From Curtobacterium oceanosedimentum (lineage in GTDB: Bacteria > Actinomycetota > Actinomycetes > Actinomycetales > Microbacteriaceae), in NCBI RefSeq assembly GCF_020297365.1, contig NZ_JAIXIG010000009.1, forward strand, positions 1 through 64,000: a DNA stretch of 64,000 nt, written 5' to 3'. Shown piece by piece: positions 1 through 64,000 of the stretch. Position numbers and translations under genes: made by a program. The notes under the pieces were generated by a model. That model did not search any database and was not told the origin of the DNA. It was given only the letters and a program-made list of their open reading frames with translations. The stretch's first letter is position 1. Each line of letters begins with the position of its first letter.

Positions 1-187
1 AGCGGTGGTTCCGGAGGTCACGCGCAGACGATCCGGCCCGCGGACGACCAGCAGGTGAACAGCCGGTGACCGGCAGCGGGACGGGGGCCGGACAGGTCCC
101 CCGACGAGCCCGATCCGGGCGTCGGGCGTGCTTGCATGGTCCCGATCCACGCGGCTCGCGCCGCACCCACCCGCACCAGGAGACCCC

Positions 188-904
188 GTGACCCGCCTCG
201 CCGCCCGGACGACCGCCCTGTTGACCGCCGTCGCACTCGTCGGAGCCGGCGCGACCCTGCTGGCCGGCTGCTCCGCGGCGTCGGTGGGCGGCTCCGGGAC
301 CGGACCGACCGCGACGGCCTCGCCGCACGTCTCGGCGGGTGCCCTCGGCGCCGGGTTCTCCGACCCGGACCAGCCGCCCGCCCCCGAGGCCACCATCCGC
401 CCGGAGCCCGGTTCGTGGTCCGGCGTGCACGCGCCGGCGGACTACGACGTCGTGCTCCTGTCGGACGCCGGGGACGCGGCCGACGACGCACCGACCCGCA
501 CCCTGGTCGACGCCGTCGAGTCGTGGGCCGACGACGAGGGCGTCACGGTCGAGTCGGTCACGGCGGCCACCCCGGATGACCGGATCGCGGCCGTCACCCG
601 GGCGGTCGACGCCGGACCCGACCTGGTGATCAGCGTCGGCAACCACATGGTCGACCCGCTCGCGGCGGTGTCGCCGACGGCGCTCCACCAGCAGTTCCTG
701 GTGGTGGGTGCCGAGATCGCCGAGCCGACGTCGAACGTCACGGCCGCCGACTGGACCGGGGGCGGCTTCCGTGGCGAGGGCCTCGGGCCGTCGAGCCACT
801 ACGACCCGGCCACCTTCACCCGGGAGCGCGCGGACCGTGCGCTCCGCGCCGGCCTGGCCGCGGTGCTCCACGACCTGCGCGGCATCGTGGTCTGGGTGCG
901 CTGA
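188..904 (+). CDS. BMP-like substrate-binding lipoprotein
   Basis: Predicted 238-residue secreted lipoprotein. The GTG at 188 is preceded by AGGAGA at 179-184 and opens a classic signal peptide: basic start, long hydrophobic run, then lipobox LLAGC near residue 28, so the mature protein should be lipid-anchored outside the membrane. The rest alternates hydrophobic strands and Asp-rich loops (YDVVLLSDAGD, DLVISVGNHMVDPL), resembling the first lobe of BMP/PnrA-type ABC substrate-binding proteins, which bind nucleosides. It is short for that family (about 320-350 residues) and no permease or ATPase gene is adjacent. The lipoprotein call is firm; the binding-protein relation is an inference from fold-like patterns. 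Confidence 0.75.
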   Translation: MTRLAARTTALLTAVALVGAGATLLAGCSAASVGGSGTGPTATASPHVSAGALGAGFSDPDQPPAPEATIRPEPGSWSGVHAPADYDVVLLSDAGDAADDAPTRTLVDAVESWADDEGVTVESVTAATPDDRIAAVTRAVDAGPDLVISVGNHMVDPLAAVSPTALHQQFLVVGAEIAEPTSNVTAADWTGGGFRGEGLGPSSHYDPATFTRERADRALRAGLAAVLHDLRGIVVWVR

Positions 905-994
905 CCCGTCGCCCACACCGGGCGCCACGCGGCAGCACGCCCGCGTCCGAGCGGGACGGCCGAGCGGGGCCGGCCGTGCCGGGACGCCCGTGAC

Positions 995-1918
995 CTACGC
1001 CAGCTCCGCCTCGAGCACGCGTGCCCGCACCTGCGCCGCCGCGCCGAGCGCCACGGCGTCGGACCCGAGCGTCGACTGCGCGAGCCGGATCGTCGCCCCA
1101 CTGACCGGGGGCTCCGCCGCGATCGCGGCCGCGACGGCCGGCTCGAGCAGGTCCCAGGACCGCGCGATCCCGCCACCGACCACGACGGTGGTGACGTCGA
1201 GGATCCCCGCGGTGAGCAGCGCGGCACGGGCCAGGCCCCACCCCGCCGTGGCGAACACGGCGGCCGCGTCGGGGTCCCCGCCGCGAGCGGCCGCGGCGAC
1301 GTCCTGTGCCGACAGCATCCGTCCGGCCCGCTCCGCGTACCGGTCGGCGATCCCGCGTGCGCCGGCGATGGTCTCGAGGTGGCCGACCTGGCCGCAGGTG
1401 CACACCGCGTCGCCGAAGCCCGGCACGTGCCCGATCTCGCCGGCCGCACCGCGCGGCCCGGCGAACAGCTGCCCGCCGAGCACGAGCGCCCCACCGACCC
1501 CGGTGCCCAGGGTCATGCCGAGCACGTCGGACTCCCCCACGACGGCCCCGGTGGCGATCTCGCCGAGCAGGAACGCGTTCACGTCGTTGTCCAGGGTCGC
1601 GGGCACGTCGAGCGCCTCGCTGACCGCCCGGGTCACGCCGTACCCGGCCCAGCCGGTGAACGAGTTGCCCGTCACCAGGACGGTGCCCGTGGTCCGGTCG
1701 ACCACGCCGGCCGCGCCCACTCCGACACCCGCCAGGGAGGCCCGGTGCGTGTCGAGCAGGCCCGTCACCGCCCCGAGTGCGGCCGTCACGATCGCCGCCC
1801 CGCCCGCGTGGGCGGGCGTCGGCAGGTCGACGCGGTCGACGACGTCGAGGTCGGGGGTGGTCAGCACGACCTTGGTGTTCGTGCCGCCGACGTCGACCCC
1901 GGCGAGCACCCGGGTCAC
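995..1918 (-). CDS. ROK family sugar kinase
   Basis: Predicted 307-residue ROK-fold kinase that phosphorylates a hexose or N-acetylated amino sugar with ATP in the cytoplasm. The N-terminus has the phosphate-binding motif GVDVGGTNTKVVL. Mid-protein DNDVNAFLLGE carries the catalytic Asp, and GTGVGGALVLGG plus the Cys-rich segment CTCGQVGHLE follow. ROK enzymes use a CxCGxxGC-type zinc motif; here the last Cys is replaced by His. The GTG start overlaps the TGA stop of the upstream ABC ATPase (GTGA, 1915-1918), so it is the last gene of the transporter operon and probably acts on the imported substrate. Sugar specificity cannot be read from the sequence. Confidence 0.88.
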   Translation of the reverse strand: MTRVLAGVDVGGTNTKVVLTTPDLDVVDRVDLPTPAHAGGAAIVTAALGAVTGLLDTHRASLAGVGVGAAGVVDRTTGTVLVTGNSFTGWAGYGVTRAVSEALDVPATLDNDVNAFLLGEIATGAVVGESDVLGMTLGTGVGGALVLGGQLFAGPRGAAGEIGHVPGFGDAVCTCGQVGHLETIAGARGIADRYAERAGRMLSAQDVAAAARGGDPDAAAVFATAGWGLARAALLTAGILDVTTVVVGGGIARSWDLLEPAVAAAIAAEPPVSGATIRLAQSTLGSDAVALGAAAQVRARVLEAELA

Positions 1919-3657
1919 GCGGTCACCGCCGCGAGCGAGGCCAGGCGCTCCTGCCGCCGCTGCCGTTGCAGCACGGGGTCGGGCACCGGCACGGCGGCGA
2001 GCAGGCGTCGGGTGTAGTCGGTGGTGGGGTGCAGCAGCGTGGTGCCCGTGGTGCCCTGCTCCTCGACCCGCCCCTGGCGCATCACCACGACGCGCTCGGC
2101 GAAGTGCTGCACGACGGCCAGGTCGTGCGAGACGAACAGGCACGCGAAGCCCAGGTCGTCCTGCAGCTCGCCGAGGACCTCGAGCACGGTCTCCTGCACG
2201 CTGACGTCGAGCGCCGAGGTCGGTTCGTCGGCGACGAGCAACCGCGGCTCGAGCACGAGTGCCCGAGCGAGCGAGACGCGCTGGCGCTGCCCGCCGGAGA
2301 GCTCGCGCGGGGCCCGGGACGCCAGCGCCGTCGGCAGCCGCACGGCGTCGAGCACCTCGTCGATCCGGCGGCGGCGGTCGGCCGACGACATCCCGCGGCG
2401 GTGCACGGCGAGGGGCTCGGCGATGCACTCGGCGACCGACATCCGGGCGTCGAGGGAGGCCACCGGATCCTGCAGCACGACACCGATGCCGGACCGGAGC
2501 GCCCGGCGGTCGCGGCGCCGTGCGGTCCGCAGGTCCTGCCCGAACAGCGACACCGTGCCGGACGTCGGCGTGATGAGCCCGAGCGCCACCCGGGCCGCGG
2601 TCGACTTGCCGGAGCCGGACTCGCCGACCAGACCGACGGTCTCACCGGCGTGCACCGCGATGTCGATGCCCGCGAGCGCGTGGACGGCGCGCGCCCCGCG
2701 CCCGAAGGTCACCGAGACGTCCCGCAGGTCGACCACCGGGGCCGCACCGGGCCTCCCGTCCGACGTGTCGGACACACCCAGCCCCGGAGACGCCGGCGTC
2801 TGCGCATCACGCCCCCGGATCCGGAGGCGTTCTGCGGGTTCGGCGGCGTGTCCGTGAGACGCCGGCGTCTCGAGCCGCGGCACCGCGGCGAGCAGCCGCT
2901 TGGTGTACTCGTGCTCGGGACGGAGCAGGACGTCCTCGACGCCACCGGTCTCGACGATCTCGCCCTGCAGCATCACCGCCACCCGGTCGGCGAAGTCCGC
3001 GACGACCCCCATGTTGTGCGTGACGAGCAGCACCCCCGTGCCGGTCTCGACGGCGAGCGCGCGCAGGAGCTCGAGGATCTCGGCCTGCACGGTGACGTCG
3101 AGGGCGGTGGTCGGCTCGTCGGCGATGAGCAGCTTCGGCGCGTTCGCGATCGCCATCGCGATGACCACGCGCTGCCGCTGCCCACCGGACAGCTGGAACG
3201 GGAAGGAGCGGGTGCGCGACTCCGGGTCGGGGATGCCGACCCGGCGGAGCAGGTCGACGGCCTCGGCCGCGGCGGTGGACGCGGACACGTCACGGTGGTT
3301 CCGGATCACCTCGGCGATCTGGGCACCGACCCGGGTGAGCGGGTCGAGCGCGGTCGCGGGCTCCTGGAACACCATCGAGACGGTCGAGCCACGCAGTGCG
3401 CGGAGTGCGGGTTCTGGAGCCCCGATCACCTGGTGCCCGGCGACGACGGCGCTACCGGTGGCGGTCGCGTTGCCGGACAGCAGCCCCATCGCGGCGAGCG
3501 CCACGGTCGACTTGCCGGAGCCGGACTCGCCGACCAGGGCGAGGGTCTCGCCGGGGGCGACCGACAGGGACACGCCGCGCACGGCGTCCACGGTGCCGGA
3601 CTCGGTGCGGAAGGCGACGCCGAGGTCGGTCGTCGCGAGGATCGGTTCGGTGGTCAT
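1915..3657 (-). CDS. Fused double ABC ATPase of a peptide/opine-type importer
   Basis: 580-residue protein with two complete ABC ATPase domains (about 1-265 and 300-580), corresponding to DppD and DppF fused. Each half has Walker A (GESGSGKST), an LSGGQRQRV signature and a Walker B ending LIADEP or LVADEP followed by the H-loop. The halves energise the permeases encoded just upstream. The ATG at 3655-3657 shares one base with the stop of the permease gene. The linker contains two copies of a 15-bp palindrome-bearing repeat (2787-2801 and 2856-2870), which encode the repeated TPAS peptides. Family assignment is firm; the substrate (peptide, muropeptide or opine) is unknown. Confidence 0.93.
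   Translation of the reverse strand: MTTEPILATTDLGVAFRTESGTVDAVRGVSLSVAPGETLALVGESGSGKSTVALAAMGLLSGNATATGSAVVAGHQVIGAPEPALRALRGSTVSMVFQEPATALDPLTRVGAQIAEVIRNHRDVSASTAAAEAVDLLRRVGIPDPESRTRSFPFQLSGGQRQRVVIAMAIANAPKLLIADEPTTALDVTVQAEILELLRALAVETGTGVLLVTHNMGVVADFADRVAVMLQGEIVETGGVEDVLLRPEHEYTKRLLAAVPRLETPASHGHAAEPAERLRIRGRDAQTPASPGLGVSDTSDGRPGAAPVVDLRDVSVTFGRGARAVHALAGIDIAVHAGETVGLVGESGSGKSTAARVALGLITPTSGTVSLFGQDLRTARRRDRRALRSGIGVVLQDPVASLDARMSVAECIAEPLAVHRRGMSSADRRRRIDEVLDAVRLPTALASRAPRELSGGQRQRVSLARALVLEPRLLVADEPTSALDVSVQETVLEVLGELQDDLGFACLFVSHDLAVVQHFAERVVVMRQGRVEEQGTTGTTLLHPTTDYTRRLLAAVPVPDPVLQRQRRQERLASLAAVTA
2787..2870. repeat. Palindromic repeat pair inside the ABC ATPase linker
   Basis: GAGACGCCGGCGTCT occurs at 2787-2801 and 2856-2870; its inner 14 bases are a perfect palindrome. 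Between the copies lies a further imperfect palindrome centred on GGATCC near 2820. The whole unit sits in the poorly constrained linker between the two ATPase domains and stays in frame. Confidence 0.7.
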
Positions 3658-4550
3658 CAGCGGCCCCTCACGTCGAAGGCGTCCCGGAGCCCGTCGCCCA
3701 CGGCGTTGAACGCGCAGACCACCAGGATCACGGCCAGACCCGGTGGCACGATCAGCCACCAGTGTCCCGAGTAGGCGGCGGTGAGTCCCGCCGAGAGCAT
3801 GCCGCCCCAGTCCGTCGCGGGCGGCTGCACACCGAGCCCCAGGTACGAGACGTAGGCGACGAGCAGGATCGCGTCGGCGACCTGGAACGTCGCGGCGACG
3901 ACGATCGTCGACACCGAGTTCGGCAGCAGGTGCTTGCCGATCGCGCGGGCGTGCGAGCCGCCGATCGCGCGCAGGGTGAGCACGTAGTCGCGGTTCTTGA
4001 GCGTCAGGGTCTCGGCGCGGATCAGGCGGGACGGAACGAGCCACGACACGAACCCGAGGATGACGATGAGGCCGCCGACCCCGGGGTTCGTGATCGCCGA
4101 GATGACGAGCAGGATGAACAGCGCGGGGATGGCGATGCCGGCGTCGACGACGCGCATCATCAGGGCGTCGACCCAACCGCCGACGTACCCGGCGACGGAG
4201 CCCCAGAGGGTGCCGACGACGGTCGCCAGGACCCCGGCGGCGATGCCCACCATGAGGGAGACCTTGCCGCCATACATCAGGCGGCCGAGGACGTCGTGGC
4301 CGACGGCGTCGGTGCCGAGCCAGTGCGCGGCGCTCGGCTCCTGGTTCGCCTGCTCGAGCATCGTGTGCGTCTGGTCGGTCGGGTACAGGAGCGGGCCGAC
4401 GAAGCAGAAGAGCACGATGACGACGATCAGGGCGAGGCCGATGACGGCGAGGGTGTTGCTCCGGAACCGGCGTGCGGCGAGCCGGAACCCGGTGGCGGCG
4501 ACGGTGACGGGGGTGCCCGGGGCTTCGGGGGCCATCTGGACGGCGGTCAT
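3657..4550 (-). CDS. ABC importer permease, DppC/OppC-like
   Basis: 297-residue inner-membrane permease of the dipeptide/oligopeptide (BPD_transp_1) class. A long hydrophobic N-terminal segment (NTLAVIGLALIVVIVLFCFVG) is followed by an external loop, then five more membrane segments. The EAA-type coupling loop (RAIGGSHARAIGKHLLPN) contacts the ATPase. The ATG at 4548-4550 overlaps the stop of the DppB gene upstream (ATGA), and its own TGA overlaps the ATPase start, so translation is coupled through the operon. Length and topology are normal for DppC. Confidence 0.92.
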   Translation of the reverse strand: MTAVQMAPEAPGTPVTVAATGFRLAARRFRSNTLAVIGLALIVVIVLFCFVGPLLYPTDQTHTMLEQANQEPSAAHWLGTDAVGHDVLGRLMYGGKVSLMVGIAAGVLATVVGTLWGSVAGYVGGWVDALMMRVVDAGIAIPALFILLVISAITNPGVGGLIVILGFVSWLVPSRLIRAETLTLKNRDYVLTLRAIGGSHARAIGKHLLPNSVSTIVVAATFQVADAILLVAYVSYLGLGVQPPATDWGGMLSAGLTAAYSGHWWLIVPPGLAVILVVCAFNAVGDGLRDAFDVRGR

Positions 4551-5506
4551 GCGCGGCCTGCCTTCACTCGGGGATCGATGAGGGACTGCGCGACATCGGC
4601 GAGCAGGGTGCCGACGACCGTCGCGACGGAGATGACGAGCACGCAGCCGAGCAGGGTCGGGTAGTCCGACGACTGCGCCGCGTTCCAGAACAGCAGCCCC
4701 ATGCCGGGGTAGTTGAACAGCTGCTCGGTCACCAGGGCACCGCCGAACAGCACCGGCAGGTAGTAGCCGAGCATCGCGACGACCGGGGTCAGCGAGTTCC
4801 GGAACACGTGCCGCCGCAGGATCGTCGTCGTCGACGCTCCCCCGGCGCGGGCCGTGCGCACGTAGTCCTCCTGCAGGTTCTCGAGCGTCGACGCCCGCAT
4901 GTACCGGCTGAACACCGCGATCATCGCGAGCGCCCCGGTCACCACGGGCAGCACGAGTCCGGCCGGGTCCTGGAACACCTCGGTCAGGGTGGTGCCGCTC
5001 GGTGCCTGCGACGGCAGCCACGGCAGCTGTTGACTGAACACGATGATCAGGACGAGTCCGAGGAAGAACGCCGGCGTCGAGTAGAAGACGAAGGCCAGGG
5101 CGGTGGCGGCGTAGTCGACCGCGCCGTTGCGGCGTGCGGCCTGCAGCATGCCGACCGGGATCGCGACGACCAGGCCGAGCACCGCGGAGATGCCGGTGAG
5201 CACGAGGGTCTTCGGCAGGCGCTCGGCGATGAGCTGCGAGACCGACTCGTTGAGCGTGTACGAGGTGCCGAGGTCGCCGGTGAGCAGCCGGCCGAGGAAC
5301 CGCAGGTACTGCACGGGCAGTGGCTGGTCGAGGCCCTGGGCCTGGTTGAACTGGGCGATCTGCGTGGGCGTCGCGGAGACGCCGAGCACGCCGCGGGCGG
5401 GGCCGCCCGGCAGCGCGTGCAGCAGGCAGAACACCACGATCGTGACGATGAGGATCACCGCGAGCGCCTGCAGGACGCGCCTGGTGAGGAAGAGAGCTGT
5501 GGTCAT
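4547..5506 (-). CDS. ABC importer permease, DppB/OppB-like
   Basis: 319-residue membrane permease with the standard DppB start: one short N-terminal membrane helix (RRVLQALAVILIVTIVVF), a periplasm-side loop containing PGGPARGVLG, then five helices. The coupling loop ARAGGASTTTILRRHVFRNS and the conserved FNYPGMGLLFWNA segment near the C-terminus are visible. It pairs with the downstream DppC to form the channel. An untranslated gap of about 90 bases separates it from the binding-protein gene, and its stop overlaps the DppC start. Confidence 0.92.
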   Translation of the reverse strand: MTTALFLTRRVLQALAVILIVTIVVFCLLHALPGGPARGVLGVSATPTQIAQFNQAQGLDQPLPVQYLRFLGRLLTGDLGTSYTLNESVSQLIAERLPKTLVLTGISAVLGLVVAIPVGMLQAARRNGAVDYAATALAFVFYSTPAFFLGLVLIIVFSQQLPWLPSQAPSGTTLTEVFQDPAGLVLPVVTGALAMIAVFSRYMRASTLENLQEDYVRTARAGGASTTTILRRHVFRNSLTPVVAMLGYYLPVLFGGALVTEQLFNYPGMGLLFWNAAQSSDYPTLLGCVLVISVATVVGTLLADVAQSLIDPRVKAGRA

Positions 5507-5596
5507 GCGGCTTCCGATGGTCGGTTCTTGCGTGATCCGGGGCGGAGGCGCGGTGCGGGGCGGACCCGCACCGCGCCTCCTGAGATGGTCACGGTC

Positions 5597-7390
5597 CTAC
5601 TTGGTCCACTTCCACTGGGCCGGGTGGAAGTTGGCGAGCGAGTCCTGGTCGAACCCGGACAGGCCCTTCTTGACGACCGAGATCTGGTAGTCGGGGCTCG
5701 GCAGCCAGATCACCGGCAGGTCCTCGGCGAGCGCGGCGCTGTAGTCCTGCACGGCGGTGGCGTCGGTCGAGGTGGTGGTCGCGTCGATCAGGGCGTCGAC
5801 CTGTTCGTTCGAGTAGCTGCCGAAGTTCGCCGAGCCGCCGGTCTGGAACAGCGACTCACCGGTCGGGTAGGCCGGGAAGTACCAGCTGCCCGCGGTGCCG
5901 AAGAACGACAGGTCCCAGTCGCAGCTGGCCTCGTCGGACGTGCACGTCGGGGTCTGCGACAGCACGCTCGACACCGGTGCGGTCTTGATGGTGAAGTCGA
6001 TCCCGGTCTTCGCGAGCGAGGACTGGATCGCGCTCATCATGTTGTCGGTCACGGTCGAGCCGGACTGCGACAGCACCTGCATCGAGAACTTCGTGCCCTC
6101 CTCGACACCCTCGCCGCACTGGCTGTCCGAGGTGCCCGGGTCGGTGCACACCATCGTGCCGCCCTGCTCCTCCCAGCCGTGGCTGGTCAGCAGGTCCTTG
6201 GCCTTCGACGTGCTGAACGGGTACGGGTTGTCCTGCTGCACGTCGGAGACGTAGTCGGACTCCTGCGCCTGCGGGATCGGTCCGTAGGTCGAGGTCGCGG
6301 TGCCGTTGAAGACGACCTTCGACAGCGACTCCTGGTCGATCGACATCTGCACGGCCTGGCGGGCGTAGAGCTGCTTGAAGACCGCGCCCATGTCCGGGTT
6401 GTTGAAGTTGTACGGCATGTACGTGATCGCCCAACCGGTCCACGGCTGCACCGTGTAGTCCTTCGCCTCGAACGACGCCTTCTGGTCCATGTCCGTGGCG
6501 TTGATGTACCCGTAGTCGACCTCGCCCGAGCGGACCGCGTTCACCTCGGCGTCGGCCGTGGTGAAGGGCAGCAGGTTGACGGTCCCGATCGACGCCTCCT
6601 CGCCCCCGTCGTACTTGTCGTTGGCGGTCAGGGTGACCTTGCCGGCCGTGGTGAAGGTCTTCACGCCGTACGGGCCGGAGATCGTCTTCCACAGGTCGTC
6701 GGTGGCGTAGTCGGAGATCTTCCCGGCGGCGGTGTTGAGGTACTTCCACACCTGCTTCGCGCCGGCGGTGGTCTCGTCGGCGTCGGTCACCTCCGCGGTC
6801 GCGCTGGTCTTGTCCCAGGCGTGCTGGGGCAGCGGGATGATGTGGCTCAGCTGGTTGGCGAGCATCCAGTCCGAGTTGTAGGCCTTGTCGAAGGTGATGG
6901 TGAAGTGCGTGTCGTCGACCGCCTTGAACGACGTCCAGTTGTCCGGCGCCTTGCCCTTGGAGTACGAGCCCCACTGGTCCTTGTTCGCCTTGATCAGGTT
7001 GAACCAGAAGCCGACATCGCGGCTCGTGATCGCCTCACCGTCCGACCAGTGCCGGTCGCCGAGCGTCATGGTGACGCTCTTGCCGTCGTCGGCGAACAGC
7101 GCGTCGGTGGCGACGGAGCCGGCCTTGTTCCACGCGATCTTGCCGGTGGAGCCGTCGTACGCGACGAGCGGCTCGTACAGCGACTGGGCGATGGAGCCGT
7201 TGTTCGTGTTGAGGTGCGCGGCGGTGCCGATCGGCAGGATCCAGTTCGGCGTGAAGTTGGCGGGGAGCGCGTAGTCGATCTCGTCGGTGTCGTTCGTGGC
7301 GGCGGAACCGCCACCCGAACAACCGGCGAGCAGGGCGCTCACGGCGATCGCGGCTCCGGTGAGGAGCGCCCAGCGGCGGGGCTTGGACAT
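5597..7390 (-). CDS. Solute-binding lipoprotein of the peptide ABC importer (SBP family 5)
   Basis: 597-residue extracellular binding protein. The start at 7388-7390 has an AAGGAG ribosome site about 8 bases upstream and gives a signal peptide ending in lipobox LLAGC, followed by a Gly/Ser linker. SBP_bac_5 hallmarks include RHWSDGEAITSRDVGFWFN, the conserved region announcing the ligand site, and C-terminal GLSGFDQDSLANFHPAQWKW. It is the first gene of the minus-strand transporter operon and faces a ROK repressor across a 227-bp gap holding the probable operator. Peptide or amino-sugar-peptide ligands are likely given the ROK and M81 neighbours, but this is inference. Confidence 0.92.
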   Translation of the reverse strand: MSKPRRWALLTGAAIAVSALLAGCSGGGSAATNDTDEIDYALPANFTPNWILPIGTAAHLNTNNGSIAQSLYEPLVAYDGSTGKIAWNKAGSVATDALFADDGKSVTMTLGDRHWSDGEAITSRDVGFWFNLIKANKDQWGSYSKGKAPDNWTSFKAVDDTHFTITFDKAYNSDWMLANQLSHIIPLPQHAWDKTSATAEVTDADETTAGAKQVWKYLNTAAGKISDYATDDLWKTISGPYGVKTFTTAGKVTLTANDKYDGGEEASIGTVNLLPFTTADAEVNAVRSGEVDYGYINATDMDQKASFEAKDYTVQPWTGWAITYMPYNFNNPDMGAVFKQLYARQAVQMSIDQESLSKVVFNGTATSTYGPIPQAQESDYVSDVQQDNPYPFSTSKAKDLLTSHGWEEQGGTMVCTDPGTSDSQCGEGVEEGTKFSMQVLSQSGSTVTDNMMSAIQSSLAKTGIDFTIKTAPVSSVLSQTPTCTSDEASCDWDLSFFGTAGSWYFPAYPTGESLFQTGGSANFGSYSNEQVDALIDATTTSTDATAVQDYSAALAEDLPVIWLPSPDYQISVVKKGLSGFDQDSLANFHPAQWKWTK

Positions 7391-7484
7391 GCGGTGTCTC
7401 CTTGTGCGATGGACGTCGGGGAGGTGGAGCACGGGTGCCGTGCGGCACGGGGACAGTCAAGGACCAAAGCGATTGGAAAAACAA

Positions 7485-7496
7485 ACATCTCGATGT
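7485..7496. promoter_or_regulatory. Candidate ROK repressor operator
   Basis: ACATC-TC-GATGT is an inverted repeat in an unusually A/T-rich tract (7460-7502) between the divergent transporter operon and the ROK repressor gene. Position and symmetry suit an autoregulated divergent operator; binding is inferred only. Confidence 0.4.
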
Positions 7497-7617
7497 AAAA
7501 ACTGCGTTACTGCCGAACCGACGAAAGGGTCGGCGCTCCGATCCGCCGCCTAGGCTCGCCGCAGAACGGTCCACCATCCGGTGTGCCGCCGCTGTTCCGC
7601 CGGTATTGGAGAAAGTC

Positions 7618-8802
7618 GTGGCCGACCTCAGCGCCCGCGTCCTGGAGCTCGTCGCGTCCGGACAGGCGGCCAGCCGGACCGAGATCGCCACGCTGCTCGG
7701 CGCGGCCCCGTCGACGGTGTCGCACGTCGTCGCGCAGCTGCTGGCCCACGGCCTGCTCGCCGAGGAGGGCACCGACGTGTCGACGGGCGGCCGCCCCCGC
7801 AAGGTGCTCCGCATCGGCGGGGTCGACGAGTACGCGGTCGCCGCCGACGTCGGTGGCGGGCACGCGCGGGTCGGCGTGGTGCTGCCGGGAGGCGCGCTCG
7901 AGTCCGTCTCGAACGTCCCGTTCGCCCTGTCCGACGGCCCGACCGCGGGGCTCCAGCGCCTGGCCGCGCTGCTCGAGCGGCTCGCCGACGAGCGCGGTCG
8001 CGAGGGACTGCGCGGGGTCGGCCTGAGCCTGCCCGGGCCCGTCGACGTCGAGGCCGGCGTGGTCGACCTGCCGAGCCGGATGCCGGGCTGGAACGGGTTC
8101 CCCGTCGCCGCCTGGCTGAGCGAGCGGTTCGGGCTGCCCGCGATCGTCGACAACGACGCGAACTGCATGGCCGCCGGCGAGCAGACCGTGCAGGACCCCG
8201 GTCGACGCCAGACCATCACGATCAAGGCCGGATCGGCGATCGGTGCCGGGATCGTCATCGACGGACGGCTGTACCGCGGCTCGACGGGATCGGCCGGGGA
8301 CATCACGCACGTGCGCATCGACGCCGCCGGGGACACCCCGTGCTCGTGCGGCAACACCGGGTGCCTCGAGACGGTGGCGTCCGGGGCCGCGCTGGTGCGC
8401 ATCCTGTCGGACACGGGGGTCGACGTCGCCTCGACCGCCGACGTCGTCCGGCTCGCCTCGGACGCGCACCCCGAGGCCACCCGTGCCGTGCGGATGGCGG
8501 GCCGGTACCTGGGCGAGGTGCTCGCCGCCAACGTCAACTTCTTCAACCCGGACGCCGTCTACCTGGGCGGCATCCTGTCCACCCTCGACCCGTTCATCGC
8601 CGCCGTGCGGAGCCAGCTGTACGAGAGCTGCCACCCGCTGATGACCCAGCACCTGGCGATCGAGCCGGTGTCGCTCGGTGCCGACGCCGGGCTCGTCGGT
8701 GCCGGGCAGTTCGCGCTGCAGCGGGGCCTCGCCGCCTCGCTCCAGCAGCTGTCCACCCCCATCCCGCAGTCCACCACCAGGAACAGGAGCGTCCGTGTCT
8801 GA
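7618..8802 (+). CDS. ROK family transcriptional repressor
   Basis: 394-residue regulator: an N-terminal winged helix (about residues 1-65; SRTEIATLLGAAPSTVSHVVAQLLAHGLLAE, with the wing TGGRPRKVLRIGG) fused to a ROK sugar-binding domain (DNDANCMAAGEQ, AGSAIGAGIVIDG, and the zinc motif CSCGNTGCLE). The GTG at 7618 was chosen because GGAGA at 7608-7612 precedes it and it places the helix-turn-helix right after the start; longer in-frame starts exist upstream. It should repress the divergent ABC operon and its own operon until a sugar ligand binds. Its stop overlaps the next gene, which starts at 8795. Confidence 0.9.
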   Translation: MADLSARVLELVASGQAASRTEIATLLGAAPSTVSHVVAQLLAHGLLAEEGTDVSTGGRPRKVLRIGGVDEYAVAADVGGGHARVGVVLPGGALESVSNVPFALSDGPTAGLQRLAALLERLADERGREGLRGVGLSLPGPVDVEAGVVDLPSRMPGWNGFPVAAWLSERFGLPAIVDNDANCMAAGEQTVQDPGRRQTITIKAGSAIGAGIVIDGRLYRGSTGSAGDITHVRIDAAGDTPCSCGNTGCLETVASGAALVRILSDTGVDVASTADVVRLASDAHPEATRAVRMAGRYLGEVLAANVNFFNPDAVYLGGILSTLDPFIAAVRSQLYESCHPLMTQHLAIEPVSLGADAGLVGAGQFALQRGLAASLQQLSTPIPQSTTRNRSVRV

Positions 8803-10318
8803 GACCCGCACCCACCGCCGCCCGGTCGTCGCCATCGCCGGCCTGGCCATCGAGACGTCGACGTTCACGCCGACCCGCACGCACGCCGCGGCGTTCCACC
8901 CGGACCGCGGCGACGAGGTCGTGGCGCGGTACCCGTTCCTGGCGTCGTACGCCGACGCCGCCGACTTCCGGGGTGCGCTCATCGGGCACGCGCTGCCCGG
9001 CGGGATCGTCCACCGGGCGTCGTACGAGGAACTCGCCGACGAGATCGTGGAGCGCCTGCGTGCACTCGGCCCGGTCGACGGCCTCTGGTACGACATCCAC
9101 GGCGCGATGGTGGTCGAGGGGCTCGACGACGCCGAGACGGACCTGCTGCACCGCATCCGCGCGGTCGTCGGCCCGGACGTCGTGGTGTCCGCGTCGATGG
9201 ACCTGCACGGCAACGTCACGCGCGAGCTCGCCCACCAGGTCGACCTCGTCACCTGCTACCGGATGGCCCCGCACGAGGACGCCCTCGAGACGAAGGAGCG
9301 CGCGGTCCGGAACCTCGTCGACGTGCTCACGACCCGGCCCGTCGGCGCGCAGCGGCCCGTGAAGGCCTGGATCCCGATCCCCGTCCTGCTGCCCGGCGAG
9401 CAGACCTCGACCCGTCTCGAGCCGGCGAGGTCGCTGTACGCGCAGGTGCCGGAGGTCGAGGCGACCGAGGGCGTGCTCGACGCCGCGATCTGGGTCGGGT
9501 ACGCGTGGGCCGACCAGCCCCGCGACCAGGCCGTCACCGTGGTCACCGGGTGGGACGAGACCGCCGTCGCCGCCGGTGCCGAGCGGCTCGCGGCGGCGTT
9601 CTGGGACGTCCGCGAGGACTTCGTGTTCGTCGCCCCCACCGGCACGTTCGACGAGTGCCTCGACGCTGCGCTCGCCCCGGGCGCCGCGAAGCCCTACTTC
9701 GTCTCCGACTCGGGCGACAACCCCACGGCCGGCGGCTCGGGCGACATGACGTGGGGCCTGACGCAGGTGCTCGCCCGTCCGGAGTTCCAGGACCCGTCCG
9801 GCCCGACCGTCATCTACGCGAGCGTGCCCGGACCGGACGCCGTCGCCACCGCGGTGGAGGCCGGTGTCGGTGCGACGGTGACCGTGACCGCGGGTGCGTC
9901 GGTCGACCACGTGCACGCGGGCCCCGTCACGATGACCGGCCGGGTGCACGCGATCGGGCACGGCGACCGCGACGCCGTGACCGAGGTCGTGCTGCAGGTC
10001 GGCAGCGTCTTCGCGATCCTGACCGAGCTGCGCAAGCCGTACCACCACGAGCACGACTTCACCGACCTCGACCTGGCACCGCGTGATGCCGACGTCGTCG
10101 TCGTGAAGATCGGGTACCTCGAGCCGGAGCTGTTCGACATGGCCGCCGACTGGATGCTCGCGCTCACCCCGGGCGGCGTCGACCAGGACCTGCTACGCCT
10201 CGGGCACCACAGGATCGAGCGGCCGATGTTCCCCTACGATCGAGTGTTCCCGACGGCGCCGGACCTCAGCGCCCGCATCGTCCCCGCCTCCACCGAACCG
10301 CTCGGAGACCCTGCATGA
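8795..10318 (+). CDS. M81 family metallopeptidase (MlrC-like)
   Basis: 507-residue protein of the M81/MlrC family, named for the last enzyme of microcystin breakdown; most members act on unknown small amide or peptide substrates. Family landmarks are the start AGLAIETSTFTPTRT, the metal-site segments WYDIHGAMVVEG and SMDLHGNVT, and DSGDNPTAGGSGD in the C-terminal half. The GTG at 8795 has CAGGAGC upstream and overlaps the regulator stop by eight bases; its TGA overlaps the cutC start. Co-transcription with a ROK repressor opposite a peptide importer supports a catabolic role on the imported compound. Confidence 0.88.
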   Translation: MSETRTHRRPVVAIAGLAIETSTFTPTRTHAAAFHPDRGDEVVARYPFLASYADAADFRGALIGHALPGGIVHRASYEELADEIVERLRALGPVDGLWYDIHGAMVVEGLDDAETDLLHRIRAVVGPDVVVSASMDLHGNVTRELAHQVDLVTCYRMAPHEDALETKERAVRNLVDVLTTRPVGAQRPVKAWIPIPVLLPGEQTSTRLEPARSLYAQVPEVEATEGVLDAAIWVGYAWADQPRDQAVTVVTGWDETAVAAGAERLAAAFWDVREDFVFVAPTGTFDECLDAALAPGAAKPYFVSDSGDNPTAGGSGDMTWGLTQVLARPEFQDPSGPTVIYASVPGPDAVATAVEAGVGATVTVTAGASVDHVHAGPVTMTGRVHAIGHGDRDAVTEVVLQVGSVFAILTELRKPYHHEHDFTDLDLAPRDADVVVVKIGYLEPELFDMAADWMLALTPGGVDQDLLRLGHHRIERPMFPYDRVFPTAPDLSARIVPASTEPLGDPA

Positions 10319-11052
10319 GCACCACCGCCGCACTCGAGATCGCCGTGACGTCCCCGGCGGGTGCCGTCGCCGCGCGGGACGGCGGCGCCGACCGCGTGGA
10401 GCTCTGCGTCGGTCTCGAGCTCGGCGGGCTCACCCCGTCCCAGGCCCTGGTCGAGACGACCCACGAGACCGGGATCCCGGCGCACGCGCTGGTCCGCTGC
10501 CGTCCGGGCGGCTTCGTGCACACGCCCGACGAGGTCGACCTGATGGTGCGCGAGGTCCGGACGGTGCTGCGCTCCGGGGCAGCCGGGGTCGTGGTCGGGG
10601 CCCTGCGTGCCGACCGCACCCTGGACGAGGACGCCCTCCGCCGCTTCGTCGAGGCCGCCCGCTCCGTCAGTGCCACCGCCGAGGTCACCCTGCACCGGGC
10701 GATCGACCACGCCGCCGACCCCGTCGCGGCGGCCGGGTCGCTCGCCGCGGTCGGCTTCACACGGGTCCTGACCTCGGGCGGTGCCCCCACCGCGGTCGCC
10801 GGCGCCGACACGATCGCGCGCATGGTCGCGGCCGCCGGTCCCGTGCAGGTGATGGCCGGAGCCGGCGTCACCCCCGCCGACGTCCGCGCCCTGGTCGCCA
10901 CCGGTGCCGCCGCCGTGCACCTGTCGGCGAAGCGTCCCGCCGCGGACAGCGCACACGCCGGTGTGCCGATGGGTGCCGGCGACGACGGGTCCGCGCACTT
11001 CGTCACGGATGCCGAGGTCGTCGCGGCCGCCCGTCGCGCACTCGACGCCTGA
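10315..11052 (+). CDS. cutC: CutC family TIM-barrel protein
   Basis: 245-residue CutC-family protein. Conserved stretches include EIAVTSPAGAVAARDGGADRVELC at the start, ALVRCRPGGF, GVVVGAL, LHRAIDH, RVLTSGG and VMAGAGVTP. CutC was first tied to copper tolerance in E. coli, but many homologues lie in carbohydrate operons and their reaction is unsettled. Here it is the third gene of a ROK regulator-M81-CutC operon with ATGA coupling, a context that argues for sugar or peptidoglycan-fragment catabolism rather than copper handling. Copper-related function is therefore doubtful. Confidence 0.88.
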   Translation: MSTTAALEIAVTSPAGAVAARDGGADRVELCVGLELGGLTPSQALVETTHETGIPAHALVRCRPGGFVHTPDEVDLMVREVRTVLRSGAAGVVVGALRADRTLDEDALRRFVEAARSVSATAEVTLHRAIDHAADPVAAAGSLAAVGFTRVLTSGGAPTAVAGADTIARMVAAAGPVQVMAGAGVTPADVRALVATGAAAVHLSAKRPAADSAHAGVPMGAGDDGSAHFVTDAEVVAAARRALDA

Positions 11053-11070
11053 CCCGAGCACCGACGCGGG

Positions 11071-11706
11071 TCAGCCGAGCGTGACGACGCGGTCGGCCGC
11101 GGCGATCGCGACCGGGTCGTGCGCCGCGTGCACGACCACGACACCGTCTGCCGCCTCGGCGGCGAGCGCATCGACCACGAGCGCCGCGGAGTCGGCGTCC
11201 ACCCCGGCGGTCGGCTCATCGACGAGCAGCACCCGCGCACGCTGCGCCAGGCCGAGCGCCACGAGCGTGCGCTGCCGCTGGCCGCCGGAGAGCTCCTCGA
11301 TCGGCCGGTCCGCCAGGTCCGCGATCGCCATCCGCTCCAGTTGTGCGTCGACGAGCGCCCGGTCGCCGCGCCCGAGTGGTCGCCACCACGCGCGGTGCCG
11401 CCACCGCCCCATCGTCACGGCCGCGCGGACGGTGAGCGGCAGGGTGGTCGGCGGCACGGACTGGGTCACGTAGGCGACACCGTCCGCCGGGAGGCCCGTC
11501 ACCCGTCCGCCGGTCGGCGTCACGACCTGCGCCACCACGTCGAGCAGCGTGGACTTGCCGGATCCGTTCGGCCCCGTGAGCGCGGTCACGACCCCGGCCG
11601 CGAAGGTCGCGTCGACGCCGTCGAGGACGGTCCGGTCACCGCGCACGGCGGTCACGCGGTGCAGGTGGACGGCGGTCCGGGGATCGGTCGGAGCGGTCGG
11701 AGGCAC
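11071..11706 (-). CDS. aztA: Zinc ABC transporter ATP-binding protein
   Basis: 211-residue single-domain ABC ATPase of the metal-chelate class: Walker A GPNGSGKST, signature LSGGQRQRT, Walker B VLLVDEP. It is short, as usual for AztA/ZnuC-like proteins. It is divergent from aztB, separated by a 50-bp gap holding a candidate Zur box, and supplies energy for AztB-mediated zinc uptake. The gene converges on cutC, leaving only 18 bases between the two stops. Confidence 0.88.
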   Translation of the reverse strand: MPPTAPTDPRTAVHLHRVTAVRGDRTVLDGVDATFAAGVVTALTGPNGSGKSTLLDVVAQVVTPTGGRVTGLPADGVAYVTQSVPPTTLPLTVRAAVTMGRWRHRAWWRPLGRGDRALVDAQLERMAIADLADRPIEELSGGQRQRTLVALGLAQRARVLLVDEPTAGVDADSAALVVDALAAEAADGVVVVHAAHDPVAIAAADRVVTLG

Positions 11707-11725
11707 CTGAGCACGCTATCAGTAT

Positions 11726-11740
11726 CGATACTCGTTTTCA
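11726..11740 (-). promoter_or_regulatory. Candidate Zur box between aztA and aztB
   Basis: Read on the minus strand TGAAAACGAGTATCG matches 11 of 15 positions of the actinobacterial Zur consensus TGAAAATGATTTTCA as I recall it. It overlaps a perfect 12-bp palindrome AGTATCGATACT at 11721-11732. Location in a 50-bp divergent promoter fits zinc-dependent repression of both directions. Confidence 0.55.
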
Positions 11741-11756
11741 TGTAGCGTCTCGGACC

Positions 11757-12650
11757 GTGACCTGGCTGACCGATCCGTTCTCCGTCGACTTCATGGTGCG
11801 CGCCCTCGTCGGTGGCGCCCTGGCCGCGGTCCTCTGCGCCGTGGTCGGCACCTGGGTGCTCGTCCGGGGCATGGCGTTCCTGGGCGAGGCACTGTCGCAC
11901 GGCATGCTGCCCGGCGTCGCGATCGCCACCCTGACCGGGATCCCGGCCGTGCTCGGCGCCGCGGTCAGCGCCGGCGTCATGGTCCTCGGCGTCGGGGCAC
12001 TGCGCCGCCGCGCCCGGCTGTCCTACGACACCTCGATCGGCCTGCTCTTCGTCGGCATGCTCGCCCTCGGGGTGATCATCGTGTCGTCCTCGCGCTCGTT
12101 CGCCACCGACGTCACCGCGATCCTGTTCGGCGACGTCCTGGCGGTCACCCGCGCCGACCTGGGCGGGCTCGCGGTCGCCGTGGCCGTGGCACTCGCCGTG
12201 GCGGTCGCGTTCCACCGGCCGTTCACCGCCCTGGCCTTCGACGTCCGCAAGGCCACCACGCTCGGGCTGCACCCACGGGTGGCCGAGGTCGTGCTCATCG
12301 GCCTCGTGACCCTGGCGGTCGTCGCCTCGTACCGGGCCGTCGGCACCCTGCTCGTCGTCGGCCTGCTGCTCGCGCCCGCCGCAGCCGCACGCGCGTGGAC
12401 CCGGCACGTGGCCTCGACGATGCTGCTCGGCGCCGCCATCGGCACCACCGCCGTCCTCGTCGGCCTGCTCGTCTCGTGGCACGCCGGCACCGCCGCCGGC
12501 GCGAGCATCGCCGCGGTGGCGGTCGGCGGCGTCGTCGTCTCGCGGGCCGCCGCCGCCGTCGTCCTGCGACGCACCCCGACCCCGGCACCGGCGCGCGCGG
12601 CCGCGCCGGCAGCACCACGATCCGCCGCACCGTACCGAGAGGGAGCATGA
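11757..12650 (+). CDS. aztB: Zinc ABC transporter permease
   Basis: 297-residue integral membrane protein of the ABC-3 metal permease family, with about eight hydrophobic segments. The conserved GMAFLGEALSHGMLPGVAIA near residues 38-57, the DTSIGLLFVGMLALGV region and RAVGTLLVVGLLLAPAA are typical of ZnuB/AztB. Forms the membrane channel for AztA-driven zinc import. Its TGA overlaps the ATG of the next lipoprotein gene (ATGA). Confidence 0.9.
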   Translation: MTWLTDPFSVDFMVRALVGGALAAVLCAVVGTWVLVRGMAFLGEALSHGMLPGVAIATLTGIPAVLGAAVSAGVMVLGVGALRRRARLSYDTSIGLLFVGMLALGVIIVSSSRSFATDVTAILFGDVLAVTRADLGGLAVAVAVALAVAVAFHRPFTALAFDVRKATTLGLHPRVAEVVLIGLVTLAVVASYRAVGTLLVVGLLLAPAAAARAWTRHVASTMLLGAAIGTTAVLVGLLVSWHAGTAAGASIAAVAVGGVVVSRAAAAVVLRRTPTPAPARAAAPAAPRSAAPYREGA

Positions 12651-13840
12651 CGCACTCGACCACCCGCCGCGCACCCGCGCGCATCCTGTCCACCATCGGC
12701 CTGGCCACCGGCCTGGCCCTCACCGTGACCGCCTGTTCCACGGGCACCCCGTCGGCCGACGACGGGACCGCGAGCGCCCGCCCCCACGGCTACGTGGCGG
12801 GGGCGACCGAGTCCCAGGAACCGCAGGTGCGCCTCCTGGCCGTGTCGGCGACCGGCGAGACGGCGCTGCACGACCTGCTCACCGAGGAGTCCACCGAGCT
12901 CGACGGGGTGGACGCCCCCGAGCACTCCGCCACCGACGGCCGGTTCCTCGTGACGAGCGACGGCGACCGCACGACGATCGTCGACGGCGGCTCGTGGACG
13001 GTCGACCACGGCGACCACACCCACTACTACGCGGCGGACCCCCGCGTCGTCGGCACGATCGACCGCGGCGGCCCGGTCGAGGTGCACTCGTCCGAGACCA
13101 TGACGACCCTGACGTGGCCGGACCGCGGCGAGGCCGTGGTGCTCGACCGCGAGGCCCTGGGCCAGGGCGAGGTCGACGAGACCGCGCGGGTCGACGCCAC
13201 GGTCCTGCTGCCGGTGGGCGAGCAGCTCGTCGCCGCCCAGGGTGACACCGTCCGGGTGCTCGACGCGGACGGCGACCCGTCCGGCACCGCGTCGGCCGAC
13301 GCGCAGGCCTGCACCGACCCGGCCGGCGGGATCGTCACCCGCGCGGGTGCGGTGGTGGGCTGCGCCGACGGCGCGGTCGTCGTCGACGACGCCGGTGCGA
13401 CGTCGTTCGTGGACCTGCCGGACGACGCCGAGCGCCCGACGGCCTTCGCTGCCCGTTCCGGGCGTCCGACGGTCGCCGGGCTGGCCGGCGACACCGGCTT
13501 CTGGCTGCTCGACGTGCGCGAGGGCTCGTGGCGGCACGTGCCGACCGAGCGGCCCCTGCGCGCCGTGGTCGCCGTGGACGACGAGGACGAGCACGTGGTC
13601 GGGGTCGACGCCGACGGCCGGGTGGTCGTCGTGACGCCGGACGACGGCACGGCCGCCTCGACGGAGCCCCTCATCGACGCCGACGCCGCACCGTTGCTGC
13701 AGCTCGACGCCCAGCGGGCCTACCTGGCCGACCCCGCCAGCGGCACGGTGCACGAGATCGACTTCGCCGACGACGCCCGCGTCGCCCGCACCATCGACCT
13801 GCCGGTCGCACCCGCTGCGTTCGCGGAGGTCGGGCTGTGA
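12647..13840 (+). CDS. AztD-like secreted lipoprotein, divergent paralogue
   Basis: 397-residue lipoprotein: signal peptide ending TVTAC (Cys near residue 28), then repeated beta-strand units of the kind that form a propeller, ending SGTVHEIDFADDARVART. It resembles the zinc metallochaperone AztD encoded at 14769-15950, but where that protein has CPDVHGEG this one has ACTDPAGGI, with no His. A His-containing patch GDHTHYY lies near residue 120. It sits between aztB and aztC with four-base overlaps on both sides, so it is part of the transporter operon. It may have lost or altered the zinc-donor function. Confidence 0.72.
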   Translation: MTHSTTRRAPARILSTIGLATGLALTVTACSTGTPSADDGTASARPHGYVAGATESQEPQVRLLAVSATGETALHDLLTEESTELDGVDAPEHSATDGRFLVTSDGDRTTIVDGGSWTVDHGDHTHYYAADPRVVGTIDRGGPVEVHSSETMTTLTWPDRGEAVVLDREALGQGEVDETARVDATVLLPVGEQLVAAQGDTVRVLDADGDPSGTASADAQACTDPAGGIVTRAGAVVGCADGAVVVDDAGATSFVDLPDDAERPTAFAARSGRPTVAGLAGDTGFWLLDVREGSWRHVPTERPLRAVVAVDDEDEHVVGVDADGRVVVVTPDDGTAASTEPLIDADAAPLLQLDAQRAYLADPASGTVHEIDFADDARVARTIDLPVAPAAFAEVGL

Positions 13841-14742
13841 GGGCGACGACGCGACTGCTGACCGCAGTGGTCGTCACCGCGACGCTCACCGTGACCACCG
13901 CCGGGTGCACCCCCGCCGGCTCGGACCGCCCCCTCGTCGCCGTGACCACGAACATCCTGGGCGACGTCGTCACCGAGGTGGTCGGGGACCAGGCCGACGT
14001 CATGGTCCTCATGCCGCCCGGGGCCGACCCGCACTCGTTCGAGGTGTCGGCGCAGCAGGCAGCACGACTCCGGAGCGCCGACCTGGTGGTCGAGAACGGC
14101 CTCGGGCTCGAGGAGGGCGTCGCCCGGCACGTCCAGGCCGCGGCGGAGGACGGTGTGCCCGTGACCACCGCCGGTGACGCCGTCGACGCACTGGAGTGGA
14201 CCACCGAGGACGACAGCGGGCCGGACCCGCACTTCTGGACCGACCCGGGACGCATGGCCGACGTCGTCGAGGCGCTCGACGCGGACCTGCGCGAGGTCGG
14301 CATCGAGCCCGCCGGCACCGATGCCTACCTGGCGGAGCTGCAGGACCTGGACGACGAGATGACGACCGCGATGGCCACGGTGCCCGAGGACCGGCGGGCC
14401 CTCGTGACGAACCACCACGTGTTCGGGTACCTGGCCGACCGGTACGGCTTCCGGGTCGTCGGCGCGGTGATCCCGAGCGGCACGACCCTGGCCTCGCCGA
14501 GTGCAGCGGACCTGCGGGACCTGGCGGACGCGATCGACGAAGCGGGCGTGCCGACGATCTTCGCGGACGCCTCACAGCCCGCGCGACTGGCCGAGGTCCT
14601 GGCCGAGGAGGTCGACGTGCACGTCGAGATCCGCCCCCTGGCCACCGAGTCGCTGACCGAGGACGGCGACGCGTCGACCTACCTCGGCATGATGCGCTCG
14701 AACACGCAGGCGATCGTCGACGGCCTGTCGACTGGTAAATGA
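13837..14742 (+). CDS. aztC: Zinc ABC transporter substrate-binding lipoprotein
   Basis: 301-residue cluster A-I metal-binding protein with lipobox TTAGC. Three zinc-ligand histidines of the ZnuA/AztC group can be placed: His in PGADPHSFEV, His in GPDPHFWTDP and His in TNHHVFGYLADRYGF; the final acidic ligand is likely in IFADASQPARL. Unlike ZnuA there is no long His-rich loop, consistent with a partner chaperone (AztD) delivering zinc. GTG start overlaps the previous stop (GTGA). The stop codon itself lies inside the next candidate Zur box. Confidence 0.9.
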   Translation: MRATTRLLTAVVVTATLTVTTAGCTPAGSDRPLVAVTTNILGDVVTEVVGDQADVMVLMPPGADPHSFEVSAQQAARLRSADLVVENGLGLEEGVARHVQAAAEDGVPVTTAGDAVDALEWTTEDDSGPDPHFWTDPGRMADVVEALDADLREVGIEPAGTDAYLAELQDLDDEMTTAMATVPEDRRALVTNHHVFGYLADRYGFRVVGAVIPSGTTLASPSAADLRDLADAIDEAGVPTIFADASQPARLAEVLAEEVDVHVEIRPLATESLTEDGDASTYLGMMRSNTQAIVDGLSTGK

Positions 14743-14754
14743 GAATGAGAATCA
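14740..14754 (+). promoter_or_regulatory. Candidate Zur box upstream of aztD
   Basis: TGAGAATGAGAATCA matches 11 of 15 positions of the same recalled Zur consensus and begins at the aztC stop codon, 15 bases before the aztD ATG. It would allow aztD its own zinc-controlled promoter inside the operon. Confidence 0.55.
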
Positions 14755-14768
14755 ATACAGTGAGCAGC

Positions 14769-15950
14769 ATGACGAACACGAAGACGCTCCGGGCCGTGTG
14801 GCCCGCCGCCCTGCTCGGCGCCGCAGCCCTCGCCCTGACCGGGTGCGCGACGAACACCGCCGACGCCGGGTCCGACAGCAGCGCGACCCCGACGGCAGAC
14901 GGCACCCGCATCACCCTGACCTACGACGGCGGCCTGCTCACCCTCGACCAGGACCTGCAGGTCGTGGCCGACGACGCGATCGACGGCTTCACCCGCGTCA
15001 ACCCCGCCGGTGACGGTCGCCACGTGCTCGTGACCGTGCCCGAGGGCTTCCGGGTGCTCGACACCGCCGCCGACCCGGCCCTGACCGACGCCGTCTTCCC
15101 CGCCGACGCCGGTGGCCACGCGGTCGTGCACGGCGACACCACCGCCCTGTTCGCCGACGGCACGGGCGACGTGACGACGTTCGACCACACCGAGCTCGAC
15201 GGGGCCGACCTGCCCGACGTCGAGACGACGAAGTCCGAGGCCGCCCACCACGGCGTCGCCATCGAGCTCGAGGACGGCACGCTCCTGACCACCATCGGCA
15301 CCGAGGAGAGCCGCTCCGGCGTGCGCGCCCTGGACGCCGACGGCGAGGAGATCGCACGCTCCGAGGAGTGCCCCGACGTGCACGGCGAGGGTGCTGTGAC
15401 CGGCGAGGTCGCGGTGTTCGGCTGCACCGACGGCGCCCTGGTCTACGACGACGGCGCGTTCGAGAAGATCGACGCCCCGACCGAGTACGGCCGCACCGGC
15501 AACCTGTTCACCACCGAGGACTCGTCCGTCGCGGTCGGCGACTACAACGACGATCCCGACAGCGAGGGCTACCTGCTCGACCAGATCGCCCTGATCGACG
15601 CGGCGTCGGGGGAGTACACCGTCGCCGACATGCCCGAGGACGTCGGCTTCACCTTCCGCGACCTGGCACGTGGCCCCGGCGACGAGGCCGTCGTGCTCGG
15701 CTCCGACGGCGCCCTGCACACCTTCGACGAGACCTCCGGCGAGCAGCTCGAGTCGTACCCGGTGATCGACGCGTGGGAGGGCCCGACCGAGTGGCAGGAC
15801 GCCCACCCCGCGCTGAAGGTCGAAGGTGACGTCGCCTACGTCACCGACCCGGCCGAGCAGAAGGTCCACGCGGTCGACCTGACCACCGGCGAGGTCATCG
15901 CCTCGAGTGACGAGCTGCCGGGCGTGCCCAACGAGATCGCGGTCGCGTAG
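14769..15950 (+). CDS. aztD: Zinc metallochaperone AztD (lipoprotein)
   Basis: 393-residue lipoprotein (lipobox ALTGC) with beta-propeller-like repeats. AztD proteins, characterised in Paracoccus, bind zinc and hand it to AztC. The region SEECPDVHGEGAVTG around residue 200, with Cys, His and Glu close together, and the nearby AAHHGVAIELEDG agree with the family metal-binding features as I know them. The ATG at 14769 is preceded by GTGAGCAGC, a weak ribosome site. Transcription may come from the candidate Zur-controlled promoter just upstream as well as from aztB. Ends 19 bases before a strong hairpin. Confidence 0.85.
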   Translation: MTNTKTLRAVWPAALLGAAALALTGCATNTADAGSDSSATPTADGTRITLTYDGGLLTLDQDLQVVADDAIDGFTRVNPAGDGRHVLVTVPEGFRVLDTAADPALTDAVFPADAGGHAVVHGDTTALFADGTGDVTTFDHTELDGADLPDVETTKSEAAHHGVAIELEDGTLLTTIGTEESRSGVRALDADGEEIARSEECPDVHGEGAVTGEVAVFGCTDGALVYDDGAFEKIDAPTEYGRTGNLFTTEDSSVAVGDYNDDPDSEGYLLDQIALIDAASGEYTVADMPEDVGFTFRDLARGPGDEAVVLGSDGALHTFDETSGEQLESYPVIDAWEGPTEWQDAHPALKVEGDVAYVTDPAEQKVHAVDLTTGEVIASSDELPGVPNEIAVA

Positions 15951-15968
15951 CGGTCCCCACCAGCACGA

Positions 15969-16016
15969 GACGGACGGGAGGCCCGTGGCGACACCGCCAC
16001 GGGCCTCCCGTCCGTC
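15969..16016. terminator. 48-bp palindrome, bidirectional terminator (type A)
   Basis: Perfect 22-bp arms around ACAC, between the convergent aztD and VOC genes. The outer arm GACGGACGGGAGGC is shared with the palindromes at 18362, 21257 and 62096. Confidence 0.8.
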
Positions 16017-16042
16017 GTCCGCGCGCGTCAGCGCGGCGGCAC

Positions 16043-16399
16043 TCAGCCCTGCGGCGGCGAGTAGAGCTGCAGGTCGTTCCCCTCGCTGTCCTTGAAGGGG
16101 ATGATCTTGCCCCACGGGTGCTCGCTGATCGCACCCTGGATGTCGGCGCCGCGGCTCTTCAGCTCGGCCACCTCGTCCTCGATGCTGCCGTCCGGCTGGA
16201 ACGACACGACCGCGCCGCCGTCGCTCGACCCGCTGGCCGACTCGCGTCCGTTCAGACCGATCATCAGCCCACCGGCGTCGATCTCGCTCCAGTCGTCGGA
16301 CTGGTCCTTCACCGTGAGACCGAGCGTGTCGCGGTAGAACGCGACCGCGCGCTCCATGTCGCCGACCGGGACCCAGACTGCTGCGACTCCACTTGCCAT
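16043..16399 (-). CDS. VOC family (glyoxalase/bleomycin-resistance-like) protein
   Basis: 118-residue vicinal-oxygen-chelate protein with two beta-alpha-beta-beta-beta modules: AVWVPVGDMERAVAFYRDTLGL at the start and ISEHPWGKIIPFKDSEGNDLQLYSPP at the end, where the final Glu/Gln positions would bind a metal. The ATG at 16397-16399 has GAGGAAA upstream. Members range from glyoxalase I to antibiotic-binding proteins; the substrate is not predictable. Stands alone, convergent with aztD. Confidence 0.85.
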   Translation of the reverse strand: MASGVAAVWVPVGDMERAVAFYRDTLGLTVKDQSDDWSEIDAGGLMIGLNGRESASGSSDGGAVVSFQPDGSIEDEVAELKSRGADIQGAISEHPWGKIIPFKDSEGNDLQLYSPPQG

Positions 16400-16484
16400 G
16401 GTGTTTCCTCTCGTCGTGGTGTGCCCTGGACGGTAGGCAGCGGCCGTGCACGGGAGCACAGGGTGGGTGTCCCCCGGTGTCCGG

Positions 16485-17099
16485 TCAGCCGAGGGCCGGC
16501 CGCCACATGCTGATCGGCAGCGCCGCCCGGAACCCGGCGATCGGGGCACCGTCCGCGAACCCGTGGCGCCGGTACAGCCGCCGGTTCAGCGGGGTCGACG
16601 ATTCCAGGTAGGCGCCCGCGGAGGATCGGTCCACCCGCTCGAGCGCACGTCCGAGCAGCAGTCCGCCGACACCGCGCCCCCGCGCCGCTGCGGACACCCC
16701 GATCTCGGCGAGGTACCAGTGCGGGGTCTCGGGCCGAGCACGCCCCATCCGCCGCAGGTGCGTGAGGGCGCGCAGGGCCCCAGCGATCCCGAGGACCCGC
16801 AGGAACGCGGGCACCTGCCGCACGAAGGCGCCCACGCCACCGGAGCGACGACCGGGAGCCTGCCAGAAGGCGGCGCCGACGACCCGGTCCGCGATGGTGG
16901 CGACGTCGACGCGCCGGCCGGGTGCCGGTACCGAGCGGATGAGGGCGGCGAAGAGCTCGGTCAGCACGACCCGGCGGTCCTCGCGGGCCCTGGGCGGCCG
17001 GATCTCGGCGAGCACCGGGTCGTCGGCGAAGGCCTCCGCCAGGACGGCCGCCGCCGCGCCGAGCTCTGCCGGTCGTGCTGCCCGGACGACGATCTCCAT
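16485..17099 (-). CDS. GNAT family N-acetyltransferase
   Basis: 204-residue acetyltransferase using acetyl-CoA. The N-terminal segment VVRAARPAELGAAAAVLAEAF is typical of GNAT proteins, and the CoA pyrophosphate loop is visible as GVSAAARGRGVGGLLLGRAL. The YLESSTPLNRRLYRRHGF segment near the C-terminus is the usual GNAT end. ATG chosen at 17097-17099, with GAGGAGT eight bases upstream. Acceptor unknown. Divergent from the TetR gene. Confidence 0.85.
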   Translation of the reverse strand: MEIVVRAARPAELGAAAAVLAEAFADDPVLAEIRPPRAREDRRVVLTELFAALIRSVPAPGRRVDVATIADRVVGAAFWQAPGRRSGGVGAFVRQVPAFLRVLGIAGALRALTHLRRMGRARPETPHWYLAEIGVSAAARGRGVGGLLLGRALERVDRSSAGAYLESSTPLNRRLYRRHGFADGAPIAGFRAALPISMWRPALG

Positions 17100-17188
17100 G
17101 GTGACTCCTCGGGTTCGATGACGATTTGGCCGCTCGGCCGACTTCATCATGACGGTGGTCGCTGCACGTGCCCCGTACGCTTCCTGTG

Positions 17189-17809
17189 ATGACCGACGAC
17201 CACCAGCCGCGCGGGTACCGCAGCCGACAGGACCGGCGTGCGGAGCTGCTCGACGCCGCCGCGCTCGTCGTGCGCGACGACGGCCTCCGCAGTCTCACCA
17301 CCCGCGCGGTCGCCGCCCGCGCGGGTGTCGCCCACGGCGTCGTGCACTACGTCTTCGGCGCACGGCACAACCTGGTGGTCGCACTGCTCGAGCGGCAGGC
17401 ACGCGCGGTCCTGCCGCCGGTGCTCGCCGCCGCCGACGAGCACGACGACCTCGCCGCCGCACTCGAGGCGGGGATCTCGACGTACCTCGGCCTGGTGCGG
17501 CGTGAGCCCGAGCGGTTCCGGTTGCTCGAAGCGCTCAGTGCGACGGGCCTCGCCGCCGACGGCGACGGCGACCTGCTCGACGCCGAGCGACAGCTCTGGC
17601 GCGACGGCGTGGTGGCCGGGATCGAGCGGTGGACCGCACGGCACGGGACAGCACCGGCCGAACCCGTCCCCGTCGTCGCCGACGCCGTCATCGCGCTGGT
17701 CGACGGGTTGGCACGCGCCGCATCGAGGGCTCCGGACGACGCGACGACCGCCCGATCCCGGGAACTGCTCGTGCGGGGCCTGGCGCGAGCGGTGGCCACG
17801 GCGAACTGA
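17189..17809 (+). CDS. TetR/AcrR family transcriptional regulator
   Basis: 206-residue one-component regulator. The DNA-binding domain covers about residues 12-60 (RRAELLDAAALVVRDDGL, then TTRAVAARAGVAHGVVHYVFG). The remainder is an all-helical ligand and dimer domain. ATG at 17189 puts the helix-turn-helix at the usual place; a GTG seven codons upstream is the alternative. The downstream DUF4383 gene lies 79 bases away on the same strand, so co-transcription is possible; the GNAT gene is divergent. Target unknown. Confidence 0.85.
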   Translation: MTDDHQPRGYRSRQDRRAELLDAAALVVRDDGLRSLTTRAVAARAGVAHGVVHYVFGARHNLVVALLERQARAVLPPVLAAADEHDDLAAALEAGISTYLGLVRREPERFRLLEALSATGLAADGDGDLLDAERQLWRDGVVAGIERWTARHGTAPAEPVPVVADAVIALVDGLARAASRAPDDATTARSRELLVRGLARAVATAN

Positions 17810-17888
17810 TCTGCAAACCGACCGGGCATCGGCTCCGAATGTCATGAGCGCCGCACACTGCGACGTGTTGCGAGAGAGAGGTCTCACC

Positions 17889-18350
17889 ATGACCAGCAGT
17901 GCAGCAAGCCCCCGTACCGGCTCGACCACGACGTGGACCCAGCGGGGCGCGTTCGTCTTCGGAGTCGTCTTCCTGATCGTCGGCATCGCCGGCTTCATCC
18001 CCGGCCTGACCATGGACATGGGTTCCATGTCGATGGCGGGTCACGGTTCGATGGCCCTGCTCCTCGGGCTGTTCCAGGTGTCCGTCCTGCACAACATCGT
18101 GCACCTGCTGTTCGGCATCGTCGGGCTCGTCGCCGCACGCCGTGCAGCCTCGGCCCGGCTCTACCTGCTCGTCGGCGGCGTCATCTACCTCGTGCTGTTC
18201 ATCTACGGCCTGTTCACCGCGGGCATGGCCGACCCCGCGAACTTCGTGCCGCTGAACAGCGCCGACAACGTGCTGCACGCCTTCCTCGCCGTCGCGATGA
18301 TCGTGCTCGGCCTGGTGCTGCCGCGGATCGGTACGCGCACCGCGCGCTGA
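17889..18350 (+). CDS. DUF4383 membrane protein
   Basis: 153-residue protein with four predicted membrane segments, starting at FVFGVVFLIVGIAGFIPGL. It contains the DUF4383 hallmark SVLHNIVHLLFGIVGL with conserved His residues, and ends near NVLHAFLAVAMIVLGL. An odd Met-rich patch (MDMGSMSMAGHGSM) follows the first helix. The function of the family is unknown. AGAGAGGT precedes the ATG. Terminated by the hairpin at 18362. Confidence 0.85.
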   Translation: MTSSAASPRTGSTTTWTQRGAFVFGVVFLIVGIAGFIPGLTMDMGSMSMAGHGSMALLLGLFQVSVLHNIVHLLFGIVGLVAARRAASARLYLLVGGVIYLVLFIYGLFTAGMADPANFVPLNSADNVLHAFLAVAMIVLGLVLPRIGTRTAR

Positions 18351-18361
18351 CCCACCAGCGC

Positions 18362-18410
18362 GACCGAACGGGAAGCCCGTGGCGACACCGCCACGGGCCT
18401 CCCGTCCGTC
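18362..18410. terminator. Palindromic terminator (type A)
   Basis: Same right arm as the palindrome at 15969-16016, with the left arm carrying a few mismatches (ACGGGAAGCC instead of ACGGGAGGCC). It lies 12 bases after the DUF4383 stop. Confidence 0.75.
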
Positions 18411-18540
18411 TGCTGCCCGCGTTCGCGCCCCCTGGTGGGCATCGCGCCCCACTGAGTCGGGGCGCGACGCCCGTACCGGGGCGCGGTGCGCGGCGGCGGC
18501 GCTCGACGCCCGCTCGAACCGCCGGCGTAGCGTCGGCCGC

Positions 18541-19362
18541 ATGCCTGCACTCACCGACACGTTCACCCTGTCCAACGGTCTGCACATCCCGAAGATCGGT
18601 TTCGGCACCTGGCAGATCCCGTCCGGCTCCGAGGCGTACGACGCCACGAAGACCGCGCTCGAACTCGGCTACCGGCACATCGACACCGCCCTGGCGTACG
18701 GCAACGAGGCGAGCGTCGGCGAGGCCGTCCGTGACAGCGGCATCCCCCGCGACGAGCTCTTCATCACCACGAAGCTGCCGGCCGAGGTCAAGACCGCGTC
18801 CGGCGCCCGCGACGCCTTCGAGGAGTCGAGCCGCAACCTCGACCTCGGGCACGTCGACCTGTACCTGATCCACGCGCCGTGGCCCTGGAGCGACATGGGC
18901 TCCGACCACCGCGACGGCAACGTCGAGGTCTGGAAGGTCTTCGAGGAGCTCCACGACGCCGGCCGCACCAAGAGCATCGGCGTCTCGAACTTCGCCGTCG
19001 CCGACCTCGAGGACCTGCTCGGCCGCACCGACGTCGTCCCGCACGCCAACCAGATCCGCTGGTTCATCGGCAACACCCAGGACGAGACGAGCGCCTTCGA
19101 CCGCGAGCACGACATCCTGACCGAGGGCTACTCCCCGCTGGCCACCGGCGGACTGCTCGAGAACGAGCAGATCGCCGAGATCGCAGCGAAGTACGACAAG
19201 TCCGTCGCGCAGGTCGCGATCCGTTACCTGCTCGAGAAGGACGTCCTGCCGCTGCCGAAGTCCACGACCCCGTCGCGCATCGCCGCGAACGCCGACGTCG
19301 ACTTCGTCCTGGCCGCCGAGGACGTCGCCGCGCTCGACGCGCTCGAGGACACCGCGAACTGA
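18541..19362 (+). CDS. Aldo/keto reductase
   Basis: 273-residue NADPH-dependent AKR of the 2,5-diketo-gluconate reductase type. Motifs in order: GFGTWQIP, GYRHIDTALAYGNE with catalytic Asp and Tyr, TKLP with Lys, LYLIHAPWPW with His, GVSNFAVADLEDLL, and LPLPKSTTPSRIAANADV near the C-terminus, binding NADPH. TM-barrel length is normal. Single gene between two palindromic terminators (18362 and 19378), so it is probably monocistronic. Substrate unknown. Confidence 0.92.
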   Translation: MPALTDTFTLSNGLHIPKIGFGTWQIPSGSEAYDATKTALELGYRHIDTALAYGNEASVGEAVRDSGIPRDELFITTKLPAEVKTASGARDAFEESSRNLDLGHVDLYLIHAPWPWSDMGSDHRDGNVEVWKVFEELHDAGRTKSIGVSNFAVADLEDLLGRTDVVPHANQIRWFIGNTQDETSAFDREHDILTEGYSPLATGGLLENEQIAEIAAKYDKSVAQVAIRYLLEKDVLPLPKSTTPSRIAANADVDFVLAAEDVAALDALEDTAN

Positions 19363-19377
19363 CGCGACCCCAGCCCA

Positions 19378-19417
19378 GACTGGAGGCGCGGTGCCAGCTG
19401 GCGCCGCGCCTCCGGTC
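19378..19417. terminator. Palindromic terminator (type B)
   Basis: Inverted repeat with the GGTGCCAGCTGGC core between convergent aldo/keto reductase and HEAT-repeat genes; one variant of the recurring intergenic palindrome family. Confidence 0.75.
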
Positions 19418-19433
19418 CGTCAGGTGGTTGGCT

Positions 19434-20021
19434 TCACTCGAGCTTCTTCAGTCCGAGCGCCGCCTTCTTCCGCACCCACGGGCGGTCGTCGGTCAGCTTC
19501 TCCTCGAAGGCCGCCCGCGCCCGCGGGTTCGGCCGCTTGCTCAGCGCCGACACCGCGTGACCGCTGATGTCGTGGTCGTCCATGAGCTGCAGGAGGACGT
19601 CGACCGCTGCGGGCCGCTTCGACTTGCCGAGCGCGAGGGCCACCATCTGGCGGGCGTCACCGTACTGGCGGTCCAGTGCGAGCGCTGCCACGTCGTCGAA
19701 GTACGTGTCCACGTACGCGGTCTCGATGGAGTTCCCCACCGCCCAGCGCGTGTCCGCCTCATCGGGGAAGTTCCGGAACGCATCGATCAGCGCGGGCATC
19801 GCGGTTCCCTTCGCGGATGGGTTCGTGAGTGTTCGCACGACTGCCCGCTGCATCGCCGGCGTCCGGACCTTCCGTAACCACTCGATCAGCAGCGGCACCG
19901 CGTCCTTGTACCGGATGGGGGCCTGAGCGAACGCGGACAGGCTCGGGAAGTCATAGCCGAGCTCCCGCAGGTCGGCGAGGATCGCCGAGAGCTCGGCGGT
20001 TTCTTCTGGTGAAAGTGGCAT
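19434..20021 (-). CDS. HEAT-repeat protein
   Basis: 195-residue protein made of tandem alpha-helical HEAT-type repeats (AVPLLIEWLRKVRTPAMQRAVVRTL; DARQMVALALGKSKRPAAVDVLLQLM; PRARAAFEEKLTDDRPWVRKKAALGLKKL). Such proteins are usually interaction scaffolds; no catalytic motif is visible. The ATG at 20019-20021 was chosen because AGAGGGG lies five bases upstream; a GTG two codons earlier is possible. No operon partner. Confidence 0.75.
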   Translation of the reverse strand: MPLSPEETAELSAILADLRELGYDFPSLSAFAQAPIRYKDAVPLLIEWLRKVRTPAMQRAVVRTLTNPSAKGTAMPALIDAFRNFPDEADTRWAVGNSIETAYVDTYFDDVAALALDRQYGDARQMVALALGKSKRPAAVDVLLQLMDDHDISGHAVSALSKRPNPRARAAFEEKLTDDRPWVRKKAALGLKKLE

Positions 20022-20187
20022 CAGCACCCCTCTTGCCGATCCGTCTGGCTTGCGTCTACGACGAGGACGACGACGGAATGGAATCCTCTCGAAGACAGAA
20101 GTTCACGGGCGGCCCCTGCGACGATCCCCCAACGCGACGAGGATCCAGATGCTGGACAGGTCGAGTCGAGACGCCAGCGCTCCGGTG

Positions 20188-20403
20188 TCATGCGTAAGCC
20201 TTCGTCACTGCGATGGAGAACGCCATGACGATGCAGGCGAACGCGAGGCAGATCAGCACGATCTCGGTCAGGGTGTTGCGATGCTTCTGCCCTCGCGGCT
20301 GACTCCGTGCACGCCGAGCGGAACTCAGGACTGCGATACCCGACGCAACAGCGCCCCCGAACACGAGCATGCTGAACAGGACCTGCCAGGCCTGCTGGCT
20401 CAT
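20188..20403 (-). CDS. Small two-helix membrane protein
   Basis: 71 residues with two predicted membrane helices (VLFSMLVFGGAVASGIAVL and EIVLICLAFACIVMAFSIAV) joined by a basic loop (SARRARSQPRGQKHRN), so the loop is probably cytoplasmic. No known family recognised. Isolated on the minus strand. Confidence 0.55.
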   Translation of the reverse strand: MSQQAWQVLFSMLVFGGAVASGIAVLSSARRARSQPRGQKHRNTLTEIVLICLAFACIVMAFSIAVTKAYA

Positions 20404-20722
20404 CGGGCGGATCGCAGACGTGTCGTGCAGTCACCGGCTGCGGTACCGGCGTTGCCGAGGAGTTCGGCGACGACGCCGCTACCGGCCGCGTTCGTCTCCC
20501 GTCGGGGCCGGACCTCGTCGCGCATGGATGACCGCCTCATGTGGCCTGACCGTACCGCAGGGGTGACACGGAGCACGTGCTCGTAGGGTACGAGTCGTAC
20601 CGACCGCACACCCGGGTGGGTCCGTGCCCCACAGCGGACCCGACGGCGGGAACAGAACGCACCTGTTGCCGGTTGCACCACACGGTGTCGCAGCCAGTGA
20701 CACGAGAGCCCAGGAGGCCACC
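20404..20722. other. Intergenic, no gene seen
   Basis: 319 bases between the small membrane protein and msrA; I see no convincing reading frame, RNA or hairpin. The msrA ribosome site GGAGG at 20713-20717 is at its right edge. Confidence 0.5.
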
Positions 20723-21244
20723 ATGAGCACCACCGAGACCGCCATCCTCGCCGGCGGCTGCTTCTGGGGAGCGCAGCAGCTCCTCCGTCGTCGTCCCGGC
20801 ATCGTCAGCACGCGCGTCGGCTACTCCGGCGGCGACGTGCCGAACGCGACGTACCGCAACCACGGCGACCACGCCGAGTCGGTCGAGATCGTCTTCGATC
20901 CGTCCCAGATCTCGTACCGGGACCTGCTGGAGTTCTTCTTCCAGATCCACGACCCGTCGACGAAGGACCGCCAGGGCAACGACGTCGGCCGCAGCTACCG
21001 CTCGGCCATCTTCTTCACATCGGACGAGCAGAAGCAGGTCGCGCTCGACACCATCGCGGACGTCGACGCGTCGGGCATCTGGCCCGGCAAGGTCGTCACC
21101 GAGGTCACCGAGGCCGGCCCGTTCTGGGAGGCCGAGGACGAGCACCAGGACTACCTCGAGAAGAACCCCCACGGCTACACCTGCCACTTCGTGCGCCCGG
21201 GCTGGAAGCTCCCGCACCGTGACGAGGCGACCGCGGCCGTCTGA
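20723..21244 (+). CDS. msrA: Peptide-methionine (S)-S-oxide reductase
   Basis: 173-residue MsrA, which reduces methionine-S-sulfoxide in proteins using thioredoxin. The catalytic motif GGCFWG is at residues 11-16. Also present are the conserved [27 protein letters not shown] and [12 protein letters not shown]. There is no clear C-terminal resolving Cys pair, so recycling may involve a different Cys (a lone Cys lies in GYTCHF). ATG preceded by AGGAGG. Ends before the perfect palindrome at 21257. Confidence 0.96.
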
Positions 21245-21256
21245 TCGCGACGACCT

Positions 21257-21304
21257 GACGGACGGGAGGCACGGTGCCAGCTGGCACCGTGCCTCCCGTC
21301 CGTC
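21257..21304. terminator. Perfect 48-bp palindrome, terminator (type B)
   Basis: 24-bp arms meeting at CCAG|CTGG with no loop, 13 bases after msrA. It is the most regular member of the recurring palindrome family. Confidence 0.8.
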
Positions 21305-21379
21305 TTGGGGCGGCTCTGCGGGTGACCAGGCCAGGATGGGACCGGGCCGACGCTCGATCGGCAGGCACAGGAGGACACG

Positions 21380-22288
21380 GTGGACACAGCGCCCTACTCG
21401 CAACCGCTCCGGGAGTACATCGAGCAGCTCCGGACCGAGGGCTACAGCGTGGCGGACGGGCACACGGCCGACCCGGACCTGATCGACCCGTACGGCAACC
21501 CGGTGCTGACCTGGCGCGACGACTACCCCTACGCGGAACGGCTGCCGCGCGAAGAGTACGAGTTCGAGAAGTACCTGCTGCAGATCGAGCTGCTGAAGTG
21601 CCAGTACTGGCTCGAGGACACCGGGCAGAAGGCCGTCGTGCTGTTCGAGGGCCGCGACGCCGCGGGCAAGGGCGGCACCATCAAGCGGTTCACCGAGCAC
21701 CTGAACCCGCGGACCTCGCGTGTGGTCGCGCTGAGCAAGCCGAGCGAGCGGGAGCGCGGTGAGTGGTACTTCCAGCGGTACGTGCAGCACCTGCCGTCGG
21801 CCGGCGAGATCGTGCTGTTCGACCGCTCCTGGTACAACCGTGCGGGCGTGGAGCGCGTGATGGGCTTCTGCAGCGACGACGAGTACGAGTCGTTCATGAC
21901 CCAGGTGCCGCAGTTCGAACGGATGCTCGTCGACTCCGGCGTGCACCTGACGAAGTTCTGGTTCTCGGTGACCCGGCGTGAGCAGCGCACCCGGTTCGCG
22001 ATGCGGCAGCTCGACCCGGTGCGGCAGTGGAAGCTGTCCGACATCGACCTGCTGTCGCTCGACCGGTGGGACGACTACACGGCGGCGAAGACCGAGATGT
22101 TCGCACGGACGAGCAAGCGGTACGCGCCGTGGACGATCGTGCGGTCGAACGACAAGAAGCGCGCGCGACTCAACGCGATGCGGTACTTCCTGACGCAGTT
22201 CGACTACCCGGACAAGGCGGTCGACGTGATCGGCAAGCCCGACCCGCTGATCGTCCGGCGCGGCAAGCGGGACGTCGACGTCGAGTGA
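21380..22288 (+). CDS. ppk2: Polyphosphate kinase 2
   Basis: 302-residue PPK2, which transfers phosphate between polyphosphate and nucleotides. Walker A is FEGRDAAGKGGTIKRF (about residues 88-103), Walker B region VLFDRSWYNRAGVERVMGF, and the lid RREQRTRF. The single PPK2 domain and the short N-terminal extension match the class I NDP kinase type; exact nucleotide preference is not readable. GTG start with AGGAGG six bases upstream. Confidence 0.93.
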   Translation: MDTAPYSQPLREYIEQLRTEGYSVADGHTADPDLIDPYGNPVLTWRDDYPYAERLPREEYEFEKYLLQIELLKCQYWLEDTGQKAVVLFEGRDAAGKGGTIKRFTEHLNPRTSRVVALSKPSERERGEWYFQRYVQHLPSAGEIVLFDRSWYNRAGVERVMGFCSDDEYESFMTQVPQFERMLVDSGVHLTKFWFSVTRREQRTRFAMRQLDPVRQWKLSDIDLLSLDRWDDYTAAKTEMFARTSKRYAPWTIVRSNDKKRARLNAMRYFLTQFDYPDKAVDVIGKPDPLIVRRGKRDVDVE

Positions 22289-22405
22289 CCGCGGGGCACG
22301 CGGTGCCGGGGCCGGTGAGGACACCGTCAGGAGTCCGCTCCGCGCCGTAGGGGTTCCGTGAGCGCGGGTTTCCGGCCCGTGGCACCGCGCGCGAGTGTGG
22401 GGACC

Positions 22406-22987
22406 GTGACACTGACAGCGATCATGCCGACGCTCCGCGCGTCGCTCCCCGATCCGATGGACCCGCACCTCTGGCCCGCCCACACCGAGGCCACGACCGA
22501 CGACCTGCTCGTCGCCGCGATCTCGATGGTGCGGCTCGCCGACCTCACCGGCACGCCGACGGTCCACACCGCCGAGCAGTCCCCGCCGCGGTACCGCCCC
22601 CGCGGGTGGACGCCGCGCGACGTGAGCGTCGCGGTGGCCTCGGTCACCCGCGTTCGCCGTCCGCGGCCGGGTGTCGTGCTGCTGGAACTCGACGCCGTCC
22701 TGCCCACCTGCGCCGTGCTCGACCAGGTGCGCCTGATCGGACGCAGGAGCACCGCTCCCCTCGCCACGATGTACGTCGTCACCCGCTGTGACGGTCAGGC
22801 CGACGGTCCGTTCCACCGCCTCCCGGCCCCGCTGCCCGCCGACGTGCGCGACGGCGACCTCGTCTGCTTCCCGTGCCTGACGAACGTCCGGCACCGCGAC
22901 GTCGTCGAGCCGGTGCGCGCGGAGCTCGCACCGGTCCGTGCGGAGCTCGCGCCGGTGCGCGCGGAGCTCGCGCCGGCCGAGCGATGA
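22406..22987 (+). CDS. Hypothetical protein with C-terminal 7-residue tandem repeats
   Basis: About 193 residues if it starts at the GTG at 22406 (GGGGA just upstream); an ATG-like start at 22358 is also open. No family recognised. The central part has beta-rich patterns (PGVVLLELDAVLPTC) and two Cys near the end (LVCFPCLTNV). The C-terminus is three copies of PVRAELA encoded by 21-bp repeats at 22910-22972. Stop overlaps the next gene (ATGA), so the two are co-translated. Confidence 0.6.
   Translation: MTLTAIMPTLRASLPDPMDPHLWPAHTEATTDDLLVAAISMVRLADLTGTPTVHTAEQSPPRYRPRGWTPRDVSVAVASVTRVRRPRPGVVLLELDAVLPTCAVLDQVRLIGRRSTAPLATMYVVTRCDGQADGPFHRLPAPLPADVRDGDLVCFPCLTNVRHRDVVEPVRAELAPVRAELAPVRAELAPAER
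22910..22972 (+). repeat. Three 21-bp tandem repeats
   Basis: Three near-identical 21-bp units encode PVRAELA three times at the C-terminus of the hypothetical protein; copies differ at a few third positions. Confidence 0.8.
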
Positions 22988-23511
22988 CCACCGCGCTGTC
23001 CGTCCGCAGCCGCCTGCTCGACGGCGTGCACGTCTGGGGTCGGTACACGATCCGACCCGTCGGTCGGACGATGTGGAGCTCGCGCACCCTCGTCGTGTAC
23101 CCGCCAGGCACGAACACCCGCGAGCGCCTGCTCCTGCGCGCCTGGCACGTCTGGCCCGCCGTCGGTGCGCTCGTCGCACTCGCCGCCCTCGTGCTCGCCG
23201 CCGAGGTGCCGGCCGTCGGTGTTACCACCGCGCTCCTCGCCTACGGCGGCGGCTTCGCGGTCCTGGCCCGGTTCACGCGGTCAGTGCGCCCGCGGGTGCG
23301 TTCGGTCTCCGTGACGACGTTCCTCGGCGACGGTCGACGCGAGGTGCACGGCGACGAACGGCTGCTCGCCGGGTCCCTCGACGCCCTCTCGATCCTGGAG
23401 CGGGCGTTGCGGGCGCACCGCATCCGACCCGTCGACTTCGAGCTCGTCTGGGCCGACGTGTGGAACGACCTGCCCGCCGCGGTACCGGACCGCGTCCATC
23501 GGCCATCCTGA
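22984..23511 (+). CDS. DUF6611-like membrane protein
   Basis: 175 residues. The N-terminal domain (LLDGVHVWGRYTIRPVGR, then LVVYPPGTNTRERLLLRAWHVWP) precedes two closely spaced hydrophobic segments (VGALVALAALVLAAEVPAVGV and TALLAYGGGFAVLARF), and a soluble C-terminal part follows. The arrangement resembles proteins annotated DUF6611 in Microbacteriaceae; I recall this rather than can prove it. Coupled by ATGA to the preceding hypothetical gene. Function unknown. Confidence 0.65.
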   Translation: MTTALSVRSRLLDGVHVWGRYTIRPVGRTMWSSRTLVVYPPGTNTRERLLLRAWHVWPAVGALVALAALVLAAEVPAVGVTTALLAYGGGFAVLARFTRSVRPRVRSVSVTTFLGDGRREVHGDERLLAGSLDALSILERALRAHRIRPVDFELVWADVWNDLPAAVPDRVHRPS

Positions 23512-23560
23512 AGCGGGTCTCGCCGGGGCGGCGCTTCACTGAGGTGGGGAGGAGTACCTG

Positions 23561-23968
23561 ATGAAGCACATCCGCTACGACAGCACGACGATCCTGGTCG
23601 GTGACGACGTGGCCGACGCCGTGATCGAGTACGCCGCGGCACTCGCCGGCGGGGACCGGGCAGACACCGTCGAGGTGCCCGCGGTCGCCGAGGACGGCAC
23701 GATGACCACCACGAAGGTCCTCATCGGTCCGTCGAGCGAGATCGTCATCGAGGACGCCGACGAGGACGAGCTCGAGCTCGACGACGGCGACTTCGTCGCA
23801 CGACTGCGAGCGGCGGCGAAGACGTTCGGGCACAGCGAGCCGATCCACGCCAACTCGCGGGACGACCTGGCGGACGTCGCGGACTCGGCGGCGGACGCCG
23901 ACGGGGCGCACCCGGCGGCGGATGCCGACGGGGCGGACGCCGCAGACGAGGACGACGCCGAGCGCTGA
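23561..23968 (+). CDS. Small acidic protein with repetitive tail
   Basis: 135 residues. The first 80 (MKHIRYDSTTILVGDDVADAVIEYAAAL) look like a small alpha/beta domain binding no recognisable ligand. The C-terminal 40 residues are Ala/Asp-rich with an imperfect repeat of DADGA, encoded by repeated GGCGGA-type units at about 23890-23945. GGGGAGGAG precedes the ATG. It follows the DUF6611-like gene by 49 bases and may be in the same operon. Unknown function. Confidence 0.6.
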   Translation: MKHIRYDSTTILVGDDVADAVIEYAAALAGGDRADTVEVPAVAEDGTMTTTKVLIGPSSEIVIEDADEDELELDDGDFVARLRAAAKTFGHSEPIHANSRDDLADVADSAADADGAHPAADADGADAADEDDAER

Positions 23969-24062
23969 CGCCGGGGTGCCCGCCTCGCCGACCGGGCGGG
24001 CGGGCCGCGCCCTCGTCGGTACCCCGGTCAGCCCGCGGCCGGACCCCGTCCGGGCGCGGGCC

Positions 24063-24105
24063 AGCCCGCGGTCGGGCCCGGGCTAGTCCGCGGTCGGGCC
24101 CGGGC
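24063..24105. repeat. 22-bp direct repeat at the 3' end of the acyl-CoA synthetase gene
   Basis: AGCCCGCGGTCGGGCCCGGGC at 24063-24083 recurs with one change at 24085-24105, where it encodes the last residues and stop of the minus-strand gene. A third weaker copy lies at 24030-24045. Confidence 0.6.
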
Positions 24106-25819
24106 GGCGCGTGCGCAGCTCCGGGAACTGGTCGTCACGCCACTCCCCCTCGGGCCGCGTGCCACCGGCGTGCGCCTGCTCCTCGCGCTCGCGCAGCTCG
24201 ACCCGGCGGATCTTGCCCGAGATGGTCTTCGGCAGCTCGGCGAACTCGACCCGGCGGACCCGCGCGTACGCCGGCAGGGCCGTCCGGGCGTGCTCGAGCA
24301 CGGCGCGCGCGGTCTCGGCGGTGGGCTCCCACCCGCCGGCGAGCGCCACGTAGGCCTTCACGACGTTGAGCCGGGCGTCGTCCGGCGCCGGCACCACGGC
24401 GCTCTCGGCGACGGCGGGGTGCTGCAGCAGGGCGCTCTCGACCTCGAACGGTGACACCTTGTAGTCCGACGACTTGAACACGTCGTCGGTCCGGCCGATG
24501 AACGTCAGCTGCCCGTCGGCGTCGCGCGCCGCGATGTCCCCGGTGTGGAAGAAGCCGTCGCGCATCGACGACTCGGTGCGCTCCGGGTCGCCGAGGTAGC
24601 CGGCCATCAGGTTCACCGGCCGCTCCGTCAGGTCGAGGCAGACCTCGCCCTCGTCGCTGGCTCGACCGGTCACCGGGTCGAGCAGCACCACGTCGACGCC
24701 GGGCAGGGGTGTGCCCATCGCACCGGGGGTCACCGGGTCGCCGGGCACGTTGCCGATGATCGCGGTGGTCTCGGTCTGCCCGTACCCGTCGCGGATCGTG
24801 AGGTCCCAGGCGGCGGCCACGCGGGCGATCACCTCGGGGTTCAGCGGCTCACCCGCGGACACCACCTCGCGCAGTGCACGGGGCCGGGCTCCGAGGTCGG
24901 CCTGCAGCATCATCCGCCACGCGGTCGGCGGCGCGCAGAACGTGGTGACCTCGGCCGCGTCGAGCTTCGCGAGCAGCCCGACCGGGTCGAACCGCGGGGT
25001 GTCGTGCACGAACACGGTCGCCTCGGCGATCCACGGGGCGAAGAAGCAGCTCCACGCGTGCTTGCCCCAGCCGGGCGAGCTGATCGCCAGGTGCACGTCG
25101 CCGGGACGCAGACCCAGCCAGTGCATCGTGCTGAGGTGCCCGACCGGGTACGAGGTCTGCGTGTGCACGACCATCTTCGGCTTCGACGTCGTACCGGACG
25201 TGAAGTACACCAGGCACGGGTCGGACGTGCGGGTCTCCACCACGGGACGGGTGGGTTCCCCCGAGGGCGCCGGCTCGCCCAGGTCCTCCGGGTACGCCGT
25301 CCAGCCGTCCGTCGGGCCGCCGATCACGATGCGCCCGAACGACCCGTGCACGCCCGCGTACTTCGCCGTCTCTCCGACGTTCGTGACGACGTGCGCCACC
25401 GACCCCCGGTCGACGCGGTCCTGCAGGTCGGCGGTGTCGAGCATCGTCGACGTCGGCAGGATCACCGCGCCGAGCTTGATGACGGCCAGCATGGTCTCCC
25501 ACAGCTCGAGCTGGTTGCCGAGCATGACGAGCACGTGGTCGCCCTTCGCGACGCCGTGCTCGTGCAGGAACACCGCCAGCCGGTCGGAGCGTGCGGCCAT
25601 CTCGGCGTAGCTGAACCGCTGCTCGTCGTCGGCACCCGCGATCCAGAGCGCGGTGCGGTCGTTGTCCTGCGCGATGACGTCGAACCAGTCGTTCGCCCAG
25701 TTGAACGTGTCGCCCAGGTCCGGCCAGGCGAAGCCGCTGCGGGCGGTCGCTGCGGAGTCGGCGGCGAGGAGCTGGTCGCGCGCAGCACGGTAGGCGGTGG
25801 TCACGGAGGATGAGGGCAC
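24083..25819 (-). CDS. AMP-binding acyl-CoA synthetase
   Basis: 578-residue adenylate-forming enzyme, probably a medium-chain or acetyl-type acyl-CoA ligase (ACSM-like). Motifs in order: P-loop YFTSGTTSKPKMV, the A4 region WGKHAWSCFFAPW, DGYGQTET, the hinge FIGRTDDVFKSSDYKVSPFEVE, and the catalytic Lys in LPKTISGKIRRVEL near the C-terminus. Length and order fit ACS family members of 550-600 residues. GTG start at 25817-25819; later starts are possible. Divergent from the mannosyltransferase gene with a 56-bp gap. Confidence 0.9.
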   Translation of the reverse strand: MPSSSVTTAYRAARDQLLAADSAATARSGFAWPDLGDTFNWANDWFDVIAQDNDRTALWIAGADDEQRFSYAEMAARSDRLAVFLHEHGVAKGDHVLVMLGNQLELWETMLAVIKLGAVILPTSTMLDTADLQDRVDRGSVAHVVTNVGETAKYAGVHGSFGRIVIGGPTDGWTAYPEDLGEPAPSGEPTRPVVETRTSDPCLVYFTSGTTSKPKMVVHTQTSYPVGHLSTMHWLGLRPGDVHLAISSPGWGKHAWSCFFAPWIAEATVFVHDTPRFDPVGLLAKLDAAEVTTFCAPPTAWRMMLQADLGARPRALREVVSAGEPLNPEVIARVAAAWDLTIRDGYGQTETTAIIGNVPGDPVTPGAMGTPLPGVDVVLLDPVTGRASDEGEVCLDLTERPVNLMAGYLGDPERTESSMRDGFFHTGDIAARDADGQLTFIGRTDDVFKSSDYKVSPFEVESALLQHPAVAESAVVPAPDDARLNVVKAYVALAGGWEPTAETARAVLEHARTALPAYARVRRVEFAELPKTISGKIRRVELREREEQAHAGGTRPEGEWRDDQFPELRTRRPGPTAD

Positions 25820-25875
25820 ACGACGATCATGCCGGATGCGAGTGCGACCGGGTCCGGGTTGGCCGGTCGTGCAGA

Positions 25876-27399
25876 ATGAGACCCGTCATGCCCGCTCCCG
25901 AACCGACCGTCGGCCGCACGCCGCGGGCACGCGCAACGACAGCCACGGTCGCGATCGCACTGTTCGGCACCCTGCTCACCGCGGTCGGCTCGTGGCAGCC
26001 CTCGTACTGGAACGACGAGGCGGCGAGTCTCCGGCTCGCCCGCCTGGACCCCGTCGAGATCCTGCGCTTCGTGCAGGAGAAGGACGCCGTGCACGCCGTC
26101 TACGCGCTGCTGCTGCACTGGTGGACCGCCGTGTTCGGCGAGACGGAGTTCGCCGTCCGGCTGCCGTCCGCGATCGCGGTCGGCGAGACGGAGTTCGCCG
26201 TCCGGCTGCCGTCCGCGATCGCGGTCGGGGCGACGGCGGCCGCGGTGTTCGTGCTGCTGCGACGGCTCGACGCACCCCGGGCAGCGCTGCCGGCGGCGAT
26301 CGCGGTGCTCCTGCTGCCCCGCGCGGCTGCGGCGGGCCTGGACGCCCGCTCCTTCGCACTCGCGACCGCCTGCCTCACGTGGTCGGCCGTCGCGCTCGTC
26401 ACCGCCGCACGCCAGCCGTCCCGCGGGCGGCAGTGGGTGCTGCTGGCCCTCGGCCTCGCCGCCTCCGTCGCGCTCTTCCTGTACTCGGCACTCGTGCTCC
26501 CGGCGTTCGTCGCGTGGGCGCTCTGCCAGCGGACGGACCGGCGCCGGATCGCCGTCCGCACGGCCCTCGCGAGCGCCGCGGCCCTGGCCGTCACCTCGCC
26601 CCTGGTGGTCCTGGCCGCCACGCAGCGCGGGCAGGTGGCGTGGCTGCGCGACCAACCCGTGAACCCGTGGACGGTCGGCGTCGAGAGCGTCTTCCTCGAC
26701 GCCTGGTGGCTCGCCGCCGGCGTCCTCGCCCTGCTCGTGACCACCCTGGTCGTGGCCGTCCGCCGCGGTCGCCGACCGGGTCCGGCCTGGCTGCTGTTCC
26801 TGCTCTGGGTCACCGTGCCGACTCTGGCGCTCGTGGCGGCCACCGTCACCCTCGGCCCGCTGTTCACGCCGCGGTACCTGACCATCGTCGTGCCCGCGGT
26901 GGCCGGCCTGGTCGGGTCGTCCATCGCAGCGCTTCGCGGCTCGTGGAGGCCCGTGGTCGCGACCGCGCTCATCGCGCTGTCCGTCCCGTCCTTCCTGACG
27001 GCACGTGGCGAGACCGCCAAACCCGGCGGGCAGCCGCTCCGGGCCGTCGCCACCTTCGTGCAGGAGCACGCCCGGTCCGGGGACGCCGTCGTGTTCGGCA
27101 CGACCGGCACGGTGTCCCTGCGGCCCCGGATCGCCCTGGCCGCCTACCCCGCGGCGTTCGCCGGGCTCGACGACGTCGCGTTCCGGTCGTCGTGGACGGG
27201 CACCGGCACGTACAGCGACCGGCTGCTCCCCCGTGCCGCGACCGCCCGGGCGGAGCTGCGGCACGACCGCGTCTGGGTCCTGGTCGGCAACGACGGGACC
27301 CGCCCGGGGGCGACGGGTGCGCAGCTGCTCGGGGCCGGGTACGAGCGCGTCGTGGAGCGGGACTTCGGGGGCATCACCGTCGAGGCCTGGGAGCGCTGA
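25876..27399 (+). CDS. GT39/PMT-type membrane glycosyltransferase
   Basis: About 507-residue polytopic membrane protein. After the first helix comes the catalytic-type Asp-Glu motif in YWNDEAASLRLARLD, then GETEFAVRLPSAI, a stretch conserved in PMT_2/ArnT-like polyprenyl-phosphate sugar transferases. Roughly ten further hydrophobic segments and a short extracellular C-terminal domain follow. Such enzymes glycosylate proteins or wall polymers on the outer face using lipid-linked sugar. GETEFAVRLPSAIAV is present twice in tandem owing to an exact 45-bp duplication. The start may be 25876 or 25888. Confidence 0.82.
   Translation: MRPVMPAPEPTVGRTPRARATTATVAIALFGTLLTAVGSWQPSYWNDEAASLRLARLDPVEILRFVQEKDAVHAVYALLLHWWTAVFGETEFAVRLPSAIAVGETEFAVRLPSAIAVGATAAAVFVLLRRLDAPRAALPAAIAVLLLPRAAAAGLDARSFALATACLTWSAVALVTAARQPSRGRQWVLLALGLAASVALFLYSALVLPAFVAWALCQRTDRRRIAVRTALASAAALAVTSPLVVLAATQRGQVAWLRDQPVNPWTVGVESVFLDAWWLAAGVLALLVTTLVVAVRRGRRPGPAWLLFLLWVTVPTLALVAATVTLGPLFTPRYLTIVVPAVAGLVGSSIAALRGSWRPVVATALIALSVPSFLTARGETAKPGGQPLRAVATFVQEHARSGDAVVFGTTGTVSLRPRIALAAYPAAFAGLDDVAFRSSWTGTGTYSDRLLPRAATARAELRHDRVWVLVGNDGTRPGATGAQLLGAGYERVVERDFGGITVEAWER
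26137..26226 (+). repeat. Exact in-frame 45-bp tandem duplication
   Basis: Bases 26137-26181 are repeated without change at 26182-26226, inserting 15 residues into the first external loop of the glycosyltransferase. Identity of the copies at every third position shows the event is recent. Confidence 0.95.
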
Positions 27400-27464
27400 G
27401 CCCGGCACACGAGCTGCTGCGCGGTGCGGAGCGCGGGTGCGCGGACGCGCGGGTGCGTGGCGGT

Positions 27465-28211
27465 TCAGTCGGCGTGCTGCTCCGCACCGGCCCGCGGTGT
27501 GCTCGCGACCAGGACGCGGGCTGCGGCGACCAGGGCGGCGGTGGACGGGGCGTCCGTCCCGTCCGGCAGGGTCAGGACGTCCTCCAGCCCCACCCGCACG
27601 CCGTGTCCCCGGACAGCGGCCCGCCGGAGCACGGCCCACGTGGCGTCCCCGATGCCGTGGTGGAGCTGCTCGAGCGTGATGCCCGCGCCCGTGACGACGG
27701 CCTCGATCTCACGGTCGAGCGCGACGGCCGCGTCCTCGTCGTCCACGAGCGGTTCGATCACCACGCGGGCGAACCGCTCCCAGCCGGTCGACCGCGCGAA
27801 CCGGTGCGCGTCGTCGAGGGACAGCAGGCACGCCTCGACACGCACGCCGCGGTCGACGAGCGCCGCACTGAGCTCGTCGATGCCCGTCTCGCCCTGGTTG
27901 GCGGCGACCAGGTCGGGCAGGTCCGTCCACCCGGCCACCAGGGCGGAGCGGCGGTCGGGATCGGGCTCGATCTCGGCGAAGGTCGTCATGTTGAGCGGGA
28001 CACCGGGGCAGGCTCGGCGGACGGCACGCAGGACGGCGGAGACGTGCCGGGCCTCGAGCGTCTCCGCCCCGTCGTCGTCGTAGGCGTGCAGGTGGAACGT
28101 GGTCGCACCGGCGGCGACGCAGGCGGCGGCCTCTGCGGCGATGGTGTCCGGGGTGCGGGGAACCGACGGGTGGGTGGGAGGACCGGCCGGAGCGGCCTGC
28201 AGGTGGGGCAC
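27465..28211 (-). CDS. BKACE (DUF849) beta-keto acid cleavage enzyme
   Basis: 248-residue TIM barrel of the BKACE/3-keto-5-aminohexanoate cleavage family, which condenses a beta-keto acid with acetyl-CoA to yield acetoacetate and a new CoA ester. The zinc-site HLHAYDDDG follows AGATTF (residues about 35-45), LNMTTFAEIEPD is present, and the barrel closes with the family signature GVRVGLEDVLTLPDG. It is slightly shorter than the usual 270-310 residues because the N-terminal strand is brief. GTG start. Substrate unknown, no pathway neighbours. Confidence 0.82.
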   Translation of the reverse strand: MPHLQAAPAGPPTHPSVPRTPDTIAAEAAACVAAGATTFHLHAYDDDGAETLEARHVSAVLRAVRRACPGVPLNMTTFAEIEPDPDRRSALVAGWTDLPDLVAANQGETGIDELSAALVDRGVRVEACLLSLDDAHRFARSTGWERFARVVIEPLVDDEDAAVALDREIEAVVTGAGITLEQLHHGIGDATWAVLRRAAVRGHGVRVGLEDVLTLPDGTDAPSTAALVAAARVLVASTPRAGAEQHAD

Positions 28212-28563
28212 CGACCCTGCCTACACCTCGCCGTCGGCACCTTCCGCCCGCCGGACGTCGCGTCGTCCGGGACGGAGCGGCGAGCGCCTCGGCGAGCTCC
28301 GAGGCGCTCGCCCCCAGTCGTCCGGCGGTCACCCCTGACCGGGCGTCCGAGCGCGGTCCCGAGCACGGGCACGACGGATGGTGCCGTGCGCCGCGACCGC
28401 GGCGCCGACGGCGAGGGCGACGGTGGCGGTGGCGGTGACGACCGCGTGCACCGGATGATCCGGTCGTCGGCCGGGCTCGGTGGCTGACGGAGGGCAGACG
28501 GCTGCCCGGGCGGCAACACCCTCGAGGGGTGGCACACCCGGGCCGTGTCCGGCGGCCTGGTCG
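28212..28563. other. Intergenic with a strong hairpin
   Basis: 352 bases. A hairpin at 28279-28312 has perfect 14-bp arms (GGCGAGCGCCTCGG) and a CGAGCT loop, probably a terminator for the drug-exporter side. A possible tiny minus-strand membrane peptide (VVTATATVALAVGAAVAAHG, ending 28329) lies in the middle but has no clear ribosome site; I do not call it. Confidence 0.5.
28279..28312. terminator. Hairpin terminator candidate
   Basis: 14-bp perfect inverted repeat with a 6-base loop downstream of the minus-strand MFS gene. Confidence 0.6.
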
Positions 28564-30015
28564 TCAGGCGGTCGTCGCCCGCCCCCGGAGGAAGAGTGCC
28601 ACGGCCACGGCGGCGGCGATGCAGATGCCGCCGTTCACCCAGATCGCGGTCGTCACGCCGTCGAGCACCGCCGCGGCCGTCGACAGCGAGCTCCCGAGGA
28701 CGACAGCGGTGAAGACCGCACTCATGATGGGCGTTCCCATCGTGATGCCCACCTGCTGGCTCATCGTCGTCAGCCCCGTCGCGAGACCCTGTTCCCCGTC
28801 CGGCAGCCCGGACGTCGCGGTGACCATGAACCCGACGATGACGACGAGGTTCGCGACACCACCCACGAACGTCGCCACCAGGACGAGCCAGATCGACGAA
28901 GCCGCGGGACCGATGAGCACCAGGGGCAGCGTCGCCGCCCCCTGCACCAGGAACCCGCCGACGATCGCGGCCTTGTTGCCGAAGCGGCCGATGACACGAG
29001 GCCCGATCAGCCCGCCGATGACGGTGCCGATGCCGAGCACCGCGAAGGACAGCCCGGCGGCGAGCGGGGTGTACCCCAGCACCTCCTGCAGGTACAGGGT
29101 CAGCAGGAACACCAGGGACGTCTCGGTCACGAACGCGAGCATCCCGGCGATGTTCCCCCAGGACACGTTCGATCGAGCGAGGATCCCGAGTGGCACCAAC
29201 GGGAACGCCGCACGCCGTTCGACGAGTGCGAACGCGGCCAGGAGCAGCACCGCGACGGCGAACGCTGCCAGGTTCAGCGGGTCCGTCCAGGACGTCTCGG
29301 CCGCGCGGGTCAGACCGAACACCAGCGCCAGGAGCGCGAGCGTGACCGTGATGGCTCCCGGGACGTCGAGCCGCGTCCGCTGCGGCGCACGGCTGTCCCG
29401 CAGGACCATCGGGGCCACGATGAGCACCCCGACCGCCACGGGCACGTTGATGAAGAACGCCCACCGCCACGACAGGAGGTCGGTCAGCAGCCCCCCGAGG
29501 ATGGCACCCGTCGTGAAGCCAGCCGCCATCAACGACCCGTTCAGTCCCAGCGCCTTGTCGCGCAGTCGCCCCTCCGGGAACGCGTGCAGGAGCAACGCGA
29601 GGGCCGCGGGGACCACGATCGCGGTCGCGAACCCCTGCGCGACCCGAGCGGCCAACAGGATCCCGGGGGACGTGGCGAGGCCACCCGCGAGCGATCCGGC
29701 CCCGAGGAGGACCATGCCGATGAGGAACATCCGCCGACGGCCCGCGATGTCGGCGACACGGCCCATGAGCAGGGTGAACCCTGCCGAGCAGAGCGCGAAC
29801 GCGGTGGCGATCCACTGCAGGTTCTCGATGGCGAACCCGACGTCGGCACCGATGGTCGGCAGCGCGACGTTGAGGATCGAGAAGTCCACCGCGAGGGTGA
29901 AGCTGGCGGTGAGGAGCACCGTCAACGCGATGCGCTGCTTGCCGCTCATCGCGGTGGCGGGTGGGGTTGCTGTTGCGGTCGACGGAGTGACGTCCGCGGT
30001 ACGGTCCGTGGTCAC
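28564..30015 (-). CDS. DHA2-family MFS drug exporter
   Basis: 483-residue, 14-segment major facilitator. Family motifs are seen: motif C-region FSILNVALPTIG after helix 1, motif A GRVADIAGRRRMFLIG, and RVAQGFATAIVVPAALALL (motif B). The GTG at 30013-30015 is preceded by AGAGAGGG. It is divergent from an XRE/MmyB-type regulator across a 152-bp gap that holds an inverted repeat, the classic layout of a pump with its local regulator. Substrate unknown. Confidence 0.9.
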   Translation of the reverse strand: MTTDRTADVTPSTATATPPATAMSGKQRIALTVLLTASFTLAVDFSILNVALPTIGADVGFAIENLQWIATAFALCSAGFTLLMGRVADIAGRRRMFLIGMVLLGAGSLAGGLATSPGILLAARVAQGFATAIVVPAALALLLHAFPEGRLRDKALGLNGSLMAAGFTTGAILGGLLTDLLSWRWAFFINVPVAVGVLIVAPMVLRDSRAPQRTRLDVPGAITVTLALLALVFGLTRAAETSWTDPLNLAAFAVAVLLLAAFALVERRAAFPLVPLGILARSNVSWGNIAGMLAFVTETSLVFLLTLYLQEVLGYTPLAAGLSFAVLGIGTVIGGLIGPRVIGRFGNKAAIVGGFLVQGAATLPLVLIGPAASSIWLVLVATFVGGVANLVVIVGFMVTATSGLPDGEQGLATGLTTMSQQVGITMGTPIMSAVFTAVVLGSSLSTAAAVLDGVTTAIWVNGGICIAAAVAVALFLRGRATTA

Positions 30016-30114
30016 GGGAACCCTCTCTTCGTGCACGGGCGGACGGGGTCCGCGTTCAGTGGTGGTGTGGGCAACCCTGCCGAGGCGGCGGATCGGCAGC
30101 CACTCCCCGTCGTG

Positions 30115-30135
30115 CCTGTCACTACCAGGGACAGG
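30115..30135. promoter_or_regulatory. Candidate operator for the divergent pump/regulator pair
   Basis: CCTGTC-N9-GACAGG inverted repeat in the gap between the MFS gene and the XRE regulator, 33 bases before the regulator start. Confidence 0.4.
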
Positions 30136-30167
30136 ACAGATCGGTCCACTGGGCACACAATGAGGGG

Positions 30168-31052
30168 ATGAACGGTCCGAACGAGCTGGGGGACTTCCTT
30201 CGCGTCCGTCGCGCCGCTCTGCAACCCGGCGACGTCGGGCTGCGGGGCTACGGTGTGCGCCGCGTTCCGGGACTGCGTCGCGAGGAGCTCGCGATGCTCG
30301 CCGGGGTGAGTCCGACGTACTACTCGCGCCTGGAACAGGGGCTGAGCACGAACGCCTCCGAAGCGGTGATCGCCTCACTCGCACGGGCGTTGAACCTGAC
30401 GACGGACGAACGGGCGCACCTGTTCAACCTCGCGCGCCCGGAACGCTCCGCACCCAAGCGGCGTTCCCTGGCGCGACCCGACCACGCCAGACCCGGCACC
30501 GTGCGACTCATCAACTCGCTCACCGACACCCCCGCGGTCGTCATCGGCAAGCGGAGCGAGGTGCTCGGCTGGAACGCGCTCGGCCACCGCCTCGTCGCCG
30601 GACACGTCGACTTCGACAGCCCAGAACGGCTGCAGGACCGTCCGAACATGACGCGGCTGCTGTTCCTCGACGCACACACCAAGGAGCTGTACGCGCGGTG
30701 GGAGGAAGAAGCGGTCCGAGCGGTGTCCTCCCTGCGTGTGCTCGGCGGCAGGAGCCCCGAAGATCCCGAGCTCACCGCACTCGTCGGGGAGCTGACGGTG
30801 AAGAGCGCCGAGTTCGGCAAGCTCTGGGCGAAGCACCCGGTGGAGAACTGTGTCTCCGGCATCAAGGCGTTCCGGCACCCTGAGGTCGGCGACTTCGACC
30901 TCAACTTCGAGGTGCTGACGCCTCCCGACGACTCCGGCCACCGGGTGCTCATGTACACGCCCGATCCGGGGTCTGCGGCGGAGGGGGCACTCGAGCTGCT
31001 CAGCCGCGACGTGGACAGCACACCGACCAGGACCGCGCAGCGCAGCCACTGA
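30168..31052 (+). CDS. XRE regulator with MmyB-like ligand domain
   Basis: 294-residue regulator. The N-terminal helix-turn-helix includes GVRRVPGLRREELAMLAGVS and TYYSRLEQGLSTNASEAVI (residues 22-65). The C-terminal 190 residues are the MmyB-like ligand domain, a PAS-type fold (PAVVIGKRSEVLGWNALG, RWEEEAVRAVSSLR, HPEVGDFDLNFEVLTPPDD). Members bind small lipophilic ligands and often control adjacent exporters. Divergent from the DHA2 pump, which is its likely target. Confidence 0.88.
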   Translation: MNGPNELGDFLRVRRAALQPGDVGLRGYGVRRVPGLRREELAMLAGVSPTYYSRLEQGLSTNASEAVIASLARALNLTTDERAHLFNLARPERSAPKRRSLARPDHARPGTVRLINSLTDTPAVVIGKRSEVLGWNALGHRLVAGHVDFDSPERLQDRPNMTRLLFLDAHTKELYARWEEEAVRAVSSLRVLGGRSPEDPELTALVGELTVKSAEFGKLWAKHPVENCVSGIKAFRHPEVGDFDLNFEVLTPPDDSGHRVLMYTPDPGSAAEGALELLSRDVDSTPTRTAQRSH

Positions 31053-31067
31053 CCGACCGGAACGACG

Positions 31068-31101
31068 ACGGCCCGGATCTCCTCATCGAGATCCGGGCCG
31101 T
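31068..31101. terminator. Bidirectional terminator
   Basis: ACGGCCCGGATCT arms around a short loop, between the regulator (ends 31052) and the convergent acyltransferase (ends 31112). Confidence 0.75.
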
Positions 31102-31111
31102 TGCCGTCTGC

Positions 31112-32281
31112 TCAGGCTGTGGGGACGGCGGCCGGTTCGGGTGCCGGCGCCTTCCGTCTCGGCCTGGCAAACCGGTCCATCATCGGCTTCTCGACAAGCG
31201 CGTAGAGCGCCCAGCCGCCGAGGATGGTGAGCCCGAGGAACCCGGCGATGACGAGCAGCGCCATCGGGGTCTCGAACGTGGCGTTGTGCATCACCTGACG
31301 GACCCAGAAGATGACGACGCCCTGGCAGAGGTAGAACCCGAACGACGTGTCTCCGAGCCACTGCATGGGCCGCGATCGCAGGAAGGTCGGCCGGCCGGCT
31401 GCGTCCCCTGCTGCGGCGGTCGCGATGAGGACGGCGATGGGGACGATCGTCGCGACGTTGAACGTCCACACGAACGGCACGACGTTCGCCACCGCGTAGC
31501 CGACGACGCAGAGGACGACCGCGTGCCACATGCGGACGGCCGGCCACCGCTGCTCCATGACGATGCGGGCGAGGATGGACCCGAGGACGAACTCGAACAG
31601 CCGGGTCGGCGGGAAGATGTAGCCGAACCAGAACTGGAACGACGACACCGGGGTCAGCGCGGACTTCGGCTCGTCCGGGACGACGGTGAGGTTGACGACC
31701 TGCACCAGGACCATGCCGACGACCATCATGGCCGCCCAGAACCAGAGTCGGTTCCCCGGGATGCGTCGCAACCCGAGGATGATGAGTGGGAACAGCATGT
31801 AGAACAGCAGCTCGCTGCACAGCGTCCACGACGGCGGGTTCACGGCCACGTTGACCGCTCCGTCGGGCGAGTACGAGTTCAGCAGGAAGAAGTTCAACAC
31901 CGCCGCGTGGGTCGGGGTGATCGACGCGGCGAACAGCACCATCGCCAGCACCCACATGACCAGGTGGTTCGGGAAGATCTTCACGATGCGGCGCCGCCAG
32001 AACGACGTCATCTTCTCGCCCGGCCGCGCCGCCCACGCCAGCAGGAACCCGCTGAGGACGAAGAAGAACGACACACCGATGTAGCCGGTCGTGACGAAGA
32101 CCTTCTCGGTCGCGTCGGCGACCTGCGCGTCGGCGAACAAGCTGATCGGGTCGTTCGGCGGGATGGGCGACGCGGACAGGGTGATGTGGAACCCGAACAC
32201 CAGGAACGCCGCGAAGAACCGAAGTCCGGTCAGCGACGGCAGCTTCGGGGGCCGCTCCGTCGTCGGCGCTTCGATCGTCAT
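31112..32281 (-). CDS. Acyltransferase 3 family membrane protein
   Basis: 389-residue OafA/YrhL-type O-acyltransferase with about ten membrane segments. The catalytic His is in RFFAAFLVFGFHITL near the start, the FFFVLSGFLLAWA motif follows, then RRRIVKIFPNHLVMW, and SWTLCSELLFYMLFPL with the conserved Glu. It transfers acyl groups to sugars or metabolites across the membrane. It is the last gene of a six-gene operon with the flavin oxidase, propeller, exporter, epimerase and cupin genes; ATG overlaps the oxidase stop (ATGA). Confidence 0.9.
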   Translation of the reverse strand: MTIEAPTTERPPKLPSLTGLRFFAAFLVFGFHITLSASPIPPNDPISLFADAQVADATEKVFVTTGYIGVSFFFVLSGFLLAWAARPGEKMTSFWRRRIVKIFPNHLVMWVLAMVLFAASITPTHAAVLNFFLLNSYSPDGAVNVAVNPPSWTLCSELLFYMLFPLIILGLRRIPGNRLWFWAAMMVVGMVLVQVVNLTVVPDEPKSALTPVSSFQFWFGYIFPPTRLFEFVLGSILARIVMEQRWPAVRMWHAVVLCVVGYAVANVVPFVWTFNVATIVPIAVLIATAAAGDAAGRPTFLRSRPMQWLGDTSFGFYLCQGVVIFWVRQVMHNATFETPMALLVIAGFLGLTILGGWALYALVEKPMMDRFARPRRKAPAPEPAAVPTA

Positions 32282-34008
32282 CGCTCGCTGTCCTTCCGTG
32301 CGGGCAGTTCGACGCCGAGGCTGTGGGTGAAGTAGTCCGTGGGATCCCACTCCTGCTTCGTGCGCTGCAGCCGGGGGTAGTTGCCCTTGTAGTACAGGGT
32401 CGACCACGGGACGCCCGACCGGTTGTGCTTCGGGTCCGCCATGTCGACGTCCGGGTAGTTGATGTAGCAACCGTCCATCTGCGCCCCCGGTACGGGGACG
32501 CCGCCGGTGGCGGGGAACAGACCCTCGAACGTCTCCCGTTCCCAGCCGAGGTAGAAGGCGTCGTCCTTCTCGTCCTGCCAGAATGTCTGCAGGCAGATCT
32601 TGAAGATGGTGTCCCGTTGGGCGTTGGCAGTGGCGTCCTCCGCGACCGCGTTGACCTGGCCGCCGAAGGAGAAGACCACCATCATCGTGTCCGGGTTGGT
32701 GAAGTCCGCGCGCGTCATCTGCTTCCACATGACGCGGAGCTGCTGACTGCTGAAGCCCTTCTTGAAGTAGGCACTCTTGTGCGCGCCACGGCTGGTCGGG
32801 TTCGTGATCGTCGGGTTGTTCGTGCCGACGGTACGGGTCGCCTGCATCCACGAGAGCTCCTTCGTCTCGTGGAGGTCGGGCAGCGCCGGCAGCTCTCCGC
32901 TCGGAGTGGTCATCGGCTCGGAGGCGACGTTCACCCCGGCGGTGATCGCGGCGATGAACCGGCTGAGCACTCCGGCTGCGTCCGGGGCGTCGGCATCGAT
33001 CTGCGTGAACATGCCGAGGCTGCCGTGGGCCCTGTGGTTCAGGTTGAACAAGCTCGACAGGTTCGACTCCGGTGTCCCCGGGCCCTTGTGTCGCTCGTGC
33101 CAGGCGTTCCAGTTCGTCATGAGCCGGCGGAACTCGGTCTCGTCGACCTTGTCCCACGGGAACGACAGGGCGTTCACGAGCACTCGGGAGGGCGCCCTGA
33201 CGAGCAGCTTCGACGGATCCGACCCGGTGGCGCCAGGGCTGCGGAACCAGTACTTGGTGACGACACCGAAGTTCCCGCCACCCCCGCCGGTGTGTGCCCA
33301 CCACAGGTCACCGAGCGTACCCGTGGAGTCGCGGGTCGCGATGTGCGTGCTGACCCTCCGCCGTTCGTCGACCGTGACGACCTCGACGGCGTACAGGTGG
33401 TCGACGACGAGGCCGTGCGCCCTCGTGAGGAGTCCGTAGCCGCCGCCCGCGATGTGCCCTCCTGCGCCGACGCTGTAGCAGATGCCCCCGGGGATGGTGA
33501 CTCCCCACCCCTTGAAGAGCTTCTCGTACACGTTCAGCAGGCGCGCTCCGGGTTCGACGGCGAAGGCGCGCATCACCGGGTCGTAGGAGACCTGGTTCAT
33601 CGCGGACAGGTCGAGGATGACCTCGACCTCGGGGTTGCAGACGAAGTCCGCGAAGCAGTGCCCGCCGCTGCGGACCGACACCTTCTTCCCGGCGCGGACG
33701 GCGGTGCGGACCGCCTGTTCGGCGTCCTTCGTGGACCCGATGAGGCGGATGTAGTCCGGCTTCGCCACGAACCGCACGTTGTTGCCGGTCATCATGTCGA
33801 GGTAGCGGGAGTCACCCGGCGCGATGACCGTCCCCGTGGGAGCGGCCGCGGATCCTGCCGTGCCGGTGCCCGAGGGCGACGCCGCGACCGGGCTCGCCTT
33901 CTCGAGCGCGACCATCGCGCCCGCTGCTGCGGTGCCGGCGGACCCGAACAGGAATGCTCTGCGGCCGACGTTGCTCGTCGGTGTGGTGGTGTCGTCCTTC
34001 GTGGGCAT
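32278..34008 (-). CDS. Tat-exported BBE-type FAD-dependent oxidase
   Basis: 576-residue flavoprotein. The N-terminal NVGRRAFLFGSAGTAAAGAMVA is a twin-arginine signal, so it should fold with FAD inside and act outside. FAD_binding_4 motifs are clear: VRSGGHCFADFV (His for covalent flavin) and GGICYSVGAGGHIAGGGYG, whose Cys is placed to form the second, cysteinyl, flavin bond. The C-terminal berberine-bridge-like segment is YYKGNYPRLQRTKQEWDPTDYF. Relatives oxidise oligosaccharides or alkaloids. In this operon a sugar substrate is likely. Four bases upstream is the propeller-gene stop. Confidence 0.9.
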   Translation of the reverse strand: MPTKDDTTTPTSNVGRRAFLFGSAGTAAAGAMVALEKASPVAASPSGTGTAGSAAAPTGTVIAPGDSRYLDMMTGNNVRFVAKPDYIRLIGSTKDAEQAVRTAVRAGKKVSVRSGGHCFADFVCNPEVEVILDLSAMNQVSYDPVMRAFAVEPGARLLNVYEKLFKGWGVTIPGGICYSVGAGGHIAGGGYGLLTRAHGLVVDHLYAVEVVTVDERRRVSTHIATRDSTGTLGDLWWAHTGGGGGNFGVVTKYWFRSPGATGSDPSKLLVRAPSRVLVNALSFPWDKVDETEFRRLMTNWNAWHERHKGPGTPESNLSSLFNLNHRAHGSLGMFTQIDADAPDAAGVLSRFIAAITAGVNVASEPMTTPSGELPALPDLHETKELSWMQATRTVGTNNPTITNPTSRGAHKSAYFKKGFSSQQLRVMWKQMTRADFTNPDTMMVVFSFGGQVNAVAEDATANAQRDTIFKICLQTFWQDEKDDAFYLGWERETFEGLFPATGGVPVPGAQMDGCYINYPDVDMADPKHNRSGVPWSTLYYKGNYPRLQRTKQEWDPTDYFTHSLGVELPARKDSER

Positions 34009-34011
34009 CGG

Positions 34012-35280
34012 TCAGCCTTCCTGCTGCGGAGTGCGGTTGCGGTGGAGGGTGATCTCCGCCTTCGGCGCGACGAAGTAGTGCGGGACGGAGTAGGAGATGG
34101 TGGCGAAGTCGTCGACCCCGCGGTTGCCGAAGTCGCCGGCGACGATGCGGGCGATGGACTCGGCGGAGACCTTCCACTTGGCGAAGATCCCCTTCTCGAG
34201 GTCGAGCGCCTTGTAGTAGTAGGCGCCCTGCCAGGGTTCGGGTCCGCGGAGGCCGATGAGGAACTCGTCGTCACCGTCGCCGTCGAAGTCGCGGCACATG
34301 ACCGTGTGCCCCGGCCCTTCGCCGTTCTCGTTCGGGTCGCCGTAGATGTCGAGCAGGTGTCGCCGCCAGGAGGACGCCTCGGTGTCGCCGGTCGTCCGGG
34401 TGTACACCGCCACCGTGTTGCCGTGGAACGGTTCGATGGCGGCGACGTACGCGAGCGGGTCGTCACCGACACGGCCGCCGTCGACGTCACCGGAGCCCTT
34501 GAAGGTGGTCTGCTCGAACTGGCCGGTCTCACCGTCGCCGATGTGCTCCCGCACGAACCGGTCGTCGTCCTCGTCGTAGTAGAACCAGGTGACGCCCTCG
34601 TCGGACGCCATCAGGATGCTGTCCAGTGCCGATCCGGGGATCAGGCCCGGCTTGCTGGCGACACCGTGGATCATGCGGAAGTCGGTCCGGTTGATGACCT
34701 CGGCGTCCCACTCCTGCGTGGGGTCGTCCGGCTGGGTGAACAGCATGACGGGGAGCACGGCGTGGACGTCCTCGACGGCGACGATGGGGAAGCCCATGAC
34801 CTGGATGCGGTCGGTCCGCGAGAAGTGCCCGACGCGCAGACGGTGCATCCCGGTTGCTCGACCGATGTAGTGGCGCTTCCAGTTCTCGCGGCTGATCGCC
34901 GGGTCGCCGGGGTTCTCGAGCCAGTCGATCTTCCCGCCTTCGCCGTCGGCGTGGTGGATGGTCCCGCCGGGCCCGTACAGCTGGTAGCAGACGACGAGGT
35001 CGGGCAGGCCGTTGCCGGTGATGTCGCCGGTCCCGGCGCCGACGGGTTCCTTGATCTTGTCGACGATGAGGTGCTTCTCCCACGTCGGCGCCTGGTACCA
35101 GTAGATCTCGCCGACGGTGAGCCCGTACCCGATCAGGTCGAGGTTGCCGTCACCGTCGACGTCGGCGGCTTCGAGCCAGTACCCGTCACGGAGGAAGTCG
35201 GTGACGGTCTCGGTGGAGAAGGAGGGGACGGTGACCGGCAGCGTCGGTGCAGCCGTGCCCGGCACGATCTGTGTGCTCAT
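34012..35280 (-). CDS. Beta-propeller half of an aldos-2-ulose dehydratase-like enzyme
   Basis: 422-residue FG-GAP/VCBS-repeat propeller without signal peptide. Several stretches closely match my recollection of the N-terminal propeller of fungal AUDH (Phanerochaete): DGYWLEAADVDGDG, IGYGLTVGEIYWY, GMHRLRVGHFSRTDRIQV with FPIVA, EPFHGNTVAVYT, and DFATISYSVPHYF. Fungal AUDH is about 900 residues with a propeller followed by cupin domains; here the protein ends where the cupins should begin, and the matching cupin is encoded separately at 37755-38438 in the same operon. AUDH dehydrates glucosone or 1,5-anhydrofructose. ATG at 35278-35280 with AGGAAGG upstream. Confidence 0.8.
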   Translation of the reverse strand: MSTQIVPGTAAPTLPVTVPSFSTETVTDFLRDGYWLEAADVDGDGNLDLIGYGLTVGEIYWYQAPTWEKHLIVDKIKEPVGAGTGDITGNGLPDLVVCYQLYGPGGTIHHADGEGGKIDWLENPGDPAISRENWKRHYIGRATGMHRLRVGHFSRTDRIQVMGFPIVAVEDVHAVLPVMLFTQPDDPTQEWDAEVINRTDFRMIHGVASKPGLIPGSALDSILMASDEGVTWFYYDEDDDRFVREHIGDGETGQFEQTTFKGSGDVDGGRVGDDPLAYVAAIEPFHGNTVAVYTRTTGDTEASSWRRHLLDIYGDPNENGEGPGHTVMCRDFDGDGDDEFLIGLRGPEPWQGAYYYKALDLEKGIFAKWKVSAESIARIVAGDFGNRGVDDFATISYSVPHYFVAPKAEITLHRNRTPQQEG

Positions 35281-35297
35281 GGTGGTGCCTTCCTGGG

Positions 35298-36506
35298 TCA
35301 GGTGGTGATGGTGGTGGTCTGTGGCGGATGCGTCACGACGCGACGGCGGTGGGCGCCCGATGCGATGACGATGAGGGCGAACGCGGTCGCCGCGAGCAGC
35401 GCACCGACGACGATCGGCGACCGGTACCCGAGCCCGGCCGCGATGGTCAGTCCCCCGAGCCACGCCCCGATGGCGTTGCCCGCGTTGAAGGCGGAGATGT
35501 TCACCCCGGAGGCGAGCGTGGGCGCCGCTTCGGCGAAGCGGAGCACCCGCATCTGCATGCCGGGGACGGACGCGAACCCGACGGCGCCGAGGAGGAACAG
35601 CGCGCCGCCGGCCGCCCACGGGTTCGATGCGACGACGCTGAAGACGACGAGGACGACGGTCAACGAAGCGAGCAACGTCAGCAGCGCCGGATCGAGGTCA
35701 CGGTCGGCCGCTCGGCCTCCGACGAGGTTCCCGACGAACAGGCCGCTCCCGAACAGGACGAGCATCCACGGGATCCACGTCGTGGGCATCCCGGCGACGT
35801 CGGTGAGGATGGGTGCGATGTAGGTGAACGTCCCGAACATGGCTCCGAAACCGAACACGGTGACGCAGATCGACAACCACACCTGCCCGCTGCGGAACGC
35901 GGCGAGCTCCCGGCGGAGCTGCCCTGCGGGCCGGTGTTCCGCCTCCTGTCCGGGGATGAACGCCAGCAGCCCGACCAGGGCGACCACGCCGATCCCGGTG
36001 ATGGCCCAGAAGGTCGACCGCCACCCGAGCGCCTGACCGAGGAACGTCCCGAGTGGGACCCCGAGGACGTTCGCGACGGTGAGGCCGAGGAACATCGTCG
36101 AGATCGCCCGCGCTCGCCGGTCCGGTTGCACCAGGGACGCCGCGAGCACGGATCCGATCCCGAAGAACGCTCCGTGGCAGAGCGCGGCGACGACACGGCC
36201 GACGAGCATCGCGGAGTACGTGGGAGCGACGGCCGACAACAGGTTGCCGATGATGAACAGCACCATCAGCGAGCTCAGCACCGTCTTCGGCCGCATGGAG
36301 GCGGTGGCCGCCGTCACGAACACCCCACCGAACGCGACGCTGACGGCGTACCCCGAGACGAGGTACCCGGCCTGCGGGATGGTGACGGAGAAGTCGGCGG
36401 CGACCTCGGGGAGGAGCCCGAGGATGACGAACTCCGTCAGGCCGATGCCGAACCCGCCGAGCGCGAGCGCGACGAGGCCGACGGGGACGTTCCCGCCCGT
36501 GCTCAT
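35298..36506 (-). CDS. MFS exporter, DHA1/AraJ-like
   Basis: 402-residue, 12-segment major facilitator. The N-terminus GFGIGLTEFVILGLLPEVAADF and motif C-type region GYLVSGYAVSVAFGG match the arabinose/chloramphenicol efflux (AraJ/YdhP) group. Helix 4-5 region VAALCHGAFFGIGSVLAASLV carries the conserved GxFF. ATG overlaps the epimerase stop (ATGA) and 17 bases separate it from the propeller gene, so it is mid-operon and probably exports the pathway product. Confidence 0.88.
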   Translation of the reverse strand: MSTGGNVPVGLVALALGGFGIGLTEFVILGLLPEVAADFSVTIPQAGYLVSGYAVSVAFGGVFVTAATASMRPKTVLSSLMVLFIIGNLLSAVAPTYSAMLVGRVVAALCHGAFFGIGSVLAASLVQPDRRARAISTMFLGLTVANVLGVPLGTFLGQALGWRSTFWAITGIGVVALVGLLAFIPGQEAEHRPAGQLRRELAAFRSGQVWLSICVTVFGFGAMFGTFTYIAPILTDVAGMPTTWIPWMLVLFGSGLFVGNLVGGRAADRDLDPALLTLLASLTVVLVVFSVVASNPWAAGGALFLLGAVGFASVPGMQMRVLRFAEAAPTLASGVNISAFNAGNAIGAWLGGLTIAAGLGYRSPIVVGALLAATAFALIVIASGAHRRRVVTHPPQTTTITT

Positions 36507-37669
36507 GCGAGGGAGGGAACCGTGTCGGCGCCGGGCACGAACGGCATGACCGCGGGACCCATACCGAAGTAGTTCGCGATCGCCGCGATCGTGCGCTCCG
36601 TCGCCCGGCCGTCGCCGTAGGGGTTGATGGCGCCGGCCATCTCCGCGTAGGCGTCCGGGTCGTTCAGCAGTCGCTGCACCTCGGCGACGATCTGGCCGCG
36701 GTGCCGGCTCACCAGGCGGGACGACCCGGTGAGGATGGACTCGCTGCGTTCGGTGACCTCGCGGAGCACCAGCGTCGGCTTCCCGAGCGCCGGTCCCTCC
36801 TCCTCTGCCCCCGAGCTGTCGGACAGGATGATGTCGCTCCGGCGCAGGAGCCGGCAGAACGACAGGTACGGCAGCGGGTCGACGATCGTCACGTTGTCGA
36901 TCCCGGACAGGACCGGCAGCATCACCGCCCGCACCTTCGGGTTCAGGTGCAGCGGGACGACGATGCGGACGTCGTCGCGGGTGGCGATGTCGGCCAGGGC
37001 CTCCGCGATCTCCTGCATCGGTTGTCCGTGGCTCTCCCGCCGGTGGGTCGTCGCGAGGATCACCCGCCGTGGGTCGGTGTCGAGGTCCTCCAGCCTCGGG
37101 TCCCCGTAGGAGCGCAGGTTCTGCATCCCCCAGGCGAGCGCGTCGACGATGGTGTTCCCCGTCACCGTGATGGCGCTCTCGCGGATCCCTTCCCGGATGA
37201 GGTTGGCGTGGTTCCCCGGGGTCGGCGCGAGGTGCAGCGCTGCGATCTGCCCGACGAGCTTCCGGTTCGCTTCCTCCGGGAACGGTGATGCGTTGCTGCC
37301 GGAGCGGAGCCCGGCTTCCACGTGGATGACGGGCACCTGTGCGTGGAGGCCGGCGAGGGCTCCGGCGAGGGTGGTGGCGGTGTCCCCGTGGACGAGGACG
37401 GCGTCGAGGCCGTCGAGGTGTCCGCCTGAGCAGAGCCCTTCAAGGATGCGGTGCGTGACCTCGGAGAGGGTCTGTCCATCACGCATGATGCGCAGGTCGA
37501 CGTCGGGGACGATGCCGAACTCTTCGAGGGTGCTGGTGAGCATCTCCCGGTGCTGACCGGTGGAGATGAGGACGGTGCGGAACCGGTCGTCGCCGCGGAG
37601 TGCGTGGATGAGTGGGGCGTACTTGACGGCTTCGGGTCGGGTGCCGAAGACGATGCCGAGGGTCTTCAT
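36503..37669 (-). CDS. wecB: UDP-N-acetylglucosamine 2-epimerase (non-hydrolysing) homologue
   Basis: 388-residue GT-B fold enzyme, normally interconverting UDP-GlcNAc and UDP-ManNAc. Family motifs: IVFGTRPEAVKYAPL at the start, VHGDTATTLAGALAG, IHVEAGLRSGS, PEEANRKLVG, ATTHRRESHG. The UDP-binding motif usually written SDSGGxQEE reads SDSSGAEEE here, a departure at a conserved site. CAGGAG lies eight bases before the ATG. It sits between the cupin gene and the exporter, so an amino-sugar nucleotide may enter this pathway. Substrate could differ from the textbook one. Confidence 0.88.
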   Translation of the reverse strand: MKTLGIVFGTRPEAVKYAPLIHALRGDDRFRTVLISTGQHREMLTSTLEEFGIVPDVDLRIMRDGQTLSEVTHRILEGLCSGGHLDGLDAVLVHGDTATTLAGALAGLHAQVPVIHVEAGLRSGSNASPFPEEANRKLVGQIAALHLAPTPGNHANLIREGIRESAITVTGNTIVDALAWGMQNLRSYGDPRLEDLDTDPRRVILATTHRRESHGQPMQEIAEALADIATRDDVRIVVPLHLNPKVRAVMLPVLSGIDNVTIVDPLPYLSFCRLLRRSDIILSDSSGAEEEGPALGKPTLVLREVTERSESILTGSSRLVSRHRGQIVAEVQRLLNDPDAYAEMAGAINPYGDGRATERTIAAIANYFGMGPAVMPFVPGADTVPSLA

Positions 37670-37754
37670 GGTGGTGCTCCTGCCTGGTTTCGGGAACGCC
37701 GGAGGAACCGGTGACGGACCGGCCGACGTCGGGAGATGGTGGGAGGTGCGGGAG

Positions 37755-38438
37755 TCAGCTCGCGTGGTACTCGAGCGCGAGCCAGATGCAGTCGCTGTCA
37801 GCCCGGTACTGGTGCCACGGGTAGGTGAACTCGCCGTCCAGGTCGATGCAGAACGGGATCGGGTTCGTGGTACCGGGGCTGAGCTGCTGGTCTTCGTAGA
37901 TCGTGTCGTGGCGCTTGTCGTCGAACTTCTGCATCCGACCCGTCCCCGTGATCTGGGTGTGCACCTCGATGAACGGGTGGACGTTGTGGATCCCGCAGTC
38001 GGTCCCCGCCGGGCTGAACCAGAGGTTGGCCTTCACGACGAATGCTTCCGGCTGCGGGTCGAGCGCCGGCTGGTGCAGCACGGTGCGGCGGTCGAGGGTG
38101 ACGGTGCCGATGGTGTCCTGCGGAGACTTCAGCAGCACCGGTCCCCCATCGCCGTAGAAGTCCTGCCAGCCGATGGCTCGCGCCTGCTGTTCCTGGTCAC
38201 CGACGTCGTGGGCGGTGATGGCGAGCAACAGCTCCCCGGTGACCGTCCCGCTCACCAGGTTCGTGGAGCTCAGCGGCGGCAGCGGCCCCAGCTGCGCCGT
38301 CCCGGTGAAGGCGTCCGTCTGCGCGAGGTTCACGACGACGGTGCGCTCCGTGATCGGGAACTCGACCACTTCCCGGAGGACGACCGCGGATGCGAGCTCG
38401 CTGTCGAAGTTCAGTTTCTCTGCAGTGATGACGTTCAT
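37755..38438 (-). CDS. Cupin half of an aldos-2-ulose dehydratase-like enzyme
   Basis: 227-residue cupin. The segment ANLWFSPAG, then HNVHPFIEVHTQITGTGRMQ, and the end TYPWHQYRADSDCIWLALEYH line up with the AUDH_Cupin region of fungal aldos-2-ulose dehydratase as I recall it (QLWTAGIG, GFHNHVEASFCEIH, GTGR, DYPWHAWL, VWVAFEF). The His/Glu pattern HNxHPFxExH suits a metal site. First gene of the operon whose fourth gene encodes the missing propeller domain. Assignment by motif, no search run. Confidence 0.75.
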   Translation of the reverse strand: MNVITAEKLNFDSELASAVVLREVVEFPITERTVVVNLAQTDAFTGTAQLGPLPPLSSTNLVSGTVTGELLLAITAHDVGDQEQQARAIGWQDFYGDGGPVLLKSPQDTIGTVTLDRRTVLHQPALDPQPEAFVVKANLWFSPAGTDCGIHNVHPFIEVHTQITGTGRMQKFDDKRHDTIYEDQQLSPGTTNPIPFCIDLDGEFTYPWHQYRADSDCIWLALEYHAS

Positions 38439-38973
38439 GACGACCCCCAAGTCGTGCAACGACAGGCAGAGGTCCCCTGTTGAACCCCCATCCTGAACAG
38501 GAAACTGCGGGGCGAGGAAGACCATCGACTGACCCGTGAAACTTCCTCGTCCCGCAGTGAGGCAATGACAGCAGTCGCCGACGTCCGGCATCCACTCCCT
38601 GGCAGTGACAGGCTGCTCCGGCCGCGTTGCTTGACTCAGTACAGAAATACTTGGTAGTCGCGCGCGTTGCAGCGCCGAGGGATCCGTCGGGTCATCCGGT
38701 GTGAAGCTCCCGTTTCCATTCGGTGACCGGCCTGGGGCGGTTCGGCCTCCAGCTGGCGAAGAACTTGTCCCGGAGGCTCGCGAGGGAGTAGGAGCACGGG
38801 GGCCGAAGTGCGGAACGCATCGCCCTTCTCGCACGGCCTCTCTGCACGGAGGTCAGCGCAGAGCTCGTCGCACGACATGACGAAGGCCCCCAGGGGATCC
38901 CTGGGGGCCTTCGTTCCGGGCTTCATCTGACCCGCGCGGTTCCTCGCACGAGGTCGGTGCATCACCCTCTCAA
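38439..38973. other. Intergenic, operon promoter side and chromosomal terminator
   Basis: 535 bases between the cupin gene and the island edge. The promoter of the operon should lie at its left end; I see no clear motif. The rest shows no credible gene; the only strong structure is the terminator at 38881-38913. Confidence 0.5.
38881..38913. terminator. Terminator, probably the original tRNA-Ser terminator
   Basis: Perfect palindrome CGAAGGCCCCCAGGG-GATC-type stem 61 bases beyond the att repeat. Before island insertion it would have lain directly downstream of tRNA-Ser. Confidence 0.75.
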
Positions 38974-39000
38974 TGGCGGTACCGGTGGGATTTGAACCCA
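38974..39000. repeat. attL: tRNA-Ser 3'-end duplicate
   Basis: 27 bases beginning TGGCGGTACCGGTGGGATTT are identical to 56501-56527 (TPsiC arm, acceptor strand and CCA of tRNA-Ser), then the sequences diverge. This is a partial tRNA fragment, not a gene. Confidence 0.9.
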
Positions 39001-39094
39001 TCGCCGCGCCTTGGCGCATCTTGGAGAACACCTTTGATCGCTGTAATAACAGGCTTCTCGGGACAACCCGAGCCCCATGCCTCCCACTGCAGCC

Positions 39095-39126
39095 AGGTCG
39101 CGGTGCACCAAAATGCACCGCGACCT
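39095..39126. terminator. Hairpin terminator after the VbhA-like gene
   Basis: 13-bp perfect arms AGGTCGCGGTGCA with a CCAAAA loop, 43 bases past the minus-strand stop at 39169. Confidence 0.7.
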
Positions 39127-39168
39127 TGCTACTCATCGCCAGTGCTGAGCGGCGCAACCGACGGCTGG

Positions 39169-39384
39169 TCACGTCACAGGCGAGGACGGCTGCTGAGCAT
39201 CGAGATGCGTCATGCCGGCACTGATCGCGTCATCGGCATGGATCGCGCCAGCGGCTACTTGATGGCTCAACTCGCGCAGCAGCTGGTCTGACAACTCGTG
39301 ACCGGCCAACGCCTGGGCAGCGTCCGCGAACTGCATCCGGCGCTCTGCCTCGTTGGCTCTACCTTGGTCAATTTCGGCAGCCAT
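39169..39384 (-). CDS. VbhA-like antitoxin
   Basis: 71-residue helical protein. QFADAAQALAGHELSDQLLRELSHQVAAGAIHADDAI resembles the antitoxin VbhA fold, in which a helix inhibits a Fic-domain AMP-transferase toxin (pattern: R/A-S-x-x-LEG, then xVxGEIxxDEA). No Fic HPFxxGNG motif is encoded nearby, so it is either an orphan or a related helical protein. ATG at 39384 preferred (AGGGAAA upstream); an ATG at 39408 would add eight residues. Confidence 0.5.
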   Translation of the reverse strand: MAAEIDQGRANEAERRMQFADAAQALAGHELSDQLLRELSHQVAAGAIHADDAISAGMTHLDAQQPSSPVT

Positions 39385-39502
39385 GCACGTTTCCCTACTC
39401 GAAGTCATCTTGTTTGCAACCCGAAGGTTGACCTGCGCTGTCTCCCCAGTACCCGGCTAGCGGTAGCGGGCAAAGATTATCGAGTGGACGCTCTGTTGTG
39501 CC

Positions 39503-39820
39503 TCACGGCAGCGCTCGACGCTTCAAACGGACCGCTTGTCGGAGCCAGAGATCGGACCGAGGGCATGGCCCGCAGCAACCGGCCGCGTCGGTGGCAGATG
39601 CAGGTCTGTCGGATCGATGCGGCGATGAGTTGGTGAGTGCGGTACGGCAGGTCGAGCCGTTTCGCCGGGTCACCTCGACCCGCACGGCACGGTCGGTGTA
39701 GGCGAGCACCACGGCACGCTCCTGCACGCGGATCTCGACGAAGTGAAGCCAGACGTCGACGGTCTCCCCCGGGGCCTCCACGACGGGACCTGGGCCGATC
39801 TCCTCTTGGGTCAGAGTCAC
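39503..39820 (-). CDS. Small hypothetical protein
   Basis: 105 residues from the GTG at 39818-39820. The first half (GETVDVWLHFVEIRVQERAVVLAYTDRAVRVEV) is plausibly beta-rich and codon-typical; the C-terminal half is low-complexity and may be out-of-frame read-through of a decayed gene. The same frame is open further upstream (DVSRAAINEFLTRPAP), so the true start is uncertain. No family recognised. Confidence 0.35.
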   Translation of the reverse strand: MTLTQEEIGPGPVVEAPGETVDVWLHFVEIRVQERAVVLAYTDRAVRVEVTRRNGSTCRTALTNSSPHRSDRPASATDAAGCCGPCPRSDLWLRQAVRLKRRALP

Positions 39821-39927
39821 CGGCGCCGGCCGGGTCAGGAACTCGTTGATCGCCGCGCGCGAGACGTCAGTCCCGTGCCGGCGGTTGGACGACCCTGTTG
39901 CACCTGCTCGATCACATCCGCCTCAGC

Positions 39928-40065
39928 TCACATCGCGGCAACGCGATCCGAGTCCGGATACTCGCTGCGCAGCTCGCGGTCATAGTCACGCACGAGCGCC
40001 CGTCGACGGGCGGCGAGCTCGTCGACGGTAAGCCACTGCAGAGCTTCACGGTCGGCGTCGTTCAC
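39928..40065 (-). CDS. Small helical protein
   Basis: 45 residues from GTG at 40065: VNDADREALQWLTVDELA, then RRRALVRDYDRELRSEYPDSDRVAAM. Highly charged, probably one long helical hairpin. No ribosome site of note and no known family. Kept because composition and charge pattern look protein-like. Confidence 0.4.
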   Translation of the reverse strand: MNDADREALQWLTVDELAARRRALVRDYDRELRSEYPDSDRVAAM

Positions 40066-40166
40066 GCGGTCAGTGTATGCCGCCACTCTCGCGTCTTGTC
40101 GAGGTCGAGGCATCCCCACGAGTTCGCCGCATGTCTCCAGTTGACCAATACTCGTTGAGTGAAATT

Positions 40167-40219
40167 CTGGTATCCGGAAAGCGCCGATGTGCCTCGAATG
40201 GTTGATATATGGATACCAG
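40167..40219. repeat. Long-loop inverted repeat over a promoter
   Basis: CTGGTATCC at 40167-40175 pairs exactly with GGATACCAG at 40211-40219. The right arm falls in the spacer of the promoter at 40202-40230, so it could be a regulator site. Confidence 0.55.
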
Positions 40220-40230
40220 TGGTGTAGTAT
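40202..40230 (+). promoter_or_regulatory. Strong sigma70-type promoter
   Basis: TTGATA (40202-40207), 17-base spacer, TAGTAT (40225-40230): near-consensus and in A/T-rich DNA unlike its surroundings. It points at the terminator at 40262 and the gene at 40370. Confidence 0.65.
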
Positions 40231-40237
40231 TGAAAGG

Positions 40238-40311
40238 TTAGGAAAAGACCGCCTAATGGAAAAGCCCCGGTCCTGGTGCAACAGGAACGAGGCTTCTCGC
40301 GAAATTTTTTT
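40238..40311 (+). ncRNA. Candidate small RNA or attenuated leader
   Basis: A transcript from the promoter at 40202-40230 would start near 40237 and meet an intrinsic terminator only 60 bases on: stem AAGCCCCG...CGAGGCTT (40262-40295) followed by a T7 run at 40304-40310. It is therefore either a short RNA or an attenuator controlling the membrane-protein gene at 40370. There is no open reading frame of note inside. Confidence 0.4.
40262..40311 (+). terminator. Intrinsic terminator with T-run
   Basis: Stem-loop 40262-40295 with two mismatches and GTGCAA loop, followed by ATTTTTTTTA-like tract to 40311; the clearest rho-independent terminator in the window. Confidence 0.8.
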
Positions 40312-40369
40312 ACCCGCTGCGGCGGCGGTGGTAGGTCGCCGGATGCCGTCGCAGCTCTAAGGAGTTCAA

Positions 40370-40777
40370 GTGAACCTGTCTTATATTAGACGACTGAAAC
40401 CAGTTTGGCAACCAATCGTGGATGCGCTTCGAGGTCGCGCCGCCGACGCCGCCGGAGCAGCAGCGGATGCGGAACGCGCGGCAGAAGCCGAGAGGCGCAG
40501 CACCGAGCAGACCCTCGAAGACTGGGGCATCCCCCTCGAGCCCGGGACCAGCAGGCTCGGCAGAGCTGGCTATGAAGGTCCTACCTGGGCGCTGGTGGTC
40601 GCCGCCGTGGTCGGCGCTCTCCTCGTCGTCTTCGTGGTCTGCGTCCTGCTCATCTTCCTCGCTGCTGTCGTGGGAGGTGTGCTGTTCGTCATCGTCTGGC
40701 TTCTCGCCAATGGCGTTGTGACGCCGGACGGCATCGCGACGATGATTCAGTCGTTCTTCCCGTTCCACGGGCGCTAA
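40370..40777 (+). CDS. Small membrane protein with amphipathic N-terminus
   Basis: 135 residues. An Ala/Glu/Arg-rich helix (RGRAADAAGAAADAERAAEAERR, residues about 21-43) precedes two hydrophobic segments (WALVVAAVVGALLVVFVVCVLL and LAAVVGGVLFVIVWLLANGVV). GTG start with AAGGAG six bases upstream. It is preceded by the promoter and terminator at 40202-40311, suggesting attenuation. No family recognised; island-specific. Confidence 0.6.
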   Translation: MNLSYIRRLKPVWQPIVDALRGRAADAAGAAADAERAAEAERRSTEQTLEDWGIPLEPGTSRLGRAGYEGPTWALVVAAVVGALLVVFVVCVLLIFLAAVVGGVLFVIVWLLANGVVTPDGIATMIQSFFPFHGR

Positions 40778-40907
40778 CGCAGCAGGAACCGCCGCCGGCG
40801 AGCTCTTCATTGCTTGCCGGCGGCGCCCTTCAGGGTCTGCCCGGTCTCGACCGAGCAAACAGGTCAGCCGCGGGCGGTTGCGACTCGCTGACCTTCGAGT
40901 CGCAGCC

Positions 40908-41381
40908 TCACTGGCTGCGCCCCTCCCGGCTCCGAGCGCGGCCCAGAACCGTGGCTACCTCCGGCGTCATCGAGTAGTGGTCACCGTCCCAGTCCCAGAC
41001 GTAGTGCCACTCGTCACCCGAGGGCATCTTGTAGAGCGGAAGATCGACTCGACGAATCGCCTTGCCGACGCCGCCGAGCACGCCCGCGACCTTCGCCGTG
41101 CCCTGGGGGTGACCGAACGCGTAGGCAAGCTCCTGCGGTGTCATCCGGCGCCCGGCGTTGATGATCAGCTTGTGAAGAAGGATCTTGCCCTGCAACGAGA
41201 GCGCCGACCAAAGGTGGGCTGCGATCGCGTCAGCTTCGTCCGTGAGCACCCAGGACGGGACCGAGCCGGAGTCGAGCCGAGTCGGGTTATCGAGGTCACC
41301 GGTGTTAGCGATGAACTCGCCGAAGCGGATGTAGAAGTCCTCGACGCGATGGTCAGGGACGTGGACGGTGATGGGGATCAT
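40908..41381 (-). CDS. DUF6416-like protein
   Basis: 157 residues. It opens with ITVHVPDHRVEDFYIRFGEF, has a helical DNA-binding-like centre (SLQGKILLHKLIINAGRRMTPQELAYAFGHPQGTAKVAGVLGGVGKAI) and ends in a tryptophan-rich strand pair (GDEWHYVWDWDGDHYSM). This layout matches proteins I recall as DUF6416, which are common on actinobacterial islands and of unknown function. The ATG at 41379-41381 has GGAGG seven bases upstream. Monocistronic. Confidence 0.65.
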   Translation of the reverse strand: MIPITVHVPDHRVEDFYIRFGEFIANTGDLDNPTRLDSGSVPSWVLTDEADAIAAHLWSALSLQGKILLHKLIINAGRRMTPQELAYAFGHPQGTAKVAGVLGGVGKAIRRVDLPLYKMPSGDEWHYVWDWDGDHYSMTPEVATVLGRARSREGRSQ

Positions 41382-41511
41382 GTTGGGGCCCTCCAAGCCA
41401 AGTTATAAGCCCGCTTGGGGCTGTTGCTGATCATGCCCCCATTCAACCTCCCTTGCAAGGTAGGTTGTAACGCCCTGCCCCGTCATTCTCCGCCGCCCTC
41501 TCGACAGCCGA

Positions 41512-42420
41512 TCAAGTTCCGGACGGTGCGGAGACTTTCAAGCGTGCGTGGTCGACGTCGAGGATGGAGTGCGTGCCGAGGGGCACGGTGACGAGGTCCT
41601 CGATGTGACCGAGGGGCAGGCCGCCGAGGACGGGGACGCCGAGCGCGTCGAGGTGGTCGCGGAGGGTGTCGAGGATCGTCCAGCCCCGGTCTTCGTAGTC
41701 GGCGAACTGGTCGATGCTCCCGAGTGCGACGCCGGCAACGCCGTCGAGCGCTCCGGAGTACCGCAGCTGTGTCAGCGCGCGATCCACCATGCCCAGCCCC
41801 GCGGCGCGGTTGATTTCGAGGAGGAAGATCCCGCCCGCGAGGTCGAGGTTCACGACCCCGACCGATCGCGCCAGCATCTCGAGGTTGCCGCCGAAGAGCG
41901 CCCCCTCCGCATGCCCCGCTGTGGTGAGCGCCGCGGAGAGGGTGCGAGTGTCGGCGTCGACGACGGTCTGGGCGCCCTCCATGAGGAGTCGTCGGACGTG
42001 GTCAGCGTGAGCGCCGGCAATCGCACCGTGCAGCGTCGGGACGCCGGCCGCGTCCCACACGCAGTGCAGCGCGGTGATGTCGCTGTACCCGATCAGCACC
42101 TTGGGATCGGCGCAGAGCGCGTCGACGTCGACCTCCGGGACGATCCGGAAGCTGCCGCACCCTCCGGTAGACGCAATGACGGCTCGGATCGCCGGGTCGC
42201 GGATCACGTTGTTGAGGTCGGCGATCCGGTCGGCATCGGTGCCGGCGAGGTAGCCGCGGTGGTCGAGTGCGTGCGGCGCGATGACTGCTCGAAGACCCCA
42301 CGACTCGACCTGCTGGGCGATCCAACCTGGCACGGAGTCCTCCGGCCAGGAGGCAGGCGAAACGATCGCGACGGTTTCGCCGGGGACCAGGGTGCGCGGT
42401 TCAAGCGTCGTTGCTTCCAT
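41512..42420 (-). CDS. S66 LD-carboxypeptidase, MccF-like
   Basis: 302-residue serine peptidase of family S66. The nucleophile Ser sits in VLIGYSDITALHC; the N-terminal VAIVSPASWPE and FGGNLEMLARSVG segments are typical, and the C-terminal GGLPLGHIEDLVTVPLG holds the catalytic His. S66 enzymes cut LD-bonds of wall peptides or, as MccF, inactivate microcin C-type toxins. Presence on a mobile island makes an immunity role plausible, but housekeeping recycling cannot be excluded. Confidence 0.88.
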   Translation of the reverse strand: MEATTLEPRTLVPGETVAIVSPASWPEDSVPGWIAQQVESWGLRAVIAPHALDHRGYLAGTDADRIADLNNVIRDPAIRAVIASTGGCGSFRIVPEVDVDALCADPKVLIGYSDITALHCVWDAAGVPTLHGAIAGAHADHVRRLLMEGAQTVVDADTRTLSAALTTAGHAEGALFGGNLEMLARSVGVVNLDLAGGIFLLEINRAAGLGMVDRALTQLRYSGALDGVAGVALGSIDQFADYEDRGWTILDTLRDHLDALGVPVLGGLPLGHIEDLVTVPLGTHSILDVDHARLKVSAPSGT

Positions 42421-42541
42421 GCCTCCGGACCCTATCCAGCCCCTCCGTCACAGCGTCTCGGTAGCCGATGGCCTACCGGACGGCGTGACGCAGAGCGGGA
42501 GCATCACTGCGAGCGCCGGTTGGGCCGCAGGCCTCGGAGGG

Positions 42542-42798
42542 TCAGTGGCGGCGGGCTCCGTCGAGATCTGCGCGAACGTTGGCTGGCTCTGCGGACAGCG
42601 GCAGGTCCACTGTGTCCCCGGCGCCGTCGAGAGTGTCGTCGGGGTCGGCCGGGATGGCATCGAACACTGGTGTGAGATCGTCCTGCTCGGGTCTATGGTC
42701 GGCGACGAGCTCGAACGTCTTCCGCAGGCGGTGGGGGTGGTGAGGCTTTTGACGAGGACGCGGGCGATCTCGTGTCGGGCGATGACCGCCAGCAACTA
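42542..42798 (-). pseudogene. C-terminal remnant of an SDR-type oxidoreductase
   Basis: Two frames must be joined: VIARHEIARVLVKSLTTPTA (42735-42797), then LRKTFELVADHRPEQDDL running to DGAGDTVDLPLSAEPANVRADLDGARRH and a TGA at 42542. This resembles the tail of atypical NAD(P)-binding (NmrA/SDR) proteins. The N-terminal Rossmann part is absent and one base has been lost at the junction, so it is decayed. Confidence 0.4.
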
Positions 42799-42916
42799 CT
42801 ACATGTAGTGGTCCACGGCGTGTCGCAGCACTACATGCGCCATTGCTACGCGACTATAGCGGTGTCGAAGAGGGGTGGAACGTCCACTCGTTCGCGGCAG
42901 GAAGGAGCGCGGAGTC

Positions 42917-43042
42917 ATGGCCAAGTCCGGCAAGAGCAGCGGCGGTTCGTCGCGAAGCTCGATCACTGGCAAGTTCGTGACGTCGAAGTACGCGAAGTCG
43001 CACCCCAGCACCACGCAGACCTCGCACAAGAAGAGCAAGTAA
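42917..43042 (+). CDS. 41-residue MAKS-type small basic protein
   Basis: MAKSGKSSGGSSRSSITGKF is followed by VTSKYAKSHPSTTQ and a Lys-rich end. AGGAGCGCGGAG precedes the ATG. The family occurs widely in bacteria and is sometimes mislabelled multidrug transporter; real function unknown. A second copy starts at 43465 on the other strand with 20 of the first 25 residues in common. It ends before a perfect hairpin at 43066. Too short for most gene finders. Confidence 0.75.
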   Translation: MAKSGKSSGGSSRSSITGKFVTSKYAKSHPSTTQTSHKKSK

Positions 43043-43065
43043 CAAGCGCCGCGAAGCGGTGACTC

Positions 43066-43100
43066 ACTGGCGGGAATCCGAAGTCCGGGTTCCCGCCAGT
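43066..43100. terminator. Terminator after the MAKS gene
   Basis: Perfect 11-bp arms ACTGGCGGGAA/TTCCCGCCAGT, 24 bases after the stop at 43042. Confidence 0.75.
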
Positions 43101-43130
43101 GCTCTGTACGGGCGACCCTGAAACTTGTAT

Positions 43131-43262
43131 CTACTGCTGCGACGGCTTCGGTTTTGGCGGCTGGATCTGCGAGTTCGGGGGCCGCACGGCCGGCGGTCGC
43201 TGCACGTTCGCGGGCTGGATGCCGAACTGGCCGCCGGGCTCCCGCGACTTGTTGTCGGTCAC
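43131..43262 (-). CDS. 43-residue proline-rich protein
   Basis: GTG start overlaps the stop of the second MAKS gene (GTGA, 43259-43262), so it should be co-translated. The sequence VTDNKSREPGGQFGIQ, then PANVQRPPAVRPPNSQIQPP, ends in a Pro/Lys/Gln tail. The stretch parallels the C-terminal extension of the MAKS protein just upstream (GMQAAHVQFRPSVRPSSSRIQPP), so the two look like an ancient tandem duplication or a fusion in progress. Confidence 0.55.
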   Translation of the reverse strand: MTDNKSREPGGQFGIQPANVQRPPAVRPPNSQIQPPKPKPSQQ

Positions 43263-43465
43263 GAGTCAGGCTGCGAATTCGTCGGCGGCTGGATCCGCGA
43301 GCTGGACGGGCGAACTGAGGGACGGAACTGCACGTGCGCGGCCTGCATGCCACGCTCGGTCACTCGAGACGTGGCGAGGTGCGACTTCGCGTACTTCGCC
43401 GTCACGAACTTGCCCGTAACGGAACTGCGCGATGAACCGCCACTGCTCTTGCTGCTCTTCGCCAT
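43259..43465 (-). CDS. MAKS-type small protein with proline-rich extension
   Basis: 68 residues. The first 28 (MAKSSKSSGGSSRSSVTGKF, VTAKYAKSH) copy the 41-residue protein at 42917. The tail, after VTERG, matches the separate 43-residue protein encoded directly downstream. So this gene looks like a MAKS core fused to a second copy of the proline-rich module. GAGGAGG precedes the ATG. Divergent from the DUF6338-like gene, 41 bases away. Confidence 0.65.
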   Translation of the reverse strand: MAKSSKSSGGSSRSSVTGKFVTAKYAKSHLATSRVTERGMQAAHVQFRPSVRPSSSRIQPPTNSQPDS

Positions 43466-43506
43466 GCTGCGCCTCCTCGTAGCATTATGACCGCGAGAGG
43501 GGTCCG

Positions 43507-44211
43507 ATGCCTACAAGTGCGCTGGGGGTTGCCTTCTACGTCTTCGCCCTCTTCCCAGGGGTCGCGTTCATCTTCGCCCGCGAAGGGCACCAGCCGGCGG
43601 TCAAGCGATCCGCGCTGCGCGAGACTGCGACCTTGGTCTTCATCAGTGCCATCTGTGACGCGCTCGTCGCACTTGTCGTCGCGGTTTTATCCATCTGGTG
43701 GGTGCAGCTTCGCGACCGACTCCACGAGGTCGTCACAGGGGACCTCGGCTGGGCGCAGAGCAACGTGGCGCCGTCGATCTTCATCGCGGTCGGCGCAGCC
43801 ACGATCGCGACGCTGCTCGGCTACTTCCTAGGCTCACAGTGGGCTGACCAACACGGACTCAGCTTCATTTGGAACTCCGCCATCCCCCGAAACACCTCGG
43901 CGTGGGCACGGCTCTTCAACGATGCGCCGGAGGATGCGGTGGTTGACGTGGCCCTGGTGCTGAAGTCGGGTGGATGGGTGAGCGGCACGCTCTACGAGTT
44001 CGACAACGACCCCGACCCGCACCCGCACAGGGCGATCGTGCTCACCCAGCCGCGGTACCGACCCGAAGGCAGCGACGAAGCTGTCCCAATCGAAGGCGCT
44101 GACTATATCGTCGTCGAGGCAGGTGAGATCGAACAGCTTCACGCGGCCTTCGTGCAGGTCGAGATCCCGGTTGACGCTGACGACCCGACTGAACCCGGCC
44201 AGAGCGTGTAG
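43507..44211 (+). CDS. DUF6338-like membrane protein
   Basis: 234 residues. An N-terminal membrane part with three hydrophobic segments (GVAFYVFALFPGVAFIFA, ATLVFISAICDALVALVVAVLSIWW and PSIFIAVGAATIATLLGYFLG) is followed by a soluble C-terminal domain (VVDVALVLKSGGWVSGTLYEF; ADYIVVEAGEIEQLHAAFVQVEI) with Sm/SH3-like strands. This is the layout of DUF6338, a family of unknown function I recall beside MAKS-type small genes. ATG follows GAGAGGGGTCCG. Confidence 0.68.
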   Translation: MPTSALGVAFYVFALFPGVAFIFAREGHQPAVKRSALRETATLVFISAICDALVALVVAVLSIWWVQLRDRLHEVVTGDLGWAQSNVAPSIFIAVGAATIATLLGYFLGSQWADQHGLSFIWNSAIPRNTSAWARLFNDAPEDAVVDVALVLKSGGWVSGTLYEFDNDPDPHPHRAIVLTQPRYRPEGSDEAVPIEGADYIVVEAGEIEQLHAAFVQVEIPVDADDPTEPGQSV

Positions 44212-44353
44212 CGGGACCACACGCATCAGCGTCGCGTAGCGCGGCACTTCGGTGTCTCAATAGCCGATCGCTTTCGCCGGCACGGCTCGCTCTCAGAGCA
44301 TGTCCCTGCGGCCACGGGTCCATCAGTGATGGGCGAGCCGTATGCTCCGCGGC

Positions 44354-44609
44354 ATGCGGCTGATCTCACCTCCCTTGCCCCCCCTACCAGAAGGTGCAGG
44401 CCGCTTGACGGTGCGAGCTGCGCTCGTCGGTGGAGCAGGCCTATTCCTCGTGCTGCTTGGCACCAGCTTCTTCGTGGGCACCGCGGGGACTGATCGACCG
44501 ATACCGGTTGTGGATCGTCATCGTCTTGATCGTGGTCGGCGTCGGCTGCTGGATCGTGGAAGGGCTCTTCAGAGCGCGAAGCACGGAGGGAGACGACTCG
44601 TCTCGATAG
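44354..44609 (+). pseudogene. Frameshifted two-helix membrane protein
   Basis: The first half from ATG 44354 encodes a membrane helix (VRAALVGGAGLFLVLLGTSFFVG). The expected second helix (RYRLWIVIVLIVVGVGCWIVEGLF) and a natural-looking end with TAG at 44607-44609 are in another frame. A one-base change in the CGCGGGG run near 44480 would restore one protein. Either a decayed gene or a sequencing error. Confidence 0.55.
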
Positions 44610-44799
44610 CCGGTCGTTCACCGAGACGGAGCGTCGAGTGTCTCCGTCCACTTACTTCCGGGGCTCCGACTGTCTCAGATAGCTGGTTCGAAACTGATTC
44701 CGGCGAGGTGACCTATGCGAGACGGTGTCGTGCGATGGGGCTCGGGCATCAAGACGGATGAGCTCGCGCCCGCGGCCGCCACCACGACCACGACCACCG

Positions 44800-45891
44800 C
44801 TAAAGCTGTTCCGCTCGTTGCCGACTCAACGCGGAGGAAACGTTGTCCAGATCGTCGGGGAACAGCGCCGCGTAAGTGTCAAGAGTGACTTTCGCCGACT
44901 TGTGGCCCAGCATCCGCTGGACGACTTTGACGTTGGCACCAGCGCTGATCGCGAGTGATGCAGCTGTGTGCCTGAGGTCATGTGGTGTGACTCGGCGGAA
45001 GCTTGCATCGGCCGCCATCGTCCGCTGGACGGCCTTCGCGAACCATCCCTGGCTGGAGTGCCCTGGCCGGAGGAAACCTCCGACCGGTGACGACCAGAGA
45101 CGATCGTCGGGGTGCTTGCCCCGACAGGCCGCGGCAACAGCAGAGTCGAGGAAGTCGGGAAACGCAACGGAGCGCCTTTCATGGGACTTAACGCTGCCCA
45201 GGACGTGTTGACCGTTCACCTCCGTCACTCCCTCTCGGATATTGAGGCGACGTCGACCGAGGTCAACGCTACGAACCCGCAAGGCAGTGGCCTCGCCCCA
45301 TCGGAGCCCGGTGTACGCAAGCAGCCGGACAAGCTCGCCATACCTGGCTTCTGAGGCCAGCGCCTTGACCTGCCGATGTGTCAGGAACACCTCGTCGGGG
45401 ATCGGCTTCTTTTTGACTGTGAGGCCGCGCGCAGGGTTCTTCACCACACGGTTCTCCTCGATCGCTTCATCGAGGATGCCAGCGAGCAGGTCTCGGGCTC
45501 TCGCCACGGAGGTGTGCGAGAGCGAATACCCAAGTTCGTTCAGCCACGTTTGGACGTCTCGCTTGGTGACTCGGCCTACGGCATACCCTCCCCACTTTGG
45601 TTCGACGTGCACGCGCCAGCAGCTTTCAACGGAGTGGAAGCTGCTTTGGGTGAGCTTGAATCGGTGCATCTCGAGCCAGGCTGTCCCGAGCTCGCCGATG
45701 GTCACTCGCGCATCTGTTGGATCGACGTAGGAACCTCGCAACTTCGACACCTCGACTGTGTTGAGGTAGTTGATGGCATCGGTCTTTCGGCGGAAGCCGC
45801 GGTCATGACCGCGAGTCCCATCAGGTTTGCTGTACCAGACCTCGTAAAGCTTGCCCCGGGTCTTCGTCTCGTAGGACTTGACTGTCCCCAT
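44800..45891 (-). CDS. int: Tyrosine-type site-specific integrase
   Basis: 363-residue phage-type integrase, expected to insert the island at tRNA-Ser(CGA). It has an N-terminal arm-binding domain (KLYEVWYSKPDGTRGHDRGF), a SAM-like core-binding domain (about 65-150) and the catalytic domain with all residues in place: Arg in YTGLRWGEATAL, His-x-x-Arg in TPHDLRHTAASL, His in MLGHKSAKVTLDTY, and the nucleophile Tyr at the end of that motif. The excisionase gene ends four bases upstream on the same strand. Confidence 0.94.
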   Translation of the reverse strand: MGTVKSYETKTRGKLYEVWYSKPDGTRGHDRGFRRKTDAINYLNTVEVSKLRGSYVDPTDARVTIGELGTAWLEMHRFKLTQSSFHSVESCWRVHVEPKWGGYAVGRVTKRDVQTWLNELGYSLSHTSVARARDLLAGILDEAIEENRVVKNPARGLTVKKKPIPDEVFLTHRQVKALASEARYGELVRLLAYTGLRWGEATALRVRSVDLGRRRLNIREGVTEVNGQHVLGSVKSHERRSVAFPDFLDSAVAAACRGKHPDDRLWSSPVGGFLRPGHSSQGWFAKAVQRTMAADASFRRVTPHDLRHTAASLAISAGANVKVVQRMLGHKSAKVTLDTYAALFPDDLDNVSSALSRQRAEQL

Positions 45892-45894
45892 CGA

Positions 45895-46122
45895 TCAGCG
45901 CAGTTCGTCGGCGGTGCTGGCGTACTCCTGCTCGAGCAGCCATGCTTCGACGGCTTCCGGACGGTAGAGCGGGAATCGGCCGACTCGGACGAATCGCGGG
46001 CCTGCCCCCGTGACACGCCACTGGCGCAAGTTGCGGGTCGTCACGTGGAGTCGAGCAGCAAGGGCGTCTGGGGTGAGCAAGACGCCGGGCTGAACTGACG
46101 GGCTGAGAGCGGTCTGAGACAT
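45895..46122 (-). CDS. xis: Excisionase-type helix-turn-helix protein
   Basis: 75-residue MerR-like winged helix of the AlpA/excisionase type: GVLLTPDALAARLHVTTRNLRQWR, then GAGPRFVRVGRFPLYRPEAVEAWL. GAGGAG lies six bases before the ATG. Cotranscribed with the integrase, it probably steers excision and represses or activates int. Start region is preceded by the large non-coding stretch. Confidence 0.82.
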   Translation of the reverse strand: MSQTALSPSVQPGVLLTPDALAARLHVTTRNLRQWRVTGAGPRFVRVGRFPLYRPEAVEAWLLEQEYASTADELR

Positions 46123-47698
46123 GGGTACTCCTCGAAAGTCGATGCTTTCGAGGAGGCCGTTTAGCCGAACCTGTTAACGGTTGCTTGGCGTACCTGCTCG
46201 TCGAGCCGGCAATGGCTCTGGTCCTTTTCAATCACTCAGACCTGAAGCAGACCATACACGTCCAGCCAGTTGGTGACAAACGTACGCGGATGAAGCAGCT
46301 GACGATGTCGCCCACGACGCGTCTACGGCTGCGCACGGCGCGACCATGATCGGCCATCTTGTGAGGCAAGGGCTCCATCGGTGTGCATGGAGCAGGCGTG
46401 AAGCGCCCGCTCTGAGTGCCGGTCCGCCTGCGCTGAAATCATTATGCGGAACGTACTAGCCAGCGCCGGGAGGACCGAAGCACCGTCGTCGCGTCTGTGG
46501 TTCACGCTCCGCGAAAGCGTGGTCAGCCGAAGGTGTCCGAGGGGGAGCGAAGCGGAGGAACGGCACCGGCGGAAGGCACCCGAAAACGCCCCCGATGGGG
46601 CGTTGGAGGGCAAGGAGCGCAGCGACGCAGTAAGGGCAGGAGGAGCGCAGCGACGAGCGGTGAGGGGGACCCAGAGACCGAGCGCAGCGCGAGTCTCAGG
46701 GGCTCCCGAAGAGGTGTCGGCTACGCCGACCGACGAGCAAGTTTCCAGGTCGCGAAGCGGACTGAAAACGCAGCTCGGCGTCACATCCCCTTATGCCCTT
46801 TCTCTCTGCCGCGAAAATCCGGAGCTCCAGCGACGGATCGACGTCGCAATTGCTGCTGTGATCGGGGGAAACGGATGGATCAGCCTCATCTTGATCAACA
46901 CCAGCTCCGAAGGATCGAGCCTGGTGGTGGTGATCAAGTGGCATCCGTTTGCCACGGGAAGTCGGGGTTTGGGTTGATCCACGGTTCTGGGCGTCGTGAC
47001 GCCGGGGATCAACCCATGGAGCGCAGCGACGCCAGGGGCTGAGGAGCTTGCGGATCAGCACCTGATCAATCCCGACGCAGACGCGGGCACGCGGCTGCCT
47101 TGGCCCTCAGAGCAGCGCAGGTCGGAGCATCGCGGAGACCTCTCGCGTAGCGCCGTCGCCACATCGGCACGGGGGAGGAACGACGCCGTGGCGGGTCCCG
47201 CTGCCGCCGCTTCAGTGGCGCCCTTAGGTTCTCCTCTCGCCCCACCGGGCACGACTGTGGAGTGGACGTGAACGAGGGGCTCGTGACAACAGGTCGGGCT
47301 CAGATCCAGCCGCGCGACCGGGCGCCCTCACGTTGGGAGCCGCATCCGGTGCGTTCAGCACCGGGCTTCTGTGCCCCCTTCCTGGTCACGGCTGATCCGC
47401 TCGTGGGCGAATCCTGACCAGGGGCGGCCTTCTCTGGGCCGCGAGGCGACCGCCGAAGCTCCTTCGACGGCGCGTTGGAGGAAAAAGGGGGGCCACCCGG
47501 ACGCGCCTAGCGTCGAATGGCCACGCTTTGACCGTACGGCGGCCACGTCTGGGTCAGAAGGTGGGCGGATCGGTCTGCAGCGACCATCGAGCGCCAGTGA
47601 GCGGGAGCGCAGCGGTCCCTCTCCGGCCACGGACGAGCCACAGTGGGCCGCGCCGTGACCGCTCAGCGCCGGCGGCCGCCGGTCGGTACGCTGCGGCC
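46123..47698. other. 1.6-kb non-coding region with GAGCGCAGCGAC repeats
   Basis: No frame on either strand reads as protein. The 13-mer GGAGCGCAGCGAC occurs exactly at 46614, 46642 and 47018, with variants near 46545, 46681 and 47604. GATC is clustered at 46858-47075. A nested hairpin lies at 46971-47015. The promoter of xis-int must lie at its left edge. Its nature (transfer or replication origin, or decayed genes) is unclear. Confidence 0.5.
46971..47015. repeat. Nested inverted repeat
   Basis: Outer arms GGGTTGATCC / GGATCAACCC (10 bp, perfect) enclose an inner palindrome GGCGTC-GT-GACGCC at 46990-47003. Confidence 0.75.
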
Positions 47699-48169
47699 GT
47701 GAGCACAGCGCACGCGTCCGACTCCCTCGCTCAGCGCGACGCCGAGCCGTTGATCATCGCCGCGATCGCGGAGCACGTCGGGGTGCCGCTGGCGCCGGCG
47801 CGCGTCGTGTTCGAGGACGGCGTCCGTGTAGAGCTCGACGGAGCATCCGAGGACCGGAAGGTCCTCGTCGAGGCGTACGCGCATGTCGGTGCGCTTCGAG
47901 GCGGGCAGCCGAAGAAGCTCGCGACGGACGCCTTCAGGCTCCTCTGGGCCGGCCAGAAGCTCGAAGCGACAGGGCTCGTCATCGCGGTCGTCGATGCCGA
48001 GGTCGAGCAGTACCTGATGCGGCCGAAGGTGTGGCTGACCGCGGCGCTCCGCGATAGCGGTGTCGAGGTCGTCCGGGTCGCGACCGACGACGAGGCGCAC
48101 GCGCGCGTCGAGGCGGCGCAGCAACTGCAGCTGATGGCGCCGCCCGGTTCCGCAGCGCACGGGGTGTGA
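47699..48169 (+). CDS. Hypothetical protein, possibly PD-(D/E)XK-like
   Basis: 156 residues from GTG at 47699. The pattern RVVFEDGVRVELDGASEDRKVLVEAYAHVGALRGGQPKKLATDAFRL suggests strand-strand-helix with Asp, Glu and Gln-x-x-Lys spaced as in restriction-endonuclease-like folds, but the canonical E-x-K is not present as such. The remainder (VIAVVDAEVEQYLM, GVEVVRVA) is alpha/beta. No family recognised. Stands alone between two non-coding stretches of the island. Confidence 0.55.
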   Translation: MSTAHASDSLAQRDAEPLIIAAIAEHVGVPLAPARVVFEDGVRVELDGASEDRKVLVEAYAHVGALRGGQPKKLATDAFRLLWAGQKLEATGLVIAVVDAEVEQYLMRPKVWLTAALRDSGVEVVRVATDDEAHARVEAAQQLQLMAPPGSAAHGV

Positions 48170-48307
48170 CTGGTGACTGACGGGCTAGGGGCAAGTCCAC
48201 CCCGATGAGCTCCCCCACCAACGGTGGGCAGAGCAGCGGGCCACGTCACCATCGGGTGGCGCGCTCAGCCTGTGCGAACAGGCCGTGCCGGCGTCGACCA
48301 CACAAGT

Positions 48308-48341
48308 GATCCCCCGTGGAGCGTCTGCTCCTCGGGGGATC
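48308..48341. repeat. Long hairpin
   Basis: GATCCCCC-GT-GGAGC / GCTCC-TC-GGGGGATC arms around GTCT; 13 paired bases, possible terminator or structural element. Confidence 0.7.
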
Positions 48342-48704
48342 CGTCGTCGTACCGGTTCGTACCAGATTTCTCGGTACAGGCTCGCACACTGCGACGCCAC
48401 AGAAAACCCTGTTCAGAAGGAGAATACGTGCCGATCCGCTGATCGTAAGCGCGTGCCGTTCCACTTCGTGTACCGGAAGCGGAACGGCCTGAAAGCGGTC
48501 CTTATCGGGGGAAAGTGTGACCTGTACCGGTTGTACCGCTTTTTTCGAGGAACCTCTGTGTGTGCGTGTGCGCGCATGCGCGCGTGCGCGAAGGTCCGCA
48601 GAAACCGGTACAACCGGTACAACCGGCTCTTCCACCCTCCTACTTCCTCGAAAAATCAGGGATGTAGGGCTCACAGCGTGTACTGGTTCTCGAAAATAGG
48701 AGTT

Positions 48705-48813
48705 CAAAAGTGGTACACGAGCCACCCCTGCACGAGCCCTCGAAAAGCGGGGTGACCTGGGAAAAGCTGCCTTGCGAACCTGTACCGGTTTACGAACGCA
48801 AAAGTGGTACACG
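48705..48813 (+). repeat. 15-bp direct repeat pair
   Basis: CAAAAGTGGTACACG at 48705-48719 and 48799-48813, 94 bases apart, within the GGTAC-rich region. Confidence 0.75.
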
Positions 48814-49051
48814 TGGTCCGGGCGAACCTTTGAGTGCATCGAACTGGCTGGCGAGCGTGAGCATCCGTGCCCGACGATGGGTGCGGCTCTCCGCCGCAGC
48901 GGTTCAGTCACGCCACTTCGGTCGCCGTCCGAGGGCCTGTGCTGCGTGGAATCTATGCTTCGCCGAAGGCATTCGATCGACCGCCTCGCAACAGTCATGT
49001 CGCCTATTCATTTCCCCTGGATCGCGTTGATCAGAGCCGCTTGTCGCCGAG

Positions 49052-49228
49052 TCAGGACGCTCGAGGCACGTTCGCGCGCACGTCATCGGCCTGTGTCTCG
49101 TCGAGCTCCCAGAGTCCGGTGTGCTCCGGGTACTTCTCACGGAGGTACTCCCGCACCACCTTTCCCGGTCGCGACTCATTCGTGTAGCCGAGCTCGGCCG
49201 CCAGCTCTCGCGGCGTGTACGTCGTCAC
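49052..49228 (-). CDS. Small DNA-binding-like protein
   Basis: 58 residues: VTTYTPRELAAELGYTNESR, then PGKVVREYLREKYPEHTGLW. Reads as a compact helix-turn-helix, similar in style to small phage transcription-type proteins. Its GTG overlaps the stop of the upstream nuclease gene (GTGA, 49225-49228), so it is co-translated as the third gene of an operon. Family not recognised. Confidence 0.6.
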   Translation of the reverse strand: MTTYTPRELAAELGYTNESRPGKVVREYLREKYPEHTGLWELDETQADDVRANVPRAS

Positions 49229-49845
49229 GAGCGCGGCCGCTTCGAGTGATTCCGCGCGGGGTTCCGAGGCTTGGTGAGCGACTTCGAGTTCGTCCGGCAC
49301 AGCTCGCCGATTCCGGAGCCACACGACGGGCACGGGTGGGACAAGTCCTCGGTGGCGTGAAGATCGCGCTCCATACCTGCGTAGAACGCGTCCACCGGAA
49401 CACTCGACGAGTCGAGGATCGCCTGTTCGACCAGATCGCGGTGCTTCACGAGCGCGTCGTAGAACCGCTTTGGGTCATCGGCCACACGCATCACGGCCGG
49501 GGCGACCTCCCACAGCGCCCGCTGCAGGTTCGGAAACGGTCGCGGACCACCGAAGTCGCCGTTGCCGACGCGAACACCGTTTCGTCGGGCTCCGGCGATG
49601 TGCAGCATCTCGAGGTAGTGCAGTTCGAGAGGCGACTCCGCCGTCGCGACGATCGTCTCGGTGAGGCCACTGGTGCCATGCTCCGCGAGCATCTCGGTCA
49701 TGAAGGCCCCGCTGCCGAAGTAACCATCGACGCGCTTCGGGTCGAGGCGGGTGCCCTGACCGATGTAGGCCCACGCCTTGTCGGCCGGTTCGGTCCTGAA
49801 CACGTACCCGACTGCTGACGCCGGCACCCTTGCCTGATCGCTCAT
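49225..49845 (-). CDS. GIY-YIG-like nuclease with C-terminal zinc finger
   Basis: 206 residues. The N-terminal pattern GYVFRTEP...AWAYIGQG, then YFGSGAFMTEMLAEHG, SPLELHYLEMLHI matches the order of elements in phage GIY-YIG endonucleases (tyrosine strands, YxGSG loop, and Glu in the last helix). The C-terminus has CPSCGSGIGELCRTNSKSL, a phage-type zinc finger (CPxCG...GxxCRT). Probably cleaves or nicks DNA. Middle gene of a three-gene minus-strand operon. ATG at 49843-49845 chosen; a GTG-preceded start three codons earlier is possible. Confidence 0.65.
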   Translation of the reverse strand: MSDQARVPASAVGYVFRTEPADKAWAYIGQGTRLDPKRVDGYFGSGAFMTEMLAEHGTSGLTETIVATAESPLELHYLEMLHIAGARRNGVRVGNGDFGGPRPFPNLQRALWEVAPAVMRVADDPKRFYDALVKHRDLVEQAILDSSSVPVDAFYAGMERDLHATEDLSHPCPSCGSGIGELCRTNSKSLTKPRNPARNHSKRPRS

Positions 49846-49870
49846 GGTCACCACTCCCTCGAGGTCATCG

Positions 49871-50443
49871 TCATCGTCCCATGAGCCGACCGAGCCACCC
49901 GCGACGTCGCGGTGGTGCGACGCGCGCCTCGGAGTCTCCCGCCGGCACGGGAACGCCGATCGTCATGGTCAGCTCTCGCTCCGCCGGGTCCGGCATCGGC
50001 GCCATGGGCCAGTCCGACGGCACGTAGTTGTCGGGCACCACGTACCCGCCGCAGTTGACGACCTCGCCGGCGGCGCTGATCGTGACGCTCTGCACGTGCA
50101 ACGTCCCGTCGTGGAAGCCGAACGGCCTCCGGCCGTCAGCGACGTACGCGGTCGCCTCCCGGAGGTTCTTCGACCAGGTGAGCCGTCCGACCGTCCCGGC
50201 GGGCGAGGCCGCCCACCAGTGGCTTCCATCCCACCGCACACAGAGCTCGTCGCCCAAGCGCACCCCACGCATGTGCTCGGTCACGCTCGAGCGGTAGAGA
50301 TTCGACGCCTGCGGCGTCCCGCGGCCGGCATAGACACTCGCCAGGAGCCCCGTCGTCCCGAACCGGCGGTCACCGTTCTTCTGCACCGAACCGGGCTGCG
50401 GATGACCGTCCGCGGCAGCGGGCCTGTCCTCTGCGTCGTTCAC
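49871..50443 (-). CDS. Hypothetical protein of the nuclease operon
   Basis: 190 residues from GTG at 50443, chosen because GGAGG lies six bases upstream. A disordered N-terminal tail precedes a beta-rich core (LGDELCVRWDGSHWWAASPAGTVGRLTW; FGFHDGTLHVQSVTISAAGEVVNCGGYVVPDNYVP) reminiscent of HIRAN-type or SH3-like modules. The C-terminus is basic (PPRRRGWLGRLMGR). It ends 25 bases before the nuclease gene. No family assigned. Confidence 0.55.
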   Translation of the reverse strand: MNDAEDRPAAADGHPQPGSVQKNGDRRFGTTGLLASVYAGRGTPQASNLYRSSVTEHMRGVRLGDELCVRWDGSHWWAASPAGTVGRLTWSKNLREATAYVADGRRPFGFHDGTLHVQSVTISAAGEVVNCGGYVVPDNYVPSDWPMAPMPDPAERELTMTIGVPVPAGDSEARVAPPRRRGWLGRLMGR

Positions 50444-50864
50444 CTGATTCCTCCCCGGCTCCTCATCCCCATCGTGCTGCGTTCTCGCGCCGATGACCAG
50501 CGTCCGGGGCTCCCGCTCACTTGTCGAGGAAGTATCAGAGGTATACCCAGGTTCCCCTGTCGCAGCTGCCGCCGACGTCAAGTCGTCGTACACCCTGCGC
50601 CGGACTCATCAGACGGCCGCCAATGGGCTGATCGTCGTCCTCTTCACCCGCCGACAAGCTCAGCCCAGTGTCACTTCAAGGAGCCGGATCCAAGCCGACG
50701 AGAATCACAGTTATCGCAGCTATCCGGCGAGGGGTCTACTCGCCTGGTTTCGACTCGATTGGTGCTCCGAAGCCGTCGGATCTGCTCGTGTCCGGGGTGA
50801 TTCGTAGGCTCGAACCGCCGTAACCGAACTGCTGCCACTCCCCGCCCAGGCCCTCCCTGCGCGC

Positions 50865-51345
50865 GTGATCACGTACGTCGGGAACGGCCTCGGACTCGCG
50901 GATGCGCCTCTCCGTCCTGAGCTGCTCGAGGGCATCACGGAGAACACGGCGCATGCGAGCGCCGCGGGCACCAGACGGGCCTACGAAGGCGATTGGGCGG
51001 CGTTCGAGCGCTGGTGCGACATCCATGGCCGGCGGGCCCTGCCCGCGCAGCCACAGACCGTCGCGGGCTACATCACCGACCGCGCGGCGCTCGTCGAGCC
51101 GGGCACCGGAGACCACGTCTACGCACCGAGCACGATCTCGAGGTGATTCACCTCGATCAACGTCCGCACGAGCGCGAGAACCTCGCCCCTCCGGGCGCGA
51201 ACCGTACGGTCAAGGACACCCTCGCCGGCATCCGCCTCGACAACGCACGGCCAACCAGGCGCATGGCGCCACTGCTGCTGAACGACCTCAAGCGAGTGCT
51301 GCGCGGCATCGACCTGCACTCCTACCCCGCGTGTCGCGCATATTG
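50865..51345 (+). pseudogene. Truncated, frameshifted tyrosine recombinase
   Basis: The N-terminal SAM-like domain is recognisable: AAGTRRAYEGDWAAFERWC, QTVAGYITDRA and PSTISR, then a stop at 51144-51146. The continuation appears in two other frames: FTSINVR, and HERENLAPPGANRTVKDTLAGIRL with RRMAPLLLNDLKRVLRGID. No catalytic domain follows. A decayed second recombinase, showing the island is composite. Confidence 0.6.
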
Positions 51346-51433
51346 TTCTGGTCTTCGAGGACTTGGAACGGTCCAAGAAAAAAGACCAGCCCGCTTCCGC
51401 TCTTAGCCTCGCCCTGCGCGGCACCCTGATCGC

Positions 51434-51742
51434 ATGACTTATGTCCCTCCGGAGCCTCCAGAGCTCCGCCGCGAAGTCGGCTCTTCTCTCTCAAATCGAT
51501 GGCCGCCACCCTGGCAAGATGTCATCGAGTTGACCGCCCAATGCCTCGCAAACGCCTCAGATGGGGACCCAGCAGGGTGTCCCACTGCCTGGGAACAGTC
51601 GTCGTTGGCGCAACGGGAGGCCCTTCGTCGATTGGTCGTGCAGGTGCTCCAGGCCTACGCCGATGCCGACAGGCTTGCCGCCTCGCGGTATATCAGCGAA
51701 GAGGCAAACCACGAAGCGCTACGACACCGGGGCCAGCCATAA
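51434..51742 (+). CDS. Small hypothetical protein
   Basis: 102 residues, mostly helical after a Pro-rich start (MTYVPPEPPELRREVGSSLS). The core AQREALRRLVVQVLQAYADADRLAASRYISEEANHEAL looks protein-like. It lies 34 bases upstream of the antitoxin-like gene on the same strand and could be its partner, though it does not resemble RES or other known partner toxins. Confidence 0.5.
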   Translation: MTYVPPEPPELRREVGSSLSNRWPPPWQDVIELTAQCLANASDGDPAGCPTAWEQSSLAQREALRRLVVQVLQAYADADRLAASRYISEEANHEALRHRGQP

Positions 51743-51776
51743 CCGATACGCAAGACGAATAAGGACGGTTGACCGT

Positions 51777-52520
51777 ATGACGACACGTCTTCAGATCGCC
51801 CGAGCGCGGGCTCGCGTTGCCCTCGCCGAAAGGATGGGCGAGGAGTTGCCGGACAGCGTTCACAAACTCGCAGCGATGGACTTCGCAGACGCCGAACACA
51901 CTGCGGCAGCCGGCCGAGGTCGCGAAGACCGCCAGCGGCCGTGGCGCGGAGACCTGGCACCCTTGCTGGGTGTTCACGGCGCGGGTCACGACTTCGGGCG
52001 CTCACCAGAGTTGGAGCACCCGCGGGACGCCCAGGGGCTAGAGCATCGCGAAGAGCAGGCGATCCTCGAGTCCCTTCCTTGGACGCATGAGCAATACGAA
52101 GCAGCAAGGACTTCCGTGGCGCGTGGCGACCTTGACGCGCTCGAACGCAGTGTCAGGCAGAGCGCGCTGAACGCCGCAATCACCTTCGCGGAGGCATCCG
52201 ACTGGCTGGAGATGGGGACTGCGCGGATACTTGCGCGACTCGCGTCAGGGGACTTGTTCGCATTCGTCGCGGACGACGAGTTACTGTTCCCGGCGTGGCA
52301 GTTTACGGACGACCCCGACCGCCCGGTCTTAAATCAGCTGTCGACCTTGATCGAAGCATTTGATGCTGACATGCACCCAGCGTCGATCCTTGGCTTCATG
52401 ACGACACCGCACTCCTCCACACGAATCGACGGCATCCGGAGCACCCCTGTCCAATGGCTCGCCGGGGGGCATCCGATTCAGCCCTTGGTTGAGATACTTG
52501 GGGCCAGGCGCCTGATGTGA
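51777..52520 (+). CDS. Protein with MbcA/ParS-type antitoxin C-terminal domain
   Basis: 247 residues. The C-terminal third (LLFPAWQFTDDPDRPVLNQLSTLIEAF, SILGFMTTPHSSTRIDGIRSTPVQWLAGG) follows the DUF2384/Xre-MbcA-ParS toxin-binding pattern (PxWQF, FL/M-x-TP, PxxxLxxG). The middle has a helical segment with ALNAAITFAEASDWLEMGTARILARLASGDLFAF, probably the helix-turn-helix part. No RES-domain toxin follows; downstream DNA is degenerate. The N-terminal 90 residues match nothing I know. Confidence 0.6.
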   Translation: MTTRLQIARARARVALAERMGEELPDSVHKLAAMDFADAEHTAAAGRGREDRQRPWRGDLAPLLGVHGAGHDFGRSPELEHPRDAQGLEHREEQAILESLPWTHEQYEAARTSVARGDLDALERSVRQSALNAAITFAEASDWLEMGTARILARLASGDLFAFVADDELLFPAWQFTDDPDRPVLNQLSTLIEAFDADMHPASILGFMTTPHSSTRIDGIRSTPVQWLAGGHPIQPLVEILGARRLM

Positions 52521-53186
52521 CAGCAGTCGCGTGACCTCGGGACGAATGTCCGCGGTTCGACGGCCATAGGAATTCTTATCACGCTGATCGGGATCACGGT
52601 GGTGGTCATGCAGTCAAGCTGTCGCGCCTACGGTCAAAGCCCACCCGCGCTGATGCGTTGGCGAGTCCCGGCATCGACGCAGCCCGCGCTGAGCTGCAGG
52701 AAGCGATCCCTCCTGCGCGAAGCCCGTTCGGAGGCCTGGCGACAAAGGCGATGCTTCCTTCGAACCGGCCGGTGAGGCCTTTCCGCCTGCAGGCTGCTCG
52801 CGGCCGCTCTGGACAACCTGCCGATCACCGAGGTGTTCACATGGCAGACCCACTCGGTCAACCGCGGAATGGTGTCCGTGCTCGGACGCCGCGGGTACGA
52901 CCCGATAGCGGACGACATCGAGAGCCAGGCCCGCACGTCCCCGAAGCGGGGCGACGGCGTCTCCGACACTGCCCGAAAGATGGCGGCATGCTTGGAGAAA
53001 AGCCGCATCGGCAGGTGGGTGACCCACTCGGCGGCAACCTGGCCGGAAGTGTCGCCCGCAGTTAAGCACACTGACTCCGGCCCCCCGAGTACGACGGAAG
53101 TCGGCCGCCCCGAAGGACGGCCGGCCTTCGTCATGTCCCGGCGGCTTGTGGCCGCCCGGAGGTCAGCTCAGGTCGACAGAGCACGG
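52521..53186. other. Degenerate region, no intact gene
   Basis: A plus-strand reading (LPITEVFTWQTHSVNRGMVSVLGRRGY, around 52820-52900) looks like a fragment of a larger protein but has no start or domain context. An imperfect hairpin at 53093-53132 probably terminates the SIR2/STAND gene. Confidence 0.4.
53093..53132 (-). terminator. Probable terminator of the SIR2/STAND gene
   Basis: Imperfect inverted repeat with arms around GACGGCCGG, 54 bases after the stop at 53187. Confidence 0.4.
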
Positions 53187-56100
53187 TCAGTTCAGGACAG
53201 TCAAAGCACGCTTAGGTCGACGCTCCTCCTGAAGACGGGCACGACGGAGATCCGCTTCAAAATTGTTCATTGCTGAATTGCGCTGTCCCACCGAGGAGAA
53301 ATCATAACGAGCATCAATGACATCCCTCAAGTACTGGCGAATGGTGCTACGCTGCGCCTCTGAGAGTCTCCCGTCCGTCACGAAGGCATATTCGGCAAAA
53401 CGCGCAAAAAACGTTGCTGAAAACCAACTTCGGACGGCCGCTTCGGAAAAGTCATCCAGCGTATCAACCCAAGAAGTCGAACCGCTCGCGAATAACGTCA
53501 AAGTCCGAAGGAGCGCAGCCCATTCCCCTAGGGAGCCGCCGTCGGCCTCGAACTTCATGAGAAGACGATCCAGAGTTGGTGAACTCAGACAGTAGCTCAA
53601 GCCACTGTAGGTGATGTACGACGGTACCATGCGGAGTAACGATTGCTTGAAGTTTTCGAACCGCTTTTCGGGGAAACCTGTCTTGTCGAAGATGCGACGT
53701 ACCGTCTCGTCGAGGTTTGGCAGCGCGAACAATTCAGCCTGATAAAGATCCATGAACATCACCCACGCCTCGAGGAGCTTGCCGAGATACTGTTGCTTTC
53801 GCTCCTGATCCCGAATTTCATCCGAGTCGCGCAACACTCGTGAGGCTAGGTCCACCACCAGCATAGCGACGCGCGCGGGCGGCAGGTCCTCGATTCGCGC
53901 CGTCAGAAACGTAGGGCGATCTGAGTCGTCGGAACCATCATAGTAGACGGTTCGTTCAGGCGCCCTATCGACCGCGTCGTCCGCAGGCGCCGCCTGCTCG
54001 TCGTCAACATCGGGAACGGTCGATTCGCGAAGCAATGCTTCGGGCGCTACACGCTTTCGTACACTGGACAGGATAGTTCCGGAAGGAGGCTGAATATTGA
54101 TTCGTCCGAGCTCAGTTTCGACAACATCGAGTACGTCCAAGTCATTGCGGGACATCGCCGCATACATGCGAACAATCGACGCTAGTTCCAGTGGCGAAGC
54201 GAAAATGAGCTGGCGGAAATCAGGATTACTCTTTGCCGCAATTCCGGCCAAGAGCTCGAGGTAGATACCACGTTGGAAACGCACCATGTTGCCAGGGCCG
54301 GTCGTGAGCACACGGCGCTGCTTGAGGTCATCCAAAACAACGTCGACCTCGTAGGACCACCCAAGTTCCTCGAAAAGCTCAGAAATCCATCCCGCCACGT
54401 CGGCATACGGGGCCTTATCTTCGCGAGCTTCAACGAGCTTCCTGGCAATCAATTCGATAACTACCCGCTTGTTCCGTAGACTCATCCTTGGCGCGGACGT
54501 CACACGAAGGAAGTCGGCGAATAGCAGGAGGTTCAGATACTCGTCAAGAACGGCAATCTCCGAATCCTGGTTCTTCAAAGTCTTGCCGCTGTTGAGAAGC
54601 TCCATGAGCAGGGTGATTGTAAACGGCGTCCGGGGCAGGTGCTTATCTCGGATGATGACCATCACCGTGCTGACGAATCGGCTCTCGCGTCCCGGCGCCA
54701 CACGTCTCGCTATTTCCGCGGCTTGCGCGTCGCTGAAACGCCCTAGGTAAACAACGTCAACGTCATGTATTCCCTTATCGGCGAGCTCTCGAACCACCTC
54801 CACGGTGTCTGATTGCTGCACGCCGATTATTTTCATCGTTGCGTCACTCTGGGCAATATCCGAAATAGCGCGGTCAAATCGCGCCGAGGCCTCGTACTTC
54901 AGATTATCCACCGCCAGGATAAGGTCATCCTGCCCCTCCCCCTTCGAAACACCCCAGTCCGAATAGATTGTCTGCACGGCCTTAGTGACTGGCCTCGGGC
55001 CCGCGCCGTAATACTTCGGGAGCAAGACGCCGTGAGTACCCGGTCGCTCGCGCACGGCCTGATGCAACACCCAGGCCAGCGCCGTTGTGACACCACTGTT
55101 TTCGCCACCCGCTACGACAAGCACCTTGCTATTCGCCACCAAGGAGACCATATTGATTGGCTCAACTTGACGGGATTCGGCTTCTATGACGCTATTGGTA
55201 GCGTACTGGTCATGTGGCTCGGGCAAGAAGATAGGAGGGATTACGAGGTCTTCAAACTTTTTTTCGTCCAGTACCTCGTTTTCTCGCCACAAGGTTGAAT
55301 TCTCACGCACCTGCCGAAGCAGGCGCTCCTCCCCCTTTGCTCGACGATCTACGTGGCCTACTCGAATCACTTCGGGCGCGATGGACCGAAGAAAGCCAGC
55401 AAGCTCATCGTACTGTTCGCCATATGAGACGTCGACAATCGCGTCCAATTCAGAACCGGGCCGAACATCCTCTGCTTTGCACAGCTTGAAGTGGGAGTAG
55501 GCCGCTGTCTGGTTGTCATCGGCAAATCTACTGACCATCGGCTCGAAGTTCGGGTCGTCTAGACCGCTTCCAAATCCAATGAACAAGAAGTTCCGCATCG
55601 AGAACGCCGCGTTCTGGATGGCTTGCGCCTTCGAGTCGTTGATTATGCGGTGATAGTCAACGTCATTGAAGATGACGCTGTCGGGGTCTCTGTAGATTCC
55701 GTGGAGATGGCCTACCGCGTTGGAGTTGTTCATCGCAATGTCGCGCATTATCGCAGGCTCCTTCCACGTTGCAGAGCTTCGACCCAGTGCCTGCTCGAGG
55801 ACGTCATCGTAGTTCGTGGTGAAAATCGGGACACCCAGGTCGGCAATCGCATCTGCGACAGCGTTTTCCTTGGGGTCCAGCGCTCCGATTGTCGTCGCAA
55901 GCCACCTGCCATACCGGTCATTTGTGGCGCGTCTAAGTTCTGAACGGATGTCGGTCGCCAGTGAGAGAAGGTCGTCGACACGAGGGTCATCAAGGAACAG
56001 GTCAAGCTTTGCCTGCATCAGCTTGCCGCGGCGGGCGTCCGACTGAATCACGTGATTGACACCGTGTTCCAGTAGACCGAGCCAGGAGCTCGTTGGCGCG

Positions 56101-56192
56101 TTGTTCGTGAGGGCGGAGGTGACACCGGTTCCGGTGACAACGACTAACTGGCGACGCTTCACTGCGTCCGCGAGCTTCTGCAAGGCGATCAT
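53187..56192 (-). CDS. SIR2/STAND-like NTPase, probable anti-phage defence protein
   Basis: 1001 residues. Residues 1-270 are a SIR2-type NAD-binding domain: TGTGVT at 20-25, FTTNYDDVLEQAL at 124-136, catalytic-type His in VGHLHGIY at 160-167, and FIGFGSGLDDPNF at 204-216. A P-loop-like segment VVAGGENSGVTTALAWV follows at about 359-375 with LILAVDN as the Walker B-like strand; the Walker A Lys is Val. The long helical C-terminal part resembles STAND sensor regions. SIR2-STAND proteins (for example Avs5-like) deplete NAD+ on phage sensing. Visibly lower GC than the chromosome, at the island end next to attR. Confidence 0.78.
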   Translation of the reverse strand: MIALQKLADAVKRRQLVVVTGTGVTSALTNNAPTSSWLGLLEHGVNHVIQSDARRGKLMQAKLDLFLDDPRVDDLLSLATDIRSELRRATNDRYGRWLATTIGALDPKENAVADAIADLGVPIFTTNYDDVLEQALGRSSATWKEPAIMRDIAMNNSNAVGHLHGIYRDPDSVIFNDVDYHRIINDSKAQAIQNAAFSMRNFLFIGFGSGLDDPNFEPMVSRFADDNQTAAYSHFKLCKAEDVRPGSELDAIVDVSYGEQYDELAGFLRSIAPEVIRVGHVDRRAKGEERLLRQVRENSTLWRENEVLDEKKFEDLVIPPIFLPEPHDQYATNSVIEAESRQVEPINMVSLVANSKVLVVAGGENSGVTTALAWVLHQAVRERPGTHGVLLPKYYGAGPRPVTKAVQTIYSDWGVSKGEGQDDLILAVDNLKYEASARFDRAISDIAQSDATMKIIGVQQSDTVEVVRELADKGIHDVDVVYLGRFSDAQAAEIARRVAPGRESRFVSTVMVIIRDKHLPRTPFTITLLMELLNSGKTLKNQDSEIAVLDEYLNLLLFADFLRVTSAPRMSLRNKRVVIELIARKLVEAREDKAPYADVAGWISELFEELGWSYEVDVVLDDLKQRRVLTTGPGNMVRFQRGIYLELLAGIAAKSNPDFRQLIFASPLELASIVRMYAAMSRNDLDVLDVVETELGRINIQPPSGTILSSVRKRVAPEALLRESTVPDVDDEQAAPADDAVDRAPERTVYYDGSDDSDRPTFLTARIEDLPPARVAMLVVDLASRVLRDSDEIRDQERKQQYLGKLLEAWVMFMDLYQAELFALPNLDETVRRIFDKTGFPEKRFENFKQSLLRMVPSYITYSGLSYCLSSPTLDRLLMKFEADGGSLGEWAALLRTLTLFASGSTSWVDTLDDFSEAAVRSWFSATFFARFAEYAFVTDGRLSEAQRSTIRQYLRDVIDARYDFSSVGQRNSAMNNFEADLRRARLQEERRPKRALTVLN

Positions 56193-56292
56193 GCCTCATG
56201 ATGGCGCATCACCTGATCGTTCGCTGCTCATGTGTCGCTCAGCGCGCCGTGCGGCTGGTGGGGGTTCTGTCGCTCAGGGGTATGCCTCAGTG

Positions 56293-56322
56293 CCACGGGC
56301 GCCGACGGCTACGCGCCCGTGG
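56293..56322. repeat. Inverted repeat near the island right end
   Basis: CCACGGGCGC (56293-56302) pairs perfectly with GCGCCCGTGG (56313-56322), 100 bases upstream of the SIR2 gene start. Confidence 0.6.
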
Positions 56323-56469
56323 TTCCCGACTCCTCCGCGAGCCGTCGCCACGCATGCTCCACACACGGAGCTGACTCCTGCGTGAGTTCGGGGAGACCTC
56401 GACTGTGCAGCACGAGACATCCTGAGCGAGATCTGCACCAAAGGCGCACCACGGGCACTCTCAGAAACA

Positions 56470-56499
56470 AGAAAACCCCCGCGTAAACGGGGGTTTTCT
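56470..56499 (-). terminator. Island-borne terminator for tRNA-Ser
   Basis: AGAAAACCCCC arms around an 8-base loop, followed on the minus strand by a T-rich tract; directly after the tRNA 3' end. It lies on the island side of the att repeat. Confidence 0.85.
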
Positions 56500-56500
56500 G

Positions 56501-56527
56501 TGGCGGTACCGGTGGGATTTGAACCCA
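56501..56527. repeat. attR: right attachment repeat in tRNA-Ser
   Basis: 27-base identity with 38974-39000; divergence begins at 56528 versus 39001. Confidence 0.9.
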
Positions 56528-56590
56528 CGGTGGAGTTGCCCCCACACATGTTTTCGAGACATGATCCTTCGGCCGCTCGGACACGGTACC
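56501..56590 (-). tRNA. tRNA-Ser(CGA)
   Basis: 90 bases, CCA-ended in the DNA. The acceptor stem GGTACCG/CGGTACC, a long variable arm (GTGTGGGGGCAACTCCAC region) and the TPsiC segment GGTTCAAATCC identify a class II tRNA. The anticodon loop CTCGAAA carries CGA (complement of 56554-56556), reading UCG. Its 3' 27 bases are the island attachment repeat; because integration reconstitutes the gene, function is kept. Confidence 0.95.
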
Positions 56591-56733
56591 GGGAAAGATC
56601 TTACACGATCCGAGAGGCACGCAACGCCACCCCTGGTCTGCTCACCCTCCACAAGCGGTCGCCCCCGGCGCTCTCCCCACACCCACAGCCGCCCCTCGCC
56701 GCCGCCACGACCGCGCGGCGTACCGTCCAGGGC

Positions 56734-57699
56734 ATGAGATCACGCACGCTCATCGCCCTCCTCACCTCGGTCGTCGGCAGCCTCGGCGTCGTCGGCGCGG
56801 CTGCTGTCGGTGCCCGGGCCGGCGTCCGCGGCCAGCGCGCCGCCGCCCAACGCGTCGTCGACATGCTCCCCATCCACGCGGACTGGTGGCGCGAACGGCA
56901 GCAGCACGAGGGGCAGTTGCTCTACGTCGCGATCGGCGACTCGGCCGCGCAGGGCGTCGGGGCGACCGCTCCCGGGCGCGGGTACGTCGGTCTGCTCGCC
57001 CGCCGCATCCGGCACCGTTCCCGCATGTCGGTCCGCGTCGTGAACCTGAGCGTCTCGGGATCGACGACGTGGGGCGCCAAGCGCGACCAGCTGCCGAAGC
57101 TCCGGCACCACTCTCCTGACATCTGCACGGTGTCCATCGGTGCGAACGACATCGCCGACTTCGCCCCGGACAAGTTCGAGCGCAACATCCGCGCGATCTA
57201 CGGAGCAGTGCCGTCGCACACGATCGTCGCCGAGCTGCCCTGCATGTTCGTGCCCGACCGTGAGCGCAAGGTGGCGGTCGCCAACGAGATCGTGCACCGC
57301 GTGGCCGCCGAGTTCGGGTTGACGGTGGCGCCGCTGCACACGATCACCAAGCGGGTGGGCCTGCGGCGGACGTTCTTCAACAGCTATGGCGACCTGTTCC
57401 ACCCGAACGACCGCGGCTACGAGATCTGGGCGAGCGCGTTCGAGCCGGCGGTCGACGCCCGGGTGGACACGGTCGCGACGATCCGCCAGTACCTGTCGGC
57501 GCGCGAGGCCGAGAACCTCGGGCGCGAGGCCGGTGCGGTCGCCAGCGCACGAGCAGAACAGGACACCGACGGGGCCGAGGCGCTCGACCACCCCTCGGGG
57601 CCTGGGCCGGTCGGCCGGCTGCGTCAGCGCATGACCGGTTCGATCGCGCTGCCCGACGGACCGGACGACCGTGCCGGTGATGTCGGCCGTACGCCCTAG
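56734..57699 (+). CDS. SGNH/GDSL hydrolase
   Basis: 321-residue esterase-type hydrolase with an N-terminal signal/anchor (IALLTSVVGSLGVVGAAAVG). The four blocks are present: AIGDSAAQG (Ser), LSVSGSTTWG (Gly), SIGANDIADF (Asn) and LFHPNDRGY (Asp/His). Likely deacylates an envelope lipid or polysaccharide. The C-terminal 60 residues are Asp/Ala/Gly-rich and probably disordered. First chromosomal gene right of the island; it ends 10 bases before radA, so the two may share a transcript. Confidence 0.9.
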   Translation: MRSRTLIALLTSVVGSLGVVGAAAVGARAGVRGQRAAAQRVVDMLPIHADWWRERQQHEGQLLYVAIGDSAAQGVGATAPGRGYVGLLARRIRHRSRMSVRVVNLSVSGSTTWGAKRDQLPKLRHHSPDICTVSIGANDIADFAPDKFERNIRAIYGAVPSHTIVAELPCMFVPDRERKVAVANEIVHRVAAEFGLTVAPLHTITKRVGLRRTFFNSYGDLFHPNDRGYEIWASAFEPAVDARVDTVATIRQYLSAREAENLGREAGAVASARAEQDTDGAEALDHPSGPGPVGRLRQRMTGSIALPDGPDDRAGDVGRTP

Positions 57700-57709
57700 C
57701 CTCGTCGTC

Positions 57710-59071
57710 ATGGCACGCCCGCAGTCCCTCTACCGTTGCACCGAGTGCGGCTGGACCAGCGTCAAGTGGGTCGGCCGGTGCGGTGAGTGCCAGACGTGGG
57801 GTTCCGTCGAGGACTCCTCGGCCGCGTCGGCGAGCACCCGCGGCACCGCGGCCGTCGCCGTGACCGGCGCACGGGCCGCTCGGCCGATCACGGAGGCCCG
57901 TGGCACGTCGGTGCAGCGCTGGCAGACCGGCATCGGCGAGTTCGACCGCGTGCTCGGCGGCGGTGTCGTGCCGGGCGCGGCGGTGCTGTTGAGCGGGGAG
58001 CCGGGCGTCGGCAAGTCGACCCTGCTGCTCGAGGTCGCGTCACGAGCGGCGGCATCGGGCAAGCGTGTCCTGTACGTCAGCGCCGAGGAGTCCGTCGACC
58101 AGGTCCGGCTGCGCGCGGAACGCACCGGGGCGATGCACGACGAGCTGTACCTGGCGAGCGAGGTCGACCTCGGGGTCATCATCGGGCAGATCGACCAGGT
58201 CCAGCCCGACCTGCTCATCGCGGACTCGGTGCAGACCATCTCGTCCAGCTCGATCGACGGCATCGCCGGTGGCACGTCACAGGTGCGCGAGGTCGCGTCG
58301 ACGCTGATCCGCATCGCGAAGGACCGCGCGCTCCCCGTCCTCATCGTCGGGCACGTCACCAAGGACGGCACGATCGCCGGGCCCCGGCTGCTGGAGCACC
58401 TGGTCGACGTCGTGTGCCACTTCGAGGGCGACCGGCAGACGGCGCTCCGCTTCGTCCGGGCGCTGAAGAACCGGTTCGGCCCGACCGACGAGGTCGGTTG
58501 CTTCGACATGGGCGGCGACGGCATCCACGAGGTCCCCGACCCGAGCGGCCTCTTCATGTCGAAGAACGCCACACCGGTCTCCGGCACGTGCGTCACGGTC
58601 GCGCTCGAGGGGCGTCGGGCCCTCCCGGTCGAGGTGCAGGCCCTCATCGTGCCGAGTTCGGCGCCGCAGCCGCGACGCGTCGTGAACGGTGTCGACTCGT
58701 CACGCGTCGCGATGCTGCTCGCCGTCCTCGAGCGTCGAGCGGGCCTGAAGCTCTCCGACGCAGACGTCTACGTGTCCACCGTGGGCGGCATGAAGCTCAC
58801 CGAGCCGGGCGCCGACCTCGCGATCGCACTGGCCTTGGCGAGCGCTGCGCGCGACCGCCCGTACCCGCACACGCTCGCGGCGGTCGGGGAGATCAGCCTC
58901 GCCGGCGAGATCCGACCGGCCACCGGCACCAAGCAGCGCGTGAACGAGGCGACTCGCCTGGGGTTCACCACCGTGCTCGGCTCTGATTCAGGGCACCTGC
59001 GCGAAGCCCTGCGCGTTGCGTTCTCGATGACGCAGTCCGCCCGCGAACGCGAGCTCGACCGCGCGTTCTGA
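57710..59071 (+). CDS. radA: DNA repair protein RadA
   Basis: 453-residue RadA, a RecA-like ATPase that drives branch migration during recombination. Domains: C4 zinc finger YRCTECGWTSVKWVGRCGEC at residues 8-27; RecA core with Walker A GEPGVGKST; RadA motif KNRFGPTDE; C-terminal Lon-like domain (LSDADVYVSTVGGMKLTEPGADLAIAL). Full length, all motifs intact. ATG at 57710. Confidence 0.97.
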   Translation: MARPQSLYRCTECGWTSVKWVGRCGECQTWGSVEDSSAASASTRGTAAVAVTGARAARPITEARGTSVQRWQTGIGEFDRVLGGGVVPGAAVLLSGEPGVGKSTLLLEVASRAAASGKRVLYVSAEESVDQVRLRAERTGAMHDELYLASEVDLGVIIGQIDQVQPDLLIADSVQTISSSSIDGIAGGTSQVREVASTLIRIAKDRALPVLIVGHVTKDGTIAGPRLLEHLVDVVCHFEGDRQTALRFVRALKNRFGPTDEVGCFDMGGDGIHEVPDPSGLFMSKNATPVSGTCVTVALEGRRALPVEVQALIVPSSAPQPRRVVNGVDSSRVAMLLAVLERRAGLKLSDADVYVSTVGGMKLTEPGADLAIALALASAARDRPYPHTLAAVGEISLAGEIRPATGTKQRVNEATRLGFTTVLGSDSGHLREALRVAFSMTQSARERELDRAF

Positions 59072-59075
59072 GGGT

Positions 59076-59459
59076 CTACGCGCGCAAAGCGGCCAGCAGG
59101 TCCTCGGGCGCGGCCTGCATGGTGTGCGGCCCCGCGATGTCGAAGAACACGCCCTCGAGCATGTCGAGGTGGGCGGCCAGGAACTCCTCGAGCCGCGGTC
59201 CGTCGTAGACCATGACCTGCCGGATCTTCTCGTCCGGGACCATCGCCGTGTAGGCGTCCGCCGACGAGAACAGCAGCAGGATGCGCTTGTCCGACCCCTC
59301 GCGGCCGAACACCCGTACCTGCATGTCCTTCTTGCCGGTGACGAGTCGGGGGACGATCACGATGTCGTTGCGCAGCGCGAACGCCACCGCAGCGACGTCC
59401 TGCTTCGCGAGGGCTTCCTCGAGCTGTTCGCTCCGGAAGCGCTGTTCCTTGTCTGCCAT
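59076..59459 (-). CDS. SseB-like protein
   Basis: 127 residues: EQLEEALAKQDVAAVAFALR, then VIVPRLVTGKKDMQVRVFG, ILLLFSSADAYTAM and QVMVYDGPRLEEFLAAH. The order resembles the SseB N-terminal domain found in many actinobacteria, of uncertain role. ATG at 59457-59459 chosen because upstream frame is not protein-like. Convergent with radA, four bases apart. Confidence 0.68.
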   Translation of the reverse strand: MADKEQRFRSEQLEEALAKQDVAAVAFALRNDIVIVPRLVTGKKDMQVRVFGREGSDKRILLLFSSADAYTAMVPDEKIRQVMVYDGPRLEEFLAAHLDMLEGVFFDIAGPHTMQAAPEDLLAALRA

Positions 59460-59738
59460 CAGCTCAATTCCACCAGATTTTCGTCGTTCCGGGACGCACG
59501 GGTAGCCAGTCAGCCCACAGCACGCTAGCCTGATGAAACCGCTTCGGCGGCGCTCAACGTCCGGGCGAGGTGGTTTACCCCTCAACCGGGCACCAGGGTC
59601 ACTGGCCGTCAGGTCTGACCCCGAACCCGTCCCGCCGGCACCTGCCCGCGTGGCGCATCACCCCCGTCGATGTCCGTCGGGGTCTCCGTCGGTGCGATCG
59701 CACCCTGGCGGAAGCAAGAAAGCTAAGGAAACGCCATC

Positions 59739-59948
59739 ATGGCATCTACCGGTACCGTCAAGTGGTTCAACAACGAAAAGGGCTTCGGCTTCATCGCCCC
59801 GGACGACGGCAGCGCTGACGTCTTCGCGCACTTCTCCGCGATCGCTGGCAACGGCTACAAGTCGCTCGAGGAGAACCAGAAGGTGGAGTTCGACATCACC
59901 GAGGGCCGCAAGGGCCCGCAGGCGGAGAACATCACCGTCCTCGGCTGA
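59739..59948 (+). CDS. cspA: Cold-shock protein
   Basis: 69-residue CSD protein with RNP1 KGFGFI and RNP2 VFAHFSAI, preceded by TVKWFN. RNA chaperone. Start ATG preceded by AAGGAAACGCCATC. A long untranslated stretch of about 200 bases upstream is usual for csp genes and probably mediates cold control. Terminated by the hairpin at 59962. Confidence 0.96.
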
Positions 59949-59961
59949 TCACATCAGCTTG

Positions 59962-59997
59962 AACAGGCCCCGTCGTCTCCGGACGACGGGGCCTGTT
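59962..59997 (+). terminator. Terminator of cspA
   Basis: 16-bp perfect arms AACAGGCCCCGTCGTC with a TCCG loop, 13 bases after the stop, followed by TGCTGTT. Confidence 0.85.
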
Positions 59998-60179
59998 GCT
60001 GTTCCCGGCGCCCTCACCCGGCGCCCCGCACAACCGAAGTCACGCCGAACCACGTGAACGCGCGGCGCCGATGCACTTCGGTTAAGCGAACCGCATCGGA
60101 ACCGCCCACCGGCCACCGCCAACAACGAACCGCGCCCGGCAACCAAAAAGCAGAACCAGCGGCAGCAGCCGCACCACCC

Positions 60180-60866
60180 CTACTGCAGGATGAACTGCGC
60201 CGAGCGCTCCGACTCCAGGTCCCCCACCGCGACCTCCAGGTGGTAGCTCGCCCCGCCGGCACTCACCGCGGGCCGTGACGAGTCGCACGTCGACGTCGAC
60301 GACCGGGTGCGGTCCCACGCGATCGCCGGCGTCGTCAGCGTCTGACCGGCCTTGATCGTGACGTCCTGGTTCGTGCCCCCGGTCTGGCAGTCCTTCGACG
60401 ACCAGTACTGCTCCTCGCCCGAGCTGATCGTCAGCACCTGCTGCGCCGACCCGAGGTCCAGGTGGCACGAGTTCTTCCCGGTGTTCTCGATCGACATCGC
60501 GATCTGCGGGTCCTCGGTGGGGCCGTAGGCCTGCTTGTCGAGCACCGGGGTCAGGACGATCTGGTCCTTCGCGCAGGTCGCGCCGTCAGCAGCAGCCGGT
60601 GCGGCCGACGCCGGAGCCGACGCTGCGGACGAGCGCGACGGCGAGGAAGAAGAAGCAGCAGACCCAGATCCAGACCCAGACCCAGACGACGACCCGGCGG
60701 GCGATGCCGAGGCCGTCGGCGCCGCCGACGTGGCCCCGCTCCCCCGCCCGACGACGATCAGCACCACGACCAGGACGACGACCAGCAGCGCCCCGAGCAC
60801 CAGGGCCCGCCGACGCCAGTAGACGACCGGCTTCTCGGGACCGACGGGGTGACGCAACGACGACAT
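60180..60866 (-). CDS. Membrane-anchored Ser/Gly/Ala-linker protein
   Basis: 228 residues: short basic cytoplasmic start, one membrane helix (ALVLGALLVVVLVVVLIVVG), a 50-residue Ser/Gly/Ala linker, then an extracellular beta domain with four Cys (ATCAKDQIVL, NSCHLDLGS, SSKDCQTG, STCDSSRP) likely forming two disulfides. The pattern QIAMSIENTGKNSCHLDLGS is immunoglobulin/DUF4232-like. Function unknown; typical of actinobacterial surface proteins. ATG at 60864-60866. Confidence 0.75.
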   Translation of the reverse strand: MSSLRHPVGPEKPVVYWRRRALVLGALLVVVLVVVLIVVGRGSGATSAAPTASASPAGSSSGSGSGSGSAASSSSPSRSSAASAPASAAPAAADGATCAKDQIVLTPVLDKQAYGPTEDPQIAMSIENTGKNSCHLDLGSAQQVLTISSGEEQYWSSKDCQTGGTNQDVTIKAGQTLTTPAIAWDRTRSSTSTCDSSRPAVSAGGASYHLEVAVGDLESERSAQFILQ

Positions 60867-60930
60867 GCGCACAGGGTAGACAACGCCACGAGACACGAGG
60901 GGGAACCCCGCCGGGTGCCGTGCGAAAGCG

Positions 60931-61473
60931 TCAGAGGATCTTCAGCATGCGGGTGTTGCCGAGGGTGTTCGGCTTGACCCGGGCGAGGTCGAGGAACTCC
61001 GCGACCCCCTCGTCCGACGACCGCACGAGTTCGGCGTAGACGTCGGGCGACACCACGCTCTCGCCGATCTCCAGGTACCCGTGCTTCGTGAAGAAGTCGA
61101 CCTCGAACGTCAGGCAGAAGATCCGGGCGACGCCGAGCGCACGGGCATCGTGTTCGAGCCCCTCGAGCATCCGGTGGCCGACCCGCTTGTGGATCCACCG
61201 CTCGTCGAGCGCCAGGGTGCGGACCTCGGCGATGTCGTCCCAGAACACGGCGAGCGCTCCGCAGCCGATCGGCACACCGTCGGGCCCTTCGGCGATCCGG
61301 AACTGCTGGATCGAGCCGTACAGGGCGACGTTCTCCTTGCCGAGCAGGATGCGCCGGTCGACGTAGGGGGCGATGAGCCGCTGGATGTGCGGGACGTCGG
61401 AGGCGAGCGCCGGCCGCACGAGGATCCCGTGCTCGTCGCGCTCGTGGAACGCGTGCTTCCCGTGCTCTGTCAT
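60931..61473 (-). CDS. Amino-acid N-acetyltransferase (NAGS-like GNAT)
   Basis: 180-residue GNAT domain, the type used as N-acetylglutamate synthase in arginine synthesis of actinobacteria. Segments LVRPALASDVPHIQRLIAPY at the start, GCGALAVFWDDIAEVRTLAL (central strand), the CoA loop KRVGHRMLEGLEHDARALGV and FEVDFFTKHGYLEIGE are typical. Name by similarity of motifs; no arg genes adjacent. ATG at 61471-61473. Confidence 0.83.
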   Translation of the reverse strand: MTEHGKHAFHERDEHGILVRPALASDVPHIQRLIAPYVDRRILLGKENVALYGSIQQFRIAEGPDGVPIGCGALAVFWDDIAEVRTLALDERWIHKRVGHRMLEGLEHDARALGVARIFCLTFEVDFFTKHGYLEIGESVVSPDVYAELVRSSDEGVAEFLDLARVKPNTLGNTRMLKIL

Positions 61474-61494
61474 CCGCCCCACCCTACTGCGCAG

Positions 61495-61589
61495 GACAGG
61501 AACACCTCACGGCGCACGACAGGAGCACCTCACGGCACCAGCACGACAGGACCACCCCACGGCATCCGCGCGACAGGGGGACACCTCAC
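61495..61589. repeat. Four imperfect tandem repeats
   Basis: Units beginning GACAGGA...CACCTCACGGC at 61495, 61518, 61545 and 61572 (23-27 bp spacing) lie upstream of the SRPBCC gene; no function visible. Confidence 0.7.
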
Positions 61590-61627
61590 TGAGCCGCACC
61601 CAGGGTCACCGGCCTACCGTGCGGGTC

Positions 61628-62080
61628 ATGCCTCAGATCATCGAAACCGTCGACGTCAACGTCCCCGTCCGCCAGGCCTACGACCAGTGGACCCGTTTCG
61701 AGGAGTTCCCGCACTTCCTCGACGAGGTCGAGAAGATCGTCCAGGTGGACGACACGACCACCGACTGGACCGTCAAGGTCGCCGGCCAGGTGCGCGAGTT
61801 CCGTGCCGTGATCACCGAGCAGCATCCCGACGAGCGCGTCGCGTGGACCGTCAAGGACGGCGAGACCGACCACGCCGGTGTCGTCACCTTCCACAAGCTG
61901 TCGGACACCGAGACGCGCGTGACCGCGCAGATCGACTGGGAGCCCTCCGGCATCCTCGAGAAGCTCGGCTCCGCCGTCGGCGTCGGCGGCCACGCCGTCA
62001 AGAAGGACCTGCAGAACTACAAGGAGCGCGTCGAGAACGCACCGACCCAGCCGGGTTGGCGCGGCGACGTGCAGGCCTAG
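61628..62080 (+). CDS. SRPBCC/cyclase-type lipid-binding-fold protein
   Basis: 150 residues with the START-like helix-grip fold: NVPVRQAYDQWTRFEEFPHFL (family signature), then WTVKVAGQVREFRAVITEQ, VAWTVKDGETDHAGVVTFH, and a C-terminal helix (KKDLQNYKERVE). Such proteins (polyketide cyclase/dehydrase superfamily) bind lipophilic ligands; most have no known function. ATG at 61628. Ends before the type B palindrome at 62096. Confidence 0.85.
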   Translation: MPQIIETVDVNVPVRQAYDQWTRFEEFPHFLDEVEKIVQVDDTTTDWTVKVAGQVREFRAVITEQHPDERVAWTVKDGETDHAGVVTFHKLSDTETRVTAQIDWEPSGILEKLGSAVGVGGHAVKKDLQNYKERVENAPTQPGWRGDVQA

Positions 62081-62095
62081 TCCACACCACGCGCC

Positions 62096-62137
62096 GGACG
62101 GGAGGCGCGGTGCCAGCTGGCACCGCGCCTCCCGTCC
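62096..62137. terminator. Perfect 42-bp palindrome, terminator (type B)
   Basis: 21-bp arms meeting at CCAG|CTGG, 15 bases after the SRPBCC stop; same family as 19378 and 21257. Confidence 0.8.
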
Positions 62138-62241
62138 GTCGTGCCCCCTTCGGCATCCCCCCACTGAAATGCCGACCTGACGCCCGAGCGCGAGCCTGGC
62201 AGAGTGGTGACACCGGCGGTCGCGCTGGTTCAGTTTTACCA

Positions 62242-62252
62242 TGTCTGAGACA
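62242..62252. promoter_or_regulatory. Candidate operator of the HTH/ImmA operon
   Basis: Palindrome TGTCT-G-AGACA 18 bases before the HTH gene start, next to an A/T-rich GTTTTACC; suitable autoregulator site. Confidence 0.4.
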
Positions 62253-62269
62253 GATGCGAGAGGGGTCAC

Positions 62270-62713
62270 GTGATCGAGTACACCGATGACGACGCACACC
62301 GCCGGGAACTGTCGCGCAAACTGCAGCTCCTGATGGACGTCGTCGAGGCGAACTCCGGACAGCGTCCCCCGTACAAGGAGATCGTCGCGGAGATCGAGGC
62401 GCAGGGTGCCTCGATGAGCCGGCCGCGCTGGGGGTACATGCTCGGCGGCAACGGTCCGGCGGTGCGCGACCAGCGGCTCCTCGCGGCCCTGGCGTCGTAC
62501 TTCGGGGTGCCGGCCGAGTACCTGACCGACGCGGCTGGCAACACCGACGTGCCGGAACGGGTGCAGGCCCAGCTCGAGCTCGTCCTCGAACTCCGCAAGC
62601 GCGAGGTCGTCGCGTTCGCGACCCGACGGCTCGGCGAGTTCGCCTCGGCCGACGAGATCCGCGACTTCACCGAGCACCTGCGGCGGCTCGACGAGTCCGG
62701 CGGCGCGTCGTGA
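62270..62713 (+). CDS. XRE-type helix-turn-helix protein of the ImmA operon
   Basis: 147 residues. YKEIVAEIEAQGASMSRPRWGYMLGGN and LLAALASYFGVPAEYLTD form an atypical XRE helix-turn-helix with a longer turn, as in regulators paired with ImmA/IrrE peptidases. The C-terminal helices (LELVLELRKREVVAFATRRL) probably dimerise. GTG start with GAGAGGGGT upstream. Its TGA overlaps the next GTG (62710). Confidence 0.78.
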   Translation: MIEYTDDDAHRRELSRKLQLLMDVVEANSGQRPPYKEIVAEIEAQGASMSRPRWGYMLGGNGPAVRDQRLLAALASYFGVPAEYLTDAAGNTDVPERVQAQLELVLELRKREVVAFATRRLGEFASADEIRDFTEHLRRLDESGGAS

Positions 62714-63165
62714 ACGTGTGTCGCGACCGGTTCGGCGCACGCCGCCGGCAGTCCGAGGCCCGTCGACGGGTGCAGCGGCTGGGCCTCCCCCGCCGGCTGA
62801 CCCTGCCGGAGCTGACCATCCGTGCGGAGCAGGCACTCGGGAAACCGATCCGGGTGCAGACCACGGAGTTGCCGGGCGACCTGTCCGCGCGGCTCATCCA
62901 GCGTACCGACCACGCCCTGCTCGAGACCCGACCCGGACTGTCCGAACGCTCGCGCGTGGCCTGCGTGCTGCACGAGCTCGCGCACGTGTTCATGGACGAC
63001 AGCGGCTGCGACCACCAGGCGTACACGGGACTGCTCAGCGGTCGGACGGCCTTCACCCGGTCGCTCGACACCCCGCACGAACAGGCAGTCGAGCTGGTCG
63101 CCGACCAGCTCGCGCTCCGGATCGGCCTGCTCGACCCCGACGGCCGTCCCGGGATCTTCCGGTGA
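62710..63165 (+). CDS. ImmA/IrrE-type metallopeptidase
   Basis: 151 residues with the zinc-peptidase motif VACVLHELAHVFMDDSGC (HExxH) and the downstream metal Glu in EQAVELVADQLAL. In known pairs (ImmA-ImmR, IrrE-DdrO) this enzyme cleaves its cognate XRE repressor to induce genes; here that would be the HTH protein just upstream. Coupled by GTGA on both sides, to the HTH gene and to the seven-helix protein that follows. Confidence 0.85.
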   Translation: MNVCRDRFGARRRQSEARRRVQRLGLPRRLTLPELTIRAEQALGKPIRVQTTELPGDLSARLIQRTDHALLETRPGLSERSRVACVLHELAHVFMDDSGCDHQAYTGLLSGRTAFTRSLDTPHEQAVELVADQLALRIGLLDPDGRPGIFR

Positions 63166-64000
63166 CGCTGCACATCTGGGGCTCGATCCCGGTGTGGGTC
63201 GTCCTGACGGTGCTCGTCGTCCGGCTGGTGCTCGTGCGCACCCAGTCGGCGAGCGTCGGCTGGCTCATGGCGTGCTGCGGCTTCGTCGCCGTCGGCCTGA
63301 CCATCAACCAGCCCGAGATCACGTCGTTCCTGGCCGGAGTGACCTCGGTACCGAACATCGCCGACCTGATCGGCCGCTGCCTGATGGTGTGCGGGATGTT
63401 CGCGTTGGCGCAGTCGGTCGAGGCCGCCGCACGGTCGGCCAAGCTCGTGCGCCCCGGTCGGATCGCGGGCTGTCTGGCCGTGCTCGTCGCGCTCGTCGTG
63501 CTGTTCACCATGATCGACGCTCCGACGCCCACGGCGCAGTTCATGGTCGTGTACGGCGACCAGCTGCCGACCGCGTTGTACTCGGCGGTCGAGATGACGT
63601 ACATCGCCATCGTGATCGCCCGGTCCGCCGTGGCGGTGCTGCGCTCGTTCCGCAGCGGAGACGGCCTCGGCCGGATGTACTGGCTGTTCGTCGTCGGCGC
63701 GGCGGGGCTCGTGCTGCTCGCGGCGATCGCCATCGCCCTCGACGCCGTGCACGTCGCCGGGATCGAGCCCGCGGTCGCGGTCCTGTCCACGATCTACGCA
63801 CCGGTGTTCCTGACCTCGATGGTGCTGCTCGCCGTCGGGGCGGCCGGTGGGGTCCTGCCCGACGCGGCACGCGAGTTCCGCGATTGGGGGGACGCCCGGC
63901 GGCGCTTCCGACGCCTCGAACCGGAACTCCGGCGGCTCGAAGCGGCATCGGGCAACACCGGGCTCTACTTCACGATCGTCTGGCAGCGTCGCCAGTGGCG
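63162..64000 (+). CDS. Multi-helix membrane protein, MAB_1171c-like (truncated by window end)
   Basis: GTG start at 63162 inside the previous stop (GTGA). About 279 residues are visible with seven hydrophobic segments, starting IPVWVVLTVLVVRLVLV and including CLAVLVALVVLFTMI and YWLFVVGAAGLVLLAAIAIA, and then a soluble start (RRRFRRLEPELRRLEAASG). Arrangement matches the family labelled MAB_1171c putative transporter that follows HTH-ImmA pairs. The 3' end lies beyond the window. Confidence 0.72.
   Translation, partial: MTLHIWGSIPVWVVLTVLVVRLVLVRTQSASVGWLMACCGFVAVGLTINQPEITSFLAGVTSVPNIADLIGRCLMVCGMFALAQSVEAAARSAKLVRPGRIAGCLAVLVALVVLFTMIDAPTPTAQFMVVYGDQLPTALYSAVEMTYIAIVIARSAVAVLRSFRSGDGLGRMYWLFVVGAAGLVLLAAIAIALDAVHVAGIEPAVAVLSTIYAPVFLTSMVLLAVGAAGGVLPDAAREFRDWGDARRRFRRLEPELRRLEAASGNTGLYFTIVWQRRQW

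Follow-up and report, generated by a model that had tools for sequence, protein, structure and literature searches.

Aldos-2-ulose dehydratase (AUDH) of Phanerochaete chrysosporium (PDB 4a7k, 4a7y and 4a7z) is a single chain in which a propeller and a bicupin are followed, after residue 734, by what we take to be a lectin domain. It converts modified glucose into small ring compounds that resemble antibiotics, and its known substrates are neutral sugars; zinc polarises the C2 carbonyl and a histidine assists the loss of the C4 hydroxyl, His155 being reportedly the catalytic residue. In fungi, the 2-keto sugar is made by a pyranose oxidase, and the white-rot pair of pyranose 2-oxidase and AUDH leads through glucosone to cortalcerone. 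A second pathway, fungal and algal, comprises α-1,4-glucan lyase, anhydrofructose dehydratase and ascopyrone tautomerase, and the product of the lyase is 1,5-anhydrofructose (PMC12441222, excerpt). AUDH chemistry is described from fungi only in the literature examined, and a published bacterial AUDH was not found in the open-access (PMC) literature searched, which is not proof of absence.

Here we analyse 64,000 nucleotides of Curtobacterium oceanosedimentum DNA (contig NZ_JAIXIG010000009.1, positions 1 to 64,000; this whole stretch is called the window), in which two genes probably encode the dehydratase and isomerase modules of AUDH as separate proteins within a small biosynthetic operon. 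A preliminary description had read the two genes as a split AUDH, and the analysis supports this interpretation: both proteins correspond to one fungal chain by homology or fold, the position of His155 is kept, the genes are separate members of one operon, and the pair is linked in several phyla. The activity, substrate and product that we propose are read from homology and linkage.

Results

Layout of the operon

The propeller and cupin genes belong to a single co-directional run in the order cupin, epimerase, MFS, propeller, FAD oxidase and acyltransferase, with gaps of 85, −4, 17, 3 and −4 bp, the two negative values being 4 bp overlaps of epimerase with MFS and of oxidase with acyltransferase (start at 32281). 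The positions that had been claimed for the two genes are exact, both reading from ATG to TGA with high third-position GC (by codon position, 0.65/0.44/0.93 for the propeller and 0.64/0.42/0.92 for the cupin), and the motifs that had been quoted are present in both translations. The N-terminus of the FAD oxidase looks Tat-like by eye (RRAFLFGSAG), and the protein is therefore probably exported; no Tat-like signal was seen by eye at the N-terminus of the propeller. The gene order is kept in 4/4 fetched relatives from the same genus carrying the pair, and the XRE/MmyB-type regulator and the second MFS gene adjoin the operon in 4/4 fetched same-genus relatives.

Table 1. Genes of the operon and its conserved flank in the window
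Feature	Coordinates	Strand	Length (aa)	Evidence	Proposed role
AUDH-like bicupin	37755..38438	-	227	ATG 38438, TGA 37755	Isomerase
WecB-type UDP-sugar 2-epimerase homologue	36503..37669	-	388	PF02350 7.1e-104; TIGR00236 395 bits	UDP-sugar lyase
MFS exporter	35298..36506	-	402	PF07690; NCBIfam Cmx/CmrA 346 bits, under cut-off 400	
AUDH-like seven-bladed propeller	34012..35280	-	422	ATG 35280, TGA 34012	Zinc-dependent dehydratase
Berberine-bridge-type FAD oxidase	32278..34008	-	576	PF01565 + PF08031	Tailoring oxidase
Membrane acyltransferase (Acyl_transf_3)	31112..32281	-	389	PF01757 4.6e-29	Product acylation
XRE/MmyB-type regulator, divergent, conserved flank	30168..31052	+		PF17765 8.9e-50	
Second MFS transporter, conserved flank	28564..30384	-		PF07690 1.5e-55; start uncertain	

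Elsewhere in the window, a membrane-protein-like ORF (25810-27399) contains, at the protein level, a short stretch repeated exactly in tandem (GETEFAVRLPSAIAV twice in succession). Two small ORFs on opposite strands (42875-43042 and 43259-43465) encode closely similar Lys/Ser-rich peptides (KSSGGSSRSS-x-TGKFVT-x-KYAKSH, the first ORF having KSGKSS) and form a small duplicated family. An integrase-like ORF, judged by eye (44800-45891), and a stretch of lower GC (52001-56590; 0.55 at 54-56 kb) adjoining a tRNA-Ser (56501-56590) are possibly parts of a mobile element.

Comparison of the two proteins with fungal AUDH

The propeller matches PF22301 in a profile search (E 9.7e-55), and its sole match at E ≤ 1 among PDB sequences is the P. 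chrysosporium enzyme (4a7k, E 2.4e-70); FG-GAP families also match it. By these searches, the likeness to AUDH is far beyond chance. The seven-bladed propeller is homologous to AUDH along its whole length, the sequence alignment spanning fungal residues 12-429. H146 of the window protein aligns with fungal H155 and is kept in 81/81 context-grouped bacterial rows, and the positions of fungal H215, H295 and H337, presumably the zinc ligands of the AUDH propeller, are conserved as well; propellers from neutral-sugar contexts carry the same residues. Some bacterial propellers already bear domain-level names in the database listing.

For the cupin, a family match was obtained just over the cut-off of PF18637 (26.1 bits vs 25) but covered only 62/308 positions, and AUDH_Cupin is matched by only 18/121 bacterial cupin members. 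Neither the single sequence (phmmer) nor a 20-row profile gave a match among PDB sequences, and we therefore turned to structure prediction. The predicted bicupin fold aligns with AUDH residues 454-734 and contains two cupin barrels, as AUDH does. VIA-align ranked AUDH entries first, and both proteins lay on one fungal chain, whereas Foldseek placed AUDH (4a7z) only 20th by E-value, below BacB, seed storage proteins and oxalate decarboxylase; 4a7z had the top query-normalised TM-score (0.54) among the 50 Foldseek matches listed. The case for an AUDH-type cupin is thus made by comparing predicted folds. H151, H154, E158, H160 and H209, possible ligands of a cupin zinc site, are invariant in the bacterial alignment, and the named bacterial cupins are labelled hypothetical in the database listing.

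Whereas the fungal enzyme is one chain, the window has two genes, which lie among others for an epimerase, an oxidase and an acyltransferase and whose AUDH activity is predicted. Neither protein reaches past fungal residue 734, and a profile search of eight window genes found no lectin domain.

Distribution and linkage of the pair

The nearest named proteins place the window's genome in or near Curtobacterium. In a set of 99 genomes, the window's own and relatives, the propeller was found in 6; the cupin was found in 5, the window's among them, and these 5 belong to the same genus. A phylum-wide sample had the propeller above the cut-off in 2/396 genomes, one of them the window's own; as this gave no statistics, linkage was taken from a scan of genome contigs covering one genome per species (84,980 species) with two peptide patterns. 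The scan returned 108 propeller loci, and the analysis was made on the best 80 of the 108 by likeness to the query, a Streptomyces-rich set with repeats whose members are not independent. The cupin lies within 10 kb of the propeller in 66 of these best 80 loci, in a different open frame in 66/66, and the pairs occur in Actinomycetota, Pseudomonadota, Cyanobacteriota, Bacillota and Bacteroidota. Alongside the pair, an epimerase is present in 60 of the 66 loci and a GH31 gene in the remaining 6. The other 14 loci lack a nearby cupin, and a search of their genomes, run without a positive control, did not find one either; one of the 14, L047, says little about linkage because its contig starts ~180 bp before the propeller. 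The 80 loci and the 65 epimerase rows used below contain repeats or near-repeats: L021 and L022 duplicate L014 and L015, and L095 appears identical to L090. A third propeller match in G198 (L008/L020), below the cut-off, was matched by no window gene and was dropped.

A tree of the propellers, omitting L019, L021, L022 and L095, groups the loci by context; its deep forks are unsure, as is the placement of the fungal row (end branch 3.93), so that neither the direction of fusion nor that of transfer is read from it. Because some loci have the propeller without the cupin, we read the two proteins as independent enzymes and not as an obligate complex.

Loci with GH31 or GMC genes

In the six GH31 loci (L083-L088, from four cyanobacteria, Paenibacillus and a Marinilabiliaceae MAG), the cupin is accompanied by a ~1000-residue protein together with the propeller. 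Five of the six large proteins were assigned to GH31 when scanned, and the sixth (L086) belongs to their sequence cluster and has the motifs. All six carry WQDMTTP and LPWFRNHY; the solved α-1,4-glucan lyase 2x2h has WQDMTVP and LPWFRNHY, and maltase-glucoamylase has W-x-DMNE. From the comparison with 2x2h, the motif pair appears to mark lyases; by total score, maltase-glucoamylase, matching in several stretches, comes first and the lyase second. The propeller, the cupin and the glucan-lyase-like GH31 gene adjoin one another (for example, L087:9974-15580). The six loci match the step set of the fungal and algal pathway and are candidates for a bacterial anhydrofructose pathway that is complete from starch or glycogen onwards, whereas the window operon has no GH31 gene and has the UDP-sugar 2-epimerase homologue in its place.

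GMC oxidoreductases are present in 13/14 cupin-less loci. The NCBIfam pyranose-oxidase cut-off (544.9) is passed in L092 (616 bits), L070 (561) and L076 (551), and in the partial locus L019 (618), a 4 kb contig where the pyranose oxidase stands beside the propeller; proteins 83-92% identical to that of L070 are found in L074, L075 and L078. A different GMC type occurs in seven others (L089, L091, L094, L096, L097, L099 and L100) and in L018, the six of these eight that were scanned giving 55-69 bits against the pyranose-oxidase model. A bacterial pyranose oxidase thus adjoins the propeller in seven loci, as in the white-rot system, but the first six (L070, L074, L075, L076, L078 and L092) have no cupin nearby or, in the search without a positive control, in the genome. 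Beside the propeller, L070, L074, L075, L078 and L092 also have a gene from one sequence cluster, whose L092 member is GH15 glucoamylase-like; the propeller and pyranose oxidase of that locus lie side by side at L092:582-7460. In 11 propeller loci, those without the cupin, we also noticed an AP_endonuc_2 (sugar-isomerase-like) gene of one cluster, which might replace the cupin there. A pyranose oxidase has been described from Oscillatoria princeps (PMC11650716, excerpt); when such an enzyme was sought beside the propeller of L087, tblastn with two bacterial pyranose oxidases gave no match in the locus, and its genome has three GMC matches. The GH31, pyranose oxidase and epimerase neighbours are plausibly the suppliers of AUDH substrates.

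The epimerase and the supply of UDP-sugars

All 60 epimerase loci hold the cupin, and homologues above 100 bits of the oxidase, acyltransferase and MFS genes are found in 45/60, 44/60 and 49/60, respectively, some contigs being short among the 15 without a detected oxidase. The window enzyme far exceeds the TIGR00236 cut-off of 210 and resembles KasQ and the non-hydrolysing UDP-GlcNAc 2-epimerases WecB/MnaA; in genomes G000, G010 and G011, the cluster epimerase is the sole WecB-type match. We aligned 65 cluster rows (a few of them repeats) against 33 ordinary homologues, most of which come from the same phylum. The catalytic D96, E118, E132 and H209 are kept in the cluster enzymes. Their β-phosphate loop reads DSSG (Ser286) in 65/65 rows and has Gly (DSGG) in 33/33 ordinary homologues, the alignments of five solved structures likewise carrying Gly at this position. 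Gly292 (65/65) is rare or absent among the 33, and Ala98 (64/65) and Thr299 (65/65) are absent from the residues shown for them. Ser302 of human GNE binds the β-phosphate and, with Arg113, marks hydrolysing enzymes, the non-hydrolysing ones having Gly and Thr at these positions (PMC4793188, excerpt). By our own mapping, Ser286 would correspond to Ser302, whereas the accompanying Arg is missing and Thr97 is present in 65/65 rows; the cluster enzymes appear to join a hydrolysing-type Ser with a non-hydrolysing-type Thr. Most residues mapped to the effector site for UDP-GlcNAc are retained (QHRE in the window protein; R210 in 62/65, H241 in 65/65), again in favour of UDP-GlcNAc.

Thermodynamics favours glycal plus UDP over UDP-sugars, and the two normally must be held in the enzyme (PMC11464976, excerpt). 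KasQ, an epimerase of the WecB kind from an antibiotic cluster, releases 2-acetamidoglucal and, in the excerpt of its description (PMC8869731), is without action on UDP-glucose, so that UDP-GlcNAc is at least as natural a substrate. A GalU-like gene is present in 13/60 epimerase loci, on the strand opposite the propeller in three of them (L024, L082 and L098), and is absent from the window operon; the sole such protein scanned (L060) gave 324.8 bits against a cut-off of 326.8. In all 10 genomes searched among these 13, GalU matches above 300 bits number two or more, with one at the locus, implying that the copy at the locus is an extra one.

Discussion

The epimerase homologue would eliminate UDP from a UDP-sugar and release a glycal as substrate, the step of which we are less sure; from UDP-glucose, the glycal would be 2-hydroxyglucal, the enol of 1,5-anhydrofructose. 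The propeller, with zinc, would dehydrate a 2-keto-1,5-anhydrohexose (1,5-anhydrofructose or a close analogue) to an ascopyrone-M-like enone, the zinc polarising the C2 carbonyl and the histidine assisting loss of the C4 hydroxyl, and the bicupin would isomerise the enone to a microthecin-like pyranone. The FAD oxidase, outside the cytoplasm, and the acyltransferase would tailor the product by oxidation and acylation, and the MFS protein would export it. Elimination from UDP-glucose is suggested by the favoured formation of glycal and UDP, by the release of a glycal by KasQ and by the extra GalU-like genes. We hold only tentatively that an epimerase of the WecB type has turned into a lyase of UDP-glucose, which feeds 1,5-anhydrofructose to the split AUDH for a microthecin-like antibiotic pyranone.

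UDP-GlcNAc as the substrate makes an equally serious rival, in which the epimerase would make 2-acetamidoglucal, and the propeller and cupin an acetamido-pyranone, by AUDH-like chemistry on a new substrate. This is quite possible, if short of probable: the epimerase scores as WecB and keeps the catalytic and most mapped effector-site residues, KasQ releases this glycal, and glycal plus UDP is favoured, whereas the GalU-like genes in 13 loci, the neutral-sugar substrates of AUDH and the same residues in neutral-sugar-context propellers speak against it. The FAD oxidase might instead make a glucosone-like 2-keto sugar for the propeller, the epimerase making only UDP-ManNAc for a separate decoration. 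The oxidase gene begins 3 bp past the propeller stop and is widely kept in the epimerase loci, and pyranose oxidase adjoins the propeller in other loci; however, a quarter of the epimerase loci (15/60, some on short contigs) have no detected oxidase while epimerase and cupin occur together in 60/60, the Tat-like N-terminus suggests export of the oxidase and not of the propeller, and berberine-bridge-type enzymes are known to oxidise sugars at C1, all of which makes this route unlikely. That an FG-GAP propeller and a generic cupin are chance neighbours, acting as unrelated scaffold proteins, is highly improbable, since both map to a single fungal chain, with a clear lead over other folds, and are linked in 66 of the best 80 loci, even though the cupin lies at the edge of sequence detection, FG-GAP families match the propeller and Foldseek puts other cupins above AUDH.

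Under the split-AUDH reading, the two small separate proteins would allow the dehydratase and isomerase steps to be assayed or swapped singly, which is hard with the fused 900-residue fungal enzyme, and the epimerase signature might show how an epimerase changes into a lyase through the phosphate loop. If the UDP-glucose lyase reading is true, the operon would make 1,5-anhydrofructose without drawing on starch or glycogen and would represent a class of sugar-derived natural products that is widespread in bacteria and of which we found no description. Should the pair prove active, glucose could be turned into reactive and possibly antibacterial pyranones by bacteria from at least five phyla.
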